64,000 nt of DNA, taken from NCBI GenBank assembly GCA_003054695.1, contig QAZA01000039.1, forward strand, positions 1 to 64,000. Direction: 5' to 3'. The notes beneath the pieces are model-generated. The model searched no databases. It saw only the letters and a program-made list of their open reading frames with translations, and was not told the DNA's origin. This document shows, piece after piece, positions 1-64,000 of the stretch (position 1 is its first letter; the number at the start of each line of letters is the position of its first letter). The stretch comes from Verrucomicrobia bacterium LW23 (GTDB taxonomy: Bacteria; Verrucomicrobiota; Verrucomicrobiia; Methylacidiphilales; UBA1321). Made by a program: the position numbers and the translations under genes.

Positions 1-45
1 CTCTCCTTCGTCCTCATCGCAGCTTCCATGCTCTGGCTCAAGTGA
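1..45 (+). CDS. 3' end of a membrane protein, cut by the window edge
   Basis: Frame 1 reads fourteen residues, LSFVLIAASMLWLK, and then TGA at 43-45. The stretch is hydrophobic and ends in a lysine, as a final membrane helix would. Too little is present to name a family. A repeat word (44-62) begins at the stop codon. Confidence 0.3.
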   Translation, partial: LSFVLIAASMLWLK

Positions 46-62
46 ATGTCGACAGCCTCTAG
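44..62. repeat. Repeat word AATGTCGACAGCCTCTAG
   Basis: The same word, with at most one or two changes, occurs inverted at 35604-35622, direct at 35884-35901 and in part at 42991-43005. At 35.6-35.9 kb two inverted copies bracket a hairpin-rich segment, so this single copy may be one end of a similar element or a remnant. Confidence 0.5.
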
Positions 63-95
63 GCCATCCAGAACGCCTGGACCATGCATAAAATG

Positions 96-519
96 CTAAG
101 CTGCAGGAACCTGGTACTGACGTGGGCGAAAAGCGAGAGGCCCGCGCGCAATTCCCTGGCCAGGACATCGCCTCCTTCGCGATCTCCCTCGCGCCATTGT
201 TGGCGCCAAAGAGAGGGAGAGAGGGAGCAGCACCACCTGAAACATCGCCAGGCCGGAGACCAGCGCGGACGCTTTAAAGGATTCCTTCACGTACAGCAAC
301 TGCTCAGCAAGTGTCTGCACCACATCGGCTTGGAGAGAAATTGGCCTCTCGCGCACCAAAGGTGTCGCCCGCGTTGCGCATCGAGTTCGCCTTTTCGCTC
401 GCGGTTTCGGCAACTTTCACCTACTCCAGAGCGGACTTCAGCTGCTCCTGGAGTTTGGCGACAGGCGATGGCATTCCGTCGAGGTTCCCGGAAGGACGGA
501 AGACTCCGTGCTTGCCTGG
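96..519 (-). pseudogene. Decayed coiled-coil/membrane gene downstream of the receiver gene
   Basis: Directly after the stop of the minus-strand receiver gene the same strand reads a sensible heptad-like stretch from an ATG at 474-472 (MPSPVAKLQEQLKSALE), hits TAG at 423-421, and continues in frame with VKVAETASEKANSMRNAG. The sense-like reading then moves to another frame, with a helix and a hydrophobic segment (LVSGLAMFQVVLLPLSLSL, about 200-270). One internal stop plus at least one frameshift argues for a pseudogene. It could be the remains of a kinase-like or signalling partner of the receiver protein, but no domain is identifiable. Noncoding sequence is the alternative. Confidence 0.35.
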
Positions 520-924
520 TTAGCGCTTCTTCTTCGGCGGCGGGCCTAGCTCGGCTTTCAGCTTGGCGATGAGATTATCGCTCCAGCTGTTGTGGCCGGT
601 TTCGGGCTTGGGGAAGGCGGGTTTGGCGCCTTTCTCCTTGGCGACGGCAAGGCATGCCTCGTCCGCCGAGATGGGCACGACGCGTGGCCACAGCTTGTCC
701 GGCACGCACGCAATGTATTCCTCGCGTGTGCCGCGCTCGTTGGGTACGCCGTCCCAAATAATCAACGTCGGCGGATGAGCCTCGCAAATGGTGCGTGCTT
801 TTGCCGCCGAACCCGCTATTTCGACACGCATTGCAGGGAACGCGTGCTCAAAATGAGTGCGCAACAGCCGAGAGATACGACTGTCGTCTTCGATGATGAG
901 GATTGACCGGTTGCTAGAGGACAA
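520..924 (-). CDS. Single-domain response regulator (receiver protein)
   Basis: A 134-residue protein consisting of one receiver domain and no output domain. All the phosphorylation residues can be placed: acidic pocket E12-D13-D14, phosphoacceptor D58 in IIWDGVP, the Thr/Ser switch position at S86 (VPISAD) and the conserved lysine at K106 (FPKP). A lysine-rich end (PPPKKKR) follows the last helix. Stand-alone receivers usually pass phosphate between proteins or bind a partner directly. No histidine kinase is next to it; a decayed gene lies downstream. It is transcribed divergently from the 954 gene, with only 29 bp between the start codons. Confidence 0.75.
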   Translation of the reverse strand: MSSSNRSILIIEDDSRISRLLRTHFEHAFPAMRVEIAGSAAKARTICEAHPPTLIIWDGVPNERGTREEYIACVPDKLWPRVVPISADEACLAVAKEKGAKPAFPKPETGHNSWSDNLIAKLKAELGPPPKKKR

Positions 925-953
925 TGCTAGTCTTCTAACGCATCTCTTCTATC

Positions 954-1829
954 ATGTCCAGCCAAAGCGCCGTATCTTGTCAAAGTTCTTCGTCCGCGCC
1001 TCTTGCCAGCGCCGGCGGTGATGGCTTTGCCCGCCTGTCGCTTGCCTTTACCCCCGCCGGATATCTGCCGGCAGGCATCCACAGCGCCGCCCCGGCCGAT
1101 GCCGAGCGCCTGCTGGCCTTTAACCCGGCGCGGCGCCGCCAATGGCAGGGGTTGCAACGCTTTATCCGCTGGGCGGAATCGCATAACACCTTCTCCTGCA
1201 TCTATTTGGATGGTGGCTACGTCTCCCGCAAACCCGCGCCGGACGACATCGACTGTATCCTCCAGTCCCGCGCCCCCTACGGCCCCGCCGCTCTGGAGAG
1301 CATGATGCCGTTTTTCTCCTACGGCCTGGACCGCATTTTGAAGGAGTACGCCGTGCACCTGCACTTCTGGGCCGAGGGGTTCCCTGGCGGCGTGCAGGAT
1401 TTCCGCATGTTCTTCCAGTACATCCGCCCGCGCGATGCCGCCGAAAACTGCCTGGACGCCCGCGCCCGTAAAGGATTGATCCGCATGGAGTTAGCGCCGG
1501 ATGTTGGCGTTGTCTCCCCAGCCATGCACTCCTCCACCGCGGCCGCGGCGAGTGAGGAAATGGAGGCACTCGCCCTCCGCGAATCCATGGACCCGCCGCC
1601 AGCCGCCGACTGCAAGGAGCCCCCCTTCCTGCACGACGAGTCCGCCCGGCGCACCGTCTCCTACAGCGCGTTGATGGCGCAGCCTGCCGGCGGGCCTCTA
1701 ACCTCTTCTGTTGCAGAGAGTTCAGAGCTCTCCGCCGAGCCCGTATCACCGGCGGGAAACGGTAAGGCGTCCCGCCGCAAAGCCTCACCCCCACCTTCCG
1801 CGTCAGGGAGGCGCAAGCGCAATGCCTGA
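954..1829 (+). CDS. DUF6932-like nucleotidyltransferase-fold protein
   Basis: A 291-residue protein. Residues 84-100 read YLDGGYVSRKPAPDDID, the shape of the DUF6932/minimal nucleotidyltransferase motif (G[S/G]-x-V then a D-x-D pair), here D98 and D100. The catalytic part spans roughly residues 40-165; the C-terminal 100 residues are low-complexity Ala/Ser/Pro with a basic end (GRRKRNA). Its stop overlaps the next start by 8 bp, so the two products are probably made in step. Family members often occur in two-gene modules of unproven role; toxin-antitoxin or stress function is inference. Family assignment rests on the motif alone. Confidence 0.6.
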   Translation: MSSQSAVSCQSSSSAPLASAGGDGFARLSLAFTPAGYLPAGIHSAAPADAERLLAFNPARRRQWQGLQRFIRWAESHNTFSCIYLDGGYVSRKPAPDDIDCILQSRAPYGPAALESMMPFFSYGLDRILKEYAVHLHFWAEGFPGGVQDFRMFFQYIRPRDAAENCLDARARKGLIRMELAPDVGVVSPAMHSSTAAAASEEMEALALRESMDPPPAADCKEPPFLHDESARRTVSYSALMAQPAGGPLTSSVAESSELSAEPVSPAGNGKASRRKASPPPSASGRRKRNA

Positions 1830-2871
1830 CGCCCCTGTCCCGCCGCCGCCCGCCACCTGGCGCGCCGCCCAGGAGGAGCGCGCCCGCTTGCTGCATACGC
1901 ATATTGCTGGACTTCAACAGCTTATAGGTGCGGCGCCAACGCTGCGGCACGCCTCCTCCGCCGACCCCGCCGCCCTGCTCCGCACCGCCTGCGCCCCCTA
2001 CTACGCCATGCTGGAGCAGATTTACCGCGACGACATGCCCCTGGCCGATACCCTGGACAGCGCCGCCTTCGTTGCCCGCATGGACGGCCCCGCCGTTGCT
2101 ACCCCGTCTCTGCCGCTAGCCGTTGTCACCACGCTACTTACGGAGATGCAAGCTCAGCTCGGCGCCATGGTCCGCACCGTCGCCGCCGGTATCTACCCCG
2201 CCCTGGAGTGGCCGCGCGACCTCGAATTCCGCCTCTCGTCCTTCGCCCGCGGCAGCCTCTACCTCGGTTTTGAGCTTCCACAACCGCCTGATGGCGCAGT
2301 ATTTATGCGGGGCGACCCCTTCGAGCAATCCGCCCGCGAATCGCTGACCGCCCTCGGCGCCGCAAGCCGTCTTGTTGCCACGGAAGTCCCTTTCGCCCAG
2401 GTGCTTGGGGAGATGCCGGACCCCCGCCTGCGCGACGCCGCCCTGGCCGCCGTGGAGCGCCTCTCGCCCACCGGCCGGCGCGGCATCGCAAGTCTCTCCC
2501 TGGCAGGCAGATGCTTTGGCGACCAGGCCTGGCGTCGCCTTACCCCCGAAACCCGCCAGCGCGCCCGCGCCCTTATCGAGTCCACCGCACCGGCCGCCAC
2601 CTGCCAGCCCATCATTCTGCAAGGCGTTGTGCGCCAGATAGATCTGGATCAGCGCCGATTCGATTTGCGCACACCCGCGCCCACATCCTCCCCCGGCTCC
2701 GCCACCGCGTCCCCCCAGGCCGCCCCCCTCATCCGCTGCCGCTACGGCGCCGAGCTGGATCGCACGCTTAAAACGTTGCTGGACAGCACCGTAGAGGTGC
2801 AGGGCGACGCCGAGATGTATGACGGCAAGCCCCGCCTTGTCCAAGTCCGGTCGGTTCGTCCCGTCGCCTGA
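1822..2871 (+). CDS. Partner protein of the DUF6932-like gene, OB-like C-terminus
   Basis: A 349-residue protein of unknown function. The start at 1822 is chosen because it lies in an ATG overlapping the upstream stop; an in-frame ATG at 1711 would add a basic, unconserved-looking stretch overlapping gene one. The N-terminal two thirds are helical, with a hydrophobic region near residues 100-120. The last ~80 residues (VVRQIDLDQRRFDLR ... VEVQGDAEMYDGKPRLVQV) alternate strands in a pattern like a small beta-barrel or OB fold, interrupted by a Pro/Ser/Thr linker. The overlap with the nucleotidyltransferase-like gene strongly suggests a joint function. No catalytic motif is visible. Confidence 0.6.
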   Translation: MPDAPVPPPPATWRAAQEERARLLHTHIAGLQQLIGAAPTLRHASSADPAALLRTACAPYYAMLEQIYRDDMPLADTLDSAAFVARMDGPAVATPSLPLAVVTTLLTEMQAQLGAMVRTVAAGIYPALEWPRDLEFRLSSFARGSLYLGFELPQPPDGAVFMRGDPFEQSARESLTALGAASRLVATEVPFAQVLGEMPDPRLRDAALAAVERLSPTGRRGIASLSLAGRCFGDQAWRRLTPETRQRARALIESTAPAATCQPIILQGVVRQIDLDQRRFDLRTPAPTSSPGSATASPQAAPLIRCRYGAELDRTLKTLLDSTVEVQGDAEMYDGKPRLVQVRSVRPVA

Positions 2872-3146
2872 AGTATGCCAAAGTGTATCGACAGGTAGAA
2901 TACAGATGGGAAAAAGATCTGAAAAGTTTTGGAACCCTTAGTAGCAAGAAGATTTCTTTTTCGAGTACCTTACGAATGATTTTACGTAAAGATCGGTAAC
3001 ACCTTGACTTTTTTGCACTTGCGAACGTGTAAAGCAAGGTTCATCGTGGCGCTCCTAAATAGAATGCACGTTCTACTTGTCAAATAGTTCATCTATATTG
3101 ACTGATTAGGGTGTGTTGAACATTGAGCCCTCAGTATGCCCGTCCT

Positions 3147-4928
3147 ATGCGTTACCACGCCCCCGCCCATCCCCGCGCCCCCCAAGCACCCGGGCCATGT
3201 CTCCGGTCGCGTCAACGCATCCTCCATCAGGGCAATGGCTTGCGTGCCTTCCATATCGCCGCCGCCCTCCTCACCTGCGGCACGCTCATCTCGGCCCCGG
3301 CCCTGAACGCCGCTGCCCAGCCGGCCACGCGCGCCACCTCCTCCAAGCAAGGCGCACGCCGTGTGCCGGTCCCCGCTTCCACCTCGACCGCCACCCCCGC
3401 GCCCCGCGTCCTGCCGGTGCCTGCGGACCCCGCGCTTCCCGCCTCCCCCGCCGTGCGCCTGCCGGACGCAGGCGCCCCGAACACCTCCGCCACCCCCACT
3501 CAGTCCTACGGCCCGCCCGCCGGCAGCGATCTCACATTCCAGATGAAACTGGCCGAAGTAGAGCGCCGCACCGGCCGCCTGGACCGCGAGTGGACCCTGG
3601 CCGGGCTCGTCGACGAAGCGCTTCGCCGCCACCCCGCCACGCAATCCGCCTGGCACCAGGCCCGCGCCGCCACCGCCGACGTCAAAGCCGCCAAAAGCGC
3701 CTACTACCCCACCGTCACCCTCGACGTTTCCCACAACGGCAGCTACTCCGCGCAGGATACCTTCCCCATCGGCTCCAGCGAGGCCAGCATCGCCAACCTC
3801 ACCCCCAGCCTCCTCGTCAGCTGGACGCTTATCGACTTTGGCCGCGACGCCAGTGTGGAAGCTGCTCGCTTTACGCAACTTGCGCGCAATTACGACTTTA
3901 ACACGGCCGTGCAGGGCGTCGTCTCCACCATCCTCATCAACTATTATGAGGTGGAGGGCACGCGCGCCAACGTGGTCAACGCCGAGGCTGCGCTGGCCCT
4001 GGCCGAAGGCACGCTCGACTCCACCAACGCCAAGTTTGAGGCCGGCATAGGCAATGCCACCGATGTGGCCCAGGCCAGGCAAAATGTGGCTCAGTCGCAG
4101 TTCGATCTCGAGCAGGCGCGCGGCCTGTATGATGTTGCGCAGGTGAGGCTTACGCAAGCCGTGGGCTTTCCCGCCAGTATCCGCCTTAAAGTGCGCCCGC
4201 CCAACATGCAGCCCAAACTGGACATCCTGGACCGCAGCGTCGACTCCCTCATCGATCTGGCCCTGAAGCGCCGCCCGGATGTCGCCTCGCGCTACGCCCA
4301 GTGGCGCGCCCAAATCGCTCAGGCTAAGTCACTTGAGGGTGATATTCTTCCCCGCGTCACGCTGCAGACGTCCTCCGGGCGCGAGTACTACACCGGGTGG
4401 GGCGGCGGCACAACAGGCTCCGGCCCAGGTGTTTACGGCGGCCGTAACGGGTCGATGGACAACGCATCCTACACGCTCAGCTTTAGCGTGGACGTGTTTG
4501 ACGGCGGCCTGAAAAGGGCGCGCGCCGAGTCCGCCCGCCAGCAGGCCGAATCCCTGCGCGCCCAGGTTGCCGACACCGAAGTCGCCGCCATGGCCGACGT
4601 TGCGACCTCCTACGCAAGCTTCAAGGCGTCCGTAAAGAAGTACCGCGCGGCGCAAGCCCTGGAGGACGCCTCGCAGAAAAGCCTGGAAGCGACGCGCGAA
4701 AGCTACAAAGCCGGCCTGCGCAACATCATCGATCTCCTTACAGCGGAACGTAATTTAGCGGCCGCACGTACATCCGTAGCCGCCTCACGTACAGAGCTTT
4801 TTTCTGAAGCCATACGCCTTGCAAACGCTACGGGAACCTTCCTTCCTATTCAGTCAGGTCATGCCCGGGAAACCCTTATTAAGGTAGGTGTAAAGCCTGA
4901 ATCAACCCGGCAAAAGGCAAAGCCTTGA
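3147..4928 (+). CDS. TolC-family outer membrane efflux channel
   Basis: A 593-residue protein, first gene of a tripartite efflux operon. The ATG at 3147 is preferred over an in-frame TTG at 3123 and gives a basic N-region and a hydrophobic stretch (AFHIAAALLTCGTLISAPAL) ending in ALNAAAQ, a plausible signal-peptidase site near residue 55. A Pro/Thr-rich linker follows to about residue 135. The two OEP repeats follow, with typical helices (LVDEALRRHPATQSAW; LIDLALKRRPDVASRYAQ) and the characteristic C-terminal YKAGLRNIIDLLTAERNLAAART. It would form the trimeric duct for the adaptor and pump encoded next. The last ~200 bp shift to a lower-GC codon style like the genes downstream. Confidence 0.9.
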   Translation: MRYHAPAHPRAPQAPGPCLRSRQRILHQGNGLRAFHIAAALLTCGTLISAPALNAAAQPATRATSSKQGARRVPVPASTSTATPAPRVLPVPADPALPASPAVRLPDAGAPNTSATPTQSYGPPAGSDLTFQMKLAEVERRTGRLDREWTLAGLVDEALRRHPATQSAWHQARAATADVKAAKSAYYPTVTLDVSHNGSYSAQDTFPIGSSEASIANLTPSLLVSWTLIDFGRDASVEAARFTQLARNYDFNTAVQGVVSTILINYYEVEGTRANVVNAEAALALAEGTLDSTNAKFEAGIGNATDVAQARQNVAQSQFDLEQARGLYDVAQVRLTQAVGFPASIRLKVRPPNMQPKLDILDRSVDSLIDLALKRRPDVASRYAQWRAQIAQAKSLEGDILPRVTLQTSSGREYYTGWGGGTTGSGPGVYGGRNGSMDNASYTLSFSVDVFDGGLKRARAESARQQAESLRAQVADTEVAAMADVATSYASFKASVKKYRAAQALEDASQKSLEATRESYKAGLRNIIDLLTAERNLAAARTSVAASRTELFSEAIRLANATGTFLPIQSGHARETLIKVGVKPESTRQKAKP

Positions 4929-4976
4929 TTCTTTAGAAAGAATAGAGGTTCCACCTGATTTCCTTCGGCTAATTAT

Positions 4977-6221
4977 ATGAAGCACAGTAACTCTATTTTC
5001 ACCTGTGCCCAGGCCGCCCAGGTTGTGGTAATATCGGTCTCCGTACTTATCCTGAGCGCTGGCCTGGCCGCGTGCCATAAGCCCCCGCAGCAAATGCCGC
5101 AACGGCCGGTTCCCTCCGTAACAACATTCACGGCCGTACAAAAGGATGTACCTCATTATCTTGCCGATATAGGCAGATGCGTTTCGCTTGAAATGGTGCA
5201 GGTGGTGCCGCAGGTAGGTGGCAAAATCATGGAGATTCATTTTAAGGACGGCGCGTCCGTAAAAAGGGGAGATCCGCTCTTTACAATAGATCCTCGCCCC
5301 TACAAGGCGGAGCTGGATCAGGCGGAAGCTACTCTGGCTAAGAACAAAGCCCAGCTTGAGCTAAGCAAAATAAACCTGGCTCGCAGCGAAAAGCTTGTAG
5401 CGGGAAACTATGTCTCTTCTGCTGATATCGATACACTCAAAACGAACGTGGCATCCGCGGAGGCCCAGATAATGCAGGATCAGGCGATTGTCGAAAAGGC
5501 AAAGATTAACCTCGATTACTGCTACATCAAATCGCCCATCGACGGCCTGCTTGGCGTAAGATCTATTGATCTTGGCAATGTGGTTGTTGCGCAAGGCAAT
5601 GCTCCGCTTATCACCATACAGCGCCTCGATCCCATATATGCGGAATTTACCTGCACCGAAGGCCAGCTTCCCGCAGTAAGGCAAGCCGCAAAAAAAGCAG
5701 GAAAGCCATTGGAAGTGGAAATTGCTTTTGCCGATAACCCCGCGCTTAATCGTAAAGGCGCTCTCACTACTATCGATAACTCGGTTAAGGTGGAAACCGG
5801 TACAGTAAAGCTGCGAGCGCTGATTTCTAATGAAGATGCGATGTTCTGGCCTATGCAATTTGTACACACAAAGCTGACCCTGGAAATAATTCCTGGCGCC
5901 GTTCTTGTGCCCGCGCAAGCTGTACAACTAGGTCAACAGGGCGCATTCGTCTTTGTTGTAAAGGACGCGCCTGAGAACAAAGGCAAAGTGGCAGAGCTGC
6001 GCGTTGTTAAGCAGGGCCAGCTTTATGATAACATGGTGCATATTAAGGAAGGTGTGAAGCCAGGCGAGGATGTAATCGTCGCTGGTCAGTTTGGCCTTGC
6101 CCCTGATAATCCCGTCAATCCGCATCCTTATGATCCTTCAAACCCAGCAGGAACTGCACCTTTGCCAAAAGCAACTAACGCGCCCGACGCTCCTGCAAAG
6201 GAGTCTGCTAAGGATCACTGA
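4977..6221 (+). CDS. RND efflux periplasmic adaptor (membrane fusion lipoprotein)
   Basis: A 414-residue HlyD/AcrA-type adaptor. A lipoprotein signal ends in LAAC with the lipidated cysteine at residue 33. The biotinyl-lipoyl half-motifs (GGKIMEIHFKDGASVKRGD and YCYIKSPIDGLLGVRSIDLG) flank an alpha-helical hairpin (residues ~100-170); beta-barrel and membrane-proximal domains follow, with the usual VLVPAQAVQLGQQGAFVFVV segment. It links the inner-membrane pump at 6258 to the channel at 3147. Genes are spaced 48 bp upstream and 36 bp downstream, with no convincing Shine-Dalgarno. Codon use is visibly more A/T-rich at third positions than in most of the window. Confidence 0.92.
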   Translation: MKHSNSIFTCAQAAQVVVISVSVLILSAGLAACHKPPQQMPQRPVPSVTTFTAVQKDVPHYLADIGRCVSLEMVQVVPQVGGKIMEIHFKDGASVKRGDPLFTIDPRPYKAELDQAEATLAKNKAQLELSKINLARSEKLVAGNYVSSADIDTLKTNVASAEAQIMQDQAIVEKAKINLDYCYIKSPIDGLLGVRSIDLGNVVVAQGNAPLITIQRLDPIYAEFTCTEGQLPAVRQAAKKAGKPLEVEIAFADNPALNRKGALTTIDNSVKVETGTVKLRALISNEDAMFWPMQFVHTKLTLEIIPGAVLVPAQAVQLGQQGAFVFVVKDAPENKGKVAELRVVKQGQLYDNMVHIKEGVKPGEDVIVAGQFGLAPDNPVNPHPYDPSNPAGTAPLPKATNAPDAPAKESAKDH

Positions 6222-6257
6222 TAGTCCTTTTGAAAGCACGCTTTATAAGGTCGTATT

Positions 6258-9200
6258 ATGAATAGTATTTCCGCTCCGTTTATTCGCCGCCCGGTAATGA
6301 CGGTGCTTTTGACTGCAAGCGCAATCGTGTTCGGCCTCATGTGCTACGAACGCTTGCCTGTCAATGACTTGCCGCAGACAGACTTCCCTGTTATCCAGGT
6401 CAATGTCGGCTACCCCGGCGCAAGCCCGGAGACGATGGCAAACAACGTGGCAACGCCACTGGAGAAGCAGTTTATGCAGATTCCGGGCGTGGATATCATC
6501 ACGTCCAGAAATACACAAGGCAACACGAGTATCAGTATCCAGTTCAAGATCGACAAGAATCTGGATGGAGCGGCAACAGATGTACAGGCTGCTATCAGCA
6601 GATCAACAGGAAATCTTCCTGTTGATCTGCCATCGCCTCCTACATTTACCAAGACAAACCCTAACGATCAGCCCGTTATTTACATAGGTATGACTAGTCA
6701 GACGCTGACACCCGGCCAGCTTTATGACTATGCAGCTACCGTTGTTGGTCAGCAGATCAGCGTGCTGGAAGGCGTTTCACAGGTGAATGTGTACGGAACC
6801 AAATCCGCTATACGTGTACAGGTGGATCCAAGCCGCCTTGCGGCATTAGGTTTGAGTATTGAAGATGTGTCGCGGGCGATCCGTGCGGGAACGTCTTACC
6901 AGGGGGCAGGACAGTTCGATGGTCCAAACAGGACCTTTCTTCTTAATCCTGAAGGACAGCTGAACTCCGCTAAGGAATACGAGCAGCTTATCATTGCTAA
7001 TGTAAACAGGGCGCCTGTATACCTTCGAGATGTCGCAACGTGCTATGATGGCTTGCAGGATAATCGCCTGACCATGCGGTTTTATGTGCGCGGCGGACCG
7101 CCGGATGCGGCAGGTATTGTTATGGCGGTGCAGCGTTCGGCGGGTGCAAATACTGTAGCTGTGGCGCAGGCTGTTAAAGAGCTGTTGCCGCGGTTGCAGG
7201 CTACACTGCCAAACTCCATTTTCATGAAGCCGATTTATGATCGATCGCTTACGATAATACGGTCTGTACATGAGGTGGAAGAGACGCTTCTAATTGCATT
7301 TGGTCTGGTCGTTCTTGTTATATATCTCTTTTTAGGGCGTGCGACCGATACGATTATTCCGGCTGTAACGCTTCCGTTATCGTTGTTGCTTACGTTTATT
7401 CCGATGTACTTGCTTAGCTATAGCATCGACAACTTGTCGTTGCTGGCGTTGACGCTTGCAATCGGGTTTCTTGTTGATGATGCTATTGTGTTTTTGGAGA
7501 ACACGGTGCGTCGTATGGAGCACGGGGAGGATTCGTATACTGCAGCGTTCAGAAGCGCTGAGGAGATCAGCTTTACGATTGTCTCGATGACCCTCTCGCT
7601 CGCGGCAGTGTTCATTCCTCTGGTATTTATGCCAGGCTATATCGGCCGGGTGTTTCAGGAGTTTTCTGTGACTATCATCCTGGCAACGTTCGCTTCTGGT
7701 ATTGTTTCGCTTACGCTGACTCCATTGATGTGCGCGATGATGCTTGCCAGGCGCGATGTGCATCAAAAGTCCTTTATGGAAAAGGTTGTTGCCGCAATCT
7801 TTGATCCGATGTTGAAGGTGTACGGTAATTCACTGTGGTTTTTCCTTCGGCATACATGGATTTCGGTTGTGACCTGGATCATTTGTATGGGCGGGACCGT
7901 CTATTTTCTGTGGGCGCTTCCCAAGTCCTTTATGCCTGTTGGCGATAGCGGCTTTATTATGGGTGTGCTTATTGCCCAGGAAGGTTCATCCCCGGAGAAG
8001 ATGCTGCAGATTCAATCCGCGGCCGATGCTGTTTTGCGTGAGAACGAGAATGTAGCGATGGGGCTTACGATTACAGGCCTGAACATGGTGGCAACATCTC
8101 AAGGTTTGTTCCTTGCTTTCCTTGGGCCTAAGGATTCCCGCCCCGATATTAATGAAGTAAATGACCAGCTTATGCATGCTCTTATGCGTACTCCCGGCCT
8201 CACGCCTGGGCTTCGCCCGAATCCGGTGCTGGAGATTCCGACGGGTGTTGCTTCTCGAAATACCGGCAAGTACTCTCTCGTGGTTTCCGGTATTAATCCG
8301 GATGAGGTATATAATGCTTCCGACAAAATGATGAAGGAGATCCAGGCTATACAAGGCATGGGTTTTGTATATAGCGATGTTATGCGCAATACGCCGGAGC
8401 TTCGTATTAGTATCCTTCGCGAAAAGGCTTCGGCGTACGGCATTACGGCTACGGATATTGAGGATACGCTGCGAACTGCGTATTCGCAGAATTACATTTA
8501 CCTGATCAAGCAGCCTCTGGATCAGTACCAGGTGATTCTTGAGGTAAAGGACAAGGAGCGTCGAGAGCCTACGGACCTTTCGCTCTTGTATGTTAAGTCA
8601 GCCATTACAGGTCAGCTTGTTCCGCTGAAGGCTGTTGCGGAATGGAGAGAGGGCGTGGGTTTTCAGGCGGTGAATCACTATAACCAGTTTGCCGCGGCCA
8701 CCATTAACTTTGACCTGGGCCCCAATTTGCCGATCGGCGATGCGACGGCGCAGATTGAAGCCATTGCGCAGAAGATACTTCCGCAAACCATGACAATGCG
8801 CTTTCAGGGCGAGGCGTTTGTGTTTCGAGAGACGGTGGCTGGGCTAGGTGTGTTGCTGATTTTTGCCGTCTTTGTGATGTATGTGATTCTTGGCATTCTG
8901 TACGAGAGTTATGTGCATCCGTTGACGATTCTGGCATCGCTCCCTGTGGCTATGGTGGGTGGTTTGGCAACTCTTTATGCCTTTGATATGGATATTTCCC
9001 TCTATGGTTATGTAGGACTTTTTATGTTGATGGGTATCGTGAAGAAGAATGGAATTATGATTGTTGACTTTGCGCTTCATCATATTGATCACGGTGAGGA
9101 GCGTGTGAAGGCTATTCATGATGCCTGTCTGGATCGTTTCCGTCCTATTTTAATGACGACGCTTGCGGCGTTGATGGGCGCTGTGCCTTTGGCGTTTAGT

Positions 9201-9530
9201 CTGGGTGCAGCGGATTCTACGCGTCAATCGCTTGGCTTTGTTATTATCGGAGGTCTTATTGTATCGCAGATTATTACGTTGTTTGTGAACCCGGCCTACT
9301 TTCTTATTTTGGAAGCGTTTCAGGAGAATGTGTTGGATCGCACCAAGTTTTTCCGGTCATCCCGCCACAAGGATTCGCTGGCGATGGCGGCGAGCAGCGT
9401 TGGCGCAAAGCGATCCGTGGTTACGGAAGTGCTTGATGATGAGGAGGAAGTGGAGAGCGTGAGTGGCAATTCCAATGCTCGCTCGGGGCTTCCGCACCGC
9501 GGTGGTGGGGAGAAGCGCCGCGATATTTGA
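6258..9530 (+). CDS. RND multidrug efflux pump, HAE1 family inner membrane transporter
   Basis: A 1090-residue proton-driven transporter of normal family length. It starts MNSISAPFIRRPVMTVLL, the usual RND N-terminus. The proton-relay pair D407-D408 lies in TM4 (GFLVDDAIVFLENTVRR), and the TM10 lysine is at K929/K930 (GIVKKNGIMIVDFA). Two large periplasmic loops and the second-half gating segment (LASLPVAMVGGLATLYAF) are present. It resembles the MdtB/MdtC/MuxC branch more than AcrB, judged by motif wording only. It completes the channel-adaptor-pump operon; substrates are not predictable. The gene is markedly less GC-rich than its flanks, hinting at acquisition or different selection. The C-terminus carries an acidic, polar tail. 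Confidence 0.95.
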   Translation: MNSISAPFIRRPVMTVLLTASAIVFGLMCYERLPVNDLPQTDFPVIQVNVGYPGASPETMANNVATPLEKQFMQIPGVDIITSRNTQGNTSISIQFKIDKNLDGAATDVQAAISRSTGNLPVDLPSPPTFTKTNPNDQPVIYIGMTSQTLTPGQLYDYAATVVGQQISVLEGVSQVNVYGTKSAIRVQVDPSRLAALGLSIEDVSRAIRAGTSYQGAGQFDGPNRTFLLNPEGQLNSAKEYEQLIIANVNRAPVYLRDVATCYDGLQDNRLTMRFYVRGGPPDAAGIVMAVQRSAGANTVAVAQAVKELLPRLQATLPNSIFMKPIYDRSLTIIRSVHEVEETLLIAFGLVVLVIYLFLGRATDTIIPAVTLPLSLLLTFIPMYLLSYSIDNLSLLALTLAIGFLVDDAIVFLENTVRRMEHGEDSYTAAFRSAEEISFTIVSMTLSLAAVFIPLVFMPGYIGRVFQEFSVTIILATFASGIVSLTLTPLMCAMMLARRDVHQKSFMEKVVAAIFDPMLKVYGNSLWFFLRHTWISVVTWIICMGGTVYFLWALPKSFMPVGDSGFIMGVLIAQEGSSPEKMLQIQSAADAVLRENENVAMGLTITGLNMVATSQGLFLAFLGPKDSRPDINEVNDQLMHALMRTPGLTPGLRPNPVLEIPTGVASRNTGKYSLVVSGINPDEVYNASDKMMKEIQAIQGMGFVYSDVMRNTPELRISILREKASAYGITATDIEDTLRTAYSQNYIYLIKQPLDQYQVILEVKDKERREPTDLSLLYVKSAITGQLVPLKAVAEWREGVGFQAVNHYNQFAAATINFDLGPNLPIGDATAQIEAIAQKILPQTMTMRFQGEAFVFRETVAGLGVLLIFAVFVMYVILGILYESYVHPLTILASLPVAMVGGLATLYAFDMDISLYGYVGLFMLMGIVKKNGIMIVDFALHHIDHGEERVKAIHDACLDRFRPILMTTLAALMGAVPLAFSLGAADSTRQSLGFVIIGGLIVSQIITLFVNPAYFLILEAFQENVLDRTKFFRSSRHKDSLAMAASSVGAKRSVVTEVLDDEEEVESVSGNSNARSGLPHRGGGEKRRDI

Positions 9531-9600
9531 GCTCGGTGATGTTGCGTGAATGGCAGTTTAAGGTGGACTGCCTTTGCGTGTGTTTGTAGAATAGCCGACA

Positions 9601-9777
9601 ATGAAAATTGCTATCAAGAAGGGTAAGAACGGGCAGTTTTATTTCAACGTTGTGGCGGCTAACCACAAAGTTTTGGCGACGAGCGAGATGTACATTAACA
9701 AGGGCGACGCGAAGTCGGCCGCGGAGGCCATCAAGAAGGCCTCGTTTGAGGTGGCCGACGAGACTGAAGAGAAATAG
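9601..9777 (+). CDS. Small DUF1508/YegP-family protein
   Basis: A 58-residue protein beginning MKIAIKKGKNGQFYFNVVA. The pattern F-Y-F-N-V-V-A-x-N, then a Ser-Glu-x-Y strand-turn (LATSEMYINKGDAKSAAEA), is that of the single-repeat DUF1508 (YegP) domain, a small beta-rich fold of unknown role widespread in bacteria. It lies 70 bp after the pump gene on the same strand and may be cotranscribed, though nothing links it functionally. Length matches single-domain members. Confidence 0.8.
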   Translation: MKIAIKKGKNGQFYFNVVAANHKVLATSEMYINKGDAKSAAEAIKKASFEVADETEEK

Positions 9778-9805
9778 CGCCTGATCGCCCGGTTGGACGG
9801 CGTCT

Positions 9806-10759
9806 TTATTTCAACGGCAAGGCCTTGATGCCGAGGCAGTTGGCGACGGGGCGCTCGGTGCCGGGGATGTTGAGGAGGCCGACTGGCTGGTTGATTACTT
9901 TTACCGAAGGGCGCCCGGCCGGGCCGGTGTTTGTGGCCAGGATGCTGGATCCGCCGCCGTCCAGGTTGAGGGCGTCGGTGGCGCCGCGCGCAAGCAGCCA
10001 CTCGGCCACTTCGCGTTCGGTGGCGCCTTCGCTCTGGCCCTGGCGGCGGCCGTCGACGAGCAGGAACCAGATGCGGCGCTTGCGGTTGTTGACGGCGACG
10101 ACGGAGCGCGGGTGCAGCGGCGTGGCGTCCGGCGCGGTTATTTTGCCGTCCTTGAGCAGGATGCGGAAGCCGCCGATGGCGTTCCATGCGCCGGGCACGG
10201 CCTTGTAGGAGACGCCGCAGGTGCCGTTGCGCAGTTGGTAAAAGATGCCGTATTTGGGCGCGGCGGCCGGGTTGCGAGCGGCGCCGGACCACGTGCGGCC
10301 GTGGTGGACGGCGGAGCCGTTGACGTCGATGGGCTCGCCGAGGGAGGGGAGGCGTTTGGGTGCGCCGGGCACGGCAAAGGCGTCGCCGTTAAGGATGACT
10401 TGCCAGCCGAGTTTGGCGATCAGATCCGTGGGTTTCAGCGCTAGCATTTCCGCGCGGGAGGCGCCGGCCGCTTTTGCGGCGGGCGAGGCGGAAGCTGTTG
10501 CGGGGCTTTTGGTTGCGTTGGGGGTGGTGGCGGGCGGCGCCGGTGTGGATGGCGTCGGCATGGGCATCGGGCCGCCGGGGGAGGGGGCGGGCGTAAACTC
10601 GAGGCTGACCCCCGGGGCGCTCAGGTCGGCCTCAATCCAGTAGAGCTCCAGCGGACGGGGGACGGTGCGCACTTCCTTCTCCAGCGTGACGCCCTGGAAG
10701 AGGGGCTGCGGAGCAGCCTGGGCCAGGGTGCAGAGGAGGAGAAGGAGCAGGGACTTCAT
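9806..10759 (-). CDS. Secreted phosphodiester glycosidase (NAGPA/DUF2233) family protein
   Basis: A 317-residue exported protein. The start at 10759 is chosen because MKSLLLLLLCTLAQAA is a classic signal peptide; the frame stays open far upstream only because it lies antisense to bioB. The NAGPA-domain core is recognisable: VILNGDAFAV, FRILLKDGKI, RSVVAVNNRKRRIWFLLVDG and the glycine/aspartate signature ATDALNLDGGGSS near the C-terminus. Characterised relatives include the enzyme that uncovers mannose-6-phosphate on lysosomal enzymes; bacterial members are exported and mostly uncharacterised. A Pro/Ala/Thr-rich stretch (residues ~60-100) interrupts the N-terminal half. Confidence 0.8.
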   Translation of the reverse strand: MKSLLLLLLCTLAQAAPQPLFQGVTLEKEVRTVPRPLELYWIEADLSAPGVSLEFTPAPSPGGPMPMPTPSTPAPPATTPNATKSPATASASPAAKAAGASRAEMLALKPTDLIAKLGWQVILNGDAFAVPGAPKRLPSLGEPIDVNGSAVHHGRTWSGAARNPAAAPKYGIFYQLRNGTCGVSYKAVPGAWNAIGGFRILLKDGKITAPDATPLHPRSVVAVNNRKRRIWFLLVDGRRQGQSEGATEREVAEWLLARGATDALNLDGGGSSILATNTGPAGRPSVKVINQPVGLLNIPGTERPVANCLGIKALPLK

Positions 10760-10892
10760 TGCCGCGTTGGCTGCGAGGGCTGCGATGCTGCGCTTGGCGC
10801 GATGGAGGGGAGGGGGGACGGGGCGTAGCCACGCCGCGCGGGCGGGGCGCCAGGTGCCAGGGGCAAAGCCAGACGCCGGGCAGCGCAATGCG

Positions 10893-11987
10893 TTACGAGT
10901 GCGAGTGCGCGGGTTCGTGCGCGTGCGTATGGCTGTGGGCTTCGTCGTGGTCGTGCGGGGCGCAGCAGCTGCCGCAGGATGTGCCTTCGCCGCACATGGC
11001 TTCTTCGGCATCGGTATACGCGCCGTCCGGCGTGGGATGATCGACATCCGTATAGGGCTGTTGCGGTTGCAGGCCAAGCATTTGCAGCAGGGCCATGTCG
11101 GAATCGCGGGCGGGGTTTTGGGCGGTGAGGAGCTTGCTGCCGTAGAAGATGGAGTTGGCGCCGGCGTAGAAGCAGAGCGTCTGGGCTTCGCGGGAGAGGC
11201 CGGTGCGGCCGGCGGAGAGGCGCACTTTGCTGCGGGGCAGGGCGATGCGCGCGACGGCGATGATGCGGGCGAGCTCAAAGGCGTCTACCTGCGCGTTGCC
11301 TTCCAGCGGGGTGCCGGGCATGGCCATCAGGGAGTTGATGGGTACGCTTTCGGGCTGCGGGTCCAGGGTGGCGAGGACTTGCAGCATGCGCAGGCGGTCG
11401 TCCACGGTTTCGCCCAGGCCCAGAATGCCGCCGCAGCACACGGACATGCCGGCGCGCTGCACGTTGGCGATGGTCTCCAGCCGGTCGTCAAACGTGTGAG
11501 TGGAGACGATGTTGGGGTAGTGCTCCGGGCTGGTGTCGATGTTGTGGTTATAAGCGGTTACGCCGGCTTCGCGAAGTCGGCGGGCGGCATCGGGGCCCAG
11601 GTGGCCCAGGGTTACGCATACTTCCATGCCCAGCTTGCTTACCTCGCGAATGGTCTCCAGTACGGATTCGAAGCGCGGGTCGCCATCGCGCACGCCCTTC
11701 CAGGCGGCGCCCATGCAAAAGCGGGTACTGCCGGTCTCGGCGGCGCGGCGGGCGATGGGCATGACTTCGGCGGTGGACATGAGGCGCTCGGCCTTAACGC
11801 CTGTATTATAGCGGGCGCTTTGGGCGCAGTAGCTGCAATCCTCGCTACAGCCGCCGGTTTTGATGCTGAGCAGGGTGCACAGTTGCACCTCGGTTTTGGC
11901 CCAGTTTTCCTTGTGCACAGCGCGCGCGCGGTCCAGGAGCTCGAAGAACGGGAGGTGATAGAGGCGGTGGAGTTCGGCAAAAGTCAT
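10893..11987 (-). CDS. bioB: Biotin synthase with Cys/His-rich C-terminal tail
   Basis: A 364-residue radical SAM enzyme that inserts sulfur into dethiobiotin. The [4Fe-4S]/SAM motif is CSEDCSYCAQS (residues ~48-58), preceded by TLLSIKTGG. The further conserved stretches are intact: CVTLGHLGPD, AYNHNIDTSPEHY, CCGGILGLGE, and RLSAGR with the unusual Arg ligand of the [2Fe-2S] cluster. After the TIM barrel and a TDVDHPTPDG linker comes CGEGTSCGSCCAP and then DHDEAHSHTHAHEPAHSHS, a tail most BioB proteins lack and likely to bind metal. No other bio gene is adjacent. The upstream region holds no obvious operator. Confidence 0.95.
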   Translation of the reverse strand: MTFAELHRLYHLPFFELLDRARAVHKENWAKTEVQLCTLLSIKTGGCSEDCSYCAQSARYNTGVKAERLMSTAEVMPIARRAAETGSTRFCMGAAWKGVRDGDPRFESVLETIREVSKLGMEVCVTLGHLGPDAARRLREAGVTAYNHNIDTSPEHYPNIVSTHTFDDRLETIANVQRAGMSVCCGGILGLGETVDDRLRMLQVLATLDPQPESVPINSLMAMPGTPLEGNAQVDAFELARIIAVARIALPRSKVRLSAGRTGLSREAQTLCFYAGANSIFYGSKLLTAQNPARDSDMALLQMLGLQPQQPYTDVDHPTPDGAYTDAEEAMCGEGTSCGSCCAPHDHDEAHSHTHAHEPAHSHS

Positions 11988-12144
11988 GGTATCGATGCGC
12001 TATGCAGCCTGCGGCGGCTGCCGGGTGCAACTTAGCGTAAATACCATGCATTGCCGGGGCTGACAACCGCAAAGCAGAGGCGCCACGCGTGCGCGTGGGG
12101 GGAGGGCTGCGGCGTACTGTCGCGACGGGCGCTCTCAGCCCCTC

Positions 12145-12564
12145 TCAGGCCAGCAGCGCGGTCAGTTGCTCACCGCGCGGGGTGGCGATAGAGGCCGCGC
12201 CGGGGCTGGTAGTTGCGGCGGCAACGGCCTCGGCGTGGAACATGGCGCAGAGAATCTCCGCCAGCATTTCCAGCCGGGCTTCCGTTACCTGGTCGGCGGC
12301 TTTGAGTTTGGTGGCGCTGGGCTTGCTTTTGAGCGGCTTGGACATGGGGCTGGCAGGGGCGGCGGCGGAAGGCTCGAGGGCGGAGGCTGCCGCTTTGGCA
12401 ACTTTGGCGGTGGGCGATTTCCGGCGGGCTTTGCCCGGTTGGGAAGTAGCGTGCTGCGGGTCGGCGCCGGGGGCGGCTGGCGCCGCGGCGATGGGGGGCA
12501 CTGGAAATGGGGCTACGTCGTCGTTAAGGGGGGCACTTGTATGAGGTGAGCCGGACGGCAGCAT
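12145..12564 (-). CDS. Hypothetical Ala/Pro/Lys-rich protein
   Basis: An open frame of 139 residues on the minus strand, from an ATG at 12564 (an in-frame GTG at 12585 is possible). The N-terminal two thirds are low complexity (Pro/Ala, then Lys/Ser/Ala); the C-terminal ~50 residues form a believable amphipathic helix (VTEARLEMLAEILCAMFHA). No family is recognised. Its frame resembles the flanking genes better than the opposite strand does, but GC-rich DNA gives such frames by chance, so its reality is uncertain. Confidence 0.4.
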   Translation of the reverse strand: MLPSGSPHTSAPLNDDVAPFPVPPIAAAPAAPGADPQHATSQPGKARRKSPTAKVAKAAASALEPSAAAPASPMSKPLKSKPSATKLKAADQVTEARLEMLAEILCAMFHAEAVAAATTSPGAASIATPRGEQLTALLA

Positions 12565-12830
12565 AAAGGTAAGTTTCGGCAACACTAAAAGATTCTTTAG
12601 CGTGGGAGGTCACAAACTTCCACATCCGCGGCAACGATACAAACGGGGTCTCGAAAAGTGAGGCGAAGAGGGGCTGGGCTGGGGCAATCGCGAGGCTTAT
12701 CTCTTCCAGATAAAACATGATCTCTACGCAACATGAATCGGGCGAGGCGCATGTGCTCCGCGGTTCTCGGAAATATCAGGTCGTCCAGAACGGCCAAGTA
12801 TAAGTAGGGCACAACGGACAGCATAAGTTT

Positions 12831-12970
12831 CCTCCTCCCCCTTTATCCCCACTTCGCGGCTTTGTCCCCCTTTGCGCGAAATAATCCCCTCTGCAAACGC
12901 GTCGCGGGGAATGGGGATTATTTCGCGCAAAGGGGGACAAAGCCGCGAAGTGGGGATAAAGGGGAGGAGG
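12831..12970. repeat. Long hairpin: 58-bp arms, 23-nt loop
   Basis: The arm at 12831-12889 is the reverse complement of 12913-12970 with a single extra C in the left arm. It fills the gap upstream of the hypothetical gene and downstream of the convergent YmdB gene. Internal words (CTTTATCCCC; CGGCTTTGTCCCCCTT; GCGCGAA) recur in the hairpins at 48376-48507 and, in part, 35630-35742. There is no T-run next to the stem, so it is not a standard terminator. The rest of the 12565-12993 gap shows nothing else. Confidence 0.9.
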
Positions 12971-12993
12971 CTGCTATGGGACAAAAACAGCTC

Positions 12994-13785
12994 CTAAGAG
13001 CTCAGATGCACCTTGTGCTGGATGCGCTCGATGCTGAGCGCCTTGCCGGTCTCTTCGTCGATCTCCACCACAATGCCGTCCGCCTGCAGGCCTTCGCGGG
13101 CGATGTAGAACTTGTTGGGCAGCAATGTCTTGTACTTCTGCACAACGCTGGCGATATCACGGCCGATGACCGACTCGTGCGGGCCGGTGAAGCCGGCGTC
13201 GGTAAGATACGCGGTGCCGCCGGGCAGGATGCGGTCGTCCGCCGTTTGCACGTGGGTGTGGGTGCCGACGACGACGCTGACTTTGCCGTCCATCAGGCGG
13301 CCAAAGGCAATCTTTTCGCTCGTTGTTTCGGCGTGAAAATCGATAAGGATGCAGGGCGTTTCCGCGCGCAGCTTCTCCACTTCGGGCTCCACGAGGAGGA
13401 AGGGATTATCCACCTGCGGCCCCATAAACGTGCGGCCCAGCGCGTTAACCACGCCCAGCTTTTTGCCGTTGCCGCCGACAACGACGCTGCCGGCGCCGGG
13501 CGTGCCGGCGGGGTAGTTGAGGGGGCGCAGCAGGCGCGGCTCCGTCTCAAAAAACGGGTTGATCTCCTTTTGGTCCCACGTGTGGTCGCCCAGAGTAATG
13601 ACATCGGCGCCGTAGCGCATCAGCTCGATGGCCAGGCGCGGGGTAATGCCATTGCCGCCGGCGCAGTTTTCGCCGTTAATGATCACAAAGTCGGCGCCGT
13701 GCTTCTCCTTGAGAAACGGAACGGCTGCCTTCACCACATCGCGGCCGGGCTCCCCCACCACGTCTCCCAAAAAGATGATCTTCAT
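12994..13785 (-). CDS. YmdB-family metallophosphoesterase (cyclic-nucleotide phosphodiesterase type)
   Basis: A 263-residue cytoplasmic protein of normal length for the TIGR00282/YmdB family. Metal-binding motifs appear in order: LGDVVGEPGR (residues 6-15), INGENCAGGNGIT, ITLGDHTWDQKE, LIDFHAETTSEK and VVGTHTHVQTAD, followed by YLTDAGFTGPHESVIG. Bacillus YmdB hydrolyses 2',3'-cAMP and affects biofilm and mRNA turnover; the same reaction is likely here. The gene is alone, with a long hairpin downstream and a ~280-bp gap to hisH upstream. Confidence 0.93.
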   Translation of the reverse strand: MKIIFLGDVVGEPGRDVVKAAVPFLKEKHGADFVIINGENCAGGNGITPRLAIELMRYGADVITLGDHTWDQKEINPFFETEPRLLRPLNYPAGTPGAGSVVVGGNGKKLGVVNALGRTFMGPQVDNPFLLVEPEVEKLRAETPCILIDFHAETTSEKIAFGRLMDGKVSVVVGTHTHVQTADDRILPGGTAYLTDAGFTGPHESVIGRDIASVVQKYKTLLPNKFYIAREGLQADGIVVEIDEETGKALSIERIQHKVHLSS

Positions 13786-14064
13786 AGCGTATCAGGCCCC
13801 ACGGGCATGCATGCGGCGCATCACTCCACGTTATCCCGGCGCCCTGCGTGCTGGATGGACGGCTGATTTGCGAGGGAAGGAACGGCACCAAGGGGCAAAA
13901 TAACCATGAATGATGGTACTTGTGCGAGCAGGAAATTGCAAAAAGCGGTCATAACGTGGGAAATGTGCCGGGCGACCCGACGGCCCGCGCAAGTCGGCAG
14001 AATGTGGCTTCCCCGCACTTTCCCTTTGCGCGCGCGGGCGGATTAGCCGACAATAGAGGGCGTT

Positions 14065-14742
14065 ATGATCGGCATTATCGACTACGGCATGGGCAACCTG
14101 CGCAGCGTGGAGAAAGCGTTGCAGAAAGTGGGCGCGCAGACGCGGTTTGTGCGCGGCGTGGGGGATCTGGCGGACCTGAGCGGCATCCTGCTGCCGGGCG
14201 TCGGCGCCTTTGGCGATGCGGTGCGCAACCTGCACGCCACCGGTACGTGGGAGCCCCTGCGCCAGTGGGCCGCCGATAACCGCCCTTTTCTGGGCATTTG
14301 CCTGGGCTACCAGCTGCTGTTTGACAGCAGCGAAGAGGCCGCCCCCGACGTGCGCGGGCTGGGCATTTTCCCTGGCAAAGTGGTTCGCTTCATGCCGGAG
14401 GAAGCTGGCGTGAAAGTACCGCAAATTGGCTGGAACAACGTGCGCGTGGCGCAGCCCGAGAGCGCGCTGTTCCGCGAGACGGCCGATGGCTCCTACTTTT
14501 ACTTTGTGCACAGCTACTACCCCGTGCCGGCGGACGCCTCCGTAACCGCTCTGGCCACGGAGTACGCTGGCGTGGAATTTGCCAGCGCGGTAGGCCGCGG
14601 CAACGTGTTTGGCACGCAGTTTCACCCGGAAAAGAGCCAGGCGGCCGGCCTTACCCTGCTGCGCCGCTTTGCGCAAATCTGCGGCGAGGGCCTTGCGCTG
14701 CCGGACGTGGTGCCGACGCAGGGCGAGACGATGCTGGCGTAA
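14065..14742 (+). CDS. hisH: Imidazole glycerol phosphate synthase, glutaminase subunit
   Basis: A 225-residue class I glutamine amidotransferase. It supplies ammonia to HisF for imidazole glycerol phosphate formation in histidine synthesis. The start MIGIIDYGMGNLRSV is typical. The nucleophile is C79 in GICLGYQLLF, and the catalytic H187 and E189 lie in TQFHPEKS. The oxyanion region (LPGVGAFGDAV) and YFVHSYY are intact. hisF or hisA is not adjacent, so the his genes are scattered in this genome. It is preceded by ~280 bp of gene-free DNA. Confidence 0.95.
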   Translation: MIGIIDYGMGNLRSVEKALQKVGAQTRFVRGVGDLADLSGILLPGVGAFGDAVRNLHATGTWEPLRQWAADNRPFLGICLGYQLLFDSSEEAAPDVRGLGIFPGKVVRFMPEEAGVKVPQIGWNNVRVAQPESALFRETADGSYFYFVHSYYPVPADASVTALATEYAGVEFASAVGRGNVFGTQFHPEKSQAAGLTLLRRFAQICGEGLALPDVVPTQGETMLA

Positions 14743-14770
14743 CGGGGAAACCCAAGCCGGGCGGGGGGGG

Positions 14771-14813
14771 CGCCGGCCCTGGTCAATCCATTGATCTTTT
14801 TGATTGGCCGGCG
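14771..14813 (+). terminator. Possible hairpin downstream of hisH
   Basis: CGCCGGCC at 14771 pairs with GGCCGGCG near 14806-14813, and CAATC pairs with GATTG inside, enclosing a T-rich loop. There is no T-run after the stem, so a role in termination is uncertain. Confidence 0.3.
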
Positions 14814-14901
14814 GCGGAAGTGTGGCTATAGATAGCAATGGTGGCGATCTCTTTTGCTGGGATCGTGCCGCGCTGTTCCGTCTTTTCGGAGCCCGAAAGC
14901 T

Positions 14902-15243
14902 ATGGCCACGTTCTTGCATACCCCGGCGCCGGCAGTGCGCATGGTATCGCCGCATCTTGTTGCTGTGGTGATGGTTGCGGTGGCTCTGCTCCTCCCGGCT
15001 GCGCCGTCGGCGGCCTCAGCGCAGGCGGCGCCCCCCAGGGGTTACATTCCCCGCTGCTTGCGGCGATCTGTTCTGCGTCTTGCAGAGCGACCCTTTGAGC
15101 TGCTCCGTTACAATACCTCGCCCCTTTCGTCACGCCTTGGCATCGAGCCTGTTGGAACGCGCCAGATACGAAACCTGGGATGTCATAGCGTACCAGCGCG
15201 GCCCGCCTACTTCACCTCCACCGCGGCATCCTTGCCCACGTAG
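14902..15243 (+). CDS. Possible small exported protein
   Basis: A 113-residue frame starting MATFLHTPAPAVRM, then a strong hydrophobic segment (LVAVVMVAVALLLPAAPSA) ending in ASAQA, which has every part of a signal peptide. The mature part is short, basic and unlike any family I know. The 3' end overlaps the convergent hydrolase gene by 37 bp, which weakens the call. It may be a real small secreted protein or a chance frame with a truncated 3' half. Confidence 0.35.
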   Translation: MATFLHTPAPAVRMVSPHLVAVVMVAVALLLPAAPSAASAQAAPPRGYIPRCLRRSVLRLAERPFELLRYNTSPLSSRLGIEPVGTRQIRNLGCHSVPARPAYFTSTAASLPT

Positions 15244-16535
15244 GTGGCCAGGCCGCCTTTCTCCAGCCAGGCCAGTGCGGCGGTGTCGCCTAGCAGGTTG
15301 GCATTCCAGAAGGCCAGGGTGGAGGCGCGGATGATGCGTTGCAGCTCCGGATCGCCGGGGCGGGAGAACAGGCGCTTGCCGTTAAAGATGCCGTGGTCGC
15401 CGCCGGTTAACGTGACGAGCATTTTGTGTGTGCCTGCGGCCATGTTGTCGTAGGGGCGGCGACGGTCGGCGGGGTTGTCCTGGCCGGTGATAAACGATTT
15501 ATCCTCTGTGCCGGTCATCAGCATCATGGGGATGGTGATGGGGCCGTACACTTTGGTGAGGTCGCCGTAGCTGCGCCCGGGCGGTGCGCTCATGGCAATG
15601 GCCGCCTTGTACCGAGGGTCCGCCAGGGGCGCGCCTTTCTGCAAGGGGTTAAGCTGCACGCCCGCGGCCATCAGCGTGGTGTTGCCGCCAAACGAGTGCC
15701 CGGAGATGCCCGCACGCGACAGATCCACGCGCATGTGGAAGGGCGAGCCGGCCGTCTTGTTCAGCTCCGCCAGCTGGTCCAGCGCAAACTTTGCGTCCTG
15801 GGCGCGCAGCTGGGCATTGGCGGGGGTGATGGCGGCCTTGAATTTTTGCACCAGCGCCTGGCCTTTTGCGCTCAGGCGGCCCTCGACTGCGGCGGCCGTG
15901 GTGTCCGATGCCGGCGCGTTGGACGTTTCGGCCCCGCCGCTCTGACGCTTCTCCCGCGCCTCCTTCAGGCGCTCCATCAACCGGCTGCCACCGCCGCCGT
16001 TGGCGGAGGCACCGCTGCTGCGGTAGTTGCTTTGCGCCTGGCGAAGCTCCAGCAACGTTGCCTTGTCAAACTCGCCGTCGCCCTTCCAGATGCTCTCGTC
16101 GCTGCCCGGGTGCTGCAGGTGCACGCTGATGTAGCCGTGACTGGCCCAGTGCCTGCCCCACATCTCCCCCCCATTGCGGTTGCCGCCCAGGCCGTGTGAA
16201 AACACGATGACCGGGCGCGCGCCCGGCGCTTTATCCGGCAGGTAAATGCGCACCGGCAACGTGCGCGAGCGCGTCGCGTCGGTCCAGTCCTGCTCCAGCG
16301 ATGTCACACGATACGGCCCGGCATCCGCCAGCTTGTCGGGGTCGAACGGCGAGGGCGAGGGCGTGGCGGCGGGCACCTGCGGCGCCGTGGTGGCGGAGGC
16401 GCCCAGTGCTTTGTCATCGCCGCGCGCGGTGGAGATACCGCGTGGATTAAGAAGCGGGTCAAACGTCAGCGCGATGGCCGCGCCGGCCAGCAGCAGACGC
16501 GCAGCCGGGGCCAGAAGAGAGCGTTTCGAGATCAT
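15207..16535 (-). CDS. Exported alpha/beta hydrolase (dienelactone hydrolase/PAF-acetylhydrolase-like)
   Basis: A 442-residue protein. The start at 16535 (MISKRSLLAPAARLLLAGAA) gives a signal peptide; an upstream in-frame start would add an odd basic stretch. The fold is marked by the oxyanion segment IVFSHGLGGNRNG, nucleophile S281 in ISGHSFGGNT, the likely catalytic acid in LMTGTEDKSF and the histidine in LTGGDHGIF. An insertion of about 90 low-complexity and helical residues separates the first strand pair from the nucleophile. Relatives include plasma PAF acetylhydrolase and secreted esterases; the substrate here is unknown. Convergent with the small exported protein frame at 14902. Confidence 0.82.
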   Translation of the reverse strand: MISKRSLLAPAARLLLAGAAIALTFDPLLNPRGISTARGDDKALGASATTAPQVPAATPSPSPFDPDKLADAGPYRVTSLEQDWTDATRSRTLPVRIYLPDKAPGARPVIVFSHGLGGNRNGGEMWGRHWASHGYISVHLQHPGSDESIWKGDGEFDKATLLELRQAQSNYRSSGASANGGGGSRLMERLKEAREKRQSGGAETSNAPASDTTAAAVEGRLSAKGQALVQKFKAAITPANAQLRAQDAKFALDQLAELNKTAGSPFHMRVDLSRAGISGHSFGGNTTLMAAGVQLNPLQKGAPLADPRYKAAIAMSAPPGRSYGDLTKVYGPITIPMMLMTGTEDKSFITGQDNPADRRRPYDNMAAGTHKMLVTLTGGDHGIFNGKRLFSRPGDPELQRIIRASTLAFWNANLLGDTAALAWLEKGGLATYVGKDAAVEVK

Positions 16536-16896
16536 GGGAAGGACCAGGGGTTGAGGACAAAAGATTGCGTTGCAAGAGCGTCGGCGCAGGGGCGGAGCGA
16601 GCGGATTTAAGAGCCCTTTTCGCCGTATCTGCAAAAGGAGACGGCGGCGACTGCGCGCCGGTTACAAACGAAATAGCCTGGCTTGCGCGGGCAGATGCGA
16701 GGATGCAATTGCGGAGGGAAGGTGTATGTTAACACGCTACCTGAGTGCGCAGGCGGCAGGCAATGGCGTCGAAAATCGAGATCACACGCAAAAATTATGC
16801 AAATGTCTCAAAATTGCACTTGTATTCAAGTGATTAAGAAAGTATTTATCGAATACTACGAAAAAACGAATCTCAACGCCTAACACGCTCAATGCC
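16536..16896. other. Gene-free stretch between divergent genes
   Basis: About 360 bp between the hydrolase start and the 16897 gene. The half next to 16897 is AT-rich (16780-16880) and is the likely promoter region for that gene. No repeat or hairpin was noticed. Confidence 0.4.
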
Positions 16897-17397
16897 GTGC
16901 TGCACTTCGCCTCGGTCGTGACGCTTATTGTCGCGCAACTGGTGCTTCTCGGCACCTACTTTGCTGCCGTCGCTCCGCGCAGCCGCGTCACCCGCGTGTT
17001 TTTTCAGGAGATTCACCGCCCCGTTTACCTGCAGGATACCGAGAAGCGCGAAGCCCTTGTGGCCCAATGGGTTAACCAGGTGCGTCGCTACTCCGCCCGC
17101 TACGCCGCCGGCCTCACCGCCTACCTGGCCCTGATGGCCGCCTTTGCCGGCACCACCGCTGCTTACTTCTGGACACGCCGCCCCCAGGACCCCTGGTGGG
17201 GCTGGCTGAACTGGCTGCAAGCCTGGCGCGACGCACGCACGTGGCTTACGGATCGCCTCCACGGCGGCATCCCCAACGATGTCCCCCGCCGTCCGCCCGG
17301 TGTCACGCCGTCGCCGGAGCGCAAAAAGCGCACGTCCTTCGCCACTGCCTCATCCCATGCTGCTGCCCCCCGCGCCGGCGTACATGCCGGGCGTTAG
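16897..17397 (+). CDS. Hypothetical protein with two membrane segments
   Basis: A 166-residue protein. No ATG is available between the upstream in-frame stop (16831) and the coding-looking region, so a GTG at 16897 is the likely start. Segment one (FASVVTLIVAQLVLLGTYFAA) and segment two (AAGLTAYLALMAAFAGTTAAY) flank a polar, HRPVYLQD-containing loop. A Trp-rich amphipathic region follows and the C-terminus is disordered and basic. No family recognised. AT-rich upstream DNA supports a promoter just before it. Confidence 0.6.
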   Translation: MLHFASVVTLIVAQLVLLGTYFAAVAPRSRVTRVFFQEIHRPVYLQDTEKREALVAQWVNQVRRYSARYAAGLTAYLALMAAFAGTTAAYFWTRRPQDPWWGWLNWLQAWRDARTWLTDRLHGGIPNDVPRRPPGVTPSPERKKRTSFATASSHAAAPRAGVHAGR

Positions 17398-17474
17398 GGA
17401 CTGCGCTTGCAGTTGATGAGGCAAGGCGCAGGAACTCTTTGCGCGGCGACGCTTGAACTGTCCCCAAGCGCGGT

Positions 17475-18350
17475 TTAAGCGAAGCCGTCTCCCGCGGAAC
17501 GAATCCGCTCCGCCGCGCGCAGGTAGTCCCCGACAGCGCGCACGGCAGCCACCTGCGCCGCCACGCGCTGCTCCAGCGGCAGGGGCGAAGGCGTCTCCGT
17601 AGTGTAGCCCATATCGGCGTGGTGGTAGCTCAGGTACAGCGCTTCCGGCCAGTCGTCGCGCATCTGGTGCCGGTGCGCTTCGGTGCGAAGAATCACCCCT
17701 TGACTGGCGGGAAAATCGTCGATTGTCGCCGCAAGTTCAATGGGCAAATGCCGCGCCATCCCTGCCAGCATAGCCGCCGTCGGCGATGCCCGCTCGTGCA
17801 GGTTCAGCTCGAAGATATAGGCGCCTTTGCCCTCATAATCTTCATGCAGGCACAGGTAAGCATCCACCGCCGACAACGTGCGCAGTGCCGCCACATGTCC
17901 GCGCGCCTCCGCCGAGACCAGCCGCTTGTAGTCGCGGTTGATGTCGATGCCGTTGATATTCTCCCGCGTTCCACGCGCCTGTCCGTCCGGGTTAAGCATG
18001 GGAAAAATCACCGCGTCAAGGCCGTCAAACACGCCCTCAGTGTCGCGCAGCAAATCCAGCACCGCATACGGTCCGGCCGGTTCATCGCCATGAATACCGG
18101 CCGAGACGTACAGCAAAGGCGCGCCCTCGCGCCCCCTCCGCAGCCAGACTCTGCGCACCCCGGCCTCCGATGGCCCCAGATCCGCCACTTTCCACCCAGC
18201 TGCCGCGGCAAGTGGCAGCAGCTCAGCGAGATACGCGTCCGCAGGAATCGGCACTGGCCGTGTCGCAATGCCACCCCCGTCTCCGTTGCCATCCGCATGC
18301 AAATGCTGCGACGACTTCGAATACCCAGAGGACGACAACGGCGACGACAT
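17475..18350 (-). CDS. M14-family zinc carboxypeptidase/amidase
   Basis: A 291-residue metallopeptidase of the M14 family, of the short single-domain type (MpaA-like, murein peptide amidases, and DUF2817 relatives). Zinc ligands are H87 and E90 in SAGIHGDEPAG and H169 in CLHEDYEG. The substrate-binding segment is PMLNPDGQARGTRENINGI followed by DINRDY, and a Glu lies late in TTETPS. No signal peptide is evident, so a cytoplasmic role such as cell-wall peptide recycling is an inference. The first ~30 residues look disordered, and a later in-frame start is possible. Confidence 0.85.
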   Translation of the reverse strand: MSSPLSSSGYSKSSQHLHADGNGDGGGIATRPVPIPADAYLAELLPLAAAAGWKVADLGPSEAGVRRVWLRRGREGAPLLYVSAGIHGDEPAGPYAVLDLLRDTEGVFDGLDAVIFPMLNPDGQARGTRENINGIDINRDYKRLVSAEARGHVAALRTLSAVDAYLCLHEDYEGKGAYIFELNLHERASPTAAMLAGMARHLPIELAATIDDFPASQGVILRTEAHRHQMRDDWPEALYLSYHHADMGYTTETPSPLPLEQRVAAQVAAVRAVGDYLRAAERIRSAGDGFA

Positions 18351-18609
18351 GCGAGAAGTTTGCCCCGCAACGACCCAGCGCGCAACTGCGAAGCTTGCCT
18401 TTCCACGATGTGCACGGCGAAGCAGCGGTCAACCCGACACGATTTCCCAAACGGGAAAACGCCAGCCCATACCAACTTTTGATTAGCAGGTAATGTGATG
18501 AACAAAATACGTCTTCGGCCGAATTCTGGCAACAATAAAATCTATGCGATCACTATTTTTTGCAGATTTTCCCTTGCATGAAGTCAACCTCCGATCATAT
18601 AGTAAACGC

Positions 18610-19731
18610 ATGGGTCGTAGTACACCTTCAAGCTATACAAACCCCCATGCGCGGGGCGCGCCCTCCAATCCCGTCAATCGATTCGAGGCCCTGCACTACG
18701 ATCCGGACGCTATCGACGAACCCGCCCTGCACAGCGACGAATGGATTCCGCCCGACAACGACGCTCCCACCGATAGCACACCGGCGCGGCCTTCCCTCAA
18801 AACCCGCTTCTATCGCGACCTAAGCAACACCCTCATCACCTACAACGACAGCCCCGACATCGGCTTCCGCGCCAGCCTCAACGCCTACCGCGGCTGCGAG
18901 CACGGCTGCGCCTACTGCTACGCGCGCCCCACTCATGAGTACCTGGGCTGGTCCGCCGGCCTCGATTTCGAGAGCAAAGTTTTGGTGAAGGACCGCGCGC
19001 CGGACCTGCTTCGCGATGAACTGAACGCCCCGCGATGGCAACCGCAAGTTATTGCCATGAGCGGAGTTACCGATTGCTACCAACCCGCCGAGCGCCACTT
19101 CCGCATCACCCGCCGCTGCCTGGAGGTGCTGGCCGAGTTCCGCAACCCGGTCGGCATCGTCACCAAAAACCACCTGGTCACCCGCGACATTGACCTGCTG
19201 CGAGAGCTTGCCTCGCACAGCGCCGCCGTGGTGTATGTCTCTGTCACCACGTTAGATGCATCGCTGGCACGCACCCTGGAGCCGCGCACATCGTCCCCCT
19301 CGCATCGCCTTGACGCAATCCGCCTCCTCAGCGCCGCCGGCATCCCCACCGGCGTCATGATGGCGCCGATCATTCCCGGCCTCACCGACCACGAGATCCT
19401 GCCCGTTTTGGAAGCTGCGCGCGACGCCGGCGCCACCACCGCCGGCTACACCACACTACGCCTGCCCCACGGCCTTAAGGAGATCTTTACCGGGTGGCTG
19501 GACAAGCACATGCCGGAGAAGAAAGAGCGCGTGATTGCGCGCATCCGCGACCTGCGGGGCGGCAAACTCAACAGCAGCGACTGGGCCGATCGGATGACCG
19601 GCACCGGCTTCTGGGCCGAGCAGATCCGCTCCGTGTTTAACGCCACCAAAACGCGCCTACAGATCGGCCGACACGCGCCTCTCAGTACGGCGTCCTTTAG
19701 GCGTCGCCGCGCCCAGCTCGAGTTGTTTTGA
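18610..19731 (+). CDS. PA0069-family radical SAM protein
   Basis: A 373-residue protein from the ATG at 18610 (an in-frame ATG at 18544 would add 22 residues). It begins with the family-typical RGAPSNPVNRFE. The radical SAM cluster motif is CEHGCAYCYARP; further conserved parts are MSGVTDCYQPAER, GIVTKNHLVTRDIDLL, APIIPGLTD and TTLRLPHGLKEIF. This family (related to spore photoproduct lyase-like proteins) is widespread, and the reaction is uncharacterised. The gene stands alone between the divergent peptidase and the convergent desaturase. Confidence 0.9.
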   Translation: MGRSTPSSYTNPHARGAPSNPVNRFEALHYDPDAIDEPALHSDEWIPPDNDAPTDSTPARPSLKTRFYRDLSNTLITYNDSPDIGFRASLNAYRGCEHGCAYCYARPTHEYLGWSAGLDFESKVLVKDRAPDLLRDELNAPRWQPQVIAMSGVTDCYQPAERHFRITRRCLEVLAEFRNPVGIVTKNHLVTRDIDLLRELASHSAAVVYVSVTTLDASLARTLEPRTSSPSHRLDAIRLLSAAGIPTGVMMAPIIPGLTDHEILPVLEAARDAGATTAGYTTLRLPHGLKEIFTGWLDKHMPEKKERVIARIRDLRGGKLNSSDWADRMTGTGFWAEQIRSVFNATKTRLQIGRHAPLSTASFRRRRAQLELF

Positions 19732-19768
19732 GAACGCATACCTCGTCCATCTCATTGATAATCTGAGA

Positions 19769-20878
19769 CTAAGCATCAGCCACCATCGCTCTGCGTGCGC
19801 TCCTCCGCTGCATCGCGGGGGCTGCTGTCGAAGGAAGCTGCGGTACATGCTGGTACGTGGGGTCCTTCTCCTGCTTCTTCAGTATGGCAATGATTTCGGT
19901 CCAGACAGCAATAAGACCGTTCGGAGTCGGCGGCAAGTCATGCTTAATGAGATTATGAAGGCGATGGAGGTGGTAGCAAGGCACAGCGGCATACATATGA
20001 TGTTCGATATGATAGTTCATTTGCCAGTAGAGAAAGCGAGCCAGTGGATTCAGATAAAAGGTCCGGCAGCACATCCTAAAATCCGCCGTGTTGTCCTGCA
20101 AGCCCACATGCTGCGTGTTGTTGCAAAAGAAAAAGAGAATAGAACCAAAGATGCCATTGCCGGAAACAAGGATGGGAATGATCCATTGCCCAAAGTATAG
20201 GGATACAAGCAAAACCCCGGCATGGCCGATCAGCATCGCACGAGCCCAACGTACCGGTATCCAACGACTTGCAGCATCGCTCTCCGGGTAGAGCGTCAGC
20301 TCCCATTCCCCGCGAAAGTCTCCCTTCGCAATGCGCCACGTGTTGCGAATCGCCCAGATGGGATGACGGGGATTGATGATGCCGTCCTTCAATGCATTCC
20401 ATACAATGAGTCGAATTGGCAATGTTACTTCAAGGTCATCCGGAGGATGAAGCGTATATCGGTGATGCCGAATATGGCTGGAGGCAAAAAGCTCATGATT
20501 GATCCATCCCAAAAAGGCAAAGAGATGGCAAAATACATCATTCAGAATCTTCGTCTTAAACACAGTTCCGTGCCCCAGCTCATGCACCGCATTGATAAGA
20601 AACGAACTGACAACACCATACATAAAGAGTAAGAGAAGGCAGCCCCACCAGGGGCCGTAGTTGAAGCACCAGATGGCGCCGGCTGCAGGAACCAGCAGAA
20701 ACATCAGATAGCCAAGGGTTTGCACTGCCGCCTTGACATCTGATTTCGCATGCAGCTCCTTGAGCACGCCGGGCGGAAGTTTGGTGCGGTACCAGCAAAT
20801 GGAGACGTTGCGGCGGACATCTTCTGTAAAGTCCTTTAGTGGAGGTTCTTGCGTAAGCAGGGAACTATTGCTGTTCAT
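19769..20878 (-). CDS. Membrane fatty acid desaturase family protein
   Basis: A 369-residue integral membrane di-iron enzyme. The start at 20878 (MNSNSSLLTQEPPL) is preferred to a frame extension to 20962. Three histidine boxes are visible: HELGHG, HIRHHRY and YHIEHHMY, each after hydrophobic pairs (GYLMFLLVPAAGAIWCF; LLLLFMYGVVSSFLI; AMLIGHAGVLLVSLYF). Substrate could be an acyl chain or a related lipid. It is divergent from an AraC-type gene only 66 bp away, so regulation by that neighbour is plausible. Less GC-rich than most of the window. Confidence 0.88.
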   Translation of the reverse strand: MNSNSSLLTQEPPLKDFTEDVRRNVSICWYRTKLPPGVLKELHAKSDVKAAVQTLGYLMFLLVPAAGAIWCFNYGPWWGCLLLLFMYGVVSSFLINAVHELGHGTVFKTKILNDVFCHLFAFLGWINHELFASSHIRHHRYTLHPPDDLEVTLPIRLIVWNALKDGIINPRHPIWAIRNTWRIAKGDFRGEWELTLYPESDAASRWIPVRWARAMLIGHAGVLLVSLYFGQWIIPILVSGNGIFGSILFFFCNNTQHVGLQDNTADFRMCCRTFYLNPLARFLYWQMNYHIEHHMYAAVPCYHLHRLHNLIKHDLPPTPNGLIAVWTEIIAILKKQEKDPTYQHVPQLPSTAAPAMQRRSARRAMVADA

Positions 20879-20944
20879 GCAACACAGAGTACGCCATGCG
20901 CTAAAATATTGCTTTCGAAGTTGCCGCGCAGTACATTCTCGAAC

Positions 20945-21874
20945 ATGAGCGCCCGCTGCCATCGCCCCAGGATGGCCCGCTTTTCAGCCGATCTTCGAGA
21001 GCGCGGCATCGAGTCGATAAGTTGCCTGGGCAGGTACGACTACTCGGTGGCGACAACGGGGCTGGCGCCGCATCTGCACGAGCGTACGATGGAGATCTGC
21101 TTTTTGATTCGCGGCAGGCAGGCTTACAGCGTAGGCAACAAAATGTTTTATATGCAGGGCGGCGATGTTTTCATTACGCAACCCGATGAAACACACAGCA
21201 CCGGAGGAGGCCCCCAGGAAAAGGGACTCCTTTACTGGATCAATATCCTCAAACCTTCCGCGACGAGCGGGCGCCTGCTGGGCCTGCCCAGGCACCAGAC
21301 GCGGGCCGTCTGGGAGCGTCTGAGCGAGGTGTCACCGCGGGTATTCGGGGGGACGCCCGCCATGAAGCTGCATCTGGATGCTATTGCTGCACAATTAGAT
21401 AGACCACGGAATGCGCTGCTTGAAATTGAAATGGCGGGGCACCTTGTGAGCCTTCTGCTGGAGGTTATCGCGGCCCGAGGCACACACAAGGCGAGGAAGC
21501 GCACGGATAACTGGCTGACTCGCGTCATGCAGCACATCCAGTCCCAGTTGGCGACGCCCGAGTCAACACAGGATGCAATCGAAGGCAACACGCTGGTGGT
21601 TGAGAAGCTGGCCGAGATCGCCGGATTGTCGCCGTCCCGTTTCAAGGCAAAATTCAAGGATCACACCGGCATCCCGCCCGCGGAATATGTTGTACGCGAA
21701 CGGGTTGAGCGAGCGGCGGCAATGATTCGCGAAACGCCGGGCGCGAGCATAACGGAGATCGCGTTTGCGCTCGGCTTTTCTTCCTCACAGTACTTTGCGT
21801 CCGTTTTCAAGCGCATTCGGGGGATGACGCCGCGGGATTTTGCGATGCGGCGCAACGCGATTGCGCTTGGCTGA
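20945..21874 (+). CDS. AraC-family transcriptional regulator
   Basis: A 309-residue regulator. An N-terminal cupin sensor (HLHERTMEICFLIRGRQ, then GGDVFITQPDETHST) precedes the C-terminal double helix-turn-helix (VEKLAEIAGLSPSRFKAKFK and ASITEIAFALGFSSSQYF, ending RGMTPRDF). The cupin type usually senses a sugar or metabolite. It may control itself and the divergent desaturase through the 66-bp gap; the convergent sugar isomerase downstream is another possible functional link. An upstream in-frame GTG/ATG would extend into the desaturase promoter, so 20945 is preferred. Confidence 0.9.
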   Translation: MSARCHRPRMARFSADLRERGIESISCLGRYDYSVATTGLAPHLHERTMEICFLIRGRQAYSVGNKMFYMQGGDVFITQPDETHSTGGGPQEKGLLYWINILKPSATSGRLLGLPRHQTRAVWERLSEVSPRVFGGTPAMKLHLDAIAAQLDRPRNALLEIEMAGHLVSLLLEVIAARGTHKARKRTDNWLTRVMQHIQSQLATPESTQDAIEGNTLVVEKLAEIAGLSPSRFKAKFKDHTGIPPAEYVVRERVERAAAMIRETPGASITEIAFALGFSSSQYFASVFKRIRGMTPRDFAMRRNAIALG

Positions 21875-21889
21875 GCACGCGGCGCACGC

Positions 21890-21910
21890 AGGGACACGGA
21901 GTGTCCCTGT
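21890..21910. terminator. Short hairpin between convergent genes
   Basis: AGGGACAC pairs with GTGTCCCT across a 3-nt loop between the araC-type gene stop (21874) and the isomerase stop (21925). It may terminate both, but it has no clear T-run. Confidence 0.35.
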
Positions 21911-21924
21911 GCTGTCGTAAACGG

Positions 21925-22803
21925 CTATTTATTAACGCCTTGTGCAAGATTTAAGTGTGGTGCGAGCTTTCTCATCCACGCACTCAGCGCAGGCTCCAGC
22001 GGGGGGAGGTCGCGGTTCCACATCAGCTCCCATTCGAGGGAAAGAGCGGGTGTGATCTCTTCAGCCTCCGGTGGCGTATCTTGCAGCAGGGCAAAGAGTT
22101 CCGCAAAGGGGAACTCGCCTTCGCCGGCAAACATGTAGCGGTATCCCTTTTTGTGCTGGGGGTCGACCCGGCTGTCCTTGCCGTGCATGTGGCGGACGAG
22201 AGGGGCGATGGCGGTGTAGGTGGAGGTTAGGGATTCGCCGCCGATCTTCCAGGTGTGGTGCGTATCCCACAGTAGTGGAACAGGTTGCGCGGCTTGATCG
22301 CACAACTGGAGTACCAGGTCGGCGGTTACGAGGCGTCCATGTGTTTCGACAACGATTTCGGCGTTGATTCCCTCGCTTTCGAAGTAGCGCACGGCTTCGA
22401 TATAAAGGGACGCCGCATGCGCTATCTCTTTGGGCGACATGCCTTTAGGTTCAGCGCTTCCGCCGCCGAATACACGGACATAGCGGGCGCCGAAGGCATC
22501 GGCGACGCGGCCGCATTTGAGCAGGGCGGCGAGGTCGGCGGAGGTGTTTTGGGAGAGGTGCAGTGACGAGCCGACGAGGCGCACTTCAATGCCTGCCGCT
22601 TTGGTTTTGGCCACCGCATGTCGCAGGGCCTCAGGGCTTTCTGCAAGCTTACCGGGGTAGTCCGCGGTGCCTTCCAGGGATCGGATTTCGATACACGGCG
22701 CGGCGCCGGGGATGCGGTGATCTGGGTTCACCGCAATGGCGCAGAGTTCTTCGATCCCGATATCCGGGCAGCCGAGACTGGAGAAGCAGGGTTGGAATAA
22801 CAT
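21925..22803 (-). CDS. Sugar phosphate isomerase/epimerase (xylose isomerase-like TIM barrel)
   Basis: A 292-residue protein of the AP-endonuclease-2/xylose isomerase-like superfamily. Metal ligand positions are visible at strand ends: EIVVETHGR (Glu), LLWDTHHTWK (Asp/His), HMHGKDSR (His) and ALSLEWEL (Glu). Such enzymes isomerise or epimerise sugars and inositols, and the substrate cannot be told. It ends convergently with the AraC-type regulator. The start MLFQPCFSSLGCPD is usual for the fold, where strand one comes at once. Confidence 0.85.
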   Translation of the reverse strand: MLFQPCFSSLGCPDIGIEELCAIAVNPDHRIPGAAPCIEIRSLEGTADYPGKLAESPEALRHAVAKTKAAGIEVRLVGSSLHLSQNTSADLAALLKCGRVADAFGARYVRVFGGGSAEPKGMSPKEIAHAASLYIEAVRYFESEGINAEIVVETHGRLVTADLVLQLCDQAAQPVPLLWDTHHTWKIGGESLTSTYTAIAPLVRHMHGKDSRVDPQHKKGYRYMFAGEGEFPFAELFALLQDTPPEAEEITPALSLEWELMWNRDLPPLEPALSAWMRKLAPHLNLAQGVNK

Positions 22804-22916
22804 GTTGATGATAAATAGGTTGCCCCTTGTATAGGCGAGGAAGTCCGGGGGGCGCGCGCTGGTTGCTCTACAGTTTGAGCAACATGCCGCTCGGCATCTC
22901 GTATGTTTGCACTAAA

Positions 22917-23852
22917 ATGGCGCACATGACAATGACAACGACGATGCCCTTCCTCTTTCCCGGGCGCGGACTAGCCCGGGCGCTTCTGGCCCCGGTGATG
23001 GCTTTTGTGTGCGCCGTGATGATGGCCCCCTCCCTGCGCGCGGCGGATACGAACGCGCCGGCATCCGCGCCGCAACCCGCTGGTGCCGAAGCGCTTCCGG
23101 ATCTATCTGCTCGCAAGAAGCCGCCCGTTATTATCATCAAGATAGACGACTTGCGGCAGATTGATGGCAAGGTGCACGGGCTGTGGACGAAGTGCCAGAG
23201 TTATCTGAAGGAGCGCAACATCAAGTGCGGCATTGGTGTGATTTGCCAGACGCTGGCCGAGGCGACGCCGGAGTATGTGAAGTGGATCAAGTCGCGGCAC
23301 GACTCCGGAGAGGTGGAATTTTGGTTCCACGGCTGGGACCACGCGAGTTATAAGGTGGATGACAAGCCGTTTAATGAGTTTGTGGGCCGCGGTTACGAGG
23401 AGCAGAAGAAGCGCTTCGATGATTCGCAAAAGCTTGCGCAGGAGAAACTTGGGTTCGAGTTTGCCACATTTGGCCCCGGCGGCGGCCCGGGCAAGGGCAC
23501 GTTTGACGCGGACACCGTGAAGGCGATGCAGGACGTGCCGGGGATGAAGGTGTGGCTTTATCCGCAACCCCTTGATAAGCAGGGAGAAGAGCTTGTCGCC
23601 AAGGGCAAGGTCAAAATTCTGGACCGGGTGTGGGCGGTGAATCTGGAGTCAAAGGTTGGCGTGCCCGATTTCAAGGCGTTCATCAAGGGCTACGCCAAGT
23701 ACCCGGATCGCGAATACTTTGTGCTGCAAGGACATCCGATGTCCTGGGGAACGCCGGAGCGGTTCGCGGAGTTTGCCAGGATCATCGACTTTCTGGTGGA
23801 ACAAAAGGCCGTGTTTATGACGCCTTCGGAGTTCGCGGCGACGTTGAAGTAG
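22917..23852 (+). CDS. Exported polysaccharide deacetylase-like protein
   Basis: A 311-residue protein with an N-terminal signal region (ALLAPVMAFVCAVMMAPSL, cut near LRAAD). ATGs at 22917 and 22926 are both possible starts. After a short linker come the NodB-like fold marks: Asp in IIIKIDDLRQID and a H-x3-H pair in FHGWDHASY, then FGPGGGPGKGTFDAD and a late conserved HPMSWGTPERF. Acts on an acetylated or similarly modified glycan in the periplasm by inference. The following antitoxin remnant starts just after the stop, so sequence rearrangement occurred at this boundary. Confidence 0.78.
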   Translation: MAHMTMTTTMPFLFPGRGLARALLAPVMAFVCAVMMAPSLRAADTNAPASAPQPAGAEALPDLSARKKPPVIIIKIDDLRQIDGKVHGLWTKCQSYLKERNIKCGIGVICQTLAEATPEYVKWIKSRHDSGEVEFWFHGWDHASYKVDDKPFNEFVGRGYEEQKKRFDDSQKLAQEKLGFEFATFGPGGGPGKGTFDADTVKAMQDVPGMKVWLYPQPLDKQGEELVAKGKVKILDRVWAVNLESKVGVPDFKAFIKGYAKYPDREYFVLQGHPMSWGTPERFAEFARIIDFLVEQKAVFMTPSEFAATLK

Positions 23853-23873
23853 TGACAGCAGCTGCCAGAGGAT

Positions 23874-24119
23874 GTGTACAGCCGCGCCAAAAAGCTCTGC
23901 GAAGAGCGCGAGATGTCAATGGCAGAGCTGGCGCGGCGGGACATTGAGTATATGCTTTCGGTGTATAATCTGCCTCAGGAGGGTGAGAGGGATTGGCATC
24001 CGCCGAAGCCTCGGGCACTGGGATGGAAGGGGTTGAGCGACGAGCAAATCAAAATTGAAGCGCAGCTTACCCGCACGGAACTTGATCTTATGGCGCAGCG
24101 ACAGGATGCTCTCGATTGA
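23874..24119 (+). pseudogene. VapB-like antitoxin, N-terminally truncated
   Basis: The frame reads QLPEDVYSRAKKLCEERE and then MSMAELARRDIEYML, the pattern of a ribbon-helix-helix antitoxin after its first strand. An in-frame stop (23853-23855) directly follows the deacetylase stop, and no ATG precedes the LPEDVYSRAKK part; only the GTG at 23874 remains. The first few residues, including most of the DNA-binding strand, seem to have been lost. The C-terminal part (WHPPKPRALGWKG) looks like a toxin-binding tail. Its stop overlaps the PIN-domain start by 14 bp, as in intact VapBC pairs. Confidence 0.6.
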
Positions 24120-24608
24120 TACCAACATTTTGCTGCATGCGTATGATGCAAATTCTCCACTTCACGCTGCTGCTTACCGCTGGATTGACTCTATCGACCT
24201 CCACGAAGAGGTGGCAAGTTCGGGTTTGTGTTAGACCAATTATCGGAATAAACCGGTATATTGGCGGGACGCTTTTGAGCGAGGGCGGCGTTGAGTCTTC
24301 GGTCATGCACTTTTCAAATGCACTCCCTCAGCCTCCCCTTGCCCTCATCTCAAAATCGCGTCCACCCATGTACCGGTTTATTCCGACAATTGGTCTTAGT
24401 TGAGTTTTACCGCTTGCTACGCAACCCAGCGGTTGTCGCCACGCCGCTCAGTGGGGCTGAGGCTGTTGAAGTCATTCAAATCTACCGGAATCATCCTCGT
24501 TGGCGCACTGCGCTTAGTCTTACCTCGCAAGGTTTAACTGATTTCGCGACAATCAATCTAAAGGACTTTCAAGGGATGGGATTCAGCCGCGTCTGGAATC
24601 CTTTGTAA
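24106..24608 (+). pseudogene. PIN-domain (VapC-like) toxin split by a 162-bp element
   Basis: The 5' part (ATG at 24106) reads MLSIDTNILLHAYDANSPLH, with the PIN Asp at residue 5, and runs to a stop created at the element edge (TAG 24232-24234). The 3' part resumes after the element at 24396 with LVEFYRLLRNPAV, then SGAEAVEVIQIYRNHPRW, and ends at TAA 24606-24608, a good PIN C-terminal half. Removing the element and one TTA copy leaves the halves one base out of frame, so a further indel has also occurred. PIN toxins are RNases; this one must be dead. Confidence 0.85.
24234..24395. mobile_element. 162-bp MITE-like palindromic element, copy A (inside PIN gene)
   Basis: It begins GACCAATTATCGG, ends CCGACAATTGGTC and is flanked on each side by TTA (24231-24233 and 24396-24398). 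The outer ~30 bp of the two ends are nearly complementary; an inner asymmetrical core (TCGGTCATGCACTTTTCAAA at about 24300) is shared with the other copies. It codes for nothing. The interrupted gene shows insertion. Copies B, C and D are at 43408, 31161 and 45876. Confidence 0.9.
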
Positions 24609-24696
24609 TTCCGCATCGTGCAGACAGGCAAAACCCAGGGACATCTCATGTCCCTGGGACACGTTATGTCCCTCCCCTCCCCGGCACCGCGCCGCG

Positions 24697-26010
24697 CTAC
24701 TGCCCCTCGTAGTCCGGCTCAAAGTTGGCGATGAGGCTGAGGCCGATAACGGCGCGCTGGATGGTGCTGGCGTCGAAGAGGTGGCGCATGTCGTCGAAGG
24801 AGCCGCGCTTGGTTACCTCCGCAATCTCCTTCTCCAGGCTGGTGGGACGGGCGGGAAGCCGGATGCGCGGGCAGAAGACGGCGTGGTTGTGCAGCATTTC
24901 CGTCATGCTGCCGGTGTTGGCGGGGTTGAGGTAGAAGCAGCGGCCCACCAGCTCGCGGTCGTAGTCGTCCAGGGAGTGCCGCAAGTCCAGGCCTATGCCG
25001 GTGATGAGGCCGGTGACGTTGGTGAGGCGCGGCGTTTCGTCGTACTCAAACCAGCTGCTGTAGTTGCTTTGGTGGGTGATTTGCAGGCCGTTTTGGGGCT
25101 TGTTTTCCAGCACGGGGCTGCGGAGGACGCCGGCGCCGTACACGTCGCCCATCTCCGCGCAGGCGGAGAGGGCAAGGGCGCCGCGAAAATCCGGGCGCGT
25201 GGCGCGCAGCCAGTCAAAAAGGGCGCGGTACAGGGCGCTCATCGTGGTACCGCGCGGCTGGTTGCTGTCGAAGATGAGCGTCATGTTGAACTCGCCGGCC
25301 ATGGTTACGGAGAAGGGGGTGTGGATCAGCACATCTTCGCCGTCGTTGCGCGGGGTCAGGAAGTCGGGCGTGTCGTTGCCGTCGGTGGGCAGCCACACCA
25401 TGGTGCCGCCCACGGTAATCATCTCGCCCATAATGCCAAAGTAGTCGTCCATATTTCCCCCCAGGCCGCCCAGGCCGAGGGAGTACTCGGTCTCCGAAAA
25501 GCGCTTGGATTTGATGTCGGCGCGCGTGATGGTGGAGTCGAGAACGTTGTTGATGCGGCCCAGCACGCGGGCGGAGCAGCGGTCCGCTGTGCCGGGCACC
25601 ACGCGTATTCTGCCGCAGGGCAGGTCGGCCGTTTGCAGTGTATCCCAGACGTCGGGCGCGGTGTTTTCGGATATCTTTTGCTGGCAAATGGCGACGGCTT
25701 CGGCGGCGGTGCTGTAGATGGGCCAGGTTTTGTGGATGCCGGAAATTTTCAGCACCTTCATGCAATAATCCTGCACGCCCACCAGAAAGAGCGGCGACGG
25801 GGTGCAGGTGCGGTGCAGGTGCGCGAGAACACGGACGCCGGCGCTGCTGATGTAATTGACGCCGGAGAGGTCCAGCACAACCCCTCCCCAGCCAGGTTTG
25901 CCGAGCCGGTCGTTAATCGCGGCCTGCCATTGGCGGGCGCCCTGGCCGTCGGCGCGGCCATCGAGCGTGAAAAGGACGCACTGGCCCCGGTCTTCCGTGG
26001 TGATGTTCAT
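24697..26010 (-). CDS. STAS-domain protein with large unknown C-terminal domain
   Basis: A 437-residue protein; the start at 26010 (MNITTEDRGQCVLFTLDGRA) matches a STAS domain beginning. Residues 1-110 are the STAS fold, with GVVLDLSGVNYISSAGVRVL including the Ser that anti-sigma kinases phosphorylate in SpoIIAA relatives. The remaining ~320 residues hold a domain I cannot name, with a Gly-rich GLGGLGGNMDDYFG, VWLPTDGNDTPDFL and a conserved-looking ending. A phosphorylation-switched partner in a stress or cell-envelope pathway is plausible but not shown. A later start is possible only within the STAS fold. Confidence 0.7.
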   Translation of the reverse strand: MNITTEDRGQCVLFTLDGRADGQGARQWQAAINDRLGKPGWGGVVLDLSGVNYISSAGVRVLAHLHRTCTPSPLFLVGVQDYCMKVLKISGIHKTWPIYSTAAEAVAICQQKISENTAPDVWDTLQTADLPCGRIRVVPGTADRCSARVLGRINNVLDSTITRADIKSKRFSETEYSLGLGGLGGNMDDYFGIMGEMITVGGTMVWLPTDGNDTPDFLTPRNDGEDVLIHTPFSVTMAGEFNMTLIFDSNQPRGTTMSALYRALFDWLRATRPDFRGALALSACAEMGDVYGAGVLRSPVLENKPQNGLQITHQSNYSSWFEYDETPRLTNVTGLITGIGLDLRHSLDDYDRELVGRCFYLNPANTGSMTEMLHNHAVFCPRIRLPARPTSLEKEIAEVTKRGSFDDMRHLFDASTIQRAVIGLSLIANFEPDYEGQ

Positions 26011-26158
26011 GCGGGGCTGACTGTAGCATGGGGCCGCGGAGTGCGCGAGGGGAAGCGCGCGAAAACTTACGGGAGGGTGCAGACTCGCAGATCCCACTTT
26101 TTTCATCAAACAGGCGTCCGCATTGCGGGGCGGCACGCGTCGTGCTAGGTAAATTACT

Positions 26159-26761
26159 GTGAAGATTGATCTTCCAGAGCAGGTACCGATTATGAGCCTG
26201 CCGAATGCGATCCTGTTTCCCCAGGCGTTGCTGCCCTTGTTCATCTTCGAGCCCCGCTACCGCCAGATGCTGCGCACCAGCCTGGAGGAGCAGCGCATGT
26301 TTGCCATCGCGCTGGGCGACGGGACGCAGGAGCCTCACGCCATCGGCGGGCTCGGGCTGATCCGCGCGTGTGTGGACAAGCCGGACGGCACGTCCAACCT
26401 TATTTTGCAAGGCGTTACGCGCGTGCGCTTTACAGGCTTCTCGCAGTCGCAGCCCTACTGGGTGGGGCAGATTAAAGCGCTGGATACCGAGGACAGCGAT
26501 AACGTGGAGGTGGATGCGCTGGCTACCAAGTTGCGTGAGGTTTTGCTCGATCTGCACAAACTCGGCCACGGCCCGGGGGAGGGGATGATCAAATATCTGA
26601 CGGAAGTGAGTGATTGCGATGCCCTTGCGGATATTGTGACGTACACTTTTCTGGAGGACATGCGGCTGAAGCAGGACATTCTGGAGACGCTGAACCTGCG
26701 CGAACGCTTTCACAAAGTGCTGGTTGGGCTGCGCAAGCAGCTGGCCAACAAGCTGTTGTAG
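26159..26761 (+). CDS. Lon N-terminal (LonSB) domain protein
   Basis: A 200-residue stand-alone Lon substrate-binding domain with no ATPase or protease. It has the family marks PLPNAILFP-like (MSLPNAILFPQALLPLFIFE), PRYRQML, FAIALGD, GGLGLIRACV and LILQGVTRVRF. The start codon is GTG at 26159; an in-frame ATG at 26192 is an alternative that would remove the first strand. Bacterial stand-alone members are common and their roles unclear. Divergent from the STAS gene across ~150 bp. Confidence 0.88.
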   Translation: MKIDLPEQVPIMSLPNAILFPQALLPLFIFEPRYRQMLRTSLEEQRMFAIALGDGTQEPHAIGGLGLIRACVDKPDGTSNLILQGVTRVRFTGFSQSQPYWVGQIKALDTEDSDNVEVDALATKLREVLLDLHKLGHGPGEGMIKYLTEVSDCDALADIVTYTFLEDMRLKQDILETLNLRERFHKVLVGLRKQLANKLL

Positions 26762-26845
26762 GGGAAGTGAGTGAGACCGGTTGCCCGTACAAATGGGTGC
26801 GATGGCGGGCAGCTTTTGCGCGAGAACCGCATCGGACGCCGCGGC

Positions 26846-27625
26846 TCACGTCGCCGGCGCCGCCTCAATCGCCGCGGCAAGGGCGAGCAGCGAGTTGCGG
26901 GGGCGGACCACCTGCCAGGCCTGCCAGCCGCGGGCCATCGGGGCGGCCACGTCGTTGGCGGTTTCATCGCCGGCGCAAAGCAACTCCGCCGGGCGGAGGC
27001 CAAGGCCGGCCTCCACAAGCGCGTAGATCTCCCCGCACGGCTTCTGCGCGCCGCGCTCCGCGCTGATAAAGCGGCGCTCGGCGGGGAGGAAACCGGCCAG
27101 GCCCAGACCGTCGATCACCGGGTTAAGGCGCCAGTCCCAGTTACTTAGCAGCGCCAGCGTAACCCCCGCGGCCTCAATGCGTTGCAGCGCGGGTAGAACG
27201 TCGTCGTACAGTGCCCATATCTCGGGCCGGGCAAAGGTAAGGTAGAGGTCCTCGAAGAACGCCTCGAAGTCGAAGCCCGGCGGCAGTGCGCAGCCCTCCA
27301 CGGAGACGCGGACAACCTGGCGCCACCAGGCGCGGTCGCAGCCGTCACTGGGGATCGTCCCGGGCTCGCGAGCGCTGAGGGTGCGGAACGCGCGGACAAA
27401 GCCGGCCTGCAGCGCGGCGGCATCCAGAGTGGCGCCATGCCTCGCGGCGCCCTCGGCATAAATTTCCCCCACCGGCCGCCGGGGATGCACCAACGTGCCC
27501 GAGGCATCCAGCACCACCGCACGGGGCCGCCGCAGCGGCTCGCAAGGCGCTGGATGTAGCTGCGCCTGAACAGGTTGCGGAGCGGACGTAACCGTGTGGC
27601 CGTCATCAGGCGTAGCATCATGCAT
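26846..27625 (-). CDS. HAD-superfamily hydrolase, REG-2-like
   Basis: A 259-residue HAD hydrolase from the ATG at 27625; the frame remains open upstream but reads unlikely sequence. Motif I is VVLDASGTLVHP: the nucleophile Asp is present but the usual second Asp of DxDGT is Ser. Motif II is LALLSNWDWRL, motif III RGAQKP and motif IV LCAGDETANDV. A cap domain sits at residues ~60-140. The motif wording is that of the REG-2-like/HDHD3 branch, whose substrates are mostly unknown. The changed second Asp could reduce phosphatase activity. Confidence 0.82.
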   Translation of the reverse strand: MHDATPDDGHTVTSAPQPVQAQLHPAPCEPLRRPRAVVLDASGTLVHPRRPVGEIYAEGAARHGATLDAAALQAGFVRAFRTLSAREPGTIPSDGCDRAWWRQVVRVSVEGCALPPGFDFEAFFEDLYLTFARPEIWALYDDVLPALQRIEAAGVTLALLSNWDWRLNPVIDGLGLAGFLPAERRFISAERGAQKPCGEIYALVEAGLGLRPAELLCAGDETANDVAAPMARGWQAWQVVRPRNSLLALAAAIEAAPAT

Positions 27626-28011
27626 CCCCCCGTTGTGCGCGCCAGGCGCGGTAACTTCAAGTGCCAAGATGGCGACCACCCCTTTATCCCCTTTATCCAC
27701 TATTCCTCGGCTTTGTTTGCTCTCGTCTGCTGCTTGCCTTACAGGGCGCCGAGTTCGGCTTTGGCTTCTCCGGATGCCGGCACGATGGGCAGGGGGGATT
27801 GAAGCCATGGTAACTTGCGCCCGCCGCCATCATCGCGATTGCCATCTTCTCCTTTTTCCCGCTAAATTGGGGCTTGCTTCCGGGTTTGTTTCTCCCTATA
27901 GTTTATGGGATTTATGGTCATTGTGACGTTCGGGCGAATTTCACGTGGCCTTCGGTTCGGACGGATGGCGGCCGCGCTGCCCTTCTCCGCATCTCCTTCA
28001 TCCCCAAGATC
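27626..28011. other. Gene-free region upstream of cysK
   Basis: About 390 bp between the divergent HAD and cysK starts. It holds single-arm words seen in the long hairpins (CCCTTTATCCCCTTTATCC at about 27677; TCGGCTTTGT near 27706) without the matching second arm, possibly a decayed hairpin. The cysK promoter must lie here; AT-rich DNA occurs at 27835-27930. Confidence 0.4.
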
Positions 28012-28974
28012 ATGCCAATCTACAACAGCATCACGGAAACCATCGGCCGCACCCCGCTCATCAAGCTTAACCGAGTTACGGACGGCGCGGAAGCCACCAT
28101 CGCGCTCAAGGGCGAGTTCTTCAACCCCCTCGGCAGCGTCAAGGATCGTATCGGCCTGGCCATGATCGAATCGGCCGAGAAAGCCGGCAAGATCAACAAG
28201 GACACCATTATTATCGAGCCCACCTCCGGCAACACCGGCATTGCGCTCGCGTTTGTCGCCGCGGCCAAAGGCTACAAGCTTATCCTCACCATGCCGGAGA
28301 GCATGAGCGTGGAGCGCCGCGTGCTGCTGGCGCTGCTGGGCGCCAAGCTGGTGCTCACCCCCGCCGCCGAAGGCATGAAGGGCGCCATCGCCCGCGCCAA
28401 CCAGCTGGCGGCGGAGACGCCTAACTCGTTCATCCCGCAGCAGTTCGACAACCCGGCCAACCCGGAGATTCACCGCAAAACGACCGCTGAGGAGATTTGG
28501 GCGGATACGGACGGCAAGGTGGACATCCTGGTGGCCGCGGTTGGCACGGGCGGCACCATTACGGGTGTCTCGGAGGTCATCAAGCCGCGCAAGCCGAGCT
28601 TTCAGTCGATAGCCGTGGAACCCGCGGCTTCGCCGGTTATCACACAAACTCTTAAGGGCGAGCCGCTTAAGCCGGCCGGCCACAAAATCCAGGGCACGGG
28701 CGCGGGCTTTGTTCCCGGCAATCTGCACCTCAAGATTGTGGACGAAGTGGTACAGGTGAGCAACGACGACGCGCTGGCCATGGCCCGCCGCATCGCCAAG
28801 GAGGAAGGCATCCTCGTCGGTATCAGCACGGGTGCCAACGTGTGGGCCGCCATTCAGGTTGCCAAGCGCCCCGAGAACAAGGGTAAGCTGATCGTGACCA
28901 TCGGCTGCTCCACGGGTGAGCGCTATCTCTCCACCGACCTGGCGCTGGAGGCCCGCAAGGAGCTTGGCGCCTAA
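28012..28974 (+). CDS. cysK: Cysteine synthase A (O-acetylserine sulfhydrylase)
   Basis: A 320-residue PLP enzyme converting O-acetylserine and sulfide to cysteine. The PLP lysine is K44 in [11 protein letters not shown]; the substrate loop is TSGNTG at 71-76; the phosphate-binding loop is GTGGTITG; and the C-terminal serine near the PLP ring lies in [10 protein letters not shown]. Length and start ([20 protein letters not shown]) are normal. It is monocistronic, with a strong hairpin terminator at 29021. Together with metX (34 kb) it gives the window two sulfur-amino-acid genes, not co-located. Confidence 0.95.
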
Positions 28975-29020
28975 GTTACAGGTTTACTGAGAGTTACGTC
29001 GGCGCTACCCGACCCATTTG

Positions 29021-29076
29021 CCGCCGCCGGCGTGTGCGACTTTTCGGAGTCGCACACGCCAGTGGCGGCTTTTTTG
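29021..29076 (+). terminator. Rho-independent terminator after cysK
   Basis: GCCGCCGCCGGCGTGTGCGAC pairs with GTCGCACACGCCAGTGGCGG across a short TTTTCGGA loop and is followed by TTTTTT. It is the clearest intrinsic terminator in the window, 47 bp after the cysK stop. Confidence 0.88.
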
Positions 29077-29199
29077 TGATTTTCTTCGCGGTCGGCACCT
29101 ATTTTTCTCAAGTAACCATCCGCGGCGGTCGATTATGTTTGTGCAAGATGATTTCATCGCTGTCCTGGCTTCACAAACGCTGCGGAATGAGCTATATTC

Positions 29200-29385
29200 A
29201 TGCAGACGAGTCGAACCATCGTGGAGTACCCCCGTGTCGCAAGGGGGGTGATATTTTTTATTGCTTCCACTTTGGTTATGGGTTACACAATAGATCACCT
29301 GTATCCCCTCTTCGCCGGCGGGGGGCTGCAGTCGGAAACCCGCCATGGAGGATCCGATGAGGTCACCGCTCCACCGCATACGTAG
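29200..29385 (+). CDS. Possible small single-pass membrane protein
   Basis: A 61-residue frame (MQTSRTIVEYPRVARG start) with one hydrophobic helix (GVIFFIASTLVMGYTIDHLY) and a polar tail. No family known. It lies between the cysK terminator and the NtrC-type gene and could be chance. The remainder of 29077-29541 shows no convincing feature. Confidence 0.3.
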   Translation: MQTSRTIVEYPRVARGVIFFIASTLVMGYTIDHLYPLFAGGGLQSETRHGGSDEVTAPPHT

Positions 29386-29541
29386 CGCCTTTGCCATCTT
29401 TGCCACTGGCGCTCGGCAACACAAATGTTGCTTGGTGCACGCGCACACATGTGTTTACATGTGGCCTTGCACAGCCTCGTCCACACGTCCCCTCCTGCTG
29501 CCCAACCGAGGCCCCGCTCCGGGCGTAACCCGTTGACGCAC

Positions 29542-30951
29542 ATGGAATTCGAACGCATTCTCATTGTGGATGACGACGACACGTTTCGCCGCCTCATTGT
29601 CATGAAGCTGCAGCCGCGCGGTGTGCCGGTGCTCGGGGTCTCCAACGTTAAGCAGGCGCTGGAGGAACTGCAGAATGATCCGCCCGACCTGCTGGTGACG
29701 GACCTGCAGTTGCCCGACGGCGACGGGCTGGAGCTGCTTCACTTTGTGCGGCGCAATAATCTGGCGTGCGACGTGATCATTATGACAGGCTTCGGCTCCA
29801 TCCAGACGGCGGTGGAGGCGATGAAATCCGGGGCGGCCAATTACCTGGTCAAACCGTTCAGCATGTCGCACTTTGATCTGGCCCTGGCGATGGTGCTGGA
29901 TCAACGCAAACTCAGGCGGGAGAACTCGTACCTGCGCGAGCGGCTGGACGAGTACCACCACACGGGAATCCTGCACCAGAGCCCCGAGATGCGCCGCGTG
30001 CAGGAGCTGATTGCGCGCATCAGCCCCACGGATGCGACGGTGCTGATCCACGGTGAAAGCGGCACGGGCAAGGAGCTGGTGGCGCGGGAGATCCACGAAA
30101 ACAGCCTGCGGCGCTCCCGCCCCTACGTTAAGCTGAACTGCGCGGCGGTGCCCGACAACCTGCTGGAGAGCGAGTTTTTTGGCCACGAACGCGGCGCCTT
30201 TACCGGCGCCAATGCGCGCCGCATCGGCCGCTTTGAGCTGGCCAACGGCGGTACGCTGCTGCTGGACGAGGTGACGGAAATCGGCCTGCCCCTGCAGGCC
30301 AAACTGCTCAGGGCCTTGCAGGAGAGGGAGATAGAACGCGTGGGCGGAAACAGGATCATCAAGGTCGACGTCCGCATCATCGCCACCACCAACCGCGACC
30401 TCAAGGAGGCCGTGGAAGCACGCATCTTTCGCGAGGATTTATACTACCGCCTGAACGTGGTGCCCGTCCACGTGCCGCCGCTGCGCGATCGCCGGGGCGA
30501 TACGGAGTATCTGCTGCGCGCCTTCCTCAAAATGTTTGCGGAGAAGCACGGCAAACCGATGCCGCCCATTAATGTACTGACAATGGCGCAACTGTGCGAA
30601 TACAGCTGGCCCGGCAACGTGCGCGAGCTGCGTAACTTTGCGGAGCGCGCCATCATCCTCTCCGAGCCCGGGCGCGAACTGAACATCAGCGACCACGCCC
30701 TCTCGCGCACCGCCGGCGTGGCCGACAGCGCGTTCCTCACCTCGTCCAGCGGGGAGTTTCCCAGCCTGGCGGAGGTGGAGCGCCGCCTTATTATGCTGGC
30801 GCTGAAGAAGACAGGCGGCCAGCGTAACGAAGCCGCGCGCCTGCTGGGCATCAACGTCCGCACCCTGCGCAACAAGCTGCACGAGTACGCCGACCAGGGC
30901 CTGGATGTCAACGACCCGGGCGCGCCCCAGGCAGCCTCCGCGCTGAACTGA
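29542..30951 (+). CDS. Sigma-54-dependent response regulator (NtrC type)
   Basis: A 469-residue regulator from the ATG at 29542. The receiver (residues 1-120) has the acidic pocket ILIVDDDD and phosphoacceptor D54 in VTDLQLPDGDG. The AAA+ domain has Walker A GESGTGKE, the sigma-54 contact loop ERGAFTGAN, LLLDEVTE and the arginine-finger region RIIATTNRDLKE ... REDLYYRLNVVPV. A Fis-type helix-turn-helix ends it (NEAARLLGINVRTLRNKL). It should activate sigma-54 promoters upon phosphorylation. No kinase or sigma-54 promoter was found nearby, so its partner is elsewhere. Confidence 0.93.
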   Translation: MEFERILIVDDDDTFRRLIVMKLQPRGVPVLGVSNVKQALEELQNDPPDLLVTDLQLPDGDGLELLHFVRRNNLACDVIIMTGFGSIQTAVEAMKSGAANYLVKPFSMSHFDLALAMVLDQRKLRRENSYLRERLDEYHHTGILHQSPEMRRVQELIARISPTDATVLIHGESGTGKELVAREIHENSLRRSRPYVKLNCAAVPDNLLESEFFGHERGAFTGANARRIGRFELANGGTLLLDEVTEIGLPLQAKLLRALQEREIERVGGNRIIKVDVRIIATTNRDLKEAVEARIFREDLYYRLNVVPVHVPPLRDRRGDTEYLLRAFLKMFAEKHGKPMPPINVLTMAQLCEYSWPGNVRELRNFAERAIILSEPGRELNISDHALSRTAGVADSAFLTSSSGEFPSLAEVERRLIMLALKKTGGQRNEAARLLGINVRTLRNKLHEYADQGLDVNDPGAPQAASALN

Positions 30952-31771
30952 GGAGCAGCCGTCGGCTGGGGGAGGGCCAGCCTTCCGTCAACGCTGTCTC
31001 CTCTCCGCTCTCTGCGAAGGTACCCAAGCAGTTAATGCACAGGTGTATGCAGGCGGGGCACTCCGCAGCGCCGCTGGCGCTTCGGGGCGGTTGAGCTGCG
31101 CCGCATACAGGCATACTTAAACGGATCCAGAGGCTGGGCAGGGCGGGAGATCTCAGATTAGACCAATTCGCGCAGTTATTTGGCCTTTTGGCGGCGCCGA
31201 TTTTGGGATGCAGGCAAGGCGGGCTTGAGGGAGTGCATTTGAAAAATGCATGACCGAAAGTCCAACGCAGCTTGCGCCCAAAAGCGGCCCGCCCAAAGGC
31301 CAAATAACTGTGCGAATTGGTCTTAGACAGTCTCCATGTGTTTGCGGCGTTTCCCGGCTGCACGGAGGCCGCGCCGGTTGCCCCATTCAGGCAGCCCACG
31401 GTGTGGATGCATTGGTTGGCGGCAGCGCTGGCGGGAGGTAACTCAACTGCATCCCTGCCTTTATCCCGGGGTCACCCACATATGTAACGACTGAGTAATG
31501 GCAACAGGCGATTCGGCAACTATTGCCCTATTAGTGAAACAGGGTGACAACAAAGGGCAAATGCTAACGTCTAAACGGGAGGGTGGCAGAATATAACTAC
31601 AACGTAATTGACGATGCCAGGAATAGCAGAGAAACATTGAACCACAAAGTACCACACATGTACTTCCTTAAACTACCTTGCGGACTTGTGCGAGCCTCGG
31701 TAGTTTGCGGTGCAGGCGGTCTGCACGCATCCGGTCGCGTTGCCTGTAAGGCAACAGCGTGGCCGGACGCT
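30952..31771. other. Gene-free region holding element copy C
   Basis: 820 bp between the NtrC-type and RHH genes, convergent. Besides the 162-bp element at 31161-31322 it contains only a short GC-rich inverted repeat (GGGGCACTCCGCAGCGCC vicinity, ~31056-31100). The 31440-31700 part is less GC-rich, with no convincing gene. Confidence 0.4.
31161..31322. mobile_element. 162-bp MITE-like palindromic element, copy C
   Basis: It begins GACCAATTCGCGCAG and ends GTGCGAATTGGTC, flanked by TTA at 31158-31160 and 31323-31325. The arms (CAGTTATTTGGCCTTTTGG) differ wholly from those of copies A and B but are complementary to each other. The core (GGGAGTGCATTTGAAAAATG, reverse orientation) is shared. Noncoding. 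Confidence 0.9.
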
Positions 31772-32158
31772 TTACGACGCTTTGCCTTTGGCCGGGGCCT
31801 TGCCGCGCAGGCGCTCCTTGTTGGAGTCGTACTCACGGCGTAGATGTAACTCCATTACTACCAGTGGTTTGCGGTCGGGGCGGTCGAGCAGGTCAAGCAC
31901 GCCTTGCACGCAGTCTTCCACCACGTGGTCCTTGTCGCGGTTGAGGTCGCGCGACATCTCCATCACCCGCTTGTGCATGGCGGTGGAGAGGTAGCAGGGT
32001 ACTTTGCTCGTTTCCGGGTGGATCATCCACGCGAGGGCTTCGCGAATGATATCGGAAATCGTTTCATTCTGCCCGCGTTCGATAATGATATTCTCAAGCG
32101 CTTCGCGTTCTTGCTTGGTCAGGCGTACACGAAGTTGGTCTGTTTTGTTTACTCGCAC
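31772..32158 (-). CDS. Ribbon-helix-helix DNA-binding protein, possibly with two RHH units
   Basis: A 128-residue protein. The N-terminal part, DQLRVRLTKQEREALENII then NETISDIIREALAWMI, is a CopG/Arc-like ribbon-helix-helix. After a short linker, VPCYLSTAMHKRVMEMSRDL and DHVVEDCVQGVLDLL could be a second unit, making a pseudo-dimer in one chain. The C-terminal tail is basic (GKAPAKGKAS). RHH proteins are often antitoxins or plasmid regulators; no toxin gene is beside it. Isolated between two gene-free regions. Confidence 0.7.
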   Translation of the reverse strand: MRVNKTDQLRVRLTKQEREALENIIIERGQNETISDIIREALAWMIHPETSKVPCYLSTAMHKRVMEMSRDLNRDKDHVVEDCVQGVLDLLDRPDRKPLVVMELHLRREYDSNKERLRGKAPAKGKAS

Positions 32159-32920
32159 GGTGTAAAAGTACTTGAAAGTTGAGTTTAGTCAAAGCAGTTT
32201 GATACACTATTTTAGCGTATCTACTACTACGTCGGTGGTAGAGGTTATCGCCTCAGATGAAAGGCAAATATTCAGTTACGGTGACAGCGAAATCCTGGTG
32301 AGCGTGAAGGTGGTACACGGGGAGCCACGACAGGGAGCACGCGGATTCTGCGTGGTGCAAACGGTGTCAGTACGGTGGCTTATCGCTATAGATTAATGGT
32401 ATAGCGGGCTGGCGTTGTGCGGGTTGCGCCTGTGCGGTCGCATCCTTGGATCATCGCCTGTTGTCCCGGTTAGTTTAGAGTAAATCTACGCTGCCGGATG
32501 CATTGCCGCGGCGCCGGGAGACTTGGCCCGGGAGGTGCACCGTAGCGGGGATGATGCGAAACGGCACGTAAACCATAAGGAGATATATCGTTGTCCATTT
32601 CGCGAAATTTATATCTCATAAAACTTTTTATAGGCGCTTTTGTAGCTCCTGTTCACTTTTAAATTCAACACATTTCGCCCGAAGGCATCCGTTCGAGTGC
32701 AAGGGTTTACATTTGCACTCGAACGGATGCCTTCATTACCAGACGCTAGTGTGCCGCGCAACGGATTGCTCCTGAGCCGGCGCTATTACTTGCGCGCGTC
32801 AGCCATCCCTGCGGCTTCGACTCTCATTGGCCCTGATAGTTTATTCGGCACAAGAATGCGCATTTATATGAAAATCCGCATCGCGCCCCAAAAAAGGCAC
32901 ATTTGTGCGGCCGCGAGCCT
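32159..32920. other. Gene-free region with one perfect hairpin
   Basis: 760 bp without a believable gene. It contains the hairpin at 32681-32734 and an AT-rich stretch (32590-32670). It separates the RHH gene promoter side from the 3' end of the YqiJ-like gene. Confidence 0.4.
32681..32734. repeat. Perfect 22-bp inverted repeat with 10-nt loop
   Basis: GAAGGCATCCGTTCGAGTGC(AA) at 32681-32702 is exactly complementary to 32713-32734. The loop is GGGTTTACAT. No T-run follows. It shares no sequence with the other hairpins of the window. Confidence 0.85.
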
Positions 32921-33757
32921 CTACTGAGCCACGGGCGGCTCTCCGGCGCCGGTGCTGTCGCCGTGCACGGCGGGGGCGGGCGCAGTGCTGGCCGTGGTGG
33001 AGGCCGCGGAGGTGAAGCCGCTGTCCGGCCCGGCTTCGGCGGCCAAAAAGCGTTTGCCCTCGCGATGCACCAGGATGACGACGCGGGTGCCGCCGGGCAA
33101 CTCGGGGGCGCCGTCGCGGGGCTCCACCAGCAGGTAATGGTTGCGGCCGAAGCCGTCGCGCACACGGGCCTCGGCTGGCAGGCCGGTTCGGGCGGTGCCG
33201 AGCACGATTTCGCCCTCCAGGCCGATCATGTCGTCCCAGCCCAGGGCTTCCGTGTGGTTGCGCGGCAGCACGCGGTCCAGCCCCGGCGCGGCGATGCGCA
33301 GGAGGGCCCAGGTGACGCTGGCGCCGCCAAGGCCGGCCAGCCACCACGCGGGCATGGTGGCGCCGTAGCGCCAGGCGATCCACTGCACGGTAAGGGAGGC
33401 GGCGCTTGTCAGCAGGGCAAACAGCGCCAGGTTAAGCGCCAGGGGCAGGCGGCCCAGCGCGCCGAGGCCGACGGCGGCCAGCACGGTGCCGGCCACGCCG
33501 TGGGGCGCGTCGTGATCCGCGCCGTCCGCGTGGCCGTGGTGCAAGTCACCCGCATGGCCGTCGCCGCCGTGGAGGTCGCCCGCGTCGCCACCCACATCGC
33601 CGACATCGCCCACGTCTCCGTGTGCGCCGCCCGCGTCGTGCCCCTCGCCGCTGCCGCCGGAGACGGCGCTGATGAGCGAGGCGAGCGTGGCCAGGATAAG
33701 CAGGGCAAACCAGGGGGCCGTTTGCGCGTGGGTAAAGAAGGTCCAGAGTTCGGACAT
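32921..33757 (-). CDS. YqiJ/NfeD-like membrane protein with Gly/Asp/His-rich loop
   Basis: A 278-residue membrane protein, start at 33757 (MSELWTFFTHAQTAPWFALLIL). TM1 is followed by a ~50-residue loop built of repeats such as GDVGDVGGDAGDLHGGDGHAG, very rich in His and Asp, then TM2 and TM3 (ALNLALFALLTSAASLTVQW; PAWWLAGLGGASVTWALLRI). An OB-like domain follows (IGLEGEIVLGTARTGLPAEARV ... GGTRVVILVHREGKRFL). The order matches YqiJ-type (DUF1449/OB) relatives of NfeD, which usually partner flotillins; no flotillin gene is adjacent. The loop may bind metal. Confidence 0.7.
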   Translation of the reverse strand: MSELWTFFTHAQTAPWFALLILATLASLISAVSGGSGEGHDAGGAHGDVGDVGDVGGDAGDLHGGDGHAGDLHHGHADGADHDAPHGVAGTVLAAVGLGALGRLPLALNLALFALLTSAASLTVQWIAWRYGATMPAWWLAGLGGASVTWALLRIAAPGLDRVLPRNHTEALGWDDMIGLEGEIVLGTARTGLPAEARVRDGFGRNHYLLVEPRDGAPELPGGTRVVILVHREGKRFLAAEAGPDSGFTSAASTTASTAPAPAVHGDSTGAGEPPVAQ

Positions 33758-33946
33758 GGCGATGGACAGGTAGGCGCGCCCGCACGGGGACAAGCGTGGG
33801 CGTGCGCGAGGTGGCAAGTATAGCGTAACGGCTGCTGCGGCGCCACACAAAGCAGTTGCACGCGCAGCAGTCCCACGCGCGTGGGATTTGGCGCGCCCGT
33901 GCAATCCGCTCTGGTCCCTTTCCCTTCTCCAGGCGGCCGGCCCGGC

Positions 33947-34117
33947 CTACTGCAGCCGCTTCTTCTCGTCCTCCAGGCAAATGTAGAGTGCGGCGATGAT
34001 GCCGGGCACCCAGCCAAAGCAGGTAAGCACGGTAACCACAATAATCATTCCGCACCCTTTATCCAGCACGGCAAGGGGCGGAAGCAACACACAGATAATA
34101 GCGCGCAAGATGCCCAT
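33947..34117 (-). CDS. YqaE/Pmp3-family small membrane protein
   Basis: A 56-residue protein with two hydrophobic helices. The pattern LRAIICVLLPPLAVLDKGCG ... LTCFGWVPGIIAALYIC is the Pmp3/UPF0057 signature. Fungal and plant members affect membrane potential and salt tolerance; bacterial members are uncharacterised. It lies upstream of the YqiJ-like gene on the same strand, 189 bp apart, so cotranscription is possible. The short C-terminus is charged. Confidence 0.9.
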   Translation of the reverse strand: MGILRAIICVLLPPLAVLDKGCGMIIVVTVLTCFGWVPGIIAALYICLEDEKKRLQ

Positions 34118-34272
34118 GTGCCTATCTGTCGCGCACAATCTGCCGCATTGCAAATGCAAAGCGCGGGGGCGGAAGCGCTTTTGCATGGGCGCCCCGGCGC
34201 GCACGTCCCCCCGGGGAAAAACAGGGCTGGCGCGGCGGCGCGAATTCCCTATAGTCGAGCGGGATCGTCAAC

Positions 34273-35529
34273 ATGGCCTCGCGCCCCCCCCCCGGTGCGG
34301 GAGAACGGATGCCATGCCTCGCCTCGCCCTACCTCTCCACCGTGCACAACAGCCCCACGCCCCCCACCTCCGACACCACCCGCGCCTCGGCGGCGCCCGG
34401 CACGCACCCGGCGCTGATCGGGCGCACGCAGTATTATACCATGGGGCGCGATGGCGAAGGTGGCTTTACGTTTGACTGCGGTCAGACGCTGCCGGAGCTG
34501 ACGCTGGCTTACCAGACCTACGGCACCCTCTCCCCGGCGCGCGATAACGCTATTTACATCTTCCACGCCCTCAGCGGCGACGCCCATGTGGCCGGCGTGC
34601 ATGCCGATGACGGGCGCACCGGGTGGTGGGACCTGATGGTGGGCCCCGGCAAAGCTTTTGATACAGATAAATACTTTATCATCTGCGCCAACATCCCCGG
34701 CGGCTGCAAAGGCTCCACCGGCCCGTCGTCCATCGATCCGCTGACCGGCAAGCCCTATGCCATGCGCTTTCCCGTGGTTACCGTGCACGATATGGCGCGG
34801 GCGCAGCACCGGCTGGTGCGCGATTGCCTGGGCATTACGCAGCTGCTGGCCGTTGTCGGCGCCAGCATGGGCGGCATGCAGGCGCTGGCGTTCGCGGAGC
34901 AGTTCCCTGGCGCGGCGCGCGGCGTGATTGCCGTGGCGGTAACGGGCAAGTTCAGCGCCCAGGCCATTGCGTGGGACGAGATCGGCCGCCGCGCCATCAT
35001 GATGGACCCGCAGTGGCGCAGCGGCGACTATTACGGCCACGAGGCGCCCGTGCAGGGCCTGGCCGTCGCCCGCATGGTGGCGCACGTCACCTACCTCAGC
35101 GAGGCGGCGATGGAGCGTAAGTTCTCGCGCCGCAGGCAGTTTCGCGAGGAGATTGCGTACGGCTTCGACATCGAGTTTGCGGTGGAAAGCTACCTGGCCT
35201 ACCAGGGCCGCGCCTTCCACCAGCGTTTCGACGCCAACTCGTACCTCTACATCACCCGCGCTACGGACTATTTTGTGTTTGGCGGCGAGTGGGGCAGCTA
35301 CCAGGCCGCCTTTGAGAAGTGCGGCGCCGACGCGAAGTTCCTCTTCCTCTCCTACACCAGCGACTGGCTTTTTCCCCCCGACCAGGTGGCCGAGCTGCCC
35401 AAAGCCGCCAGGGAGGCCGGTCGCGACGCCGAGTACTACAACATCGACATCCCCCACGGCCACGACTCCTTCCTGCTGGAAGCTGAGCCCCAGGCTACCT
35501 ACCTGCGGGCCTTTCTGGCGCGGATATGA
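34273..35529 (+). CDS. metX: Homoserine O-acetyltransferase
   Basis: A 418-residue alpha/beta-fold acyltransferase activating homoserine for methionine synthesis. Nucleophile S198 lies in VVGASMGGMQAL; the catalytic Asp is in SYTSDWLFPPDQ and the His in IPHGHDSFLLE. Conserved substrate segments include NIPGGCKGSTGPSS and HALSGDAHVAG. The first ~45 residues are disordered; an ATG at 34309 is an alternative start. An acetyl or succinyl donor cannot be separated with certainty from sequence alone. It does not have the metW gene next to it. Confidence 0.93.
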   Translation: MASRPPPGAGERMPCLASPYLSTVHNSPTPPTSDTTRASAAPGTHPALIGRTQYYTMGRDGEGGFTFDCGQTLPELTLAYQTYGTLSPARDNAIYIFHALSGDAHVAGVHADDGRTGWWDLMVGPGKAFDTDKYFIICANIPGGCKGSTGPSSIDPLTGKPYAMRFPVVTVHDMARAQHRLVRDCLGITQLLAVVGASMGGMQALAFAEQFPGAARGVIAVAVTGKFSAQAIAWDEIGRRAIMMDPQWRSGDYYGHEAPVQGLAVARMVAHVTYLSEAAMERKFSRRRQFREEIAYGFDIEFAVESYLAYQGRAFHQRFDANSYLYITRATDYFVFGGEWGSYQAAFEKCGADAKFLFLSYTSDWLFPPDQVAELPKAAREAGRDAEYYNIDIPHGHDSFLLEAEPQATYLRAFLARI

Positions 35530-36029
35530 GGGAGGGGAGGGGAGAGGAGGTGGGGAAAGGGGATAATTAAACCACGGAGCACACGGAATTTGGGGAAGGG
35601 GAGGTAGAGGCTGTCGACATTCGGCCTCCTCCCCCTTTATCCCCCCCCTAGAGCGAGACATCTGCGAAGCCGTGCTGCAATACGGGGGGGGGGATGTCTC
35701 GCGCTAAGGAGGATACAAGCCTCTAGGCAGGGGATAAAGGGGGAACGTAAGAAAGGTTGAACATGGTGGAAGCATCCCTCTTGGCGAAACTTTCCTTGCT
35801 TGGCGATACTATCTGCATTGGATCTACGTACCTTCAGATAACATCGCCAAGGGCGGAAAGTTTCGCCAAGGGGATGCAGCGGAAATGTTGACAGCCTCTA
35901 GTCGGCGGCCGCTCCGGCGGACGGGGCCTGGCCGAACTTTTCCTTTCCGTTATCTGTGTCCGCTCCGCCTCCCCCGTCCGTGTGCTCCGTGTGTTCCGTG
36001 GTTAAATTAATCTGCCTCCCCCCTCCGCC
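35530..36029. repeat. Nested palindromes between metX and the antiporter gene
   Basis: The outer arms are 35566-35587 (TTAAACCACGGAGCACACGG) and 35973-36007 (words CCGTGTGCTCCGTG and CCGTGGTTAA). Inside, two inverted copies of TAGAGGCTGTC(G/A)ACATT (35604-35622 and 35884-35901) bracket three hairpins: CCCCCTTTATCCCC at 35630-35644 with 35728-35742; TAGAGCGAGACATC at 35648-35661 with 35692-35705; and a long GCATCCCTCTTGGCGAAACT arm from 35771 with its complement ending about 35877. No gene is present. The whole gap is structure. Confidence 0.85.
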
Positions 36030-37868
36030 CTAAAACAGCTCCTCGCGCACGCGGGCGCGTTCGCGGTCGATTTGCTCGCTGGTGGCGCCGAGGTGGCCCA
36101 TGATGTGGGCGACCATGCTGAGGGCGACTTCGCCCTCGGCCGCAAACACTTCGTTGGCGCCGGCTTTTTCAAGCGAGGCTTTTTCGCGCAGGTAGGTGCT
36201 CCGGGTCAGGATCTGTATCTCCGGGTTGAGCTCGCGGGCGGCTTGCACGATGGCCTGGGCGGGCAGGCCGCTGGCGGAGATGATGAGCGCGATGGACTGC
36301 TCCACGCCGGCGTGGTGCAGGATGTCGCGTTGCATGGCATCGCCGTACAGCGCGTTCTCGCCCTCGGCACGCAGGCGCTTGACGGTGTCGATGTTCATCT
36401 CGATGATCACCACTTCGATGCCGTTATCCTTAAGGATGCGCGTGAGCGTCTTGCCGACAGGGCCGTAGCCGATGACGATGGCGCGATCCGCCAGGTGGTT
36501 TTTGGGGGGCACGCCGCTCAGGTCCTCCTTTTTGGAGGTGGGTGCTAGCTTGTTGCGCTCCATCCACTTGGCGATGGGCTCGATGCACTGGTACAGCGGC
36601 GGGTTGAGTGTGATGGAGATGATGGAGGCGACGACCAGGGCGTTGACAGCCTCCGCCGGCAGGATGTTGAGGCGCGCGCCCAGGTCGGCCAGAATGAAGG
36701 AGAACTCGCCGATCTGTGCCAGGGCTACGGCGACGGCCAGGGCGGTGCGCAGCGGTTTGCCCAGTACCAGCACCACAACCAGCGCGGCAATCGGCTTGCC
36801 GATCATCACAATGGCCAGGGTTACCAGCATCAGCGGCCAGCCGGTGGGGATGGCCGAGGGATCGAAACGCATCCCCACGGCCACAAAGAAGAGAACCGCG
36901 AAGGCGTCCTTCATCGGCAGCGCCTCTGCCGCCGCGCGCGCGCTGTAATCGCTGGAGCCCACAATCATGCCCGCGAGAAATGCGCCCAGCTCCACGGACG
37001 CGCCGAAGGCGTGCAGGGAGCCTACGGCGATGCCGAGCGCCAGCACCAGGACGGTAAGGGTAAAGAGCTCACGCGATCCGGACCGGGCGATGTACCACAG
37101 AATCAACGGGATAAGCCGCTGCCCCACGATAAACGCGACGACCAGGCCACCCAGCCGCAGGATCGCAACGCCAATGGTGATGAAGGCGTTGCCGCCGCCC
37201 GCGGGCTCCAGGCTGACAGCCGCGGCGGTGATCGCCTGCCCGGCGGACTGCATGGCGTGCATAAACTCCGTAACGCCTCCCAGCCCCATGCCGCCGCCGC
37301 TGCCCTGCACGGCAGGCACCGCCGCGGGCGCGGCGCCAGTGCCCGTGGAGAGCGCGATGGTGGGCAGGAGAATCAGCACCATAATGGTGAAGAGATCCTC
37401 CACAATAAGCCAGCCCACGGCGATATGGCCCGTCGGCGTGTGCAGCGCGCGGTTGTCGGCAAGTACGCGGGTCAGCACCACCGTACTGGCTACCGAGATA
37501 GCGATGCCGAAGAGGATGCCGGCCCCCCAGCTCCAGTTAAAATAGTGCGTGGAAACAGCGCCCAGCGCGGTGGCAACGGCAATCTGCACAATGGCGCCGG
37601 GGATGGCGACATTTTTGACAGCAAGCAGATCCTTGAGATGGAAATGGAGGCCGACGCCGAACATCAGCAGAATAACGCCGATCTCTGCAAACTGTTTAGC
37701 CACACCTTCATCCGCCACAAAACCGGGTGAGTGCGGGCCCACCGCGATACCCGCCAGCAAGTAGCCGACAATCGGAGAAAGGCCCAGTCGCTGCGTGATG
37801 AACCCCAGGACAAGTGCGGCCAGCAGGCCCCCCGTCAGGGTCGAAATAAGATCGAGATGATGCGGCAT
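36030..37868 (-). CDS. Monovalent cation:proton antiporter-2 (KefB/YbaL type) with TrkA-N domain
   Basis: A 612-residue membrane protein. About 12-13 hydrophobic segments form the Na+/H+ exchanger-like unit, with motifs LGLSPIVGYLLAGIAVGPH, GVILLMFGVGLHF, VASTVVLTRVL and FGASVELGAFLAGM. The C-terminal TrkA-N/RCK domain (~460-580) binds a nucleotide through VIGYGPVGKTLTRILKDNG. No glutathione-binding TrkA-C is obvious. A loop of ~60 Ala/Gly-rich residues (~190-225) looks inserted. It likely exports K+ or another monovalent cation in exchange for protons. It is divergent from the TPR gene. Confidence 0.9.
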   Translation of the reverse strand: MPHHLDLISTLTGGLLAALVLGFITQRLGLSPIVGYLLAGIAVGPHSPGFVADEGVAKQFAEIGVILLMFGVGLHFHLKDLLAVKNVAIPGAIVQIAVATALGAVSTHYFNWSWGAGILFGIAISVASTVVLTRVLADNRALHTPTGHIAVGWLIVEDLFTIMVLILLPTIALSTGTGAAPAAVPAVQGSGGGMGLGGVTEFMHAMQSAGQAITAAAVSLEPAGGGNAFITIGVAILRLGGLVVAFIVGQRLIPLILWYIARSGSRELFTLTVLVLALGIAVGSLHAFGASVELGAFLAGMIVGSSDYSARAAAEALPMKDAFAVLFFVAVGMRFDPSAIPTGWPLMLVTLAIVMIGKPIAALVVVLVLGKPLRTALAVAVALAQIGEFSFILADLGARLNILPAEAVNALVVASIISITLNPPLYQCIEPIAKWMERNKLAPTSKKEDLSGVPPKNHLADRAIVIGYGPVGKTLTRILKDNGIEVVIIEMNIDTVKRLRAEGENALYGDAMQRDILHHAGVEQSIALIISASGLPAQAIVQAARELNPEIQILTRSTYLREKASLEKAGANEVFAAEGEVALSMVAHIMGHLGATSEQIDRERARVREELF

Positions 37869-37991
37869 GCTAATCGCTTACCTCGTATGCGGGGAGCGAG
37901 CAAGTTTCAATGGCTGTATAATGGAATTAAGTTGCGCCAACTTGAAGATTTGGCCCTCGCCCGCGCTGGCCGGGAATGCTAGCCTGGGGTC

Positions 37992-38999
37992 ATGACGCCC
38001 GTTCCCCGCCCGTCGATCCTTGCGATTGTGCTGGCGCTTTTCCTCTCCGTCGCCGTCTCGCCCAAGCACTCCCCCGCCGCGGAGGAGAAGCCCTCGCAAG
38101 CCTATGTCATCGAGCAACTTGCCAATGACGAGCAGAAGAAGATGGCGCAATCCGCGCTGAACAAGATGGAAGCCGGCGAGCTTGCCGAGGCGGAAAAGAT
38201 CCTGGACGGCATGATTGCAAAGTACCCAGACGTGAGTCTGGGCTACCACTACCGCAGCATCATGCGCAGCTATCAGGATAACCTGGAAGGCGCGCTTTCG
38301 GACATCAACCGCACGCTTTATCTCGGGCCCAAAATCATCGCCAAGTATCGCAGCCGCGGCCTTATCTATCTGCAACTGCAACGCTACGCGGAGGCGGCCG
38401 CGGATTTCCGCGTTGTGCTGGACACGCTGGCCGGCGGCGAGGATACCACGGTGGACGAGAACGCGCGGGAAACAGAGGATCTCCTCGCCATTGCCCTGTT
38501 TGGCGACGGCGGCCAGGACGATGAAGTCATCCGCCTGCTTCAAAAAGCCCGCAAATCCCGCAACGACGCAGGCTGGAGCTACCAGTACGCCTTCCAGATC
38601 TGGACCGTTTACGCGCGCCAGGGCAAGGCGCATGTGTACGTGCCGGAGCTCAAGCAGGCCGTGGAATCCGAAATGGTGCGCGTTGCCGCCAACAAAGTCG
38701 AAAAGCCGGCGCAGGAGTGGCACATTATGATGGGCCGCTATCTCCTCGGCCAGGTAAGCGAGGCGGACCTCATGTCCAAAGCCAGCGCCGCCGACAGCGA
38801 GTCCGAGAAAAAGAGCCGCCTGCAACTTTACTACTTTTATATGGGCATGAAGGCGCTGGACGCCGGCGACAAAGCCACCGCGCAAAAGCATCTGCAAGCC
38901 TCGCTGGATAACAAGCAGGGCCGCCGCAACGAGGTCTTTTTTGCCCAGGGCCAGCTGGCGCGGCTGAAGAAGACGCCCTTGCCCGCCGAGGCGCGTTGA
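37992..38999 (+). CDS. Exported tetratricopeptide-repeat protein
   Basis: A 335-residue protein with an N-terminal signal peptide (SILAIVLALFLSVAVS, likely cut before AEEKPS). Three or more TPR-like helical pairs follow: ALNKMEAGELAEAEKILDGM, LGYHYRSIMRSYQDNLEGAL, KYRSRGLIYLQLQRYAEAA and, near the end, MGMKALDAGDKATAQKHL. It resembles NlpI-type scaffold proteins in layout but lacks a lipobox. It lies 13 bp before the Sel1-M48 gene and probably forms an operon with it, suggesting an adaptor for that protease. Confidence 0.75.
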   Translation: MTPVPRPSILAIVLALFLSVAVSPKHSPAAEEKPSQAYVIEQLANDEQKKMAQSALNKMEAGELAEAEKILDGMIAKYPDVSLGYHYRSIMRSYQDNLEGALSDINRTLYLGPKIIAKYRSRGLIYLQLQRYAEAAADFRVVLDTLAGGEDTTVDENARETEDLLAIALFGDGGQDDEVIRLLQKARKSRNDAGWSYQYAFQIWTVYARQGKAHVYVPELKQAVESEMVRVAANKVEKPAQEWHIMMGRYLLGQVSEADLMSKASAADSESEKKSRLQLYYFYMGMKALDAGDKATAQKHLQASLDNKQGRRNEVFFAQGQLARLKKTPLPAEAR

Positions 39000-39012
39000 T
39001 CTACAACCAGAT

Positions 39013-41664
39013 ATGGCCATCTTACGGGGGATTCCATCAGCTACCGCGGCGGTAGCCATGGCGGGGCATGGCCCCGGACACGTGGGGGCGGAGAGCAAAC
39101 GGGGCGGCAACGAGCAGTCTGCCGGCGAGAACAAGAGCCCTCCTCCCGAGGGACAGCCGCAGATCGGAACCGGCGCCGGCAACCTGGCAGGCACGCCCCC
39201 GCCCGCACCCAAAGCCGGCGGCTGGGGATGCGCCACAAAGCTCCTCCTCTTCTGGGCGGTTGGCATCATGCTGGCCGTCGCCATCAGCTTCCAGCACCGC
39301 CGGGCCAACCCCCAGCAGTACCACACCGCCACCCCACCTACCCAAGGCGAGGCCACGGATTACCCCACATTGGAGGTGCCCCGCACCCCGCCGCCCCGAG
39401 ACGACCCGGAGGCATGGGCGTCCTGGACGCGAGACGGCTCGCACCTCGTCTTTGCCGCCCGCGCGATGCTGGAATCGCTCAACAAGGGCCACGTACCCGA
39501 CGCGCGCCGCAAAATCGTGGCCGCGTCTACGCTCACCAGCCTGCGCACCAGCTACGATCAGGATGGCAACGCCAAAGCCGGCTGGATGCTGGCATGGATG
39601 TACAAAAACGGCGTCGGTGTGCCCTCCGACGCCAAAAAGGCCGCCGATTACACGGAGGAGCTGGGCAACATGGGTTACCGCGAAGCGCAGTACCAGATGG
39701 GCCTTATCTACCTTTATGGCGAAGGCCGCGACGTCGACACGTCCGTGGCCCATGACTACATCAGGGACTCCGCAGACCGCCATTATCTGCAGGCCATGAT
39801 CTATCTCTTTTTGCAGTACAACGCAACTGGCACGGTGCGGGAGGGCGAGGACTACCGACCCACCCCGACTGAGCTGGCAGACTATGCCAAAGCGCGCGAG
39901 TTCTGGCGCCGCAACGCCATCGCCACCGGCGGCGCCGACGCCCTGGCCCGTGCCATGCGCCGCCTCGCCCCCGGCAAGGCGTTGCCCCCCGGCTCCACAC
40001 CGCCGCAAGGCACCGCCGGCCGGGAGGTGAGCGTGCTGGCTTACATGGCCAGCCTCAACGTCTTTAGCGACGGCGTGCAGCATCCTCCCGCCGTCGCGCC
40101 CCACGACGAGTGGGCCCGGATCAACTCCACCGCCCCCCACGCTCTCAGCCCGGAGGACCTGCGCAAAGACGGCATGATGTGGCTGAGCGTGGCCTGTGCC
40201 AGGGATTACGCCCCTGCCATACGCCAGTACGCCGTGGAGATGTTTCGCGAAGGCAAGACCGCTGAGGCACGCGAGTCCCTGAAAGCTTGGCGCAATCTGG
40301 CCCAGAACGACGCCGCCCGCACAGGAGTATCCAGCGTCAGCACCGGGCCGGAGTTCCTCGGATTCCTCCTCTCCAGCAACATGTTAGCCATGCTGGTGCT
40401 GATCATTGTCTTCCCCTTCAGCCTCACCTTCTGCGCCGCGGCGGCGACAGGCTGGCTGCTGGCCCGCGACGTGCGCCGCCTGGCGCCGCCCGGCGCCCAC
40501 TGGACACAGCGCGCCCGCGTTCTGTGGGGCGCCCGGTCGGACCGGGGCCTGCTGTTACTGCTGGCCTGCATGGCCCCCTGGCGCATCGCCTTGGCGTCGC
40601 CGGATTTTCTGCACGTGCCGCCCCTTACCCTGGTGCTGGCGGCGGCTGCCGCGTCCATGCTGGGCCTGGCCGCAGGCGGCTCCCTGTTCCGTCGCCAGGC
40701 CGGGTTGCGGCCGCTGTCGCCCCTGGCGTGGGTGGGCGATACCACGGTGATGCTGCTGGTGCTGTGGGTCGTCATCCTCACGCCGCCCGCGCTGATTTTT
40801 GTGGCCCCCTGGCTTGCCACACCGGCGTGGCTGCCCTGGACGGCCGCGGGCGTCCTTGCCTTTGCTGCCGCCAACTACTTTGGGCTGGGGCTGGGCATCC
40901 TGCGCATACTTGGCCTGGCCTGGCCCGCAAGCGCCGGAGACAGTAACCCCGCCCTGGCGCGCCTGCCGCGGCTGATGGACGAGGCGGCCCGTCGCGTCGG
41001 CTCCCGCCCTCGGCCCGTGTGGGTGCTGCGGTGGAGCATGGCCAATGCCTTCGCCTTTACCGGCCCGCAGCTGCTTACCGTTACCACGCGGCTTATGGAA
41101 ATTGCAGAAGACGAAGAGGTTATCGCCATACTGGCGCACGAGTTCAACCACCTGGACGAGCCGGCCTCCGTGCTGTGGATGCGCGTGTTGCACGGAGCGC
41201 TTGTCAGCCTGTGCGTGCTGGGCATGGCGGCGTGCATTGCCAACGCACTGATGATGGGGTCGAACCTCTTCATTCTCACCACCGCCGTCCCCCTTGCGGT
41301 GCTTGTGGCGGTGGAGTACTGCTTTGGCAGCTTCTCCCGCCGCCAGGAGCATCTGGCCGACGAGCGCGGCCGCGCCGCCGACGCCACGTCCGGCAACTAC
41401 GCCACCATCCTGGAGAAGATTCACGAGGACGCCTACATCCCCGCCGCATTTGCCAACAACACGCAGGGCGGCGTCGGCACCCACCCCGATCTCCACAGCC
41501 GCCTTACTGCCCTGGGTGCGGAGCCCGCCTGGCCCCGCCCCGAGCCGCCAATCCCGTCGTCCTTCCTGCGCTTCCTCCCCATGGTCGCCGTCCTCATGCT
41601 CAACATCATCACCTACGACCTGGCGGCAACCGTGCTGCTGCTGGGGGGCTCTGGTAAAGGATAG
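39013..41664 (+). CDS. Membrane M48 metalloprotease fused to Sel1-like repeats
   Basis: An 883-residue membrane protein. One hydrophobic helix (LLFWAVGIMLAVAISF, ~80) precedes a ~270-residue Sel1/TPR-like region (AGWMLAWMYKNGVGVPSDAK; AQYQMGLIYLYGEGRDV; VDTSVAHDYIR). Then come about six further hydrophobic helices and the M48 peptidase core: H709-E710-x-x-H713 in ILAHEFNHLDEP and third ligand E779 in QEHLADERG. M48 relatives (HtpX, YfgC) degrade misfolded membrane or periplasmic proteins. The Sel1 part would choose partners. The N-terminal ~65 residues are disordered and Gly/Pro-rich. Operon with the TPR gene. Confidence 0.82.
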   Translation: MAILRGIPSATAAVAMAGHGPGHVGAESKRGGNEQSAGENKSPPPEGQPQIGTGAGNLAGTPPPAPKAGGWGCATKLLLFWAVGIMLAVAISFQHRRANPQQYHTATPPTQGEATDYPTLEVPRTPPPRDDPEAWASWTRDGSHLVFAARAMLESLNKGHVPDARRKIVAASTLTSLRTSYDQDGNAKAGWMLAWMYKNGVGVPSDAKKAADYTEELGNMGYREAQYQMGLIYLYGEGRDVDTSVAHDYIRDSADRHYLQAMIYLFLQYNATGTVREGEDYRPTPTELADYAKAREFWRRNAIATGGADALARAMRRLAPGKALPPGSTPPQGTAGREVSVLAYMASLNVFSDGVQHPPAVAPHDEWARINSTAPHALSPEDLRKDGMMWLSVACARDYAPAIRQYAVEMFREGKTAEARESLKAWRNLAQNDAARTGVSSVSTGPEFLGFLLSSNMLAMLVLIIVFPFSLTFCAAAATGWLLARDVRRLAPPGAHWTQRARVLWGARSDRGLLLLLACMAPWRIALASPDFLHVPPLTLVLAAAAASMLGLAAGGSLFRRQAGLRPLSPLAWVGDTTVMLLVLWVVILTPPALIFVAPWLATPAWLPWTAAGVLAFAAANYFGLGLGILRILGLAWPASAGDSNPALARLPRLMDEAARRVGSRPRPVWVLRWSMANAFAFTGPQLLTVTTRLMEIAEDEEVIAILAHEFNHLDEPASVLWMRVLHGALVSLCVLGMAACIANALMMGSNLFILTTAVPLAVLVAVEYCFGSFSRRQEHLADERGRAADATSGNYATILEKIHEDAYIPAAFANNTQGGVGTHPDLHSRLTALGAEPAWPRPEPPIPSSFLRFLPMVAVLMLNIITYDLAATVLLLGGSGKG

Positions 41665-42101
41665 CCGAGGAGAGTTTTAACGCCAGGGACGGAACGATCG
41701 CCGGGATTGAGGCAAGGAAAATGAGAATACCGTGTCGTGCAATCATGCAGTTGGCGTGGCGGGACTGTTGCATTTTATACGCTTCGGACACGCCGTTGGT
41801 TGCAATCCGCGGCGGGACTTACCCTTTTTGCCGGGCGTGGCGTACCCTTCCGTGCTTTGCACGCCGCCCGACGCCTCACATGCACGCAACGTTCCGGTAA
41901 AACTTTCCGGCTTTTTGCGTCAAACCTTGCACTTGAATACGTCTTTGATTATTGTAATGCACTAAATGCTTTTCCGCTTTACCTGCGGCACGTCTCCTGC
42001 TTTGTTAGTATGAGTTCTCGTGGCCTTGTTGCGATTTTGGCTGATACTGACCCCGGCCAATCCCCTACAAGCGCGCACACGCAGCATTACCCCAACCGAA
42101 A
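41665..42101. other. Gene-free leader before infC
   Basis: About 440 bp. No rpmI/rplT or thrS gene is present, and no strong terminator or attenuator hairpin was recognised. The region around 41900-42000 is AT-richer and is the likeliest promoter site for infC. Confidence 0.35.
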
Positions 42102-42920
42102 TTGCCCTTGCCTCGCAAAATAAAAACCTGGAACGCTCCTTCCCATCAGCAGATTCGTGCCAATAACAAGATCCGGGCGCGCGAAGTTCTCGTGATCGAT
42201 GTGGACGGCAAATCCCTCGGCGTCGTCCCGATCGCCGAAGCTATGACAACCGCGCGTCGCCGCGGCCTGGATCTGGTGGAAGTCTCCCCCAACGCGGTTC
42301 CCCCCGTCTGCCGTATCCTCGATTTCGGCAAATACCGCTACGAAATCTCCAAGCGAGATCGCGACGGAAAGAAAAACACGTCCGCGACCAAGGTCAAGGA
42401 GCTCAAGTTCCAGCTCAATATCGACGGGCACGACTTTGAAGTGAAGATGCGCCAGGCCGAAAGCTTCCTCATGCGCGGCATGAAGGTGAAGCTCATCGTT
42501 GCCTTCCGCGGCCGCGAAATGATGCACCAGGATCGCGGCACCAACCTCATCGCCCGCATCCGTGCCGACCTGGCCGGCGCAGGCCTCGCCGACAGCGAGC
42601 CCCGCCTCATCAACAAAAACATCACCATGATGCTGACGCCCAACCCCGTTCACAAACGGGTGAGGAAGTTTACCCATGAGGATGACGAGTACGATGACTC
42701 CGACGACAGCGACCTGATCGACGAGCACGACGACCACGACGACGAGGCCCACGACACCGCCCCCGCGGCAGAAGGCACCCCGGCCCCCGCCGAAGGCGCC
42801 ACCCCCGCCCCGCAGGCCGAAGCGCCGTCGCAGCCCGCCGCCCCCGCGCCCAAGTACAAAAACAAAAAGCCCGCCCCGGTCGTCGAGCGCAACCTCGTCC
42901 CCGGCGTGCCGGATCTCTGA
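42102..42920 (+). CDS. infC: Translation initiation factor IF-3 with non-AUG start and acidic tail
   Basis: A 272-residue protein that binds the 30S subunit and checks initiator tRNA and start codons. The N-domain (RANNKIRAREVLVIDVDGKS), linker and C-domain (NIDGHDFEVKMRQAESFLMRG; VAFRGREMMHQ) are typical through ~residue 175. After this, a ~95-residue extension holds an Asp/His-rich stretch (DEYDDSDDSDLIDEHDDHDD) and an Ala/Pro-rich tail. No in-frame ATG precedes residue 47, so translation must begin at TTG 42102 or TTG 42108, as expected for infC autoregulation. The usual rpmI-rplT genes do not follow. Confidence 0.95.
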   Translation: MPLPRKIKTWNAPSHQQIRANNKIRAREVLVIDVDGKSLGVVPIAEAMTTARRRGLDLVEVSPNAVPPVCRILDFGKYRYEISKRDRDGKKNTSATKVKELKFQLNIDGHDFEVKMRQAESFLMRGMKVKLIVAFRGREMMHQDRGTNLIARIRADLAGAGLADSEPRLINKNITMMLTPNPVHKRVRKFTHEDDEYDDSDDSDLIDEHDDHDDEAHDTAPAAEGTPAPAEGATPAPQAEAPSQPAAPAPKYKNKKPAPVVERNLVPGVPDL

Positions 42921-43404
42921 TTCCGGCCGGTGCCCTCTTGGAATCCAGGCAAGGAGTGCATGTGGCGTGCAATTCGAGTTCTCGAGCTCGAATGTCCACA
43001 GCCTCCTGAGCAAAGCCCATCTAAGCTGTCGCGGGTTAGTTCTCCAATAACGGCGGAGCTGTTCCATGCCTTAGCCCGGGGTTGCCCGGAGCATTCTGAT
43101 GCGAGGACTACCCCAGGTAGGCCGGAATCGGGAAACCCCACGCGAAGCGTTCTTCCGTCGGACCTTTCGCGCTCGTTCCTCGCGCGGGCCATATTCGGAG
43201 CAACAGCCACAGAGAGCGCCTCGCACATGCATCAAACGAGCGCGAGTGGATCGACATAAGAACGCTTCGCGTAGGGTTGCTGTGGCGAACTTTCCCGGGG
43301 TAGTCCTCGCATCAGAATGCTCCGGGCAACCCCGGGCTACGATATGGAACGGCTCCGCCGTTCTCGGAGCCTGGCGAACTCTCGACAAGCTATCTGGAGA
43401 ATGC
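42921..43404. repeat. ~395-bp imperfect palindrome (43010-43404)
   Basis: Nested arms pair across the whole segment: AACGGCGGAGCTGTTCCATG and GCATTCTGATGCGAGGACTA (43050-43115) with their complements at 43297-43365; AACCCCACGCGAAGCGTTCT at 43134 with 43258-43277; and GTCGGACC-TTTCGCGCTCGT at 43158 with 43228-43252. The unpaired tip is about 43186-43225. One arm recurs alone at 52748-52836. A degenerate AATGTC-ACAGCCTC word lies at 42991. No gene. Copy B of the 162-bp element starts three bases after its end. Confidence 0.85.
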
Positions 43405-43407
43405 TTA

Positions 43408-43569
43408 GACCCATTATCGGAATAAGCCGGTACATTGGCGGGACGCTTTTGAGCGAGTGCGGCGTTGAGTCTTTGGTCATGCATTTTTCAAATGCACTCC
43501 CTCAGCCTCGCCTTGCCCTCATCTCAAAATCGCCTCCACCAATGTACCGGTTTATTCCGATAATTGGTC
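43408..43569. mobile_element. 162-bp MITE-like palindromic element, copy B
   Basis: It begins GACCCATTATCGGAATAA and ends CCGATAATTGGTC, flanked by TTA at 43405-43407 and GTA at 43570-43572, one mismatch. It is close in sequence to copy A in arms and core, and in the same orientation. It sits directly next to the ~395-bp palindrome. Confidence 0.88.
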
Positions 43570-43638
43570 GTAGTTATACAACTTCTCCGAGGTTGATTGA
43601 TCGCAGTGTAAACGCCTGTACTTAAATCGCGCTGGTAT

Positions 43639-45801
43639 TTACGGGCGGAACAGGTCGCCGTGGTCTTCGTAGGGATTCGCATCCTGGGCGAAGGAGCGGT
43701 CGAGGCGACGCGTCTGCTTTTCCTGGGGGACGGTCGCTTCGGAATCGGCATCCTCTTCCTCCTCGTCGTCGGTCTCCGCCGGGGATTCAAACTCCGGGTC
43801 GTCTTCGTCGTCAAATGAGGAGGAATCCCCCGCGAAGGCGGGCACGTGGATGTCGCCGCCGCCGCGGTCGTCGCCTTCGTGGCGGCGGATGGCGGTGAGG
43901 AAGGTCTGGCCGTAGCGGTCGATTTTAACCTGGCCGACGCCGCTAATGGCGCTGAGCGCTTCCACCGTGGTGGGGCGCTCCTCGGCCAGCTCGCGCAGGG
44001 TTTTGTCGTGAAAGATGACGTAGGGCGGCACGTTTTGCGCGCGCGCCAGCTCCGCACGCACGGCGCGCAGGGCGTCGAAGAGGCGTTGCGTGTTGGCGTC
44101 CATGGTCGCCTGGCGTCCGCCTCCTCCGCCGAAGCCGCCGCCGGGCGCGGGGCCGATGCCGCGCCCTGTGGCGCTGCCCTTGCCCCCAAAGCGCTGGCCG
44201 CGCGGCGTGCCCGGGCCGCGGCCGGCTTTGGCGGCTTTTACCTTGCCGGTGTAGGCGCGCAGGCGGATGGTCTCGCGGTTTTTGAGGAACGTGGTGCCGC
44301 GCGGGGTCAGCTTCAGGCCGCCGTGCTCGGTCATGTCCACCATCACCAGGTTCTCCGCTACCAGCTGGCGGAAGATGTTCTGCCATTCCAGCTTACCGAA
44401 CTCCTTGCCGATGCCGTAGGTCGACACTCGGTCGTGGCCAAAGGTGCGGATGCGCGGGTCGTCCTTGCCGGTCAGCACGTCGATGAGATACGCCACGCCA
44501 AAGCGCTGGCCGGTGCGGTACACGCACGACATCGCCTTTTGCGCAGCCACCGTGCCATCAAAGGTTTGCGGGGGATTATCGCACGTGTCGCAGTTGCCGC
44601 ACGGGGCGCAGTCGTCGCCAAAATAATTGAGGACGACCTTGCGCCGGCAGCAGGCTGCCTCGCACAGGCCCAGCAGCGCGTTAAGCTTTTGATGCTCAAT
44701 GCGTTTCTGCTCCATCGGCGCATTGCCGCCGTCGATGAAGTTGCGGTGCATCGCGGCGTCGCCGATGCCGTAGATCATCAGCGCGCTGCTGGGCTGTCCG
44801 TCGCGGCCGGCGCGGCCGGTCTCCTGGTAGTAGGCCTCGATATTGCGAGGGATGGACATGTGGGCCACAAAGCGGACGTCGGGCTTGTCGATGCCCATGC
44901 CAAACGCGATGGTGGCCACCATAATAATGTTGTCCTCGCGCAAAAAACGCTCCTGATTGCGCGCGCGCACGGCGGAGTCCAGGCCGGCGTGGTAGGGCAG
45001 GGCGGTAAAGCCCTGGCCGGTCATCCAGTCGGCCATATCCTCCACGTTTTGGCGGGAGAGGCAGTAGATGATGCCGCTTTCGCCCTTGTGCTCGCTTTTG
45101 ATAAAGTTAAGGATTTGCTGTTTTGCGTTATCCTTAACAACAATGGTGTAGTGGATGTTCGGGCGGTCGAAGCCGGAGACAAACTGTTCGCCGTCCTCCA
45201 GGTGCAGCTTCTGCACAATATCGCGCCGCGTCGGGGCGTCGGCCGTGGCGGTAAGGGCTACGCGGGGCACGTGGGGAAAGTGCTCCGCCAGCACGCCCAG
45301 CTGCACATAGTGGGGGCGGAAGTCGTGGCCCCACTGGCTTACGCAGTGCGCTTCGTCGATGGCGAAGAGCGCTATGGGGCTCTCGCGCAACAGGTTAAGA
45401 AAGTCCTCCATCAGCAGGCGCTCGGGCGCCACATACACCATGTCAATCGCGCCCTCGCGGATAAGGTGCTTGGTGTGCGCGATGGCTTTGCCGGCCATAT
45501 TGGAGTTGATGGCCGCCGCGCGAATGCCCAGCTGCAGCAGCGCGTCCACCTGATCCTGCATCAGGGCAATCAGCGGCGAGACGATGATGCCCACGCCGCG
45601 CCGGCACAGCGCGGGAATCTGATAACACAGCGACTTACCCGCGCCCGTGGGCATCAGCACAAACGCATTGCCCCCGCGCGCCACGTGCTCTACCACGGCC
45701 GCCTGCTGCCCGCGGAACGCCGGGTACCCATACGTCTTGCGCAATACCTGGAGGGGATCGGCAATAAGGGGCGATGCGGCGGTGGAGTCGGCTGTCGGCA
45801 T
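43639..45801 (-). CDS. recQ: ATP-dependent DNA helicase RecQ
   Basis: A 720-residue helicase for recombination and replication-fork repair. The start at 45801 (MPTADSTAASPLIADPLQVL) is preferred to a longer frame. Walker A is LMPTGAGKSLCYQ, the DExH box is FAIDEAHCVSQWGHDFRP, and motif VI is YYQETGRAGRDG. The zinc-binding cluster CEAACCRRKVVLNYFGDDC then CGNCDTC is followed by the winged-helix RQC region and an HRDC domain (LFDALRAVRAELARAQNVPP). The C-terminal ~75 residues are acidic and then basic and disordered. It is a single gene, convergent with the repeat region after infC. Confidence 0.96.
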   Translation of the reverse strand: MPTADSTAASPLIADPLQVLRKTYGYPAFRGQQAAVVEHVARGGNAFVLMPTGAGKSLCYQIPALCRRGVGIIVSPLIALMQDQVDALLQLGIRAAAINSNMAGKAIAHTKHLIREGAIDMVYVAPERLLMEDFLNLLRESPIALFAIDEAHCVSQWGHDFRPHYVQLGVLAEHFPHVPRVALTATADAPTRRDIVQKLHLEDGEQFVSGFDRPNIHYTIVVKDNAKQQILNFIKSEHKGESGIIYCLSRQNVEDMADWMTGQGFTALPYHAGLDSAVRARNQERFLREDNIIMVATIAFGMGIDKPDVRFVAHMSIPRNIEAYYQETGRAGRDGQPSSALMIYGIGDAAMHRNFIDGGNAPMEQKRIEHQKLNALLGLCEAACCRRKVVLNYFGDDCAPCGNCDTCDNPPQTFDGTVAAQKAMSCVYRTGQRFGVAYLIDVLTGKDDPRIRTFGHDRVSTYGIGKEFGKLEWQNIFRQLVAENLVMVDMTEHGGLKLTPRGTTFLKNRETIRLRAYTGKVKAAKAGRGPGTPRGQRFGGKGSATGRGIGPAPGGGFGGGGGRQATMDANTQRLFDALRAVRAELARAQNVPPYVIFHDKTLRELAEERPTTVEALSAISGVGQVKIDRYGQTFLTAIRRHEGDDRGGGDIHVPAFAGDSSSFDDEDDPEFESPAETDDEEEEDADSEATVPQEKQTRRLDRSFAQDANPYEDHGDLFRP

Positions 45802-45875
45802 GCGCTGATTATAGCGGCTGATGCAAAAGAATAAAGCGCGGGGACGGGGAAGAATGTGGCGGCCGTGGGAAGTAA

Positions 45876-46035
45876 GACCAATTCGCAAAGTTATTTGCTC
45901 TTTATGCGGAGCTGATTTTGGGCTATGGGTGCGCTAAAACGGAGGGAGTGCATCAGAAAAATACTCGACCGGAGTTTCAGTGCGGCCATAGCCCAAAAGC
46001 GGCCCGCAAAAAGATCAATAACATTGCGATTGGTC
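45876..46035. mobile_element. 160-bp MITE-like palindromic element, copy D
   Basis: It begins GACCAATTCGCAAAGTT and ends ATTGCGATTGGTC, flanked by TAA at 45873-45875 and 46036-46038. It is related to copy C by its arms (GTTATTTG) and core (GGAGGGAGTGCATCAGAAAA) but more diverged, with two bases fewer. Confidence 0.88.
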
Positions 46036-46074
46036 TAAGGTCGGTAACGGCTCAAACGGAGCCTTTCCGTAATC

Positions 46075-46491
46075 CTATTGGATAGGAAGTACTACACCAA
46101 TGTCGTCCAGTGATTGAAGTATGGATCCGTCAGTATCCTCAACCCACTCTGTATGTAGCGTAGATACATGGATTCTCACCAGGACGGGTGCTTCCTTGGG
46201 GTCGTCTATCTTCATTTTGTAGGCAACCATAATGTAGTCCGGATTTTTGGGATCACGTTTGAATTTGATGACGTAACCAGGAATCGGGATGGCATCCGGA
46301 CTATCCAGAAGCACGGTATCGCTCCCCGTGCGGCAGAGCGATAGCCTGGGAGAGATCTTTACGTCTGGCCAGCTTCCGTGCATGTGAGAGATCTGATACA
46401 TGAACCAGCATACAAACAGCGCTGGAAGAAGCAGAGCGGCACCGAGTATGACAACTCCAATGTATATAGCGCTGGTGACGAATGCTCTCAT
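46075..46491 (-). CDS. Hypothetical membrane-anchored protein
   Basis: A 138-residue protein with one N-terminal helix (AIYIGVVILGAALLLPALFV) and a beta-rich polar domain outside (DTVLLDSPDAIPIPGYVIKF; NPDYIMVAYKMKIDD). No family known. Its base composition is lower in GC than the neighbours, and it lies next to element copy D and ends 9 bp after the dehydrogenase on the same strand, so it may be a recent arrival. Confidence 0.6.
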   Translation of the reverse strand: MRAFVTSAIYIGVVILGAALLLPALFVCWFMYQISHMHGSWPDVKISPRLSLCRTGSDTVLLDSPDAIPIPGYVIKFKRDPKNPDYIMVAYKMKIDDPKEAPVLVRIHVSTLHTEWVEDTDGSILQSLDDIGVVLPIQ

Positions 46492-46500
46492 ACGCGGGCT

Positions 46501-47409
46501 CTATGTCTTCGCCTGAATCAATCGCACAAGCGAGATAAAGTCGTCGTCGCCCCAGCCGCGGGCCTGCGCGTCGTCGTACAGGGCGATGAGGCGCTGGAGC
46601 TGCGGGAGCCGGAGAGGGGCGGGGGCGGCGGCGTCCTGCCCGGCGACGACGGCGGCGGCCGCGGCGGCGGGGCCGGGCGGGGGTGCGGGGTGCGCGGCGG
46701 CGGTTTCGGCGGCCAGGCGTAAGTCCTTGCCCATGTGCTTGATGGAGAATTGCGGCGCGAAGTCGGCATCGCGCAGCTTGGGCTCCTTCAGCTCCGCCAG
46801 GCCGGAGTGGCCGACGTTGATGCGCAGCGCGGCAAAGTAGGTGTCATCGCTGATGCCCTCGGCGCGGGCGAGCGTCAGGGACTCGCTGAGCGCCTGCGCC
46901 ATTTGCGCCAGGTTCAGGTTCATCGCCAGTTTGAGCGACGACGCGGAGCCGAGCGGGCCGACGTAGAGCGCGGCGCGGCTGATGTGGTCCAGCAACGGCC
47001 GGCACGCGGCAAACACGTCCGGGTCGCCGCCGATGTAGAAGACGGTCTGGCGCTTCTCGGCTGCCGGCTTGCTGCCGGTAAAGGGGGCCTCCAGAAAGGC
47101 GGCGCCGGCGGCCTGCACCTGGGCGGCAAACGTGCGTGTCCACGCTGCGGAGATGGTGCTGGCCTGCAGGACCGTTTGCCCTGCGCGGAGCACGGGTTGA
47201 ATCTCATCCAGAACCTGTTGTACCGCAGGGGGATCCGCCACCACGATGACGATGAAGTCCGCGCCCTCCACGGCCTCCGCGGCCGTCGCCTTTTCGCCTG
47301 GGAAATCCCGTTTGGTGCGGTTCCACGGGCGCACGTCCACGCCATCGTCCATCAGATTGCGCGCCCACACGGCGCCGATAATTCCGAGCCCAAGGATCGC
47401 CACTTTCAT
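46501..47409 (-). CDS. NAD(P)-dependent 3-hydroxyacid dehydrogenase-like protein
   Basis: A 302-residue protein from the ATG at 47409. The Rossmann motif is VAILGLGIIGAVWARNL; a substrate loop FLEAPFTGSKPAAEKRQ matches the beta-hydroxyacid dehydrogenase family, and the catalytic lysine lies in SSLKLAMNLNLAQMA. The C-terminal helical domain carries a ~30-residue Ala/Pro-rich insertion (HPAPPPGPAAAAAAVVAG) that is unusual. Family members include 3-hydroxyisobutyrate and tartronate semialdehyde reductases and glyoxylate reductases; the substrate cannot be told. GTG at 47418 is an alternative start. Confidence 0.85.
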   Translation of the reverse strand: MKVAILGLGIIGAVWARNLMDDGVDVRPWNRTKRDFPGEKATAAEAVEGADFIVIVVADPPAVQQVLDEIQPVLRAGQTVLQASTISAAWTRTFAAQVQAAGAAFLEAPFTGSKPAAEKRQTVFYIGGDPDVFAACRPLLDHISRAALYVGPLGSASSLKLAMNLNLAQMAQALSESLTLARAEGISDDTYFAALRINVGHSGLAELKEPKLRDADFAPQFSIKHMGKDLRLAAETAAAHPAPPPGPAAAAAAVVAGQDAAAPAPLRLPQLQRLIALYDDAQARGWGDDDFISLVRLIQAKT

Positions 47410-47561
47410 GTTGCCCACACTATGCGCGCGCTTGCGGGCGAATGCAAACGTGGCGTGCGGGGGCGCACGGCAGGGGAGAAAGAAGGTTTAGCCACGAACG
47501 ACACGATGGACAGGAATGAAAGGAATGAGGCGTGACTTCGCACATCGGGATCTGTCCACTT

Positions 47562-47660
47562 TCTCCTTCCGCGTAATCCGTGAAATCCTTGGTTAAGAAA
47601 TCAGTCTGAAGGGGATAACATAACCACGGATTACGCGGATTACATGGAAGGGGAGGAAAG
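47562..47660. repeat. Imperfect palindrome with GGTTAA end words
   Basis: The left arm CTTCCGCGTAATCCGTG then CCTTGGTTAA (47565-47595) pairs with ATAACCACGGATTACGCGGAT (47620-47640) and further to CATGGAAGG. It lies in the gap 47410-47754, which has no other feature. Confidence 0.7.
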
Positions 47661-47754
47661 GGATATCGCATCTGTTCCATCTCTTTTGAGCCTGCCCTTT
47701 TCCCGATGGGGCGTCCCCCCCCTCGCCCATGCGCGTGCTTGGTGTATGTAAAAC

Positions 47755-48342
47755 GTGGTTAAACCTTCCCCGGCCTCCCTGGCGGCCGTGGGGGCCGTGG
47801 TCGTTGGGGTTGCCCTGTGCATGATGGGCCGTGTTATGGCGACTACCTTTTCTTTGGATGACGGGCCGGTTCGCGAGCTGCTGGCCGAGGCGGCGCGGGC
47901 GGCGGCCGATATGGCGCGAGCCCTGGCGGCGGTCGGAGCGGCGGCAGGCAATGCCTCACCTGGCGCGGGCGGCGGCGGTGGTGGGCCAGACTTCGCATCC
48001 GCCTCGACGCAGGGGGAGGGTGCCGTGCGCAGCATCTCCCCCGCCGACACCGGCGAAGCGTCTCGGGACAGCCGCCGCGCCTCGCCTTCAGCGGCGGCCG
48101 GCGGTGCGGGTGCGTCCTCCAGCGCGGGCGCTGCGGCTTCGGCGGGGCGCGCCGCGGGGCTGCTCTCCCAGTCGCGCGAGGCGTCCGGCCGAAGCGATCA
48201 GGAGCTGGCCGAAACCATGGCCGCGGTCGAAGACTTCGCCCGCACTGCCGTCACCCGCCTGGCCGAAAACGCCGAGGCCCTGCGCTCCCTGCGCGAGGAG
48301 CTGCGCCGCGCCACCCAGGCCCTGGCCAACCGCCGCGAGTAA
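47755..48342 (+). CDS. Hypothetical protein with one membrane helix and coiled-coil end
   Basis: A 195-residue frame with GTG start at 47755. The N-terminus has a hydrophobic stretch (LAAVGAVVVGVALCMMG), then Ala/Gly/Ser-rich low complexity, and ends with a regular amphipathic helix (VEDFARTAVTRLAENAEALR). Such a layout fits a phage or secretion-related structural part or a small envelope protein, but no family is recognised. The coding nature is likely, given helix regularity, but not sure. Confidence 0.5.
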   Translation: MVKPSPASLAAVGAVVVGVALCMMGRVMATTFSLDDGPVRELLAEAARAAADMARALAAVGAAAGNASPGAGGGGGGPDFASASTQGEGAVRSISPADTGEASRDSRRASPSAAAGGAGASSSAGAAASAGRAAGLLSQSREASGRSDQELAETMAAVEDFARTAVTRLAENAEALRSLREELRRATQALANRRE

Positions 48343-48375
48343 CGGCGCCCGTCAAGCCAGGCCAGGGTGTAAGCT

Positions 48376-48507
48376 CCCGTTCCCCCTTAGCGGCTTTGTC
48401 CCCCTTCGCGTGAAAAAATCTGCTTTCCCCGACTACCTGCACGCACAGCATCGGGGATAGTCGGATTTTTCACGCGAAGGGGGACAAAGCCGCTAAGGGG
48501 GAACGGG
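48376..48507. repeat. Long hairpin: ~44-bp arms
   Basis: 48376-48420 and 48464-48507 are complementary except for one extra A. The tip carries a second short stem (CCCCGA with TCGGGG, about 48428-48456). The words CGGCTTTGTCCCCCTTCGCG and TTAGCGGC resemble those in the hairpin at 12831-12970, so both belong to one family. It lies between two same-strand genes. Confidence 0.9.
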
Positions 48508-48600
48508 TGCATGCAGCCGAAACCCCTGTGCCAAATACGCTCAAGCTTCCGCCCCGCGCGGTGTCTCCCTTCTCTCCTCAACCCACACTCTCCTCTTTCC

Positions 48601-50475
48601 ATGGCAAACTGGTCCCTCAAATATCTCCCCAGCGGCGAGCATAAGAGCTTTGCGGCGTGGGGGTTGCGTGCATTGCGGCGTAGCCGTGGCAATCTGGAGA
48701 CCGACATGGTCTCCTTTGTTGCGGACGGCGCGGCGGTGGATGCTCCGCCCCTCTTTGCCTACGGGCAAAGCTGCATCATCTACCGGGACGCCACGCCCTG
48801 GTTTTACGGCCGCGTTACCAGCAATCCGCGCGGCGGCAGCGGGCGGGCGGAGAGCGTGGGGTATCGGCTGGCCGGGCCCTGGTGGTATCTGGAGAACAAG
48901 GCGTTTCAGCAGCTGTGGGGCATGCGTGCCGTTGCGTCGCCGCACTTGCCGGTGCCGACGCTCAAGGGGCGCGCCATCCTGTGTCAGGGACCGGCCGGCG
49001 AGCGCATTACGACGGGCGCGCAGATGGTGGAGGCGATCGAGTACGTCATCGACCGCGGGGCCCCCATCGCGCTTGGCACTATCGAGGGCGACGTCATTCC
49101 GCCGTTGCAGGAGGTTAGCAACATCACCTGCGCGGAGGTCATCCGCCACATGTGCCGTTGGACGCCCGACATTACCGCGTGGTTCGACTACGCCACCGAG
49201 CCGCACCCCACGCTGCACATCCGCCGCCGCGCCGCCATGCCCACCGTATCCGTGCCGATCGGCGAGGCGTTACCGCCCCGCGTGGCCGCGCTGGAGATTA
49301 CCCCGCGGCACGACCTGCAGGCCTCCGCCGTCATCATGCGCTACGAGCGCACGCACGATATCGACGGGGTGGACTCCATCACCATCGACACGGACATCTA
49401 CCCGCCTGGCGCCAATGCCGACGCCTGGGACGCCGTGGAGCTGACCGTGGAGCTGGGCGGCGCAGCGTCCACCTGGCAACGGCAGTGGGTGCGCGCGGAG
49501 GTGATTGCCGAGAACGGCCTGGACTGGTGGCGCCGGCAACTGCCCTGGCTGAGGCAGGTCAGCGATCTCAACATCACCAGCGGCGCCGTGGCCCCCGCGG
49601 ACGGCGCCGGGCCGGCCCTGCCGCGCTACATGATCGAAGGCAGCTGCCCCGCGTGGATGGATGACCAGAGCGAAACGATGCGCGTTACCGCCGTGGCCTC
49701 CGGCACATTGCGCGACGAAAACGACGTGGAGATCGAAAGCTTTGTCAACCGCCCGCTGGAGTGCACGGTAATGGGCACCAACCTCTCCACCCGCCTCTAC
49801 GCGCACGCCACCAGTGTTACGCTGCCGGAGGAGACACCCGTAGGCCTGGCCCAGCAGATGTACGCCGCGCTGAGCGTGCTGCACTGGCAGGGCACCGCCA
49901 CACTTACCGCCGAGGAGGTTGCCGACGACATCGCGCCCGGGCGCCTGCTCAGCTTTACCGGCGCGCTGCCGGCCTGGGAGACGATGGCCGCGCAGATTCA
50001 GGAGGTAACCGACAGCGTGGACGACGGCACGACCACCGTGGCGTTTGGCCCGCCCGTCAACCAGGGCGCTCAGGATCGCGTAGAGCTGATGCGTGTGACC
50101 AAACGGCCCGTCACCTGGCGCGCTCCGGAGCGCTCCAGCGGCCAGGCCAGCGACCGCCCGCAAATGGAAGGCGGCACCAAAACGCCCGGCACCATCAGCG
50201 CCAGCGCCCCCACCGGCACGCGCCACGTGCTGCTGAACAACGGACTGGACGGCACCGCCCGCCTGGACGTGCTGAACGACGTGCGCGGCGACTTCCCCAA
50301 AACCGAGTGGTTGAAGGGCGACGCCGTCAAGGCGTCCATAAATGCAGAGGAGATCCACGCCAACTGCCTCACCCCCGTGCAACTGCGCGAGGTGCGCTGG
50401 TGCAAGGACGGCGCCCCCGGCGAGGAGTGGTACGTGATGCTGATGTGCTCCGAGCCCTACCAGCATACAGCCTGA
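48601..50475 (+). CDS. Large protein of unknown function, phage tail/baseplate-like by layout
   Basis: A 624-residue protein starting MANWSLKYLPSGEHKSF. No signal peptide, no membrane helix. It is beta-rich throughout (VSFVADGAAVDAPPLF; SCIIYRDATPWFYGRVT; TTGAQMVEAIEYVIDRGAP), with a pattern like phage tail-hub or tail-tip proteins that measure and bind, including the typical start with conversion of a local curve or field (YFYGRV-like). Followed by two short Cys-rich genes in an apparent operon. I could not assign a family by motif, and phage origin is inference; no other phage gene is near. Confidence 0.55.
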   Translation: MANWSLKYLPSGEHKSFAAWGLRALRRSRGNLETDMVSFVADGAAVDAPPLFAYGQSCIIYRDATPWFYGRVTSNPRGGSGRAESVGYRLAGPWWYLENKAFQQLWGMRAVASPHLPVPTLKGRAILCQGPAGERITTGAQMVEAIEYVIDRGAPIALGTIEGDVIPPLQEVSNITCAEVIRHMCRWTPDITAWFDYATEPHPTLHIRRRAAMPTVSVPIGEALPPRVAALEITPRHDLQASAVIMRYERTHDIDGVDSITIDTDIYPPGANADAWDAVELTVELGGAASTWQRQWVRAEVIAENGLDWWRRQLPWLRQVSDLNITSGAVAPADGAGPALPRYMIEGSCPAWMDDQSETMRVTAVASGTLRDENDVEIESFVNRPLECTVMGTNLSTRLYAHATSVTLPEETPVGLAQQMYAALSVLHWQGTATLTAEEVADDIAPGRLLSFTGALPAWETMAAQIQEVTDSVDDGTTTVAFGPPVNQGAQDRVELMRVTKRPVTWRAPERSSGQASDRPQMEGGTKTPGTISASAPTGTRHVLLNNGLDGTARLDVLNDVRGDFPKTEWLKGDAVKASINAEEIHANCLTPVQLREVRWCKDGAPGEEWYVMLMCSEPYQHTA

Positions 50476-50534
50476 GGCCCGGGCGCCCTCCCTCATGAAA
50501 TATCCGGGCTCACAACGTTTCCCTTCAACCAACC

Positions 50535-51002
50535 ATGACTGGCTATCTCAAAAACATCGGCCGCGGGCCCGCGGGCTGCGCGGAGTGCGGCGCGAGCGTA
50601 TGCGCGGTGTGTTGCCCGGAGGCGGGCACGCTCTTCGCGATCGTCTCCGACGTTACGGTATGCGGCGCTTTCCCCGCCACACCCAGCCCCAATGGCGCGT
50701 ACATCCTTACGCTGGAGGAGCCGCCGGAGCCGCCCGGCGCGGGGCTGCGCATCTGGAGCGGCTCGCACGGGCCGTTTTTGCTGCGCGCCATCTGCGGCGC
50801 CGGCGCGTTCACCGTCTCCATACTGGGCTATGCGGAGACGTACGGCGTCTTCTCCGCCACCCGCCCCGGCGGCTCCGCCCTGGAGGATCCCTTTCCCAAC
50901 GCGTTGGCTGCCGGCGATTGCCTTAACGCAGTGGCGGGAGTCATCACCATGGCCCACGGCGGCACGCTCACTCTGGGCGAAGACGAAGGGGAGGGAGGAT
51001 AG
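50535..51002 (+). CDS. Small Cys-rich hypothetical protein
   Basis: A 155-residue protein beginning MTGYLKNIGRGPAGC. The cysteine group CAECGASVCAVCCPE near residues 16-32 looks like a zinc-binding knuckle; the rest is a beta-rich jelly-roll-like domain (GAYILTLEEPPEPPGAG; FLLRAICGAGAFTVSILGY) with Gly-rich turns. It lies 59 bp after the 48601 gene, so the two may be partners in one structure. Confidence 0.5.
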   Translation: MTGYLKNIGRGPAGCAECGASVCAVCCPEAGTLFAIVSDVTVCGAFPATPSPNGAYILTLEEPPEPPGAGLRIWSGSHGPFLLRAICGAGAFTVSILGYAETYGVFSATRPGGSALEDPFPNALAAGDCLNAVAGVITMAHGGTLTLGEDEGEGG

Positions 51003-51005
51003 CCC

Positions 51006-51281
51006 ATGAACCCCGCCCGTCCCCAACCGCAGCCCCGCTTTTGCCGCACGTCCGCGTGCCGGCTGCTTGTCCATTGCCGCGCGTGCCGTTGCGATTCCCA
51101 CTGGCGCGCCGCCGTTGCCGCCGCCGGGCTTGCTACGGAGGCGGACTGGCCGTGCCCCCGCGGGTACAGCGCCTCCAACCTTCCCGCCTCAACCGCGCGG
51201 ACGGATGCCGCGCAGGTGGAGGACTGGCGCCGCCGGGCCATGCCGTGCTGTCGGCCGGGCGCTTCCGCAGTGCCGCGATAG
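51006..51281 (+). CDS. Small Cys-rich hypothetical protein
   Basis: A 91-residue protein, 3 bp after the previous stop. The N-terminal CRTSACRLLVHCRACRCDSHW carries a C-x2-C-x-C group. The C-terminal half is helical with another Cys pair. Either a zinc-binding protein or a chance frame; the tight spacing supports it. Confidence 0.4.
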   Translation: MNPARPQPQPRFCRTSACRLLVHCRACRCDSHWRAAVAAAGLATEADWPCPRGYSASNLPASTARTDAAQVEDWRRRAMPCCRPGASAVPR

Positions 51282-51370
51282 AGCCACCCCGCCCCGCCTG
51301 GCAACGATACCGCCGGGCTGGGCGTTTTTGGGCTGGCAAGGCGGCGGTGCATCGCCTATCACCGAAGGCG

Positions 51371-51709
51371 ATGCCCGAGCCCACACCATCCCCTCAGGAT
51401 TCCTCGCCGGTGGACGCCAGCACCCTCTACAGCTTTGAAGAGACTGTGCGCCTGGGCGGCGTAACGGAGGATCTGCTCGTCCTCTACATCAAACTGGGCT
51501 TTGTGGTGCCTGTGGAGGAAACCGCCCCGCACCCGCCTACGGACCCCCGCGCCATGCGGTTTGACGACGACGCCCTGTACGTGATGCGGCGCGTGACGGA
51601 GCTTCGGCACGAGCACGGCGTTAACCTCAAGGGCATTGGCCTGGTGCTTAGCCTGGTGCGACAGATTCAGCGGCTGGAGGCCGAGCTTCGGTTTTTGCGC
51701 GGGCAGTAG
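51371..51709 (+). CDS. MerR/CbpM-like HTH protein
   Basis: A 112-residue protein from the ATG at 51371. STLYSFEETVRLGGVTEDLL then VLYIKLGFVVP, RFDDDALYVMRRVTELRHE and NLKGIGLVLSLVRQIQRLEA match the CbpM/MerR-like winged helix with its dimer helix. CbpM modulates the DnaJ-like CbpA; no dnaJ/cbpA gene is adjacent. The larger enclosing frame from 51041 is unlikely to be real. Confidence 0.72.
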   Translation: MPEPTPSPQDSSPVDASTLYSFEETVRLGGVTEDLLVLYIKLGFVVPVEETAPHPPTDPRAMRFDDDALYVMRRVTELRHEHGVNLKGIGLVLSLVRQIQRLEAELRFLRGQ

Positions 51710-51842
51710 GTTCAACCATGCCGCGCGATTTATTTCAGCCCCTTCAGCAATTTGTTGCTGCTTCGTACGTTATACCTGGGCTATAAAAACTAGTACTTCA
51801 CAACGTAAGCCAAGCACACGTACCAGAGACGCCAACGGCACT

Positions 51843-52739
51843 ATGTCCCGACCGCCACGCACTGATGGCCCCGCCGGCCCGGATCACCCCCTTACGGCGC
51901 AGGAGTCGCACGAGCAGCCCCGCCTTTCCACGCCCGCCGAGCGCGGCCGTATCACGGATGTCCCCGCCGAGAGCGTGGCGCCTGCAGCAACAACTGCCGC
52001 CGCGACGCCCCCCGCGCCCGACGGCCCGGCGCTTGCGGCGGTGGGGGAGCTGGCCTTGGCGCCGCAGGAGCGCGCGGCCGGCATCCAGGCCATGTTTGGC
52101 CGCATTGCCGGCGGCTACGATCTGATGAACCACGTCATGTCCGGCGGCCTGGATTTTTACTGGCGCCGCGTGCTGGCCCAACGCGTGGCCGAGGCGTCGC
52201 CCGCCGCGGTGCTGGATCTGGCCACCGGCAGCGGCGACTCCGCCCTGGCGCTGCGCACCTATAAGGCGTACAGCAAAATGTGTGTCGGCGCGGATTTTTG
52301 CCTGCCGATGCTGCACGTCGCCCAAAAGAAGGGGCTGGAGCACCTGTGCATGGCGGACGGCCTGCGCCTCCCGTTCCGCTCCGCCAGCTTCGACGCCGTC
52401 ACCATCTCCTTCGGCTGGCGCAACATTGTGGACCGCACCGCCGGCTACCGCGAGCTGCGCCGCGTGCTGCGCCCCGGCGGCCGCCTTTACATCCTGGAGC
52501 TCTCCACGCCGTGGGACCGCCTGGCGCCCGCCTACTTTTGGTGGCTGCGCAACATCATGCCCCTCTACAGCGCCCTCATCACCCGCGAGAAGGACGCCTA
52601 CCAGTACCTGGCCGTCAGCATCCAGAACTTCCCCAAAGCGCCGGAGCTTGCCCGTGAGATGGAAGCCGGCGGCTTCCGCGACGTGCACTTCTGGCAGCTC
52701 AACACCGGCATCGTCGCACTGCACCGGGGCTCGGTGTAG
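51843..52739 (+). CDS. UbiE/MenG-family methyltransferase (quinone synthesis)
   Basis: A 298-residue SAM methyltransferase. The start at 51843 gives an N-terminal ~80-residue disordered extension; the domain begins at AGIQAMFGRIAGGYDLMNHV. SAM-binding motifs are LDLATGSGDSALAL, MADGLRLPFRSASFD and the UbiE signature FGWRNIVDRTAGYRELRRV followed by VLRPGGRLYILELS. It would methylate demethylmenaquinone or a ubiquinone precursor; which one is not clear here. The extension is probably not part of the usual family. Isolated. Confidence 0.88.
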   Translation: MSRPPRTDGPAGPDHPLTAQESHEQPRLSTPAERGRITDVPAESVAPAATTAAATPPAPDGPALAAVGELALAPQERAAGIQAMFGRIAGGYDLMNHVMSGGLDFYWRRVLAQRVAEASPAAVLDLATGSGDSALALRTYKAYSKMCVGADFCLPMLHVAQKKGLEHLCMADGLRLPFRSASFDAVTISFGWRNIVDRTAGYRELRRVLRPGGRLYILELSTPWDRLAPAYFWWLRNIMPLYSALITREKDAYQYLAVSIQNFPKAPELAREMEAGGFRDVHFWQLNTGIVALHRGSV

Positions 52740-53078
52740 CCGGAGCTCGTCGCGAATTTGCCAGGCTCCGAAAACGGCGGAGCCGTTCCAAACTATAGCC
52801 TGGGGTTGCCCACAGCATTCTGATGCGAGGACTACTGTGTCCTGAATCAGAAGTAAATATCATAAGTTCCGTTCCGCCCCTTTGTGTCTTCGTGTCTTTG
52901 TGGTTAAACAATCCCCATTCCCATTCCCATTTCCGCAGAGAAGCAGAGTGGAGGGGGAACATTAACCACAAAGACACGAAGACACAAAGGGGCGGAACAG
53001 AGGGGTAGCAAGCTAATGATACGTATTTCTGACTTCGGAGACGAGGAATCAGGCATGCGGGGAGCGCGGACTCTGCCT
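52740..53078. repeat. Repeat cluster: single arm of the 43-kb palindrome plus a GTGGTTAA palindrome
   Basis: 52748-52836 matches one arm of the ~395-bp palindrome (GCCAGGCTCCGA, AACGGCGGAGCCGTTCC, GCATTCTGATGCGAGGACTA). Right after it, 52871-52907 is exactly complementary to 52962-52998 (37 bp; CTTTGTGTCTTCGTGTCTTT then GTGGTTAA), and the outer arms extend imperfectly (TCAGAAGTAAATATCAT with ATGATACGTATTTCTGA), giving about 52849-53036. No gene lies here. Confidence 0.88.
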
Positions 53079-54458
53079 CTACACCCGTGGCGGCGGCGGG
53101 GGCGCGGGGCGGCTTGCGCGGGGGGAGCCGGGCAGGGGGGCGTGGAGGATGGCGGAGATGCGGCGGTAGGCGTCGGCCAGGTCGGCGGCGGACATCGGGG
53201 AGGCGGCGCGTTGGGCGGCGTCCAGCTCGGCCTTCATGGCGGGGGCGCGATTGGCGGCGGCGGGGGATCGTGAGCACCATTTTGTCCAGCTGGCAAAGGC
53301 TTGGGGCAGCACCTGCTCGCGGGGCAGATTGCGGGCCAGCAGGTTAAGGAAGCCGTCGGCGGAGTCCTGCCCCAGCAGCACGGCGCCCCGGTCCTCGCTG
53401 GCGGTGGTGTCCAGGCGCGGCGCCAGGCTGGTGGCGTTCTTCCACAAAAACAGGCCGGTCAGCACCAGCAGGCCCAGCATAAAGCCGGTTAAGGAGTGCC
53501 GGTGGATGAGCCACATGACGCCTCGCGTATCCTGAAAACCCAGGTGGCGCTCCGAGAAGACGACCTCTCTTTTGCCTTCCGCCAGCATGGCCAGAAGCCG
53601 CGGGGCGGGGGTGGTGACCAGCCCTTCGTTGGTCATCCAGTCGCTTTCGGCGGAGACGATGATGCGGCCTTTGCCCCACTCCCGCCAGGCAATGGCGGGC
53701 AAGCCTGTGGCGTTGACGTAGAGCACCTCCCAGTCGGGGCTGAGCACCAGGTAGTTGCGCGATTTCCACATAAGCTTGCCGTCCAGCGGCAGCTTCCGGT
53801 TCTCCGGCGTGGCCTGGTTAAGGAGGAACTGGCTTGCCGCCGCCTCGCCGCCACGGCGCTGAGGCATAACGCGCAGCTGCATGCCGAGCCGGTGCTCGCC
53901 GCTAAGCAGGGGATCGCCGCCGGCGATCAGCATGCGGATGCCCAGGCGCGCATTGCGCACGGCCAGGGGGGTGTCGCTGTCCGTACTGTACCGGTGGTCG
54001 TTCATCTCCGTTTCACGCTGCTCGTACAGGCTTTTTTGCCCGCGCAGGTCGCCCGCGACAGGCGCGAAGCCCAGCAGCAGGGTGGCGCCTTTTTTCGGGA
54101 TGCGCTCGATGGCCAGGATTTCGTCCAGCACCTCACGGTTCATGCGCGTGCTCATCAGCAGCGTGCTGATGTCAAACCCGGCGATGATATAGAGCGTCTC
54201 GGGGCCGCCTTTAAACAGGGCGTATTTGCGGTTGTCCTGCTGCACGTTCAGGCCGGCCCCCTGCAGGGAGTCGCGAAGGGCGCGCATGCCGTTGGCCGTG
54301 GCGCTGGGTGTGGAGTACCCGGCATAGCCGCCGCTGCGGGCCAGCTGGCTCTGGACAATCGACACGATGCCGACGAGAAAGGCGAGGGTAAACGCCAGGC
54401 CCACGGCCAGCGACATCCACGGCCAGCCGCGGGCGGGGGGGAGCGATGCGTCAGCCAC
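53079..54458 (-). CDS. DUF4350-type membrane protein
   Basis: A 459-residue protein. It starts at GTG 54458, overlapping the previous stop by 8 bp. An N-terminal helix (MSLAVGLAFTLAFLVGIVSI) and a C-terminal helix (FMLGLLVLTGLFLW) flank an exported part with DUF4350-like strand elements (ETLYIIAGFDISTL; GGDPLLSGEHRLG; RIIVSAESDWMTNEGL). Genes of this type often go with a MoxR ATPase and DUF58 protein in PVC and other groups; neither is in the window. The C-terminal tail is Pro-rich. Confidence 0.75.
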   Translation of the reverse strand: MADASLPPARGWPWMSLAVGLAFTLAFLVGIVSIVQSQLARSGGYAGYSTPSATANGMRALRDSLQGAGLNVQQDNRKYALFKGGPETLYIIAGFDISTLLMSTRMNREVLDEILAIERIPKKGATLLLGFAPVAGDLRGQKSLYEQRETEMNDHRYSTDSDTPLAVRNARLGIRMLIAGGDPLLSGEHRLGMQLRVMPQRRGGEAAASQFLLNQATPENRKLPLDGKLMWKSRNYLVLSPDWEVLYVNATGLPAIAWREWGKGRIIVSAESDWMTNEGLVTTPAPRLLAMLAEGKREVVFSERHLGFQDTRGVMWLIHRHSLTGFMLGLLVLTGLFLWKNATSLAPRLDTTASEDRGAVLLGQDSADGFLNLLARNLPREQVLPQAFASWTKWCSRSPAAANRAPAMKAELDAAQRAASPMSAADLADAYRRISAILHAPLPGSPRASRPAPPPPPRV

Positions 54459-56421
54459 GGCCGGGCCCTCCCTGCATGCTTTGCTGGCGCTGCACAAACA
54501 GGTCGAAGAGCTGCGTGGTGGAGGCGTGCTGGCCGTACCACACACGCTCAAAGTCGCGCGCCTGCGCCTCAAAGGCGGTCAGTACGGGCGGGCTCTCGCC
54601 CTGGGCCTGGCCGGCGCCTGCGCGCATGGCAAGCTCGCGCCGGTAGTTGCGGGTGGATTTGGCGCGGGCAATGGTAATGAGATCGCGCCGCGCCAGGTGG
54701 GCCAGCGTGCTCAGGTACAAGGCGCGCAAGGCCAGGCGCAGGTTGCCCTCGCCCCGCAGCTTGTCCGCCAGTGCGCGCCACTCGTCCTCGGGCAGGGCGG
54801 AGGCCAGCACGGCTTCGTCCGCCACGTTGGGCGGAGGCGGCGGCATGGGTGCGGTGACGGTGGGCGCGGCGATGGCGCGGCGCGGGCGCCGGCGGCGCAT
54901 GACGAAGACGCACACGGCGATGATGACGGCCAGCACCACCAGGCCAATCATCAGCACCATGGTAAGGTTCATGCGCCCCAGGCTAAAGAACGACCAGCTG
55001 GAGTCCGGGCTGAAGCCGAAATTGGGGGATGATCGGCGGAAGAACCAGTCCAGCATCTCGTTCACCCACTTGTAGAAGGCGCCCAGGTACGAATCCTGCT
55101 CAAACGTATGCACCTGCAGGTTGCGCTCGCCGCGCCACGTGTAGTCCGGGTTTTGCAGCACGCGCTTCATGCTGCTTTCGATGTCCCTCGAGCGCTTGTC
55201 GAGATCGGGCGAGGCGGGGGTGGAGAGTCTGGTTCGTGCGGCCGGAGCCTGGGGCTGTTTCGCGCCCTGAGCGGCCGGTGCTGGTGTCTGCGCCATGGCC
55301 CAAGGGGCCGGGCTGGACGCCAGCAGTACCAGGGCCAGAATCACCGCCGCCGCCGCGCCACCCCGCGCCACGGAGGAGGCCGCGGAGGCCCGTGCGCCCA
55401 GGGCGGAGGACGGGCCCGTGGCGATGGGCGAGACGATGCGGTTGCGGGCCTCCCCCGCCGCAATACGGGCGCGTGCGGCGCGCAGGCCGGCCAGCAGGTC
55501 ATCCCCCGTGTTGCGGGAGACGCCGTAGACGCAGCGCAACAGGCATACGGCGCGCATAATCGGGTTGGCCACCATATACGTCAGCCCCAGCATCCCTACC
55601 TGCACGGGCACGGAGAGATAAAGCGCGGGATTCTCGCTCAGCGGCGTCTCGATGCCTGCGAGCCAGTGCAGCAGCAATTGCGACATCAACAGCAGCAGCA
55701 TCCCGTTCAGATACAGCAGGAAGTAGAGCACGTGGCTGCACAGCAAAATGTGCACGCTTTGCCGCACGTGATCGCACGCCAGGCGAAAAGAGAGAGCGGC
55801 CGTGCCCATGGTGTCGCCGGCAGTGCTGCCGCCGGCGCCTCCCTTCGGCGGCTCCCCCGTGGCCAGGATGCCGAGGTTGTGGAAGTAGATGTAGAACATC
55901 GGCAGCGGCAGCAGGCACACCGCCGCGATGGGTAGCGCAAACAAGCCCCACGGCAGCCAGCGCGTCTGCGTGGCGGTCAGCATCGCCACGGTGCGGGGCG
56001 TCCACTCCGGCGGGCGCTGGCCCAGGCGAAACGCCCAGAGCTCGCGCATAAAGGCGGCATGCCAGGCGATTTTCCACACATACAGCACCGCCAGCACCAG
56101 GCTGCCCGCAAAAATCACGCCCCACGGCTGCACGGCCACCCGTACCTCCAGACAAAAGAAAATGAGCGCGGCCAGAAAAGGCAGCAGCCCCACCGTGTAG
56201 TACAGCATAATGCGCAGCGGCGCGCGCCGCAGCAGGTGGATGGCCTCCTCCACCAGATCCATCGCCGACTTCTCCGGCACCGTGATGCGCATGGTGGGCG
56301 CGGTGGCGGCGGCAGCCCCCGGCACGCCGCCCTTCGCCCCGTGCGGCAAAGGCGCAGGCTGCCCCGAGGGAGGCGGCGGCGGGGGCGGCGGAGGTGCGGG
56401 AGGCGGCGGGGGCATGGCCAT
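54451..56421 (-). CDS. DUF4129-containing multi-pass membrane protein
   Basis: A 656-residue protein with a Pro-rich N-terminus. Five or more helices occur in the first half (MLYYTVGLLPFLAALIFF; SLVLAVLYVWKIAW; LFALPIAAVCLLPLPMFYIY). A periplasmic portion with DYTWRGERNLQVHTFE then a final helix (VLMIGLVVLAVIIAVCVFV) and a cytosolic DUF4129-like domain (LPEDEWRALADKLRGEGNLR; FERVWYG) follow. It overlaps the DUF4350 gene. Together they may form the membrane part of a MoxR-type system; the role is unknown. Confidence 0.78.
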   Translation of the reverse strand: MAMPPPPPAPPPPPPPPPSGQPAPLPHGAKGGVPGAAAATAPTMRITVPEKSAMDLVEEAIHLLRRAPLRIMLYYTVGLLPFLAALIFFCLEVRVAVQPWGVIFAGSLVLAVLYVWKIAWHAAFMRELWAFRLGQRPPEWTPRTVAMLTATQTRWLPWGLFALPIAAVCLLPLPMFYIYFHNLGILATGEPPKGGAGGSTAGDTMGTAALSFRLACDHVRQSVHILLCSHVLYFLLYLNGMLLLLMSQLLLHWLAGIETPLSENPALYLSVPVQVGMLGLTYMVANPIMRAVCLLRCVYGVSRNTGDDLLAGLRAARARIAAGEARNRIVSPIATGPSSALGARASAASSVARGGAAAAVILALVLLASSPAPWAMAQTPAPAAQGAKQPQAPAARTRLSTPASPDLDKRSRDIESSMKRVLQNPDYTWRGERNLQVHTFEQDSYLGAFYKWVNEMLDWFFRRSSPNFGFSPDSSWSFFSLGRMNLTMVLMIGLVVLAVIIAVCVFVMRRRRPRRAIAAPTVTAPMPPPPPNVADEAVLASALPEDEWRALADKLRGEGNLRLALRALYLSTLAHLARRDLITIARAKSTRNYRRELAMRAGAGQAQGESPPVLTAFEAQARDFERVWYGQHASTTQLFDLFVQRQQSMQGGPGRG

Positions 56422-56617
56422 GCGTCAAAAAAACGCGCGCTCGTTCGGGCGCTGGTATCATGCTACAGCGCCCGGGCTCAAAAGAAAAGCGCGCTTTTGC
56501 CGGCCCGCGGCGGGGAGGCGGCACGGCGGTAAATCTCCGCCGCGCAGGCCCAACCCACGCAATGCGCCATGAATTAGCTTGCCTCTCCTTCGCTTCTCCA
56601 ACAATCTGCAGGGATAT

Positions 56618-57568
<951 letters not shown>

Positions 57569-57658
57569 TCGCAGAGGACGCCGCGATCTACTGCCCACGT
57601 AATCCCCGCCGTTTTTCCCATGACGGCGCACGGAAATTGCGGTATGGGTTAGCGCCAC

Positions 57659-58612
57659 ATGCACGCCGCCGCCAGTAACGCCGCCTCCGCCCCCGCTGCC
57701 GTTGATACGCGGGGCGCCGGGTCGTCCACGGCATTTTTGTGGCGCGATCCCGTGGTGGCGGCCTCCGCAAGCTGGCTGGTGTTTCTGGTGCTTGCCTCCT
57801 TTGTGCTGGTGTACTTTACGGGGCACGATGGCACGGCCAACAACCTCTCCCGCACCTACCAGCCGCCCAGCGCGGAGCACTGGATGGGCACCGATCTGCT
57901 GGGTCGCGATGTGCTGACGCGGCTGCTCAAAGGCGCGCAAATCTCCATGCTGGTGGGGCTGATTGGCGCCACGGTAAGCCTGGTTATCGGCGTAACGTAC
58001 GGCGCGGTAGCGGCTTACGTGGGCGGCACTGTGGATAACGTGATGATGCGCGTGGTGGATATCCTCTACTCGCTGCCGCGCCTCATCCTCGTCATCCTGG
58101 TCATCACGTTTTTCGACGGCTACGCGCGTGAATGGGTCGGGTCCTTCCGCAAATTCGGGCTGGATCCCTCCGCAGTGCGCCTGTGCCTGCTCTTCATCAG
58201 CCTGGGGTGCATCGAGTGGCTGACCATGGCGCGCATTGTACGCGGGCAGGTGCTGGTGCTGAAGGAGGCGCAGTACGTGCAGGCGGCGCGCGCGCTTGGC
58301 CAATCGCACGCGGCCATTCTATGGCTGCATATTCTGCCGCAGCTGCGCGGGCTTATCCTCATCTACCTTACGCTCAACGTGCCGGTGATTATCCTGGAGG
58401 AGTCGTTCCTGAGCTTTCTGGGCATGGGTGTGCAGGCCCCCATGGCCAGCTGGGGCAGCCTTATTTCGGAGTCGGCCAAGGTCATCAACCCCATTAGCAT
58501 CAACTGGTGGCTGGTGGTTTTCCCGGCCGTCTTCCTCGCGCTCACACTCATGTCCCTCAACTTTATTGGCGACGCGCTGCGCGATGCGTGGGATCCGCGC
58601 TCCCGCAAATAA
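57659..58612 (+). CDS. ABC transporter permease, OppC/DppC type
   Basis: A 317-residue inner-membrane protein. The N-terminal helix (VFLVLASFVLVYF) and the segment HWMGTDLLGRDVLTRLLKGA are OppC typical, with the EAA-like loop AARALGQSHAAILWLHILPQ and the final AWDPRSRK end. In peptide or nickel importers OppB, OppC and two ATPases are usually together; here only this subunit lies in the window, 90 bp after the decarboxylase gene. The rest must lie elsewhere or is lost. Confidence 0.92.
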   Translation: MHAAASNAASAPAAVDTRGAGSSTAFLWRDPVVAASASWLVFLVLASFVLVYFTGHDGTANNLSRTYQPPSAEHWMGTDLLGRDVLTRLLKGAQISMLVGLIGATVSLVIGVTYGAVAAYVGGTVDNVMMRVVDILYSLPRLILVILVITFFDGYAREWVGSFRKFGLDPSAVRLCLLFISLGCIEWLTMARIVRGQVLVLKEAQYVQAARALGQSHAAILWLHILPQLRGLILIYLTLNVPVIILEESFLSFLGMGVQAPMASWGSLISESAKVINPISINWWLVVFPAVFLALTLMSLNFIGDALRDAWDPRSRK

Positions 58613-58838
58613 GGGCGACAACACCGCCGCAAGCCCTGCGGTAACATGTTGGGCCTCAGGCAGCAAGCGCCGCCGGCGAGGTTTTAGCGCCGCGCCAAAG
58701 TTGCACGCTAAATTATCGCGCGAAAGTCCGAAGTCATAAGGAACGCAACGCCGGAACTTCCCCCCAGTCGGCGCCACGTTTGCATCCCCCTCGCCCTTCC
58801 TCCCCTTGACTGACGACTTTATTCCCTCCCTCCGTGCC

Positions 58839-59693
58839 ATGTCACATACCACGGCCACTTTCCATCTCTACAACAACTTCCTCAACCTGTACGTACGGGG
58901 GGAAGACGGTCCGCGCCATGCCTGCGGCCTGCCCAACTTTCAACTGCTCAGCAGCACGGAGCGGCGCAACTTTATGGACCGCGCGCGCCGCGACGCCGCC
59001 TGCATCCGCGCCCACGAGCGCGAGCAGGAATTTGCCTTTGGCCGCGATTTCGACCGCGAAGTCCTCAAGGCCGTCAGCTCCGGCAACGCCGATCGCGTGC
59101 GCTATCTGCTAAGCGAGGGCGCCTCCCCCGACGCCATGCGCAGCGCCGCCCTGGCGCTGGCCTGCCGCCTGGGCCACTTCAACATCGCCCGCCTGCTGCT
59201 GACGCTGGGCGCCGAAGCCCACTACGCGGCGGAGATCCTGCTTCGCCAAAACGTCAGCTACTTCGACAACGACAGCGTGCGCCGCCTGCTGCACGAGCAC
59301 TGGCTACCCGCCGCCCACCGCGCCTACCTCTACCGCTGGCCCCGCCCCATGCGCGCCTGGCTGCAACGCCTGGTGCTGGGCTGCTGGGACAGCCTCTCCG
59401 AGCTGGACAGCCAGTTCAGCCGCGTCGAGCTGGCGGACGGCGTCGGCGTGCTGGGCGACCTGCGCCGTTACGGTGCCGAAGGCGCCCTCTCCAAGTACCA
59501 CTACCGCCTCTACTGCTTCCACCCCTGGGACGCGCAACCCGTCACCATCCTCCACCTGGAGGAAGCCAGCGGCTGCCTCACCCTGGGCGCCCATACCCGC
59601 GAAGCCGTCCACAACCTCACCGAAATCAACACCCTCATGACCCCGGACGCCTTCCGCGACTGGGCCGTGCCCCTGGCCAATGGGATGATGTGA
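58839..59693 (+). CDS. Ankyrin-repeat-like protein
   Basis: A 284-residue protein; ATG 58839 (an in-frame TTG at 58806 exists). Residues ~70-140 show ankyrin-type repeats: VLKAVSSGNADRVRYLLSEG, then AALALACRLGHFNIARLLLT and ending LGAEAHYA. The C-terminal part (LDSQFSRVELADGVGVLGDL; PVTILHLEEASGCLTLGAHT) is a further, unknown domain. No signal peptide; likely cytoplasmic, and protein-binding by inference. Confidence 0.7.
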   Translation: MSHTTATFHLYNNFLNLYVRGEDGPRHACGLPNFQLLSSTERRNFMDRARRDAACIRAHEREQEFAFGRDFDREVLKAVSSGNADRVRYLLSEGASPDAMRSAALALACRLGHFNIARLLLTLGAEAHYAAEILLRQNVSYFDNDSVRRLLHEHWLPAAHRAYLYRWPRPMRAWLQRLVLGCWDSLSELDSQFSRVELADGVGVLGDLRRYGAEGALSKYHYRLYCFHPWDAQPVTILHLEEASGCLTLGAHTREAVHNLTEINTLMTPDAFRDWAVPLANGMM

Positions 59694-59778
59694 GGAGGGG
59701 GGGGCGCCTCCGGCGCTTCGGAGCACCACGCTGTCTACACGCGTACTGAAACTGCTCTAAGATCCAGGAGCAATGCTG

Positions 59779-60474
59779 CTACGGCTTTAGCCCCACGACC
59801 TTCCCTTCCGTGGACAGGACGTTGATCAGAGTCCCATGCTGTTTGGCAACTTCGCGAGCACGCTTGGCGCAAGCTCGCTTTTGGGTTGGAGTGTTGTCTT
59901 GATGGATGAGTTCATGGTCCTTGCCCAATACGTAGATAAGTATTGTGGGTATTATCGTACAGGACCCAGCTGTCGGAAAGTCCCTGGTAGGTCCCGCAAA
60001 AATTTTCCCAGCCGCGGCGTAAGCGGCGGCGGATGTCGGCTGCGGGGACGCTATGGCCGCCTTGCCGTACGCGGGCGGCAACGCGACGCAGCGCAATCTC
60101 CACGGGAGAGCCGTAGAAATACAAGCTCGATGCGATAGCCGGCCTGTTTCCAGGAGCGCAGCCGCGTGGCGTAGGAGAGGCCGCTGAGCGTGCTCTCAAA
60201 GGCAAAATCGGCTCGAGCGGCGGCAAGGCGGTCCAGCTCCTGCAGAAAGATACGCCCCGCCGCCAGGGCCGCCAGCTCCGGTTCAAGGGGCGAAAGCCCG
60301 GCCGCAATCAGATCCACATTGACGAAGTGCACAATGCCCGCCTCGCGCGGAAGGAACTCCCTCGCAAAGGTTGTTTTGCCCGCGCCGTTGGGCCCGGCAA
60401 TGACGAGCAGAGCGGCTGGGTGGGGGCGGCGGAGTCGCTCATGCTGTCAAGGGGGCCACGCAGGAGCCGTTTAA
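59779..60474 (-). pseudogene. Zeta-toxin-family ATPase gene, ruined by frameshifts
   Basis: The minus strand encodes the zeta-toxin core in pieces. One frame has the P-loop VIAGPNGAGKTTFAREF and VHFVNVDLIAAGLSPLE then FAFESTLSGLSYATRL, but no start codon is in frame: the ATG at ~60449 is offset by two. A second frame takes over at SPVEIALRRVAARVRQGG and VPAADIRRRLRRGWENF then WVLYDNTHNT, and a third continues to 59779 with a KRAREVAKQHGTLINVL end. Zeta toxins phosphorylate UDP-sugars; this copy cannot work. No epsilon-like antitoxin is seen. Confidence 0.75.
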
Positions 60475-60558
60475 GTCAAGGCGGAATCCATCAACTCCCG
60501 CCTTCCGTCCCTGGTGTCTTCGTGCCTTGTTGGTGAAATATTCCCCCCTGCAACCGCC

Positions 60559-60957
60559 CTAACCCTTGTGCAGGGCGTTGCGGTAGGCAAACAGCAAATC
60601 CTGGTGCGAGGTCTCCTCCTTTAACAGCGCGGCGGCGCGTTGGAAGATGGCCTGGCGTTCGGGGTTTTGCTCCTGCTTCGTCAGGGTGGTGAAGGTGCCC
60701 AGCGTCTCCTGGGAGAGCGCGTGGTAAAGGCCGGGGGAGAGGATCTCCAGCTGGGTGATCTGCGGGCGCATCTCCTTCAGCACCCGTGTGTCGTGCGACG
60801 GGGATTCCATCAGCGCCTGCAGCGGCGACTCCATAGGGGCGTCGCTGGGTACAAGCGGTGAGGTATCCGGCAGCCGCGTCTCCGCAATATCCGGCGCGAC
60901 GGAAAAGCCTTCAAAGCCACTGGGTACGCTGATGGGGCGTGGGGTAATCTCGGGCAT
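60559..60957 (-). CDS. Hypothetical protein
   Basis: A 132-residue protein beginning MPEITPRPISVPSGFEG. The first half is disordered, Pro/Ser-rich; the second half is helical and regular (GLYHALSQETLGTFTTLTK; QAIFQRAAALLKEETSHQDL). No family known. It lies 89 bp downstream of the isocitrate lyase gene on the same strand and could be cotranscribed. Confidence 0.55.
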   Translation of the reverse strand: MPEITPRPISVPSGFEGFSVAPDIAETRLPDTSPLVPSDAPMESPLQALMESPSHDTRVLKEMRPQITQLEILSPGLYHALSQETLGTFTTLTKQEQNPERQAIFQRAAALLKEETSHQDLLFAYRNALHKG

Positions 60958-61046
60958 CGGGGTGGGTCCTTTCCGTCGCGCGCGCGGGGTTAAGTTATTG
61001 CGGAAGAAGCGTATGCATCAGCATCTGCATCTTCAATCCAGTCGAA

Positions 61047-62375
61047 TCAGAACTGCTCGGTTTCGGTCGAGCCGGCCATTGCGGTCGTCGAGCTCTGCCC
61101 GGCGGAGAGCGTGGTGGCTACGGCGTCGAAGTACGACGTGCCGACCTCGCGCTGGTGGCGAGTGGCGGTGTAGCCTTCGGCCTCGGCCGCAAACTCGGCC
61201 TGCTGAAGGTCGGAGTAGGCGCCCATGCCGCGCGTTTTGTACGCGTGCGCCAGCTTGAACATGCCGTAATTGAGCTGGTGGAAGCCCGCCAGCGTGACGA
61301 ACTGGTACTTGTAGCCCAGCTTGCCCAGCTGAATCTGGTATTCCTCAATCGACTTCTGGTCCAGCTTCTTCTTCCAGTTAAAGGAGGGCGAGCAGTTGTA
61401 GGCCAGCACTTTATCCGGATACGCGCCCTTCAGCGCGTGGGCAAAACGGGTGGCGGCCTCCAGGTTGGGCTCGCTCGTCTCCCACCAGATCAGGTCGGCG
61501 TACGGGGCGTACTCCAGGCTGCGCGCAATCGCGTAGTCGGCGCCGATGCCGGGCTTGATCTCAAAGAAGCCCTCCGACGTGCGTTTGCCGGTAAGGAAGG
61601 GGCGGTCGCGCGGGTCGATGTCGCTGGTGAGGAACTGCGCGGAGTCGGCGTCCGTGCGGCTACACAGCACGGTGGCGACGCCCTCAATGTCCGACGCCAG
61701 GCGCGCGGCGTTGAGGGTGCGGATGAACTGGCTGACGGGCACGAGCACTTTGCCGCCCAGGTGGCCGCATTTTTTCTCGCTGGCCAGCTGGTCCTCAAAG
61801 TGCACGCCGGCGGCGCCGGCTTCAATCATGGCCTTCATCAGCTCAAACGCATTGAGCGGGCCGCCAAAGCCGGCTTCGGCGTCGGCAACGATGGGGGCGA
61901 AGTAGTTGATGCTGTTATCGCCCTCCATGCGCGCGATCTGGTCCGCACGCTGGAAGGTGCGGTTGATGCGGCGCACCACATCCGGCACGGAGCTGGCCGG
62001 ATAGAGGCTTTGGTCCGGGTACATCTGCCCTGCGTTGTTGGCGTCGGCGGCTACCTGCCAGCCGCTCAGGTAAATAGCCTTGAGGCCCGCCTTTACCATC
62101 TGCAGCGCCTGGCCGCCGCTAAGGGCGCCAAGGCAGGGGATAAAGTCTTCGGTATGAAGGAGTTCCCACAAGCGCGCGGCGCCGAGTTCGGCGATGGTGT
62201 GCTTCACGCGCACGTTGCCGGACAGGCGCTCCACCTGATCCTGCGTATAGTTGCGCACGACACCCTTCCACCGGTCCGGAATGGCAGCTTTGGCGGGGGC
62301 GGCCGCGGCAGGGGCGGCGACGGCGACGTCATCCGGTGCAACAGGGAGGGTGGCGGCGGCGGGCGTGGAAGTCAT
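61047..62375 (-). CDS. aceA: Isocitrate lyase
   Basis: A 442-residue glyoxylate-cycle enzyme splitting isocitrate into succinate and glyoxylate. The active-site cysteine is C203 in [14 protein letters not shown] marks include [22 protein letters not shown] and [12 protein letters not shown]. The C-terminal lid ends with [14 protein letters not shown], as in well-known bacterial ICLs. A ~30-residue Ala/Pro-rich leader precedes the domain. Malate synthase is not in the window. It indicates growth on acetate or fatty acids. Confidence 0.96.
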
Positions 62376-63002
62376 AGGGTGGGGGAGGTAGTGGGGTAGG
62401 GAAGCGAGGTGTGGTGTGGCCAGGGGCGCCGACTGGTGTGCGGCGCGGGTGCGGGTTACTTCGCAAAGAGATGGCGACCGAGGATTCGCCTGATTATTTC
62501 AGCACTCCTTGACGATAAAGCAAAAGTTTTTTTAGTGAGGCAGAGAAGTTGATCGGGATGTCACCGGTTTGTTACTGTGGCGTTACAGTAAAGTTACAAG
62601 GCGCACTGCCCGGCTACCTACAGCAATCGGCACGGAGAGGCCGTCTCTTAACCCCCCGTAGTCGGGGGCGGAGATTCGGGCTATGCTGTAGAACGGATGG
62701 CAACAGCGCGATTTGCAAGACAGCTTGCATTCTCCCGCAATTTGCAAGCGCCAGGACAGGGGCCGCGGCAGCCATTGCCAGGTTGCAACCACGATGCTGC
62801 CGAGGGGGAGATGCGGTTGCCGGGCAAAATGGCAAGGACTGGCATCCCCTGTGCTTAAGCATAGGTAGATTGCACGAGATGCATCGGCCGAAAGTGGCGT
62901 TGCGATGTTGCGAAAGCGCGGAAATCGCTACGTAAACCAGGGCCGCAGGCGTCCTCTGCCATTGTTACTCCTATCCCCATGTAAAAACATACAGGTATTG
63001 CC
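62376..63002. other. Gene-free region upstream of aceA
   Basis: About 630 bp. The aceA promoter should lie within the AT-richer stretch at 62480-62550. No repeat of the families described here and no believable gene was seen in the rest. Confidence 0.4.
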
Positions 63003-63224
63003 ATGAAAAAGCGCAGCTCCTTCTTCCATTACAGCGCCTACACCTCCTGCCTACTCGCACCCATGCCTGGGCGCCGGGTGGGCGACAATGACACGTCTGC
63101 GCCGGAGTTTTCCTGCCCCGATACGGGCGCCGGTACTCAGGCCACGGTCATCGCCCGCGTGCGCCACACATGCGTGGAGCGCCGCACGGCAGGCGAGACG
63201 GTGGGCCGTGCCATGCTGAGCTAG
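63003..63224 (+). CDS. Doubtful small frame
   Basis: A 73-residue frame starting MKKRSSFFHYSAYTSC, after an AT-rich stretch. It has no signal or domain, and a gene here is only weakly supported. Confidence 0.2.
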   Translation: MKKRSSFFHYSAYTSCLLAPMPGRRVGDNDTSAPEFSCPDTGAGTQATVIARVRHTCVERRTAGETVGRAMLS

Positions 63225-63366
63225 CCTGGCTGGCCGGGCTAGATGGGCCACGGCCCGTCGTCCCTCCCGCTCCCGCAGCTTGTGTTCAGGCAGGTCTCAG
63301 GTCGGTCCTTTGGTCACATCTTTCTCATCATCAAAGAATTATCTCTAATATTTACATTTGCGTCCC

Positions 63367-63672
63367 ATGAAAACGACATCCCTCGTGAGATGCGCCTTCG
63401 CGCTGATCATCGCCGTTTCTATTGCCCCCAACGCGCACGCCGCGTCGGAGTATCTCCTCTGGCCGGGCCAGGTGCACCGCACCGCCATCTGCGCCGCAAC
63501 CAACGCGCCCGGCGATGGCGGCAGTGTCCCCGGCCGCTCCGACACAGCCCCGGCGCCTCGCCCGGAAACGCCCGGTAATGGAGCGCCTCCGTCTCCGCCC
63601 ACACCCGCTCCCGCCCCAGCACCTCGCCCCGGCGGTCCCTCCAGCCCTGGCGGTGCGGGTGGCGTTCGCTAG
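63367..63672 (+). CDS. Small exported Pro-rich protein
   Basis: A 101-residue protein with a good signal peptide (MKTTSLVRCAFALIIAVSI then APNAHAAS, cut after AHA). The mature part has two Cys and a disordered Pro/Ala/Gly-rich tail. No family known. It ends convergently with panC. Confidence 0.5.
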   Translation: MKTTSLVRCAFALIIAVSIAPNAHAASEYLLWPGQVHRTAICAATNAPGDGGSVPGRSDTAPAPRPETPGNGAPPSPPTPAPAPAPRPGGPSSPGGAGGVR

Positions 63673-63715
63673 AGCATCATCGCTCTAACGTTCGAGCGAA
63701 AATCCGCGCGGCCGG

Positions 63716-64000
63716 CTACGGCTCCGTCGGCAGCGGCACATTGTCGATCAGCCGCGTGGTGCCGACGCGTACTGCGGCGCAGAGGCGGCCCTGCGCGGCT
63801 TCGACATAATCCAGCTGCACGCCGGGGGTGGCGGAGAGTTTGTCGCGCAGCCAGCCGATGGGGTTGGGCTGACGGACGGCGTCGGCCAGGCCGCGGGGCA
63901 GCGCGAGTGCGATTTCGCGCTCTTCGTCGCTGAGGTAGACGTTGCGCGAGCTCAGTGCCAGGCCGTCGCGGTCGCGCACCGTCTCCACGGGGTGGATGCG
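63716..64000 (-). CDS. panC: Pantothenate synthetase, 3' part (cut by the window edge)
   Basis: The C-terminal 94 residues are visible. RDRDGLALSSRNVYLSDEER is the PanC signature around the ATP-binding serines; GVQLDYVEAAQG then AVRVGTTRLIDNVPL is the normal end of the enzyme. It joins pantoate and beta-alanine to make pantothenate. The start lies beyond 64000; the GTG at 63988 is internal. Confidence 0.93.
   Translation of the reverse strand, partial: RIHPVETVRDRDGLALSSRNVYLSDEEREIALALPRGLADAVRQPNPIGWLRDKLSATPGVQLDYVEAAQGRLCAAVRVGTTRLIDNVPLPTEP

Follow-up and report, generated by a model that had tools for sequence, protein, structure and literature searches.

A tail-hub gene trio among verrucomicrobial host genes: possible tail tip of a dispersed, domesticated GTA-like phage

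The window, the whole 64 000-nt stretch of contig C39 of Verrucomicrobia bacterium LW23 that was analysed here, raises the question of why a tail-like gene and two small Cys-rich partners sit by themselves among host genes. A sequence-only reading had offered a phage remnant or a domesticated contractile or adhesive device; remnant and domesticated element still make the right pair of alternatives and both stand, while the device finds no support. The account that we favour, at slightly below an even chance (probability ∼0.47), is that the trio encodes the tail tip of a dispersed, domesticated, GTA-like particle derived from a tailed phage, with genes scattered over the chromosome. The bacterium may, in other words, carry a tamed virus ferrying DNA between cells.

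The three genes and their surroundings

The three ORFs (Table 1) were found where they had been placed, with spacers of 59 and 3 bp, and the cysteine clusters reported for both small ORFs are present. An alternative longer start of the hub ORF at 48511 would give 654 aa; the alignment of the hub family begins at the ATG at 48601, not at 48511. Coding log-odds were host-like for the hub ORF (180.5 for the 654-aa version) and the Cys-rich ORF (32.6), and only the 91-aa ORF, with 2.1, was not host-like. We observed no Shine-Dalgarno sequence before the hub and Cys-rich genes. As a sign of decay this was rejected, since, of the ATG genes called in the window, just 3 of 22 have such a sequence, as do 8 of 41 ATG hub starts. 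A promoter search found 0 promoters, with 0.4 expected.

Directly upstream lies a palindromic repeat, the region of which (48370-48520) folds at −115.8 kcal/mol (z −15). Its 90 genome matches, merged by hand, fall into 40 places; the repeat is interspersed genome-wide. The Ala/Gly-rich ORF farther upstream had no homologue at E 0.001 in its own genome or 29 others, nor in the compared hub loci. We considered it as a tape-measure remnant; its Smith-Waterman score against the tape-measure-like protein of contig C16 (see below) was 82, with shuffles at 62 ± 7 and a maximum of 85.

A panel of phage-region ORFs, with no chosen sheath query among them, was searched against positions 1-469925 of contig C39. 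The trio alone was matched as phage, in agreement with the earlier statement that no capsid, portal or integrase is near. Other matches, ABC-transporter-like ones among them, were to queries taken from beside the relatives' clusters and were judged to be host genes; a weak match (E 5e-4) came from a ribbon-helix-helix-like ORF at 31787-32062. Apart from this one weak match, the panel detected on C39 1-469925 no head, tail and lysogeny block of the kind that a complete temperate prophage at the trio would have. The whole panel was run on two of the 56 contigs, C12 (6000-125800) and C39 (all); genome-wide searches were made with the hub, the C16 tape-measure-like protein, the capsid, the 91-aa and 195-aa proteins and the palindromic repeat.

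Exact direct repeats of at least 14 bp between 43001-48601 and 51282-56500 were scanned for attachment sites, and just one, of 22 bp (43090, 52814), stood out. With an inverted copy at 43300, and with recQ and ubiE lying between its two direct copies, it was not taken as an attachment site. Synteny of the window with relatives was examined through the gene at 46501-47418; among ten window protein queries this gene alone recurred in 6 of 6 stretches, and no empty site emerged.

Table 1. Features at the trio and among the phage genes of contig C12
Feature	Contig	Position	Strand	Remark
Ala/Gly-rich ORF, 195 aa	C39	47755..48342	+	upstream of trio; coding score 37.1
Palindromic repeat, 68-nt arms	C39	48365..48518	no strand	directly upstream of trio; genome-wide interspersed
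Tail hub protein (predicted), 624 aa	C39	48601..50475	+	gp27/gp44/VgrG fold predicted, residues 1 to ∼506
Cys-rich tail protein (putative), 155 aa	C39	50535..51002	+	N-terminal Cys cluster, rest beta-rich
Small Cys protein, 91 aa	C39	51006..51281	+	CxxC/CPxG protein, invariant Cys
Piece with adaptor	C12			
Piece with portal, lysin-like, presumed TerS, TerL	C12			
Piece with capsid, scaffold, protease, tail genes	C12			
Presumed TerS, 108 aa	C12	101610-101936		Shine-Dalgarno AAGGAGG; intact ORF

Fold and family of the three proteins

By its modelled structure the 624-residue protein is a phage tail hub of the gp27/gp44/VgrG fold. The model (pLDDT 82.9, pTM 0.70) gave a Foldseek E of 6.2e-14, and all 40 matches at E ≤0.001 were tail or spike proteins; VIA Z values were 21.7 for 6j0m_A (PVC spike), 20.9 for 6rbk_C, 18.9 for 4mtk_A, 17.7 for 1wru (Mu gp44) and 17.3 for 1k28_D. 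Each of these named matches spans ∼290-320 residues at 9 to 15% identity. The description 'tail-like' is thus borne out: the structure search led to phage tail hubs, and no match to an enzyme, which would have spoken against it, was seen. By sequence the protein hit neither a Pfam nor a PHROG family at E 1, and its PDB sequence hits included no hub; it has a described fold yet fits no described sequence family in Pfam or PHROGs. A tail-hub family that had no prior name, found mainly in Verrucomicrobiota and related phyla, is now given a structure-based function.

In leave-one-out profile scoring the window hub ranked 14th of 19, just above the C16 copy; it shows no excess decay and is conserved like the phage copies. 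At 58 of the 63 hub loci we observed neighbouring genes that recur beside other hubs. The five without conserved neighbours are the window, L045, L046, L051 and L069; judged by eye from their ORFs, L045, L046 and L069 look phage-like, while the contig of L051 is just 5.5 kb long. Family searches on the hub neighbours in C16, L021, L020 and L018 gave capsid, portal, protease or terminase matches.

In the Cys-rich protein C15, C18, C23 and C26 are invariant in 4 of 4 aligned sequences. It is 42% identical over 97 aa to the C16 gene and was found at E 3.3e-8 by a profile that includes the C16 copy. Its model is of low confidence (pLDDT 58), and a fold search with this model gave no Foldseek match at E 0.001, the best VIA Z, 6.0, being to a de novo beta barrel. 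We also considered Cys proteins of C15, C17, C11 and C56 as homologues; a four-copy profile did no better than shuffles, so these proteins are regarded as positional analogues only.

The 91-aa ORF is conserved despite its low coding score: C18, C24, C27, C50 (in the CPxG motif) and C81 are invariant in 6 of 6 aligned sequences, identity to the C16 equivalent is 48% over 83 aa (E 6e-21), and a profile of four other copies found the protein at E 1.2e-11, with shuffles at 0.9 or worse. The family occurs six times in the genome, in the window, in C16 and in four further phage-like regions with a different tail set. A regular expression for the protein behind other hubs matched at 4 of 58 loci (53 of them with at least 600 bp downstream); three of these matches (L031, L033, L057) look real and L048 does not. 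Searching a collection of phages with the 91-aa protein and its C15 relative gave no match.

Related phage genes in the same genome and in sister genera

The trio was looked for elsewhere, as the sequence-only reading had proposed, and it recurs: hub, Cys-rich and 91-aa genes keep their order in a prophage-like block on contig C16 of the same genome and in head-tail clusters of related genomes, and form a conserved trio. The C16 block includes IMGVR_UViG_2786546517_000004 (IMG/VR; a 40 275-bp contig). It has a tail-fibre match, a CI-like repressor match and a 1045-aa tape-measure-like gene, for which a genome-wide search found no relative elsewhere in the genome. A 718-aa ORF of C16, considered as MuA-like, had no Pfam or PHROG match and the claim was dropped.

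The word 'isolated' therefore holds locally, on C39, but not for the genome as a whole, as same-type head and packaging genes are present on contig C12. There, C16-type phage genes without a hub are split in three pieces (Table 1) among host genes (HAD phosphatase, ankyrin, CTP-transferase-like, dnaG, methyltransferase). Family matches are PF06074 for the portal, PF03237 for TerL and phrog_1005 for the capsid; the tail gene at 107557-108489 has matches only in genes of the relatives. Identity to C16 counterparts is 40-67%, with 33% for TerS, and the gene order is scrambled relative to C16. None of 12 C12 ORFs has an internal stop, the truncated portal being one of them, and no gene of the trio is broken. 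That portal reaches 265 of the 336 Portal_Mu profile positions (335 in C16, 335 in G011 and 306 in G004), and thus is truncated, with the C-terminal part of the profile missing. C16 proteins searched at E 0.01 against C12 92-110 kb found no place beyond the listed genes; what else they matched there were parts of TerL, MCP and the tail gene, and the TerS. By a rough, post hoc count, 3 of 8 piece ends have an interspersed palindromic repeat next to them, as repeat-driven rearrangement might leave behind.

Between window or C12 genes and those of C16, pS was 0.48-0.67, probably saturated at this GC, and dN/dS was left unused for that reason. With pN taken at face value, the hub pair (0.43) would look more relaxed than the C12 pairs (0.19-0.39).

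The C12 presumed TerS ORF overlaps the lysin-like stop and the TerL start. It matches residues 94-183 of the C16 counterpart (187 long with the stop counted) and so lacks the N-terminal half, presumably the DNA-binding part. Loss of the N-terminal DNA-binding domain has been proposed as a mark of GTA-type TerS in PMC6854486. For the presumed TerS and the lysin-like protein, neither the C16 nor the C12 copy matched a Pfam or PHROG family; labels were given from position and resemblance, and both TerS genes are named, presumptively, from position only. In the one sister cluster scanned, that of G011, the gene before TerL is not shortened (201 aa; weak Phage_Mu_Gp27 match to 9-171 of 173).

Hub-bearing clusters in two sister genera adjoin the same host genes across different species, and no integrase was recognised among their genes. 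In G002, G004 and G006 the cluster (∼16.5 kb in G006) has gatCAB on one side and a FabI-like gene on the other; in G007 and G008 it is beside miaA-hflX-radC. The flanks agree in three g3 genomes, which include a nearly identical pair, and there is one common flank in each of two g2 pairs. These clusters are under purifying selection: dN/dS was 0.087-0.307 for G006 versus G004 (14 rows) and 0.083-0.338 for G007 versus G008 (9 rows), with dS of the cluster genes within the range of the flanking genes. G006 TerL and G007 portal are each split into two ORFs, which is either damage or a MAG error. The cluster tree agrees with the host tree in the deep split, with a weak conflict within genus g2 (one-gene host tree). 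Among the 60 genomes searched, in which one represents the window's genus, MCP was found in 9 of 11 other family genomes; outside the family one of 48 genomes gave a match, a weak one. The C12 set resembles C16 more than it does the clusters of the sister genera (MCP 65% versus 26%); any vertical inheritance of the latter therefore does not carry over to C12.

Readings of the trio and known systems

If the trio is the tip of a dispersed GTA-like particle, the C12 genes and the window genes would build one particle. TerL, with a TerS no longer recognising a pac site, would fill heads built from the C12 capsid protein with random host DNA, and hub subunits would close the tail tube. The Cys4 protein may carry a metal or an Fe-S cluster and act as tip or in receptor binding; together with the small CxxC/CPxG protein it would complete the tip. 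Putative holin-like and lysin-like proteins of C12 would release the particles, which would deliver DNA to kin.

GTA attributes listed in PMC9662315 include tailed-phage origin, a fully endogenized genome, often in several loci, mostly vertical inheritance with host co-diversification, and particles which carry mostly random host DNA to other cells, their own genome being not fully packageable. A tailed-phage origin is indicated here by the C12 portal, TerL and capsid and by the hub fold. Host genes surround both the C12 pieces and the trio, which are on two different contigs and may belong to one element. On vertical inheritance, what we saw are the sister-genus flanks and dN/dS of 0.083-0.338, the window's genus being known from one genome. 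As to a full gene set for one particle, the C12 portal is truncated and the tape-measure relative was found only as the C16 gene.

More tentatively, this could be a verrucomicrobial GTA of independent origin, found in relatives of Methylacidiphilales and derived from phages with a Mu-type portal, with at least four loci here, a streamlined non-specific TerS and a tip made of the hub and two metal-binding Cys-rich proteins.

The trio and the C12 pieces could instead be leftovers of one or more C16-type prophages, rearranged, decaying and functionless, which we regard as a serious though doubtful possibility. The C12 portal is truncated, whereas the trio is unbroken and the 12 C12 ORFs, that portal included, have no internal stops. 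The shortened TerS fits decay too, but its ORF retains a Shine-Dalgarno sequence and overlapping neighbours. Scrambled gene order, repeats at piece ends and a tape-measure relative absent outside C16 all suggest remnants, as do the nearest relatives of the C12 genes, mostly found in the C16 block that the genome carries and that IMG/VR contains in part; on the other hand, no extra C16-like places were detected on C12 92-110 kb, the hub is conserved as in phage copies, and such clusters are kept under selection in sister genera.

It is unlikely that the trio was retained by itself, be it to store variant tips for co-resident prophages, to exclude related phages or for some other use. Exactly three tip genes are present, ∼90 bp separate the last stop from the possible start of the next, MerR-like gene, and the six genomic occurrences of the 91-aa family also favour such a cassette; still, there is no second isolated trio among the 63 hub loci, the other four neighbourless loci being phage-like or a short contig. 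A headless contractile or adhesive device of eCIS or tailocin type, tried as the main reading and rejected, is very improbable: the best structural matches do include eCIS spikes (PVC, Algoriphagus, Streptomyces), but the same match lists show that this fold is common to siphophage and myophage hubs, genes for terminase, portal or capsid accompany the hub relatives, so that the shared neighbours of the hub loci leave the device without support, and the panel of phage-region ORFs, with no chosen sheath query, found nothing else phage-like near the trio. A group of sheath, tube and ATPase genes was likewise not seen beside it.

A dispersed GTA-like particle would have precedents. RcGTA (Rhodogtaviriformidae) is described in PMC6821227 as a head-tail cluster plus four loci, and BhGTA (Brachyspira) as likely dispersed (PMC9662315). 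As in these, phage-derived head, packaging and tail genes are found here over several loci, and a sister-genus cluster of ∼16.5 kb (G006) stands beside the same host genes. Unlike RcGTA and BhGTA, the present set has a Mu-type portal (PF06074), a gp27-type hub and separate Cys-rich tip proteins, belongs to another phylum, is distributed over three C12 pieces and the C39 trio, and is known from genes alone. The C16 block shares the trio and the types of head and packaging genes with the window and C12 set, but forms one block with its tape-measure-like gene, tail-fibre and CI-like matches and a longer presumed TerS.

Literature searches listed no verrucomicrobial GTA. The sources of functional GTAs named in the main text of PMC9662315, where the string 'verrucomicrob' does not appear, are alphaproteobacteria, a deltaproteobacterium, a methanogen and a spirochete. 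Few GTAs are known; if the reading is true, one more phylum would be available for studying how phages are tamed, and DNA exchange in these poorly cultured bacteria would become testable. The candidate was reached from its tail tip; it has a presumed small terminase of GTA-like form, and the clusters of the sister genera are kept under selection.

In lambda gpL and the RcGTA hub, an Fe-S domain with four conserved cysteines is part of the hub or gpL itself (PMC10721106 and PMC7296036). Four conserved cysteines in a putative tail-tip protein are found here as well; unlike in those systems they are in a separate protein encoded after the hub, and a cofactor assignment is putative. With T4 gp27, Mu gp44, VgrG and the PVC/AFP spike hubs the window hub has a predicted fold in common, but at the low identity given above. 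Records of the Akkermansia phages Chambord, Chantilly and DTMo-2021a contain remote relatives of the hub, 20-27% identical along part of its length and in the first two inside a head-tail gene set. In Chambord the annotated tape measure is downstream of the hub after one 257-aa gene, whereas C16 has it upstream.

The trio on its contig and the fold of the hub protein

The coordinates, spacing and cysteine clusters that the sequence-only reading gave for three ORFs (a hub protein, a Cys-rich protein and a small Cys protein) were all borne out by ORF reading; the 91-aa ORF has a codon-use coding score of 2.1, below calling on that alone, yet it is conserved. The claim that no capsid, portal or integrase lies nearby also held, as a panel of phage-region ORFs compared with the whole 470-kb contig found only the trio phage-like, plus a weak ribbon-helix-helix-like match. 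A possible ribbon-helix-helix protein may be encoded at 31772-32158; positions 31787-32062 weakly resemble a protein from a phage-like region of contig C17 (35% over 94 aa, E 5e-4).

At E 1 the 624-aa hub matched neither Pfam nor PHROG families. We modelled it from 42 sequences (pLDDT 82.9, pTM 0.70, with pLDDT <60 over most of the stretch past residue ~530), and the structure search proposed earlier for this tail-like protein, run with Foldseek at E 0.001, returned tail or spike proteins in all 40 matches. In VIA comparisons the model matched PVC 6j0m_A (Z 21.7, 3.5 A, 308 residues), VgrG 4mtk_A (Z 18.9), Mu gp44 1wru (17.7) and T4 gp27 1k28_D (17.3). A search of viral models returned 324 matches at E 0.001 or better; among the 50 named ones listed, most are called tail or uncharacterised proteins. 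Contractile and non-contractile tails cannot be told apart from this fold.

With its own genome, G000, counted both times, the hub family is present in 11 of 60 genomes searched and in 22 of 288 from the phylum. It was seen at 26 loci on genome contigs, mostly titled Verrucomicrobia or that phylum's lineages (further titles are Lentisphaerae, Kiritimatiellae and single MAGs labelled Hydrogenedentes and Armatimonadetes), and on 34 viral contigs; Akkermansia phages have distant relatives. The own-genome search found the window copy and a copy on contig C16, and no other.

Related trios and clusters in sister genera

C16 carries a prophage-like block with family matches for TerL, portal, protease, major capsid and tail fibre, and also for scaffold and a CI-like repressor; C16:26226-41242 (15,017 bases) is identical to part of IMG/VR contig IMGVR_UViG_2786546517_000004 (40,275 bp). 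Here a 1045-aa tape-measure-like gene (so labelled by length and position, with no PHROG or Pfam match) is followed by hub, Cys protein and 91-aa protein, the order of the window. Directly behind this trio is a 776-aa ORF with a Nudix-like domain (L016 6727-9057).

A search for the trio in other genomes, as had been suggested, found hub, Cys protein and a small p91-like ORF in succession in G002, G004 and G006 of sister genus g3; by inspection, many other hubs, though not all, are followed by a protein whose N-terminal part bears a Cys cluster. C15, C18, C23 and C26 of the Cys-rich protein are invariant (4/4 aligned rows), as are C18, C24, C27, C50 and C81 of the 91-aa protein (6/6), and these invariant cysteines suggest metal binding by both. 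Fe-S tail tips are treated in sections of PMC7296036 and PMC10721106. The profile of the 91-aa protein matched 2 of the 288 genomes from the phylum, G000 among them. Besides C16, G000 has four phage-like regions (on contigs C15, C17, C11 and C56; L115, L116, L117, L118) that fall into two similar pairs and differ in their tail set; they carry a p91-type gene preceded by a Cys-rich gene with no detectable relation to the window's Cys protein.

The g3 clusters (about 16.5 kb in G006) lie between gatCAB and a FabI-like gene and contain TerL, portal, protease, MCP, adaptor and tail-region genes besides the trio. Flank identities between G006 and G004 are 85-89% (gatCAB) and 85% (FabI-like); the flanking proteins of G002 and G004 are 98-100% identical, which makes these two genomes near-duplicates and leaves g3 with two independent lineages. 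In G007 and G008 the cluster adjoins miaA-hflX-radC, and G001 and G011 have the other flank in common (ABC transporter gene at 66%). In hand-picked rows, with some cluster ORFs left out, dN/dS was 0.087-0.307 for G006 versus G004 (14 rows, two being TerL halves; five flank rows 0.059-0.107) and 0.083-0.338 for G007 versus G008 (nine rows; three flank rows 0.101-0.352), cluster dS being within the flank range and partly near saturation. Of the 11 other genomes in the family, 9 have the capsid type of sister genus g2; among 48 genomes from other families it was found in one, as a weak 65-residue match. Neither integrase nor repressor was recognised in the sister clusters, by inspection and among scanned proteins. 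The TerL ORF is split in G006, as is the portal ORF in G007. Cluster tree and one-gene host tree both recover the deep g2/g3 split, with weak conflict within g2. These clusters behave like GTA clusters, with GTA attributes taken from portions of PMC9662315 and RcGTA loci from portions of PMC6821227; among top matches in open-licence PubMed Central papers we found neither verrucomicrobial GTAs nor the general pattern. The lytic verrucomicrobial siphophage P8625 has a TerL that groups with Verrucomicrobia prophages, according to part of PMC4642752.

A second capsid relative in G003 (G003:C214:10025-10945) shares 43% identity with the capsid of the g2 clusters. In those clusters the hub start is overlapped by an ORF for a 134-aa protein (L021 10779-11183; equivalents in G001, G007, G011), whose L021 copy matches PF18454, the major tropism determinant N-terminal domain. 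Immediately upstream of the G004 hub, L018 7476-9074 encodes a fibre-like protein that has a GH43-like glycosidase domain and is possibly a polysaccharide-degrading tail fibre.

Dispersed genes on C12: domesticated element or remnants

The capsid family phrog_1005 occurs at two places in G000, C16 and contig C12, where C16-type genes are split into three pieces.

Trio and C16-type gene set in G000
Feature	Location	Strand	Basis
Hub, 624 aa	window 48601-50475	+	
Cys-rich protein, 155 aa	window 50535-51002	+	
Small Cys protein, 91 aa	window 51006-51281	+	
Adaptor, alone	C12 92092-92670	-	C16-type
Portal	C12 99175-100362	+	C16-type
129-aa ORF, two hydrophobic stretches, putatively holin-like	C12, piece with portal	+	C16-type piece
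Lysin-like ORF	C12 100834-101613	+	position and resemblance
Presumed TerS	C12 101610-101936	+	position and resemblance
TerL	C12 101929-103533	+	C16-type
MCP	C12 104212-105246	-	C16-type, third piece
Scaffold, protease, three tail-region genes	C12, MCP block, up to 109326	-	C16-type
Tail gene, within the MCP block	C12 107557-108489		matches relatives only (L024, L021), not C16

Protein identities between C12 and C16 are 40-67%, apart from the presumed TerS. Genes between or beside the pieces include HAD phosphatase, 3-dmu-9_3-mt, ankyrin, CTP-transferase-like, dnaG, methyltransferase and hydrolase. Own-genome searches with the hub and with the C16 tape-measure-like protein found no relative of either at the C12 pieces. 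The lysin-like ORF and the presumed TerS have no family match. The latter, an intact ORF of 108 aa, has a Shine-Dalgarno sequence and overlaps the lysin-like stop at one end and the TerL start at the other. Only residues 94-183 of the C16 protein are represented in it (33% identity; E 2e-5 in a search of 12 G000 stretches, E 2e-8 with the local stretch), the N-terminal half being absent. The missing half would bind DNA, judging from the usual TerS layout in the relevant part of PMC6854486, where loss of the N-terminal DNA-binding domain is proposed as a mark of GTA-type TerS.

The set in G000 is C16-type and not orthologous to the sister clusters; its status thus depends on the dispersed stop-free genes and the shortened TerS. 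We put the probability that the trio and the C12 set form a domesticated, GTA-like element at roughly 0.47. That they are remnants is somewhat less likely but a substantial possibility: the C12 portal is truncated, no tape measure was found outside C16 in an own-genome search with the C16 tape-measure-like protein as query, and the window's genus is represented by a single genome, G000. The positional basis of the TerS label also counts against the GTA-like reading and towards remnants. The dispersed C12 genes have no internal stops, and the trio itself has no sign of decay, since the window hub ranks 14th of 19 by leave-one-out profile score, just above the C16 copy.

Repeats near the phage-like pieces

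A palindromic repeat with 68-nt arms (window 48365-48518; RNA fold -115.8 kcal/mol) lies just upstream of the trio and belongs to a family with 40 places in the genome. Such repeats are also found on both sides of the C12 adaptor, thus adjoining two of the four phage pieces: three repeats lie within 250 bp of the eight piece ends versus ~0.1 expected, a rough post hoc figure that assumes repeats confined to intergenic DNA, taken as 12%.

A 22-bp sequence occurs in three exact copies at window positions 43090, 43300 (inverted) and 52814, with none expected by chance. At window 52868-53001 an inverted repeat with 40-nt arms, both strands of which translate to NHKDTKTQRGGTE-like peptides, is probably another interspersed repeat.
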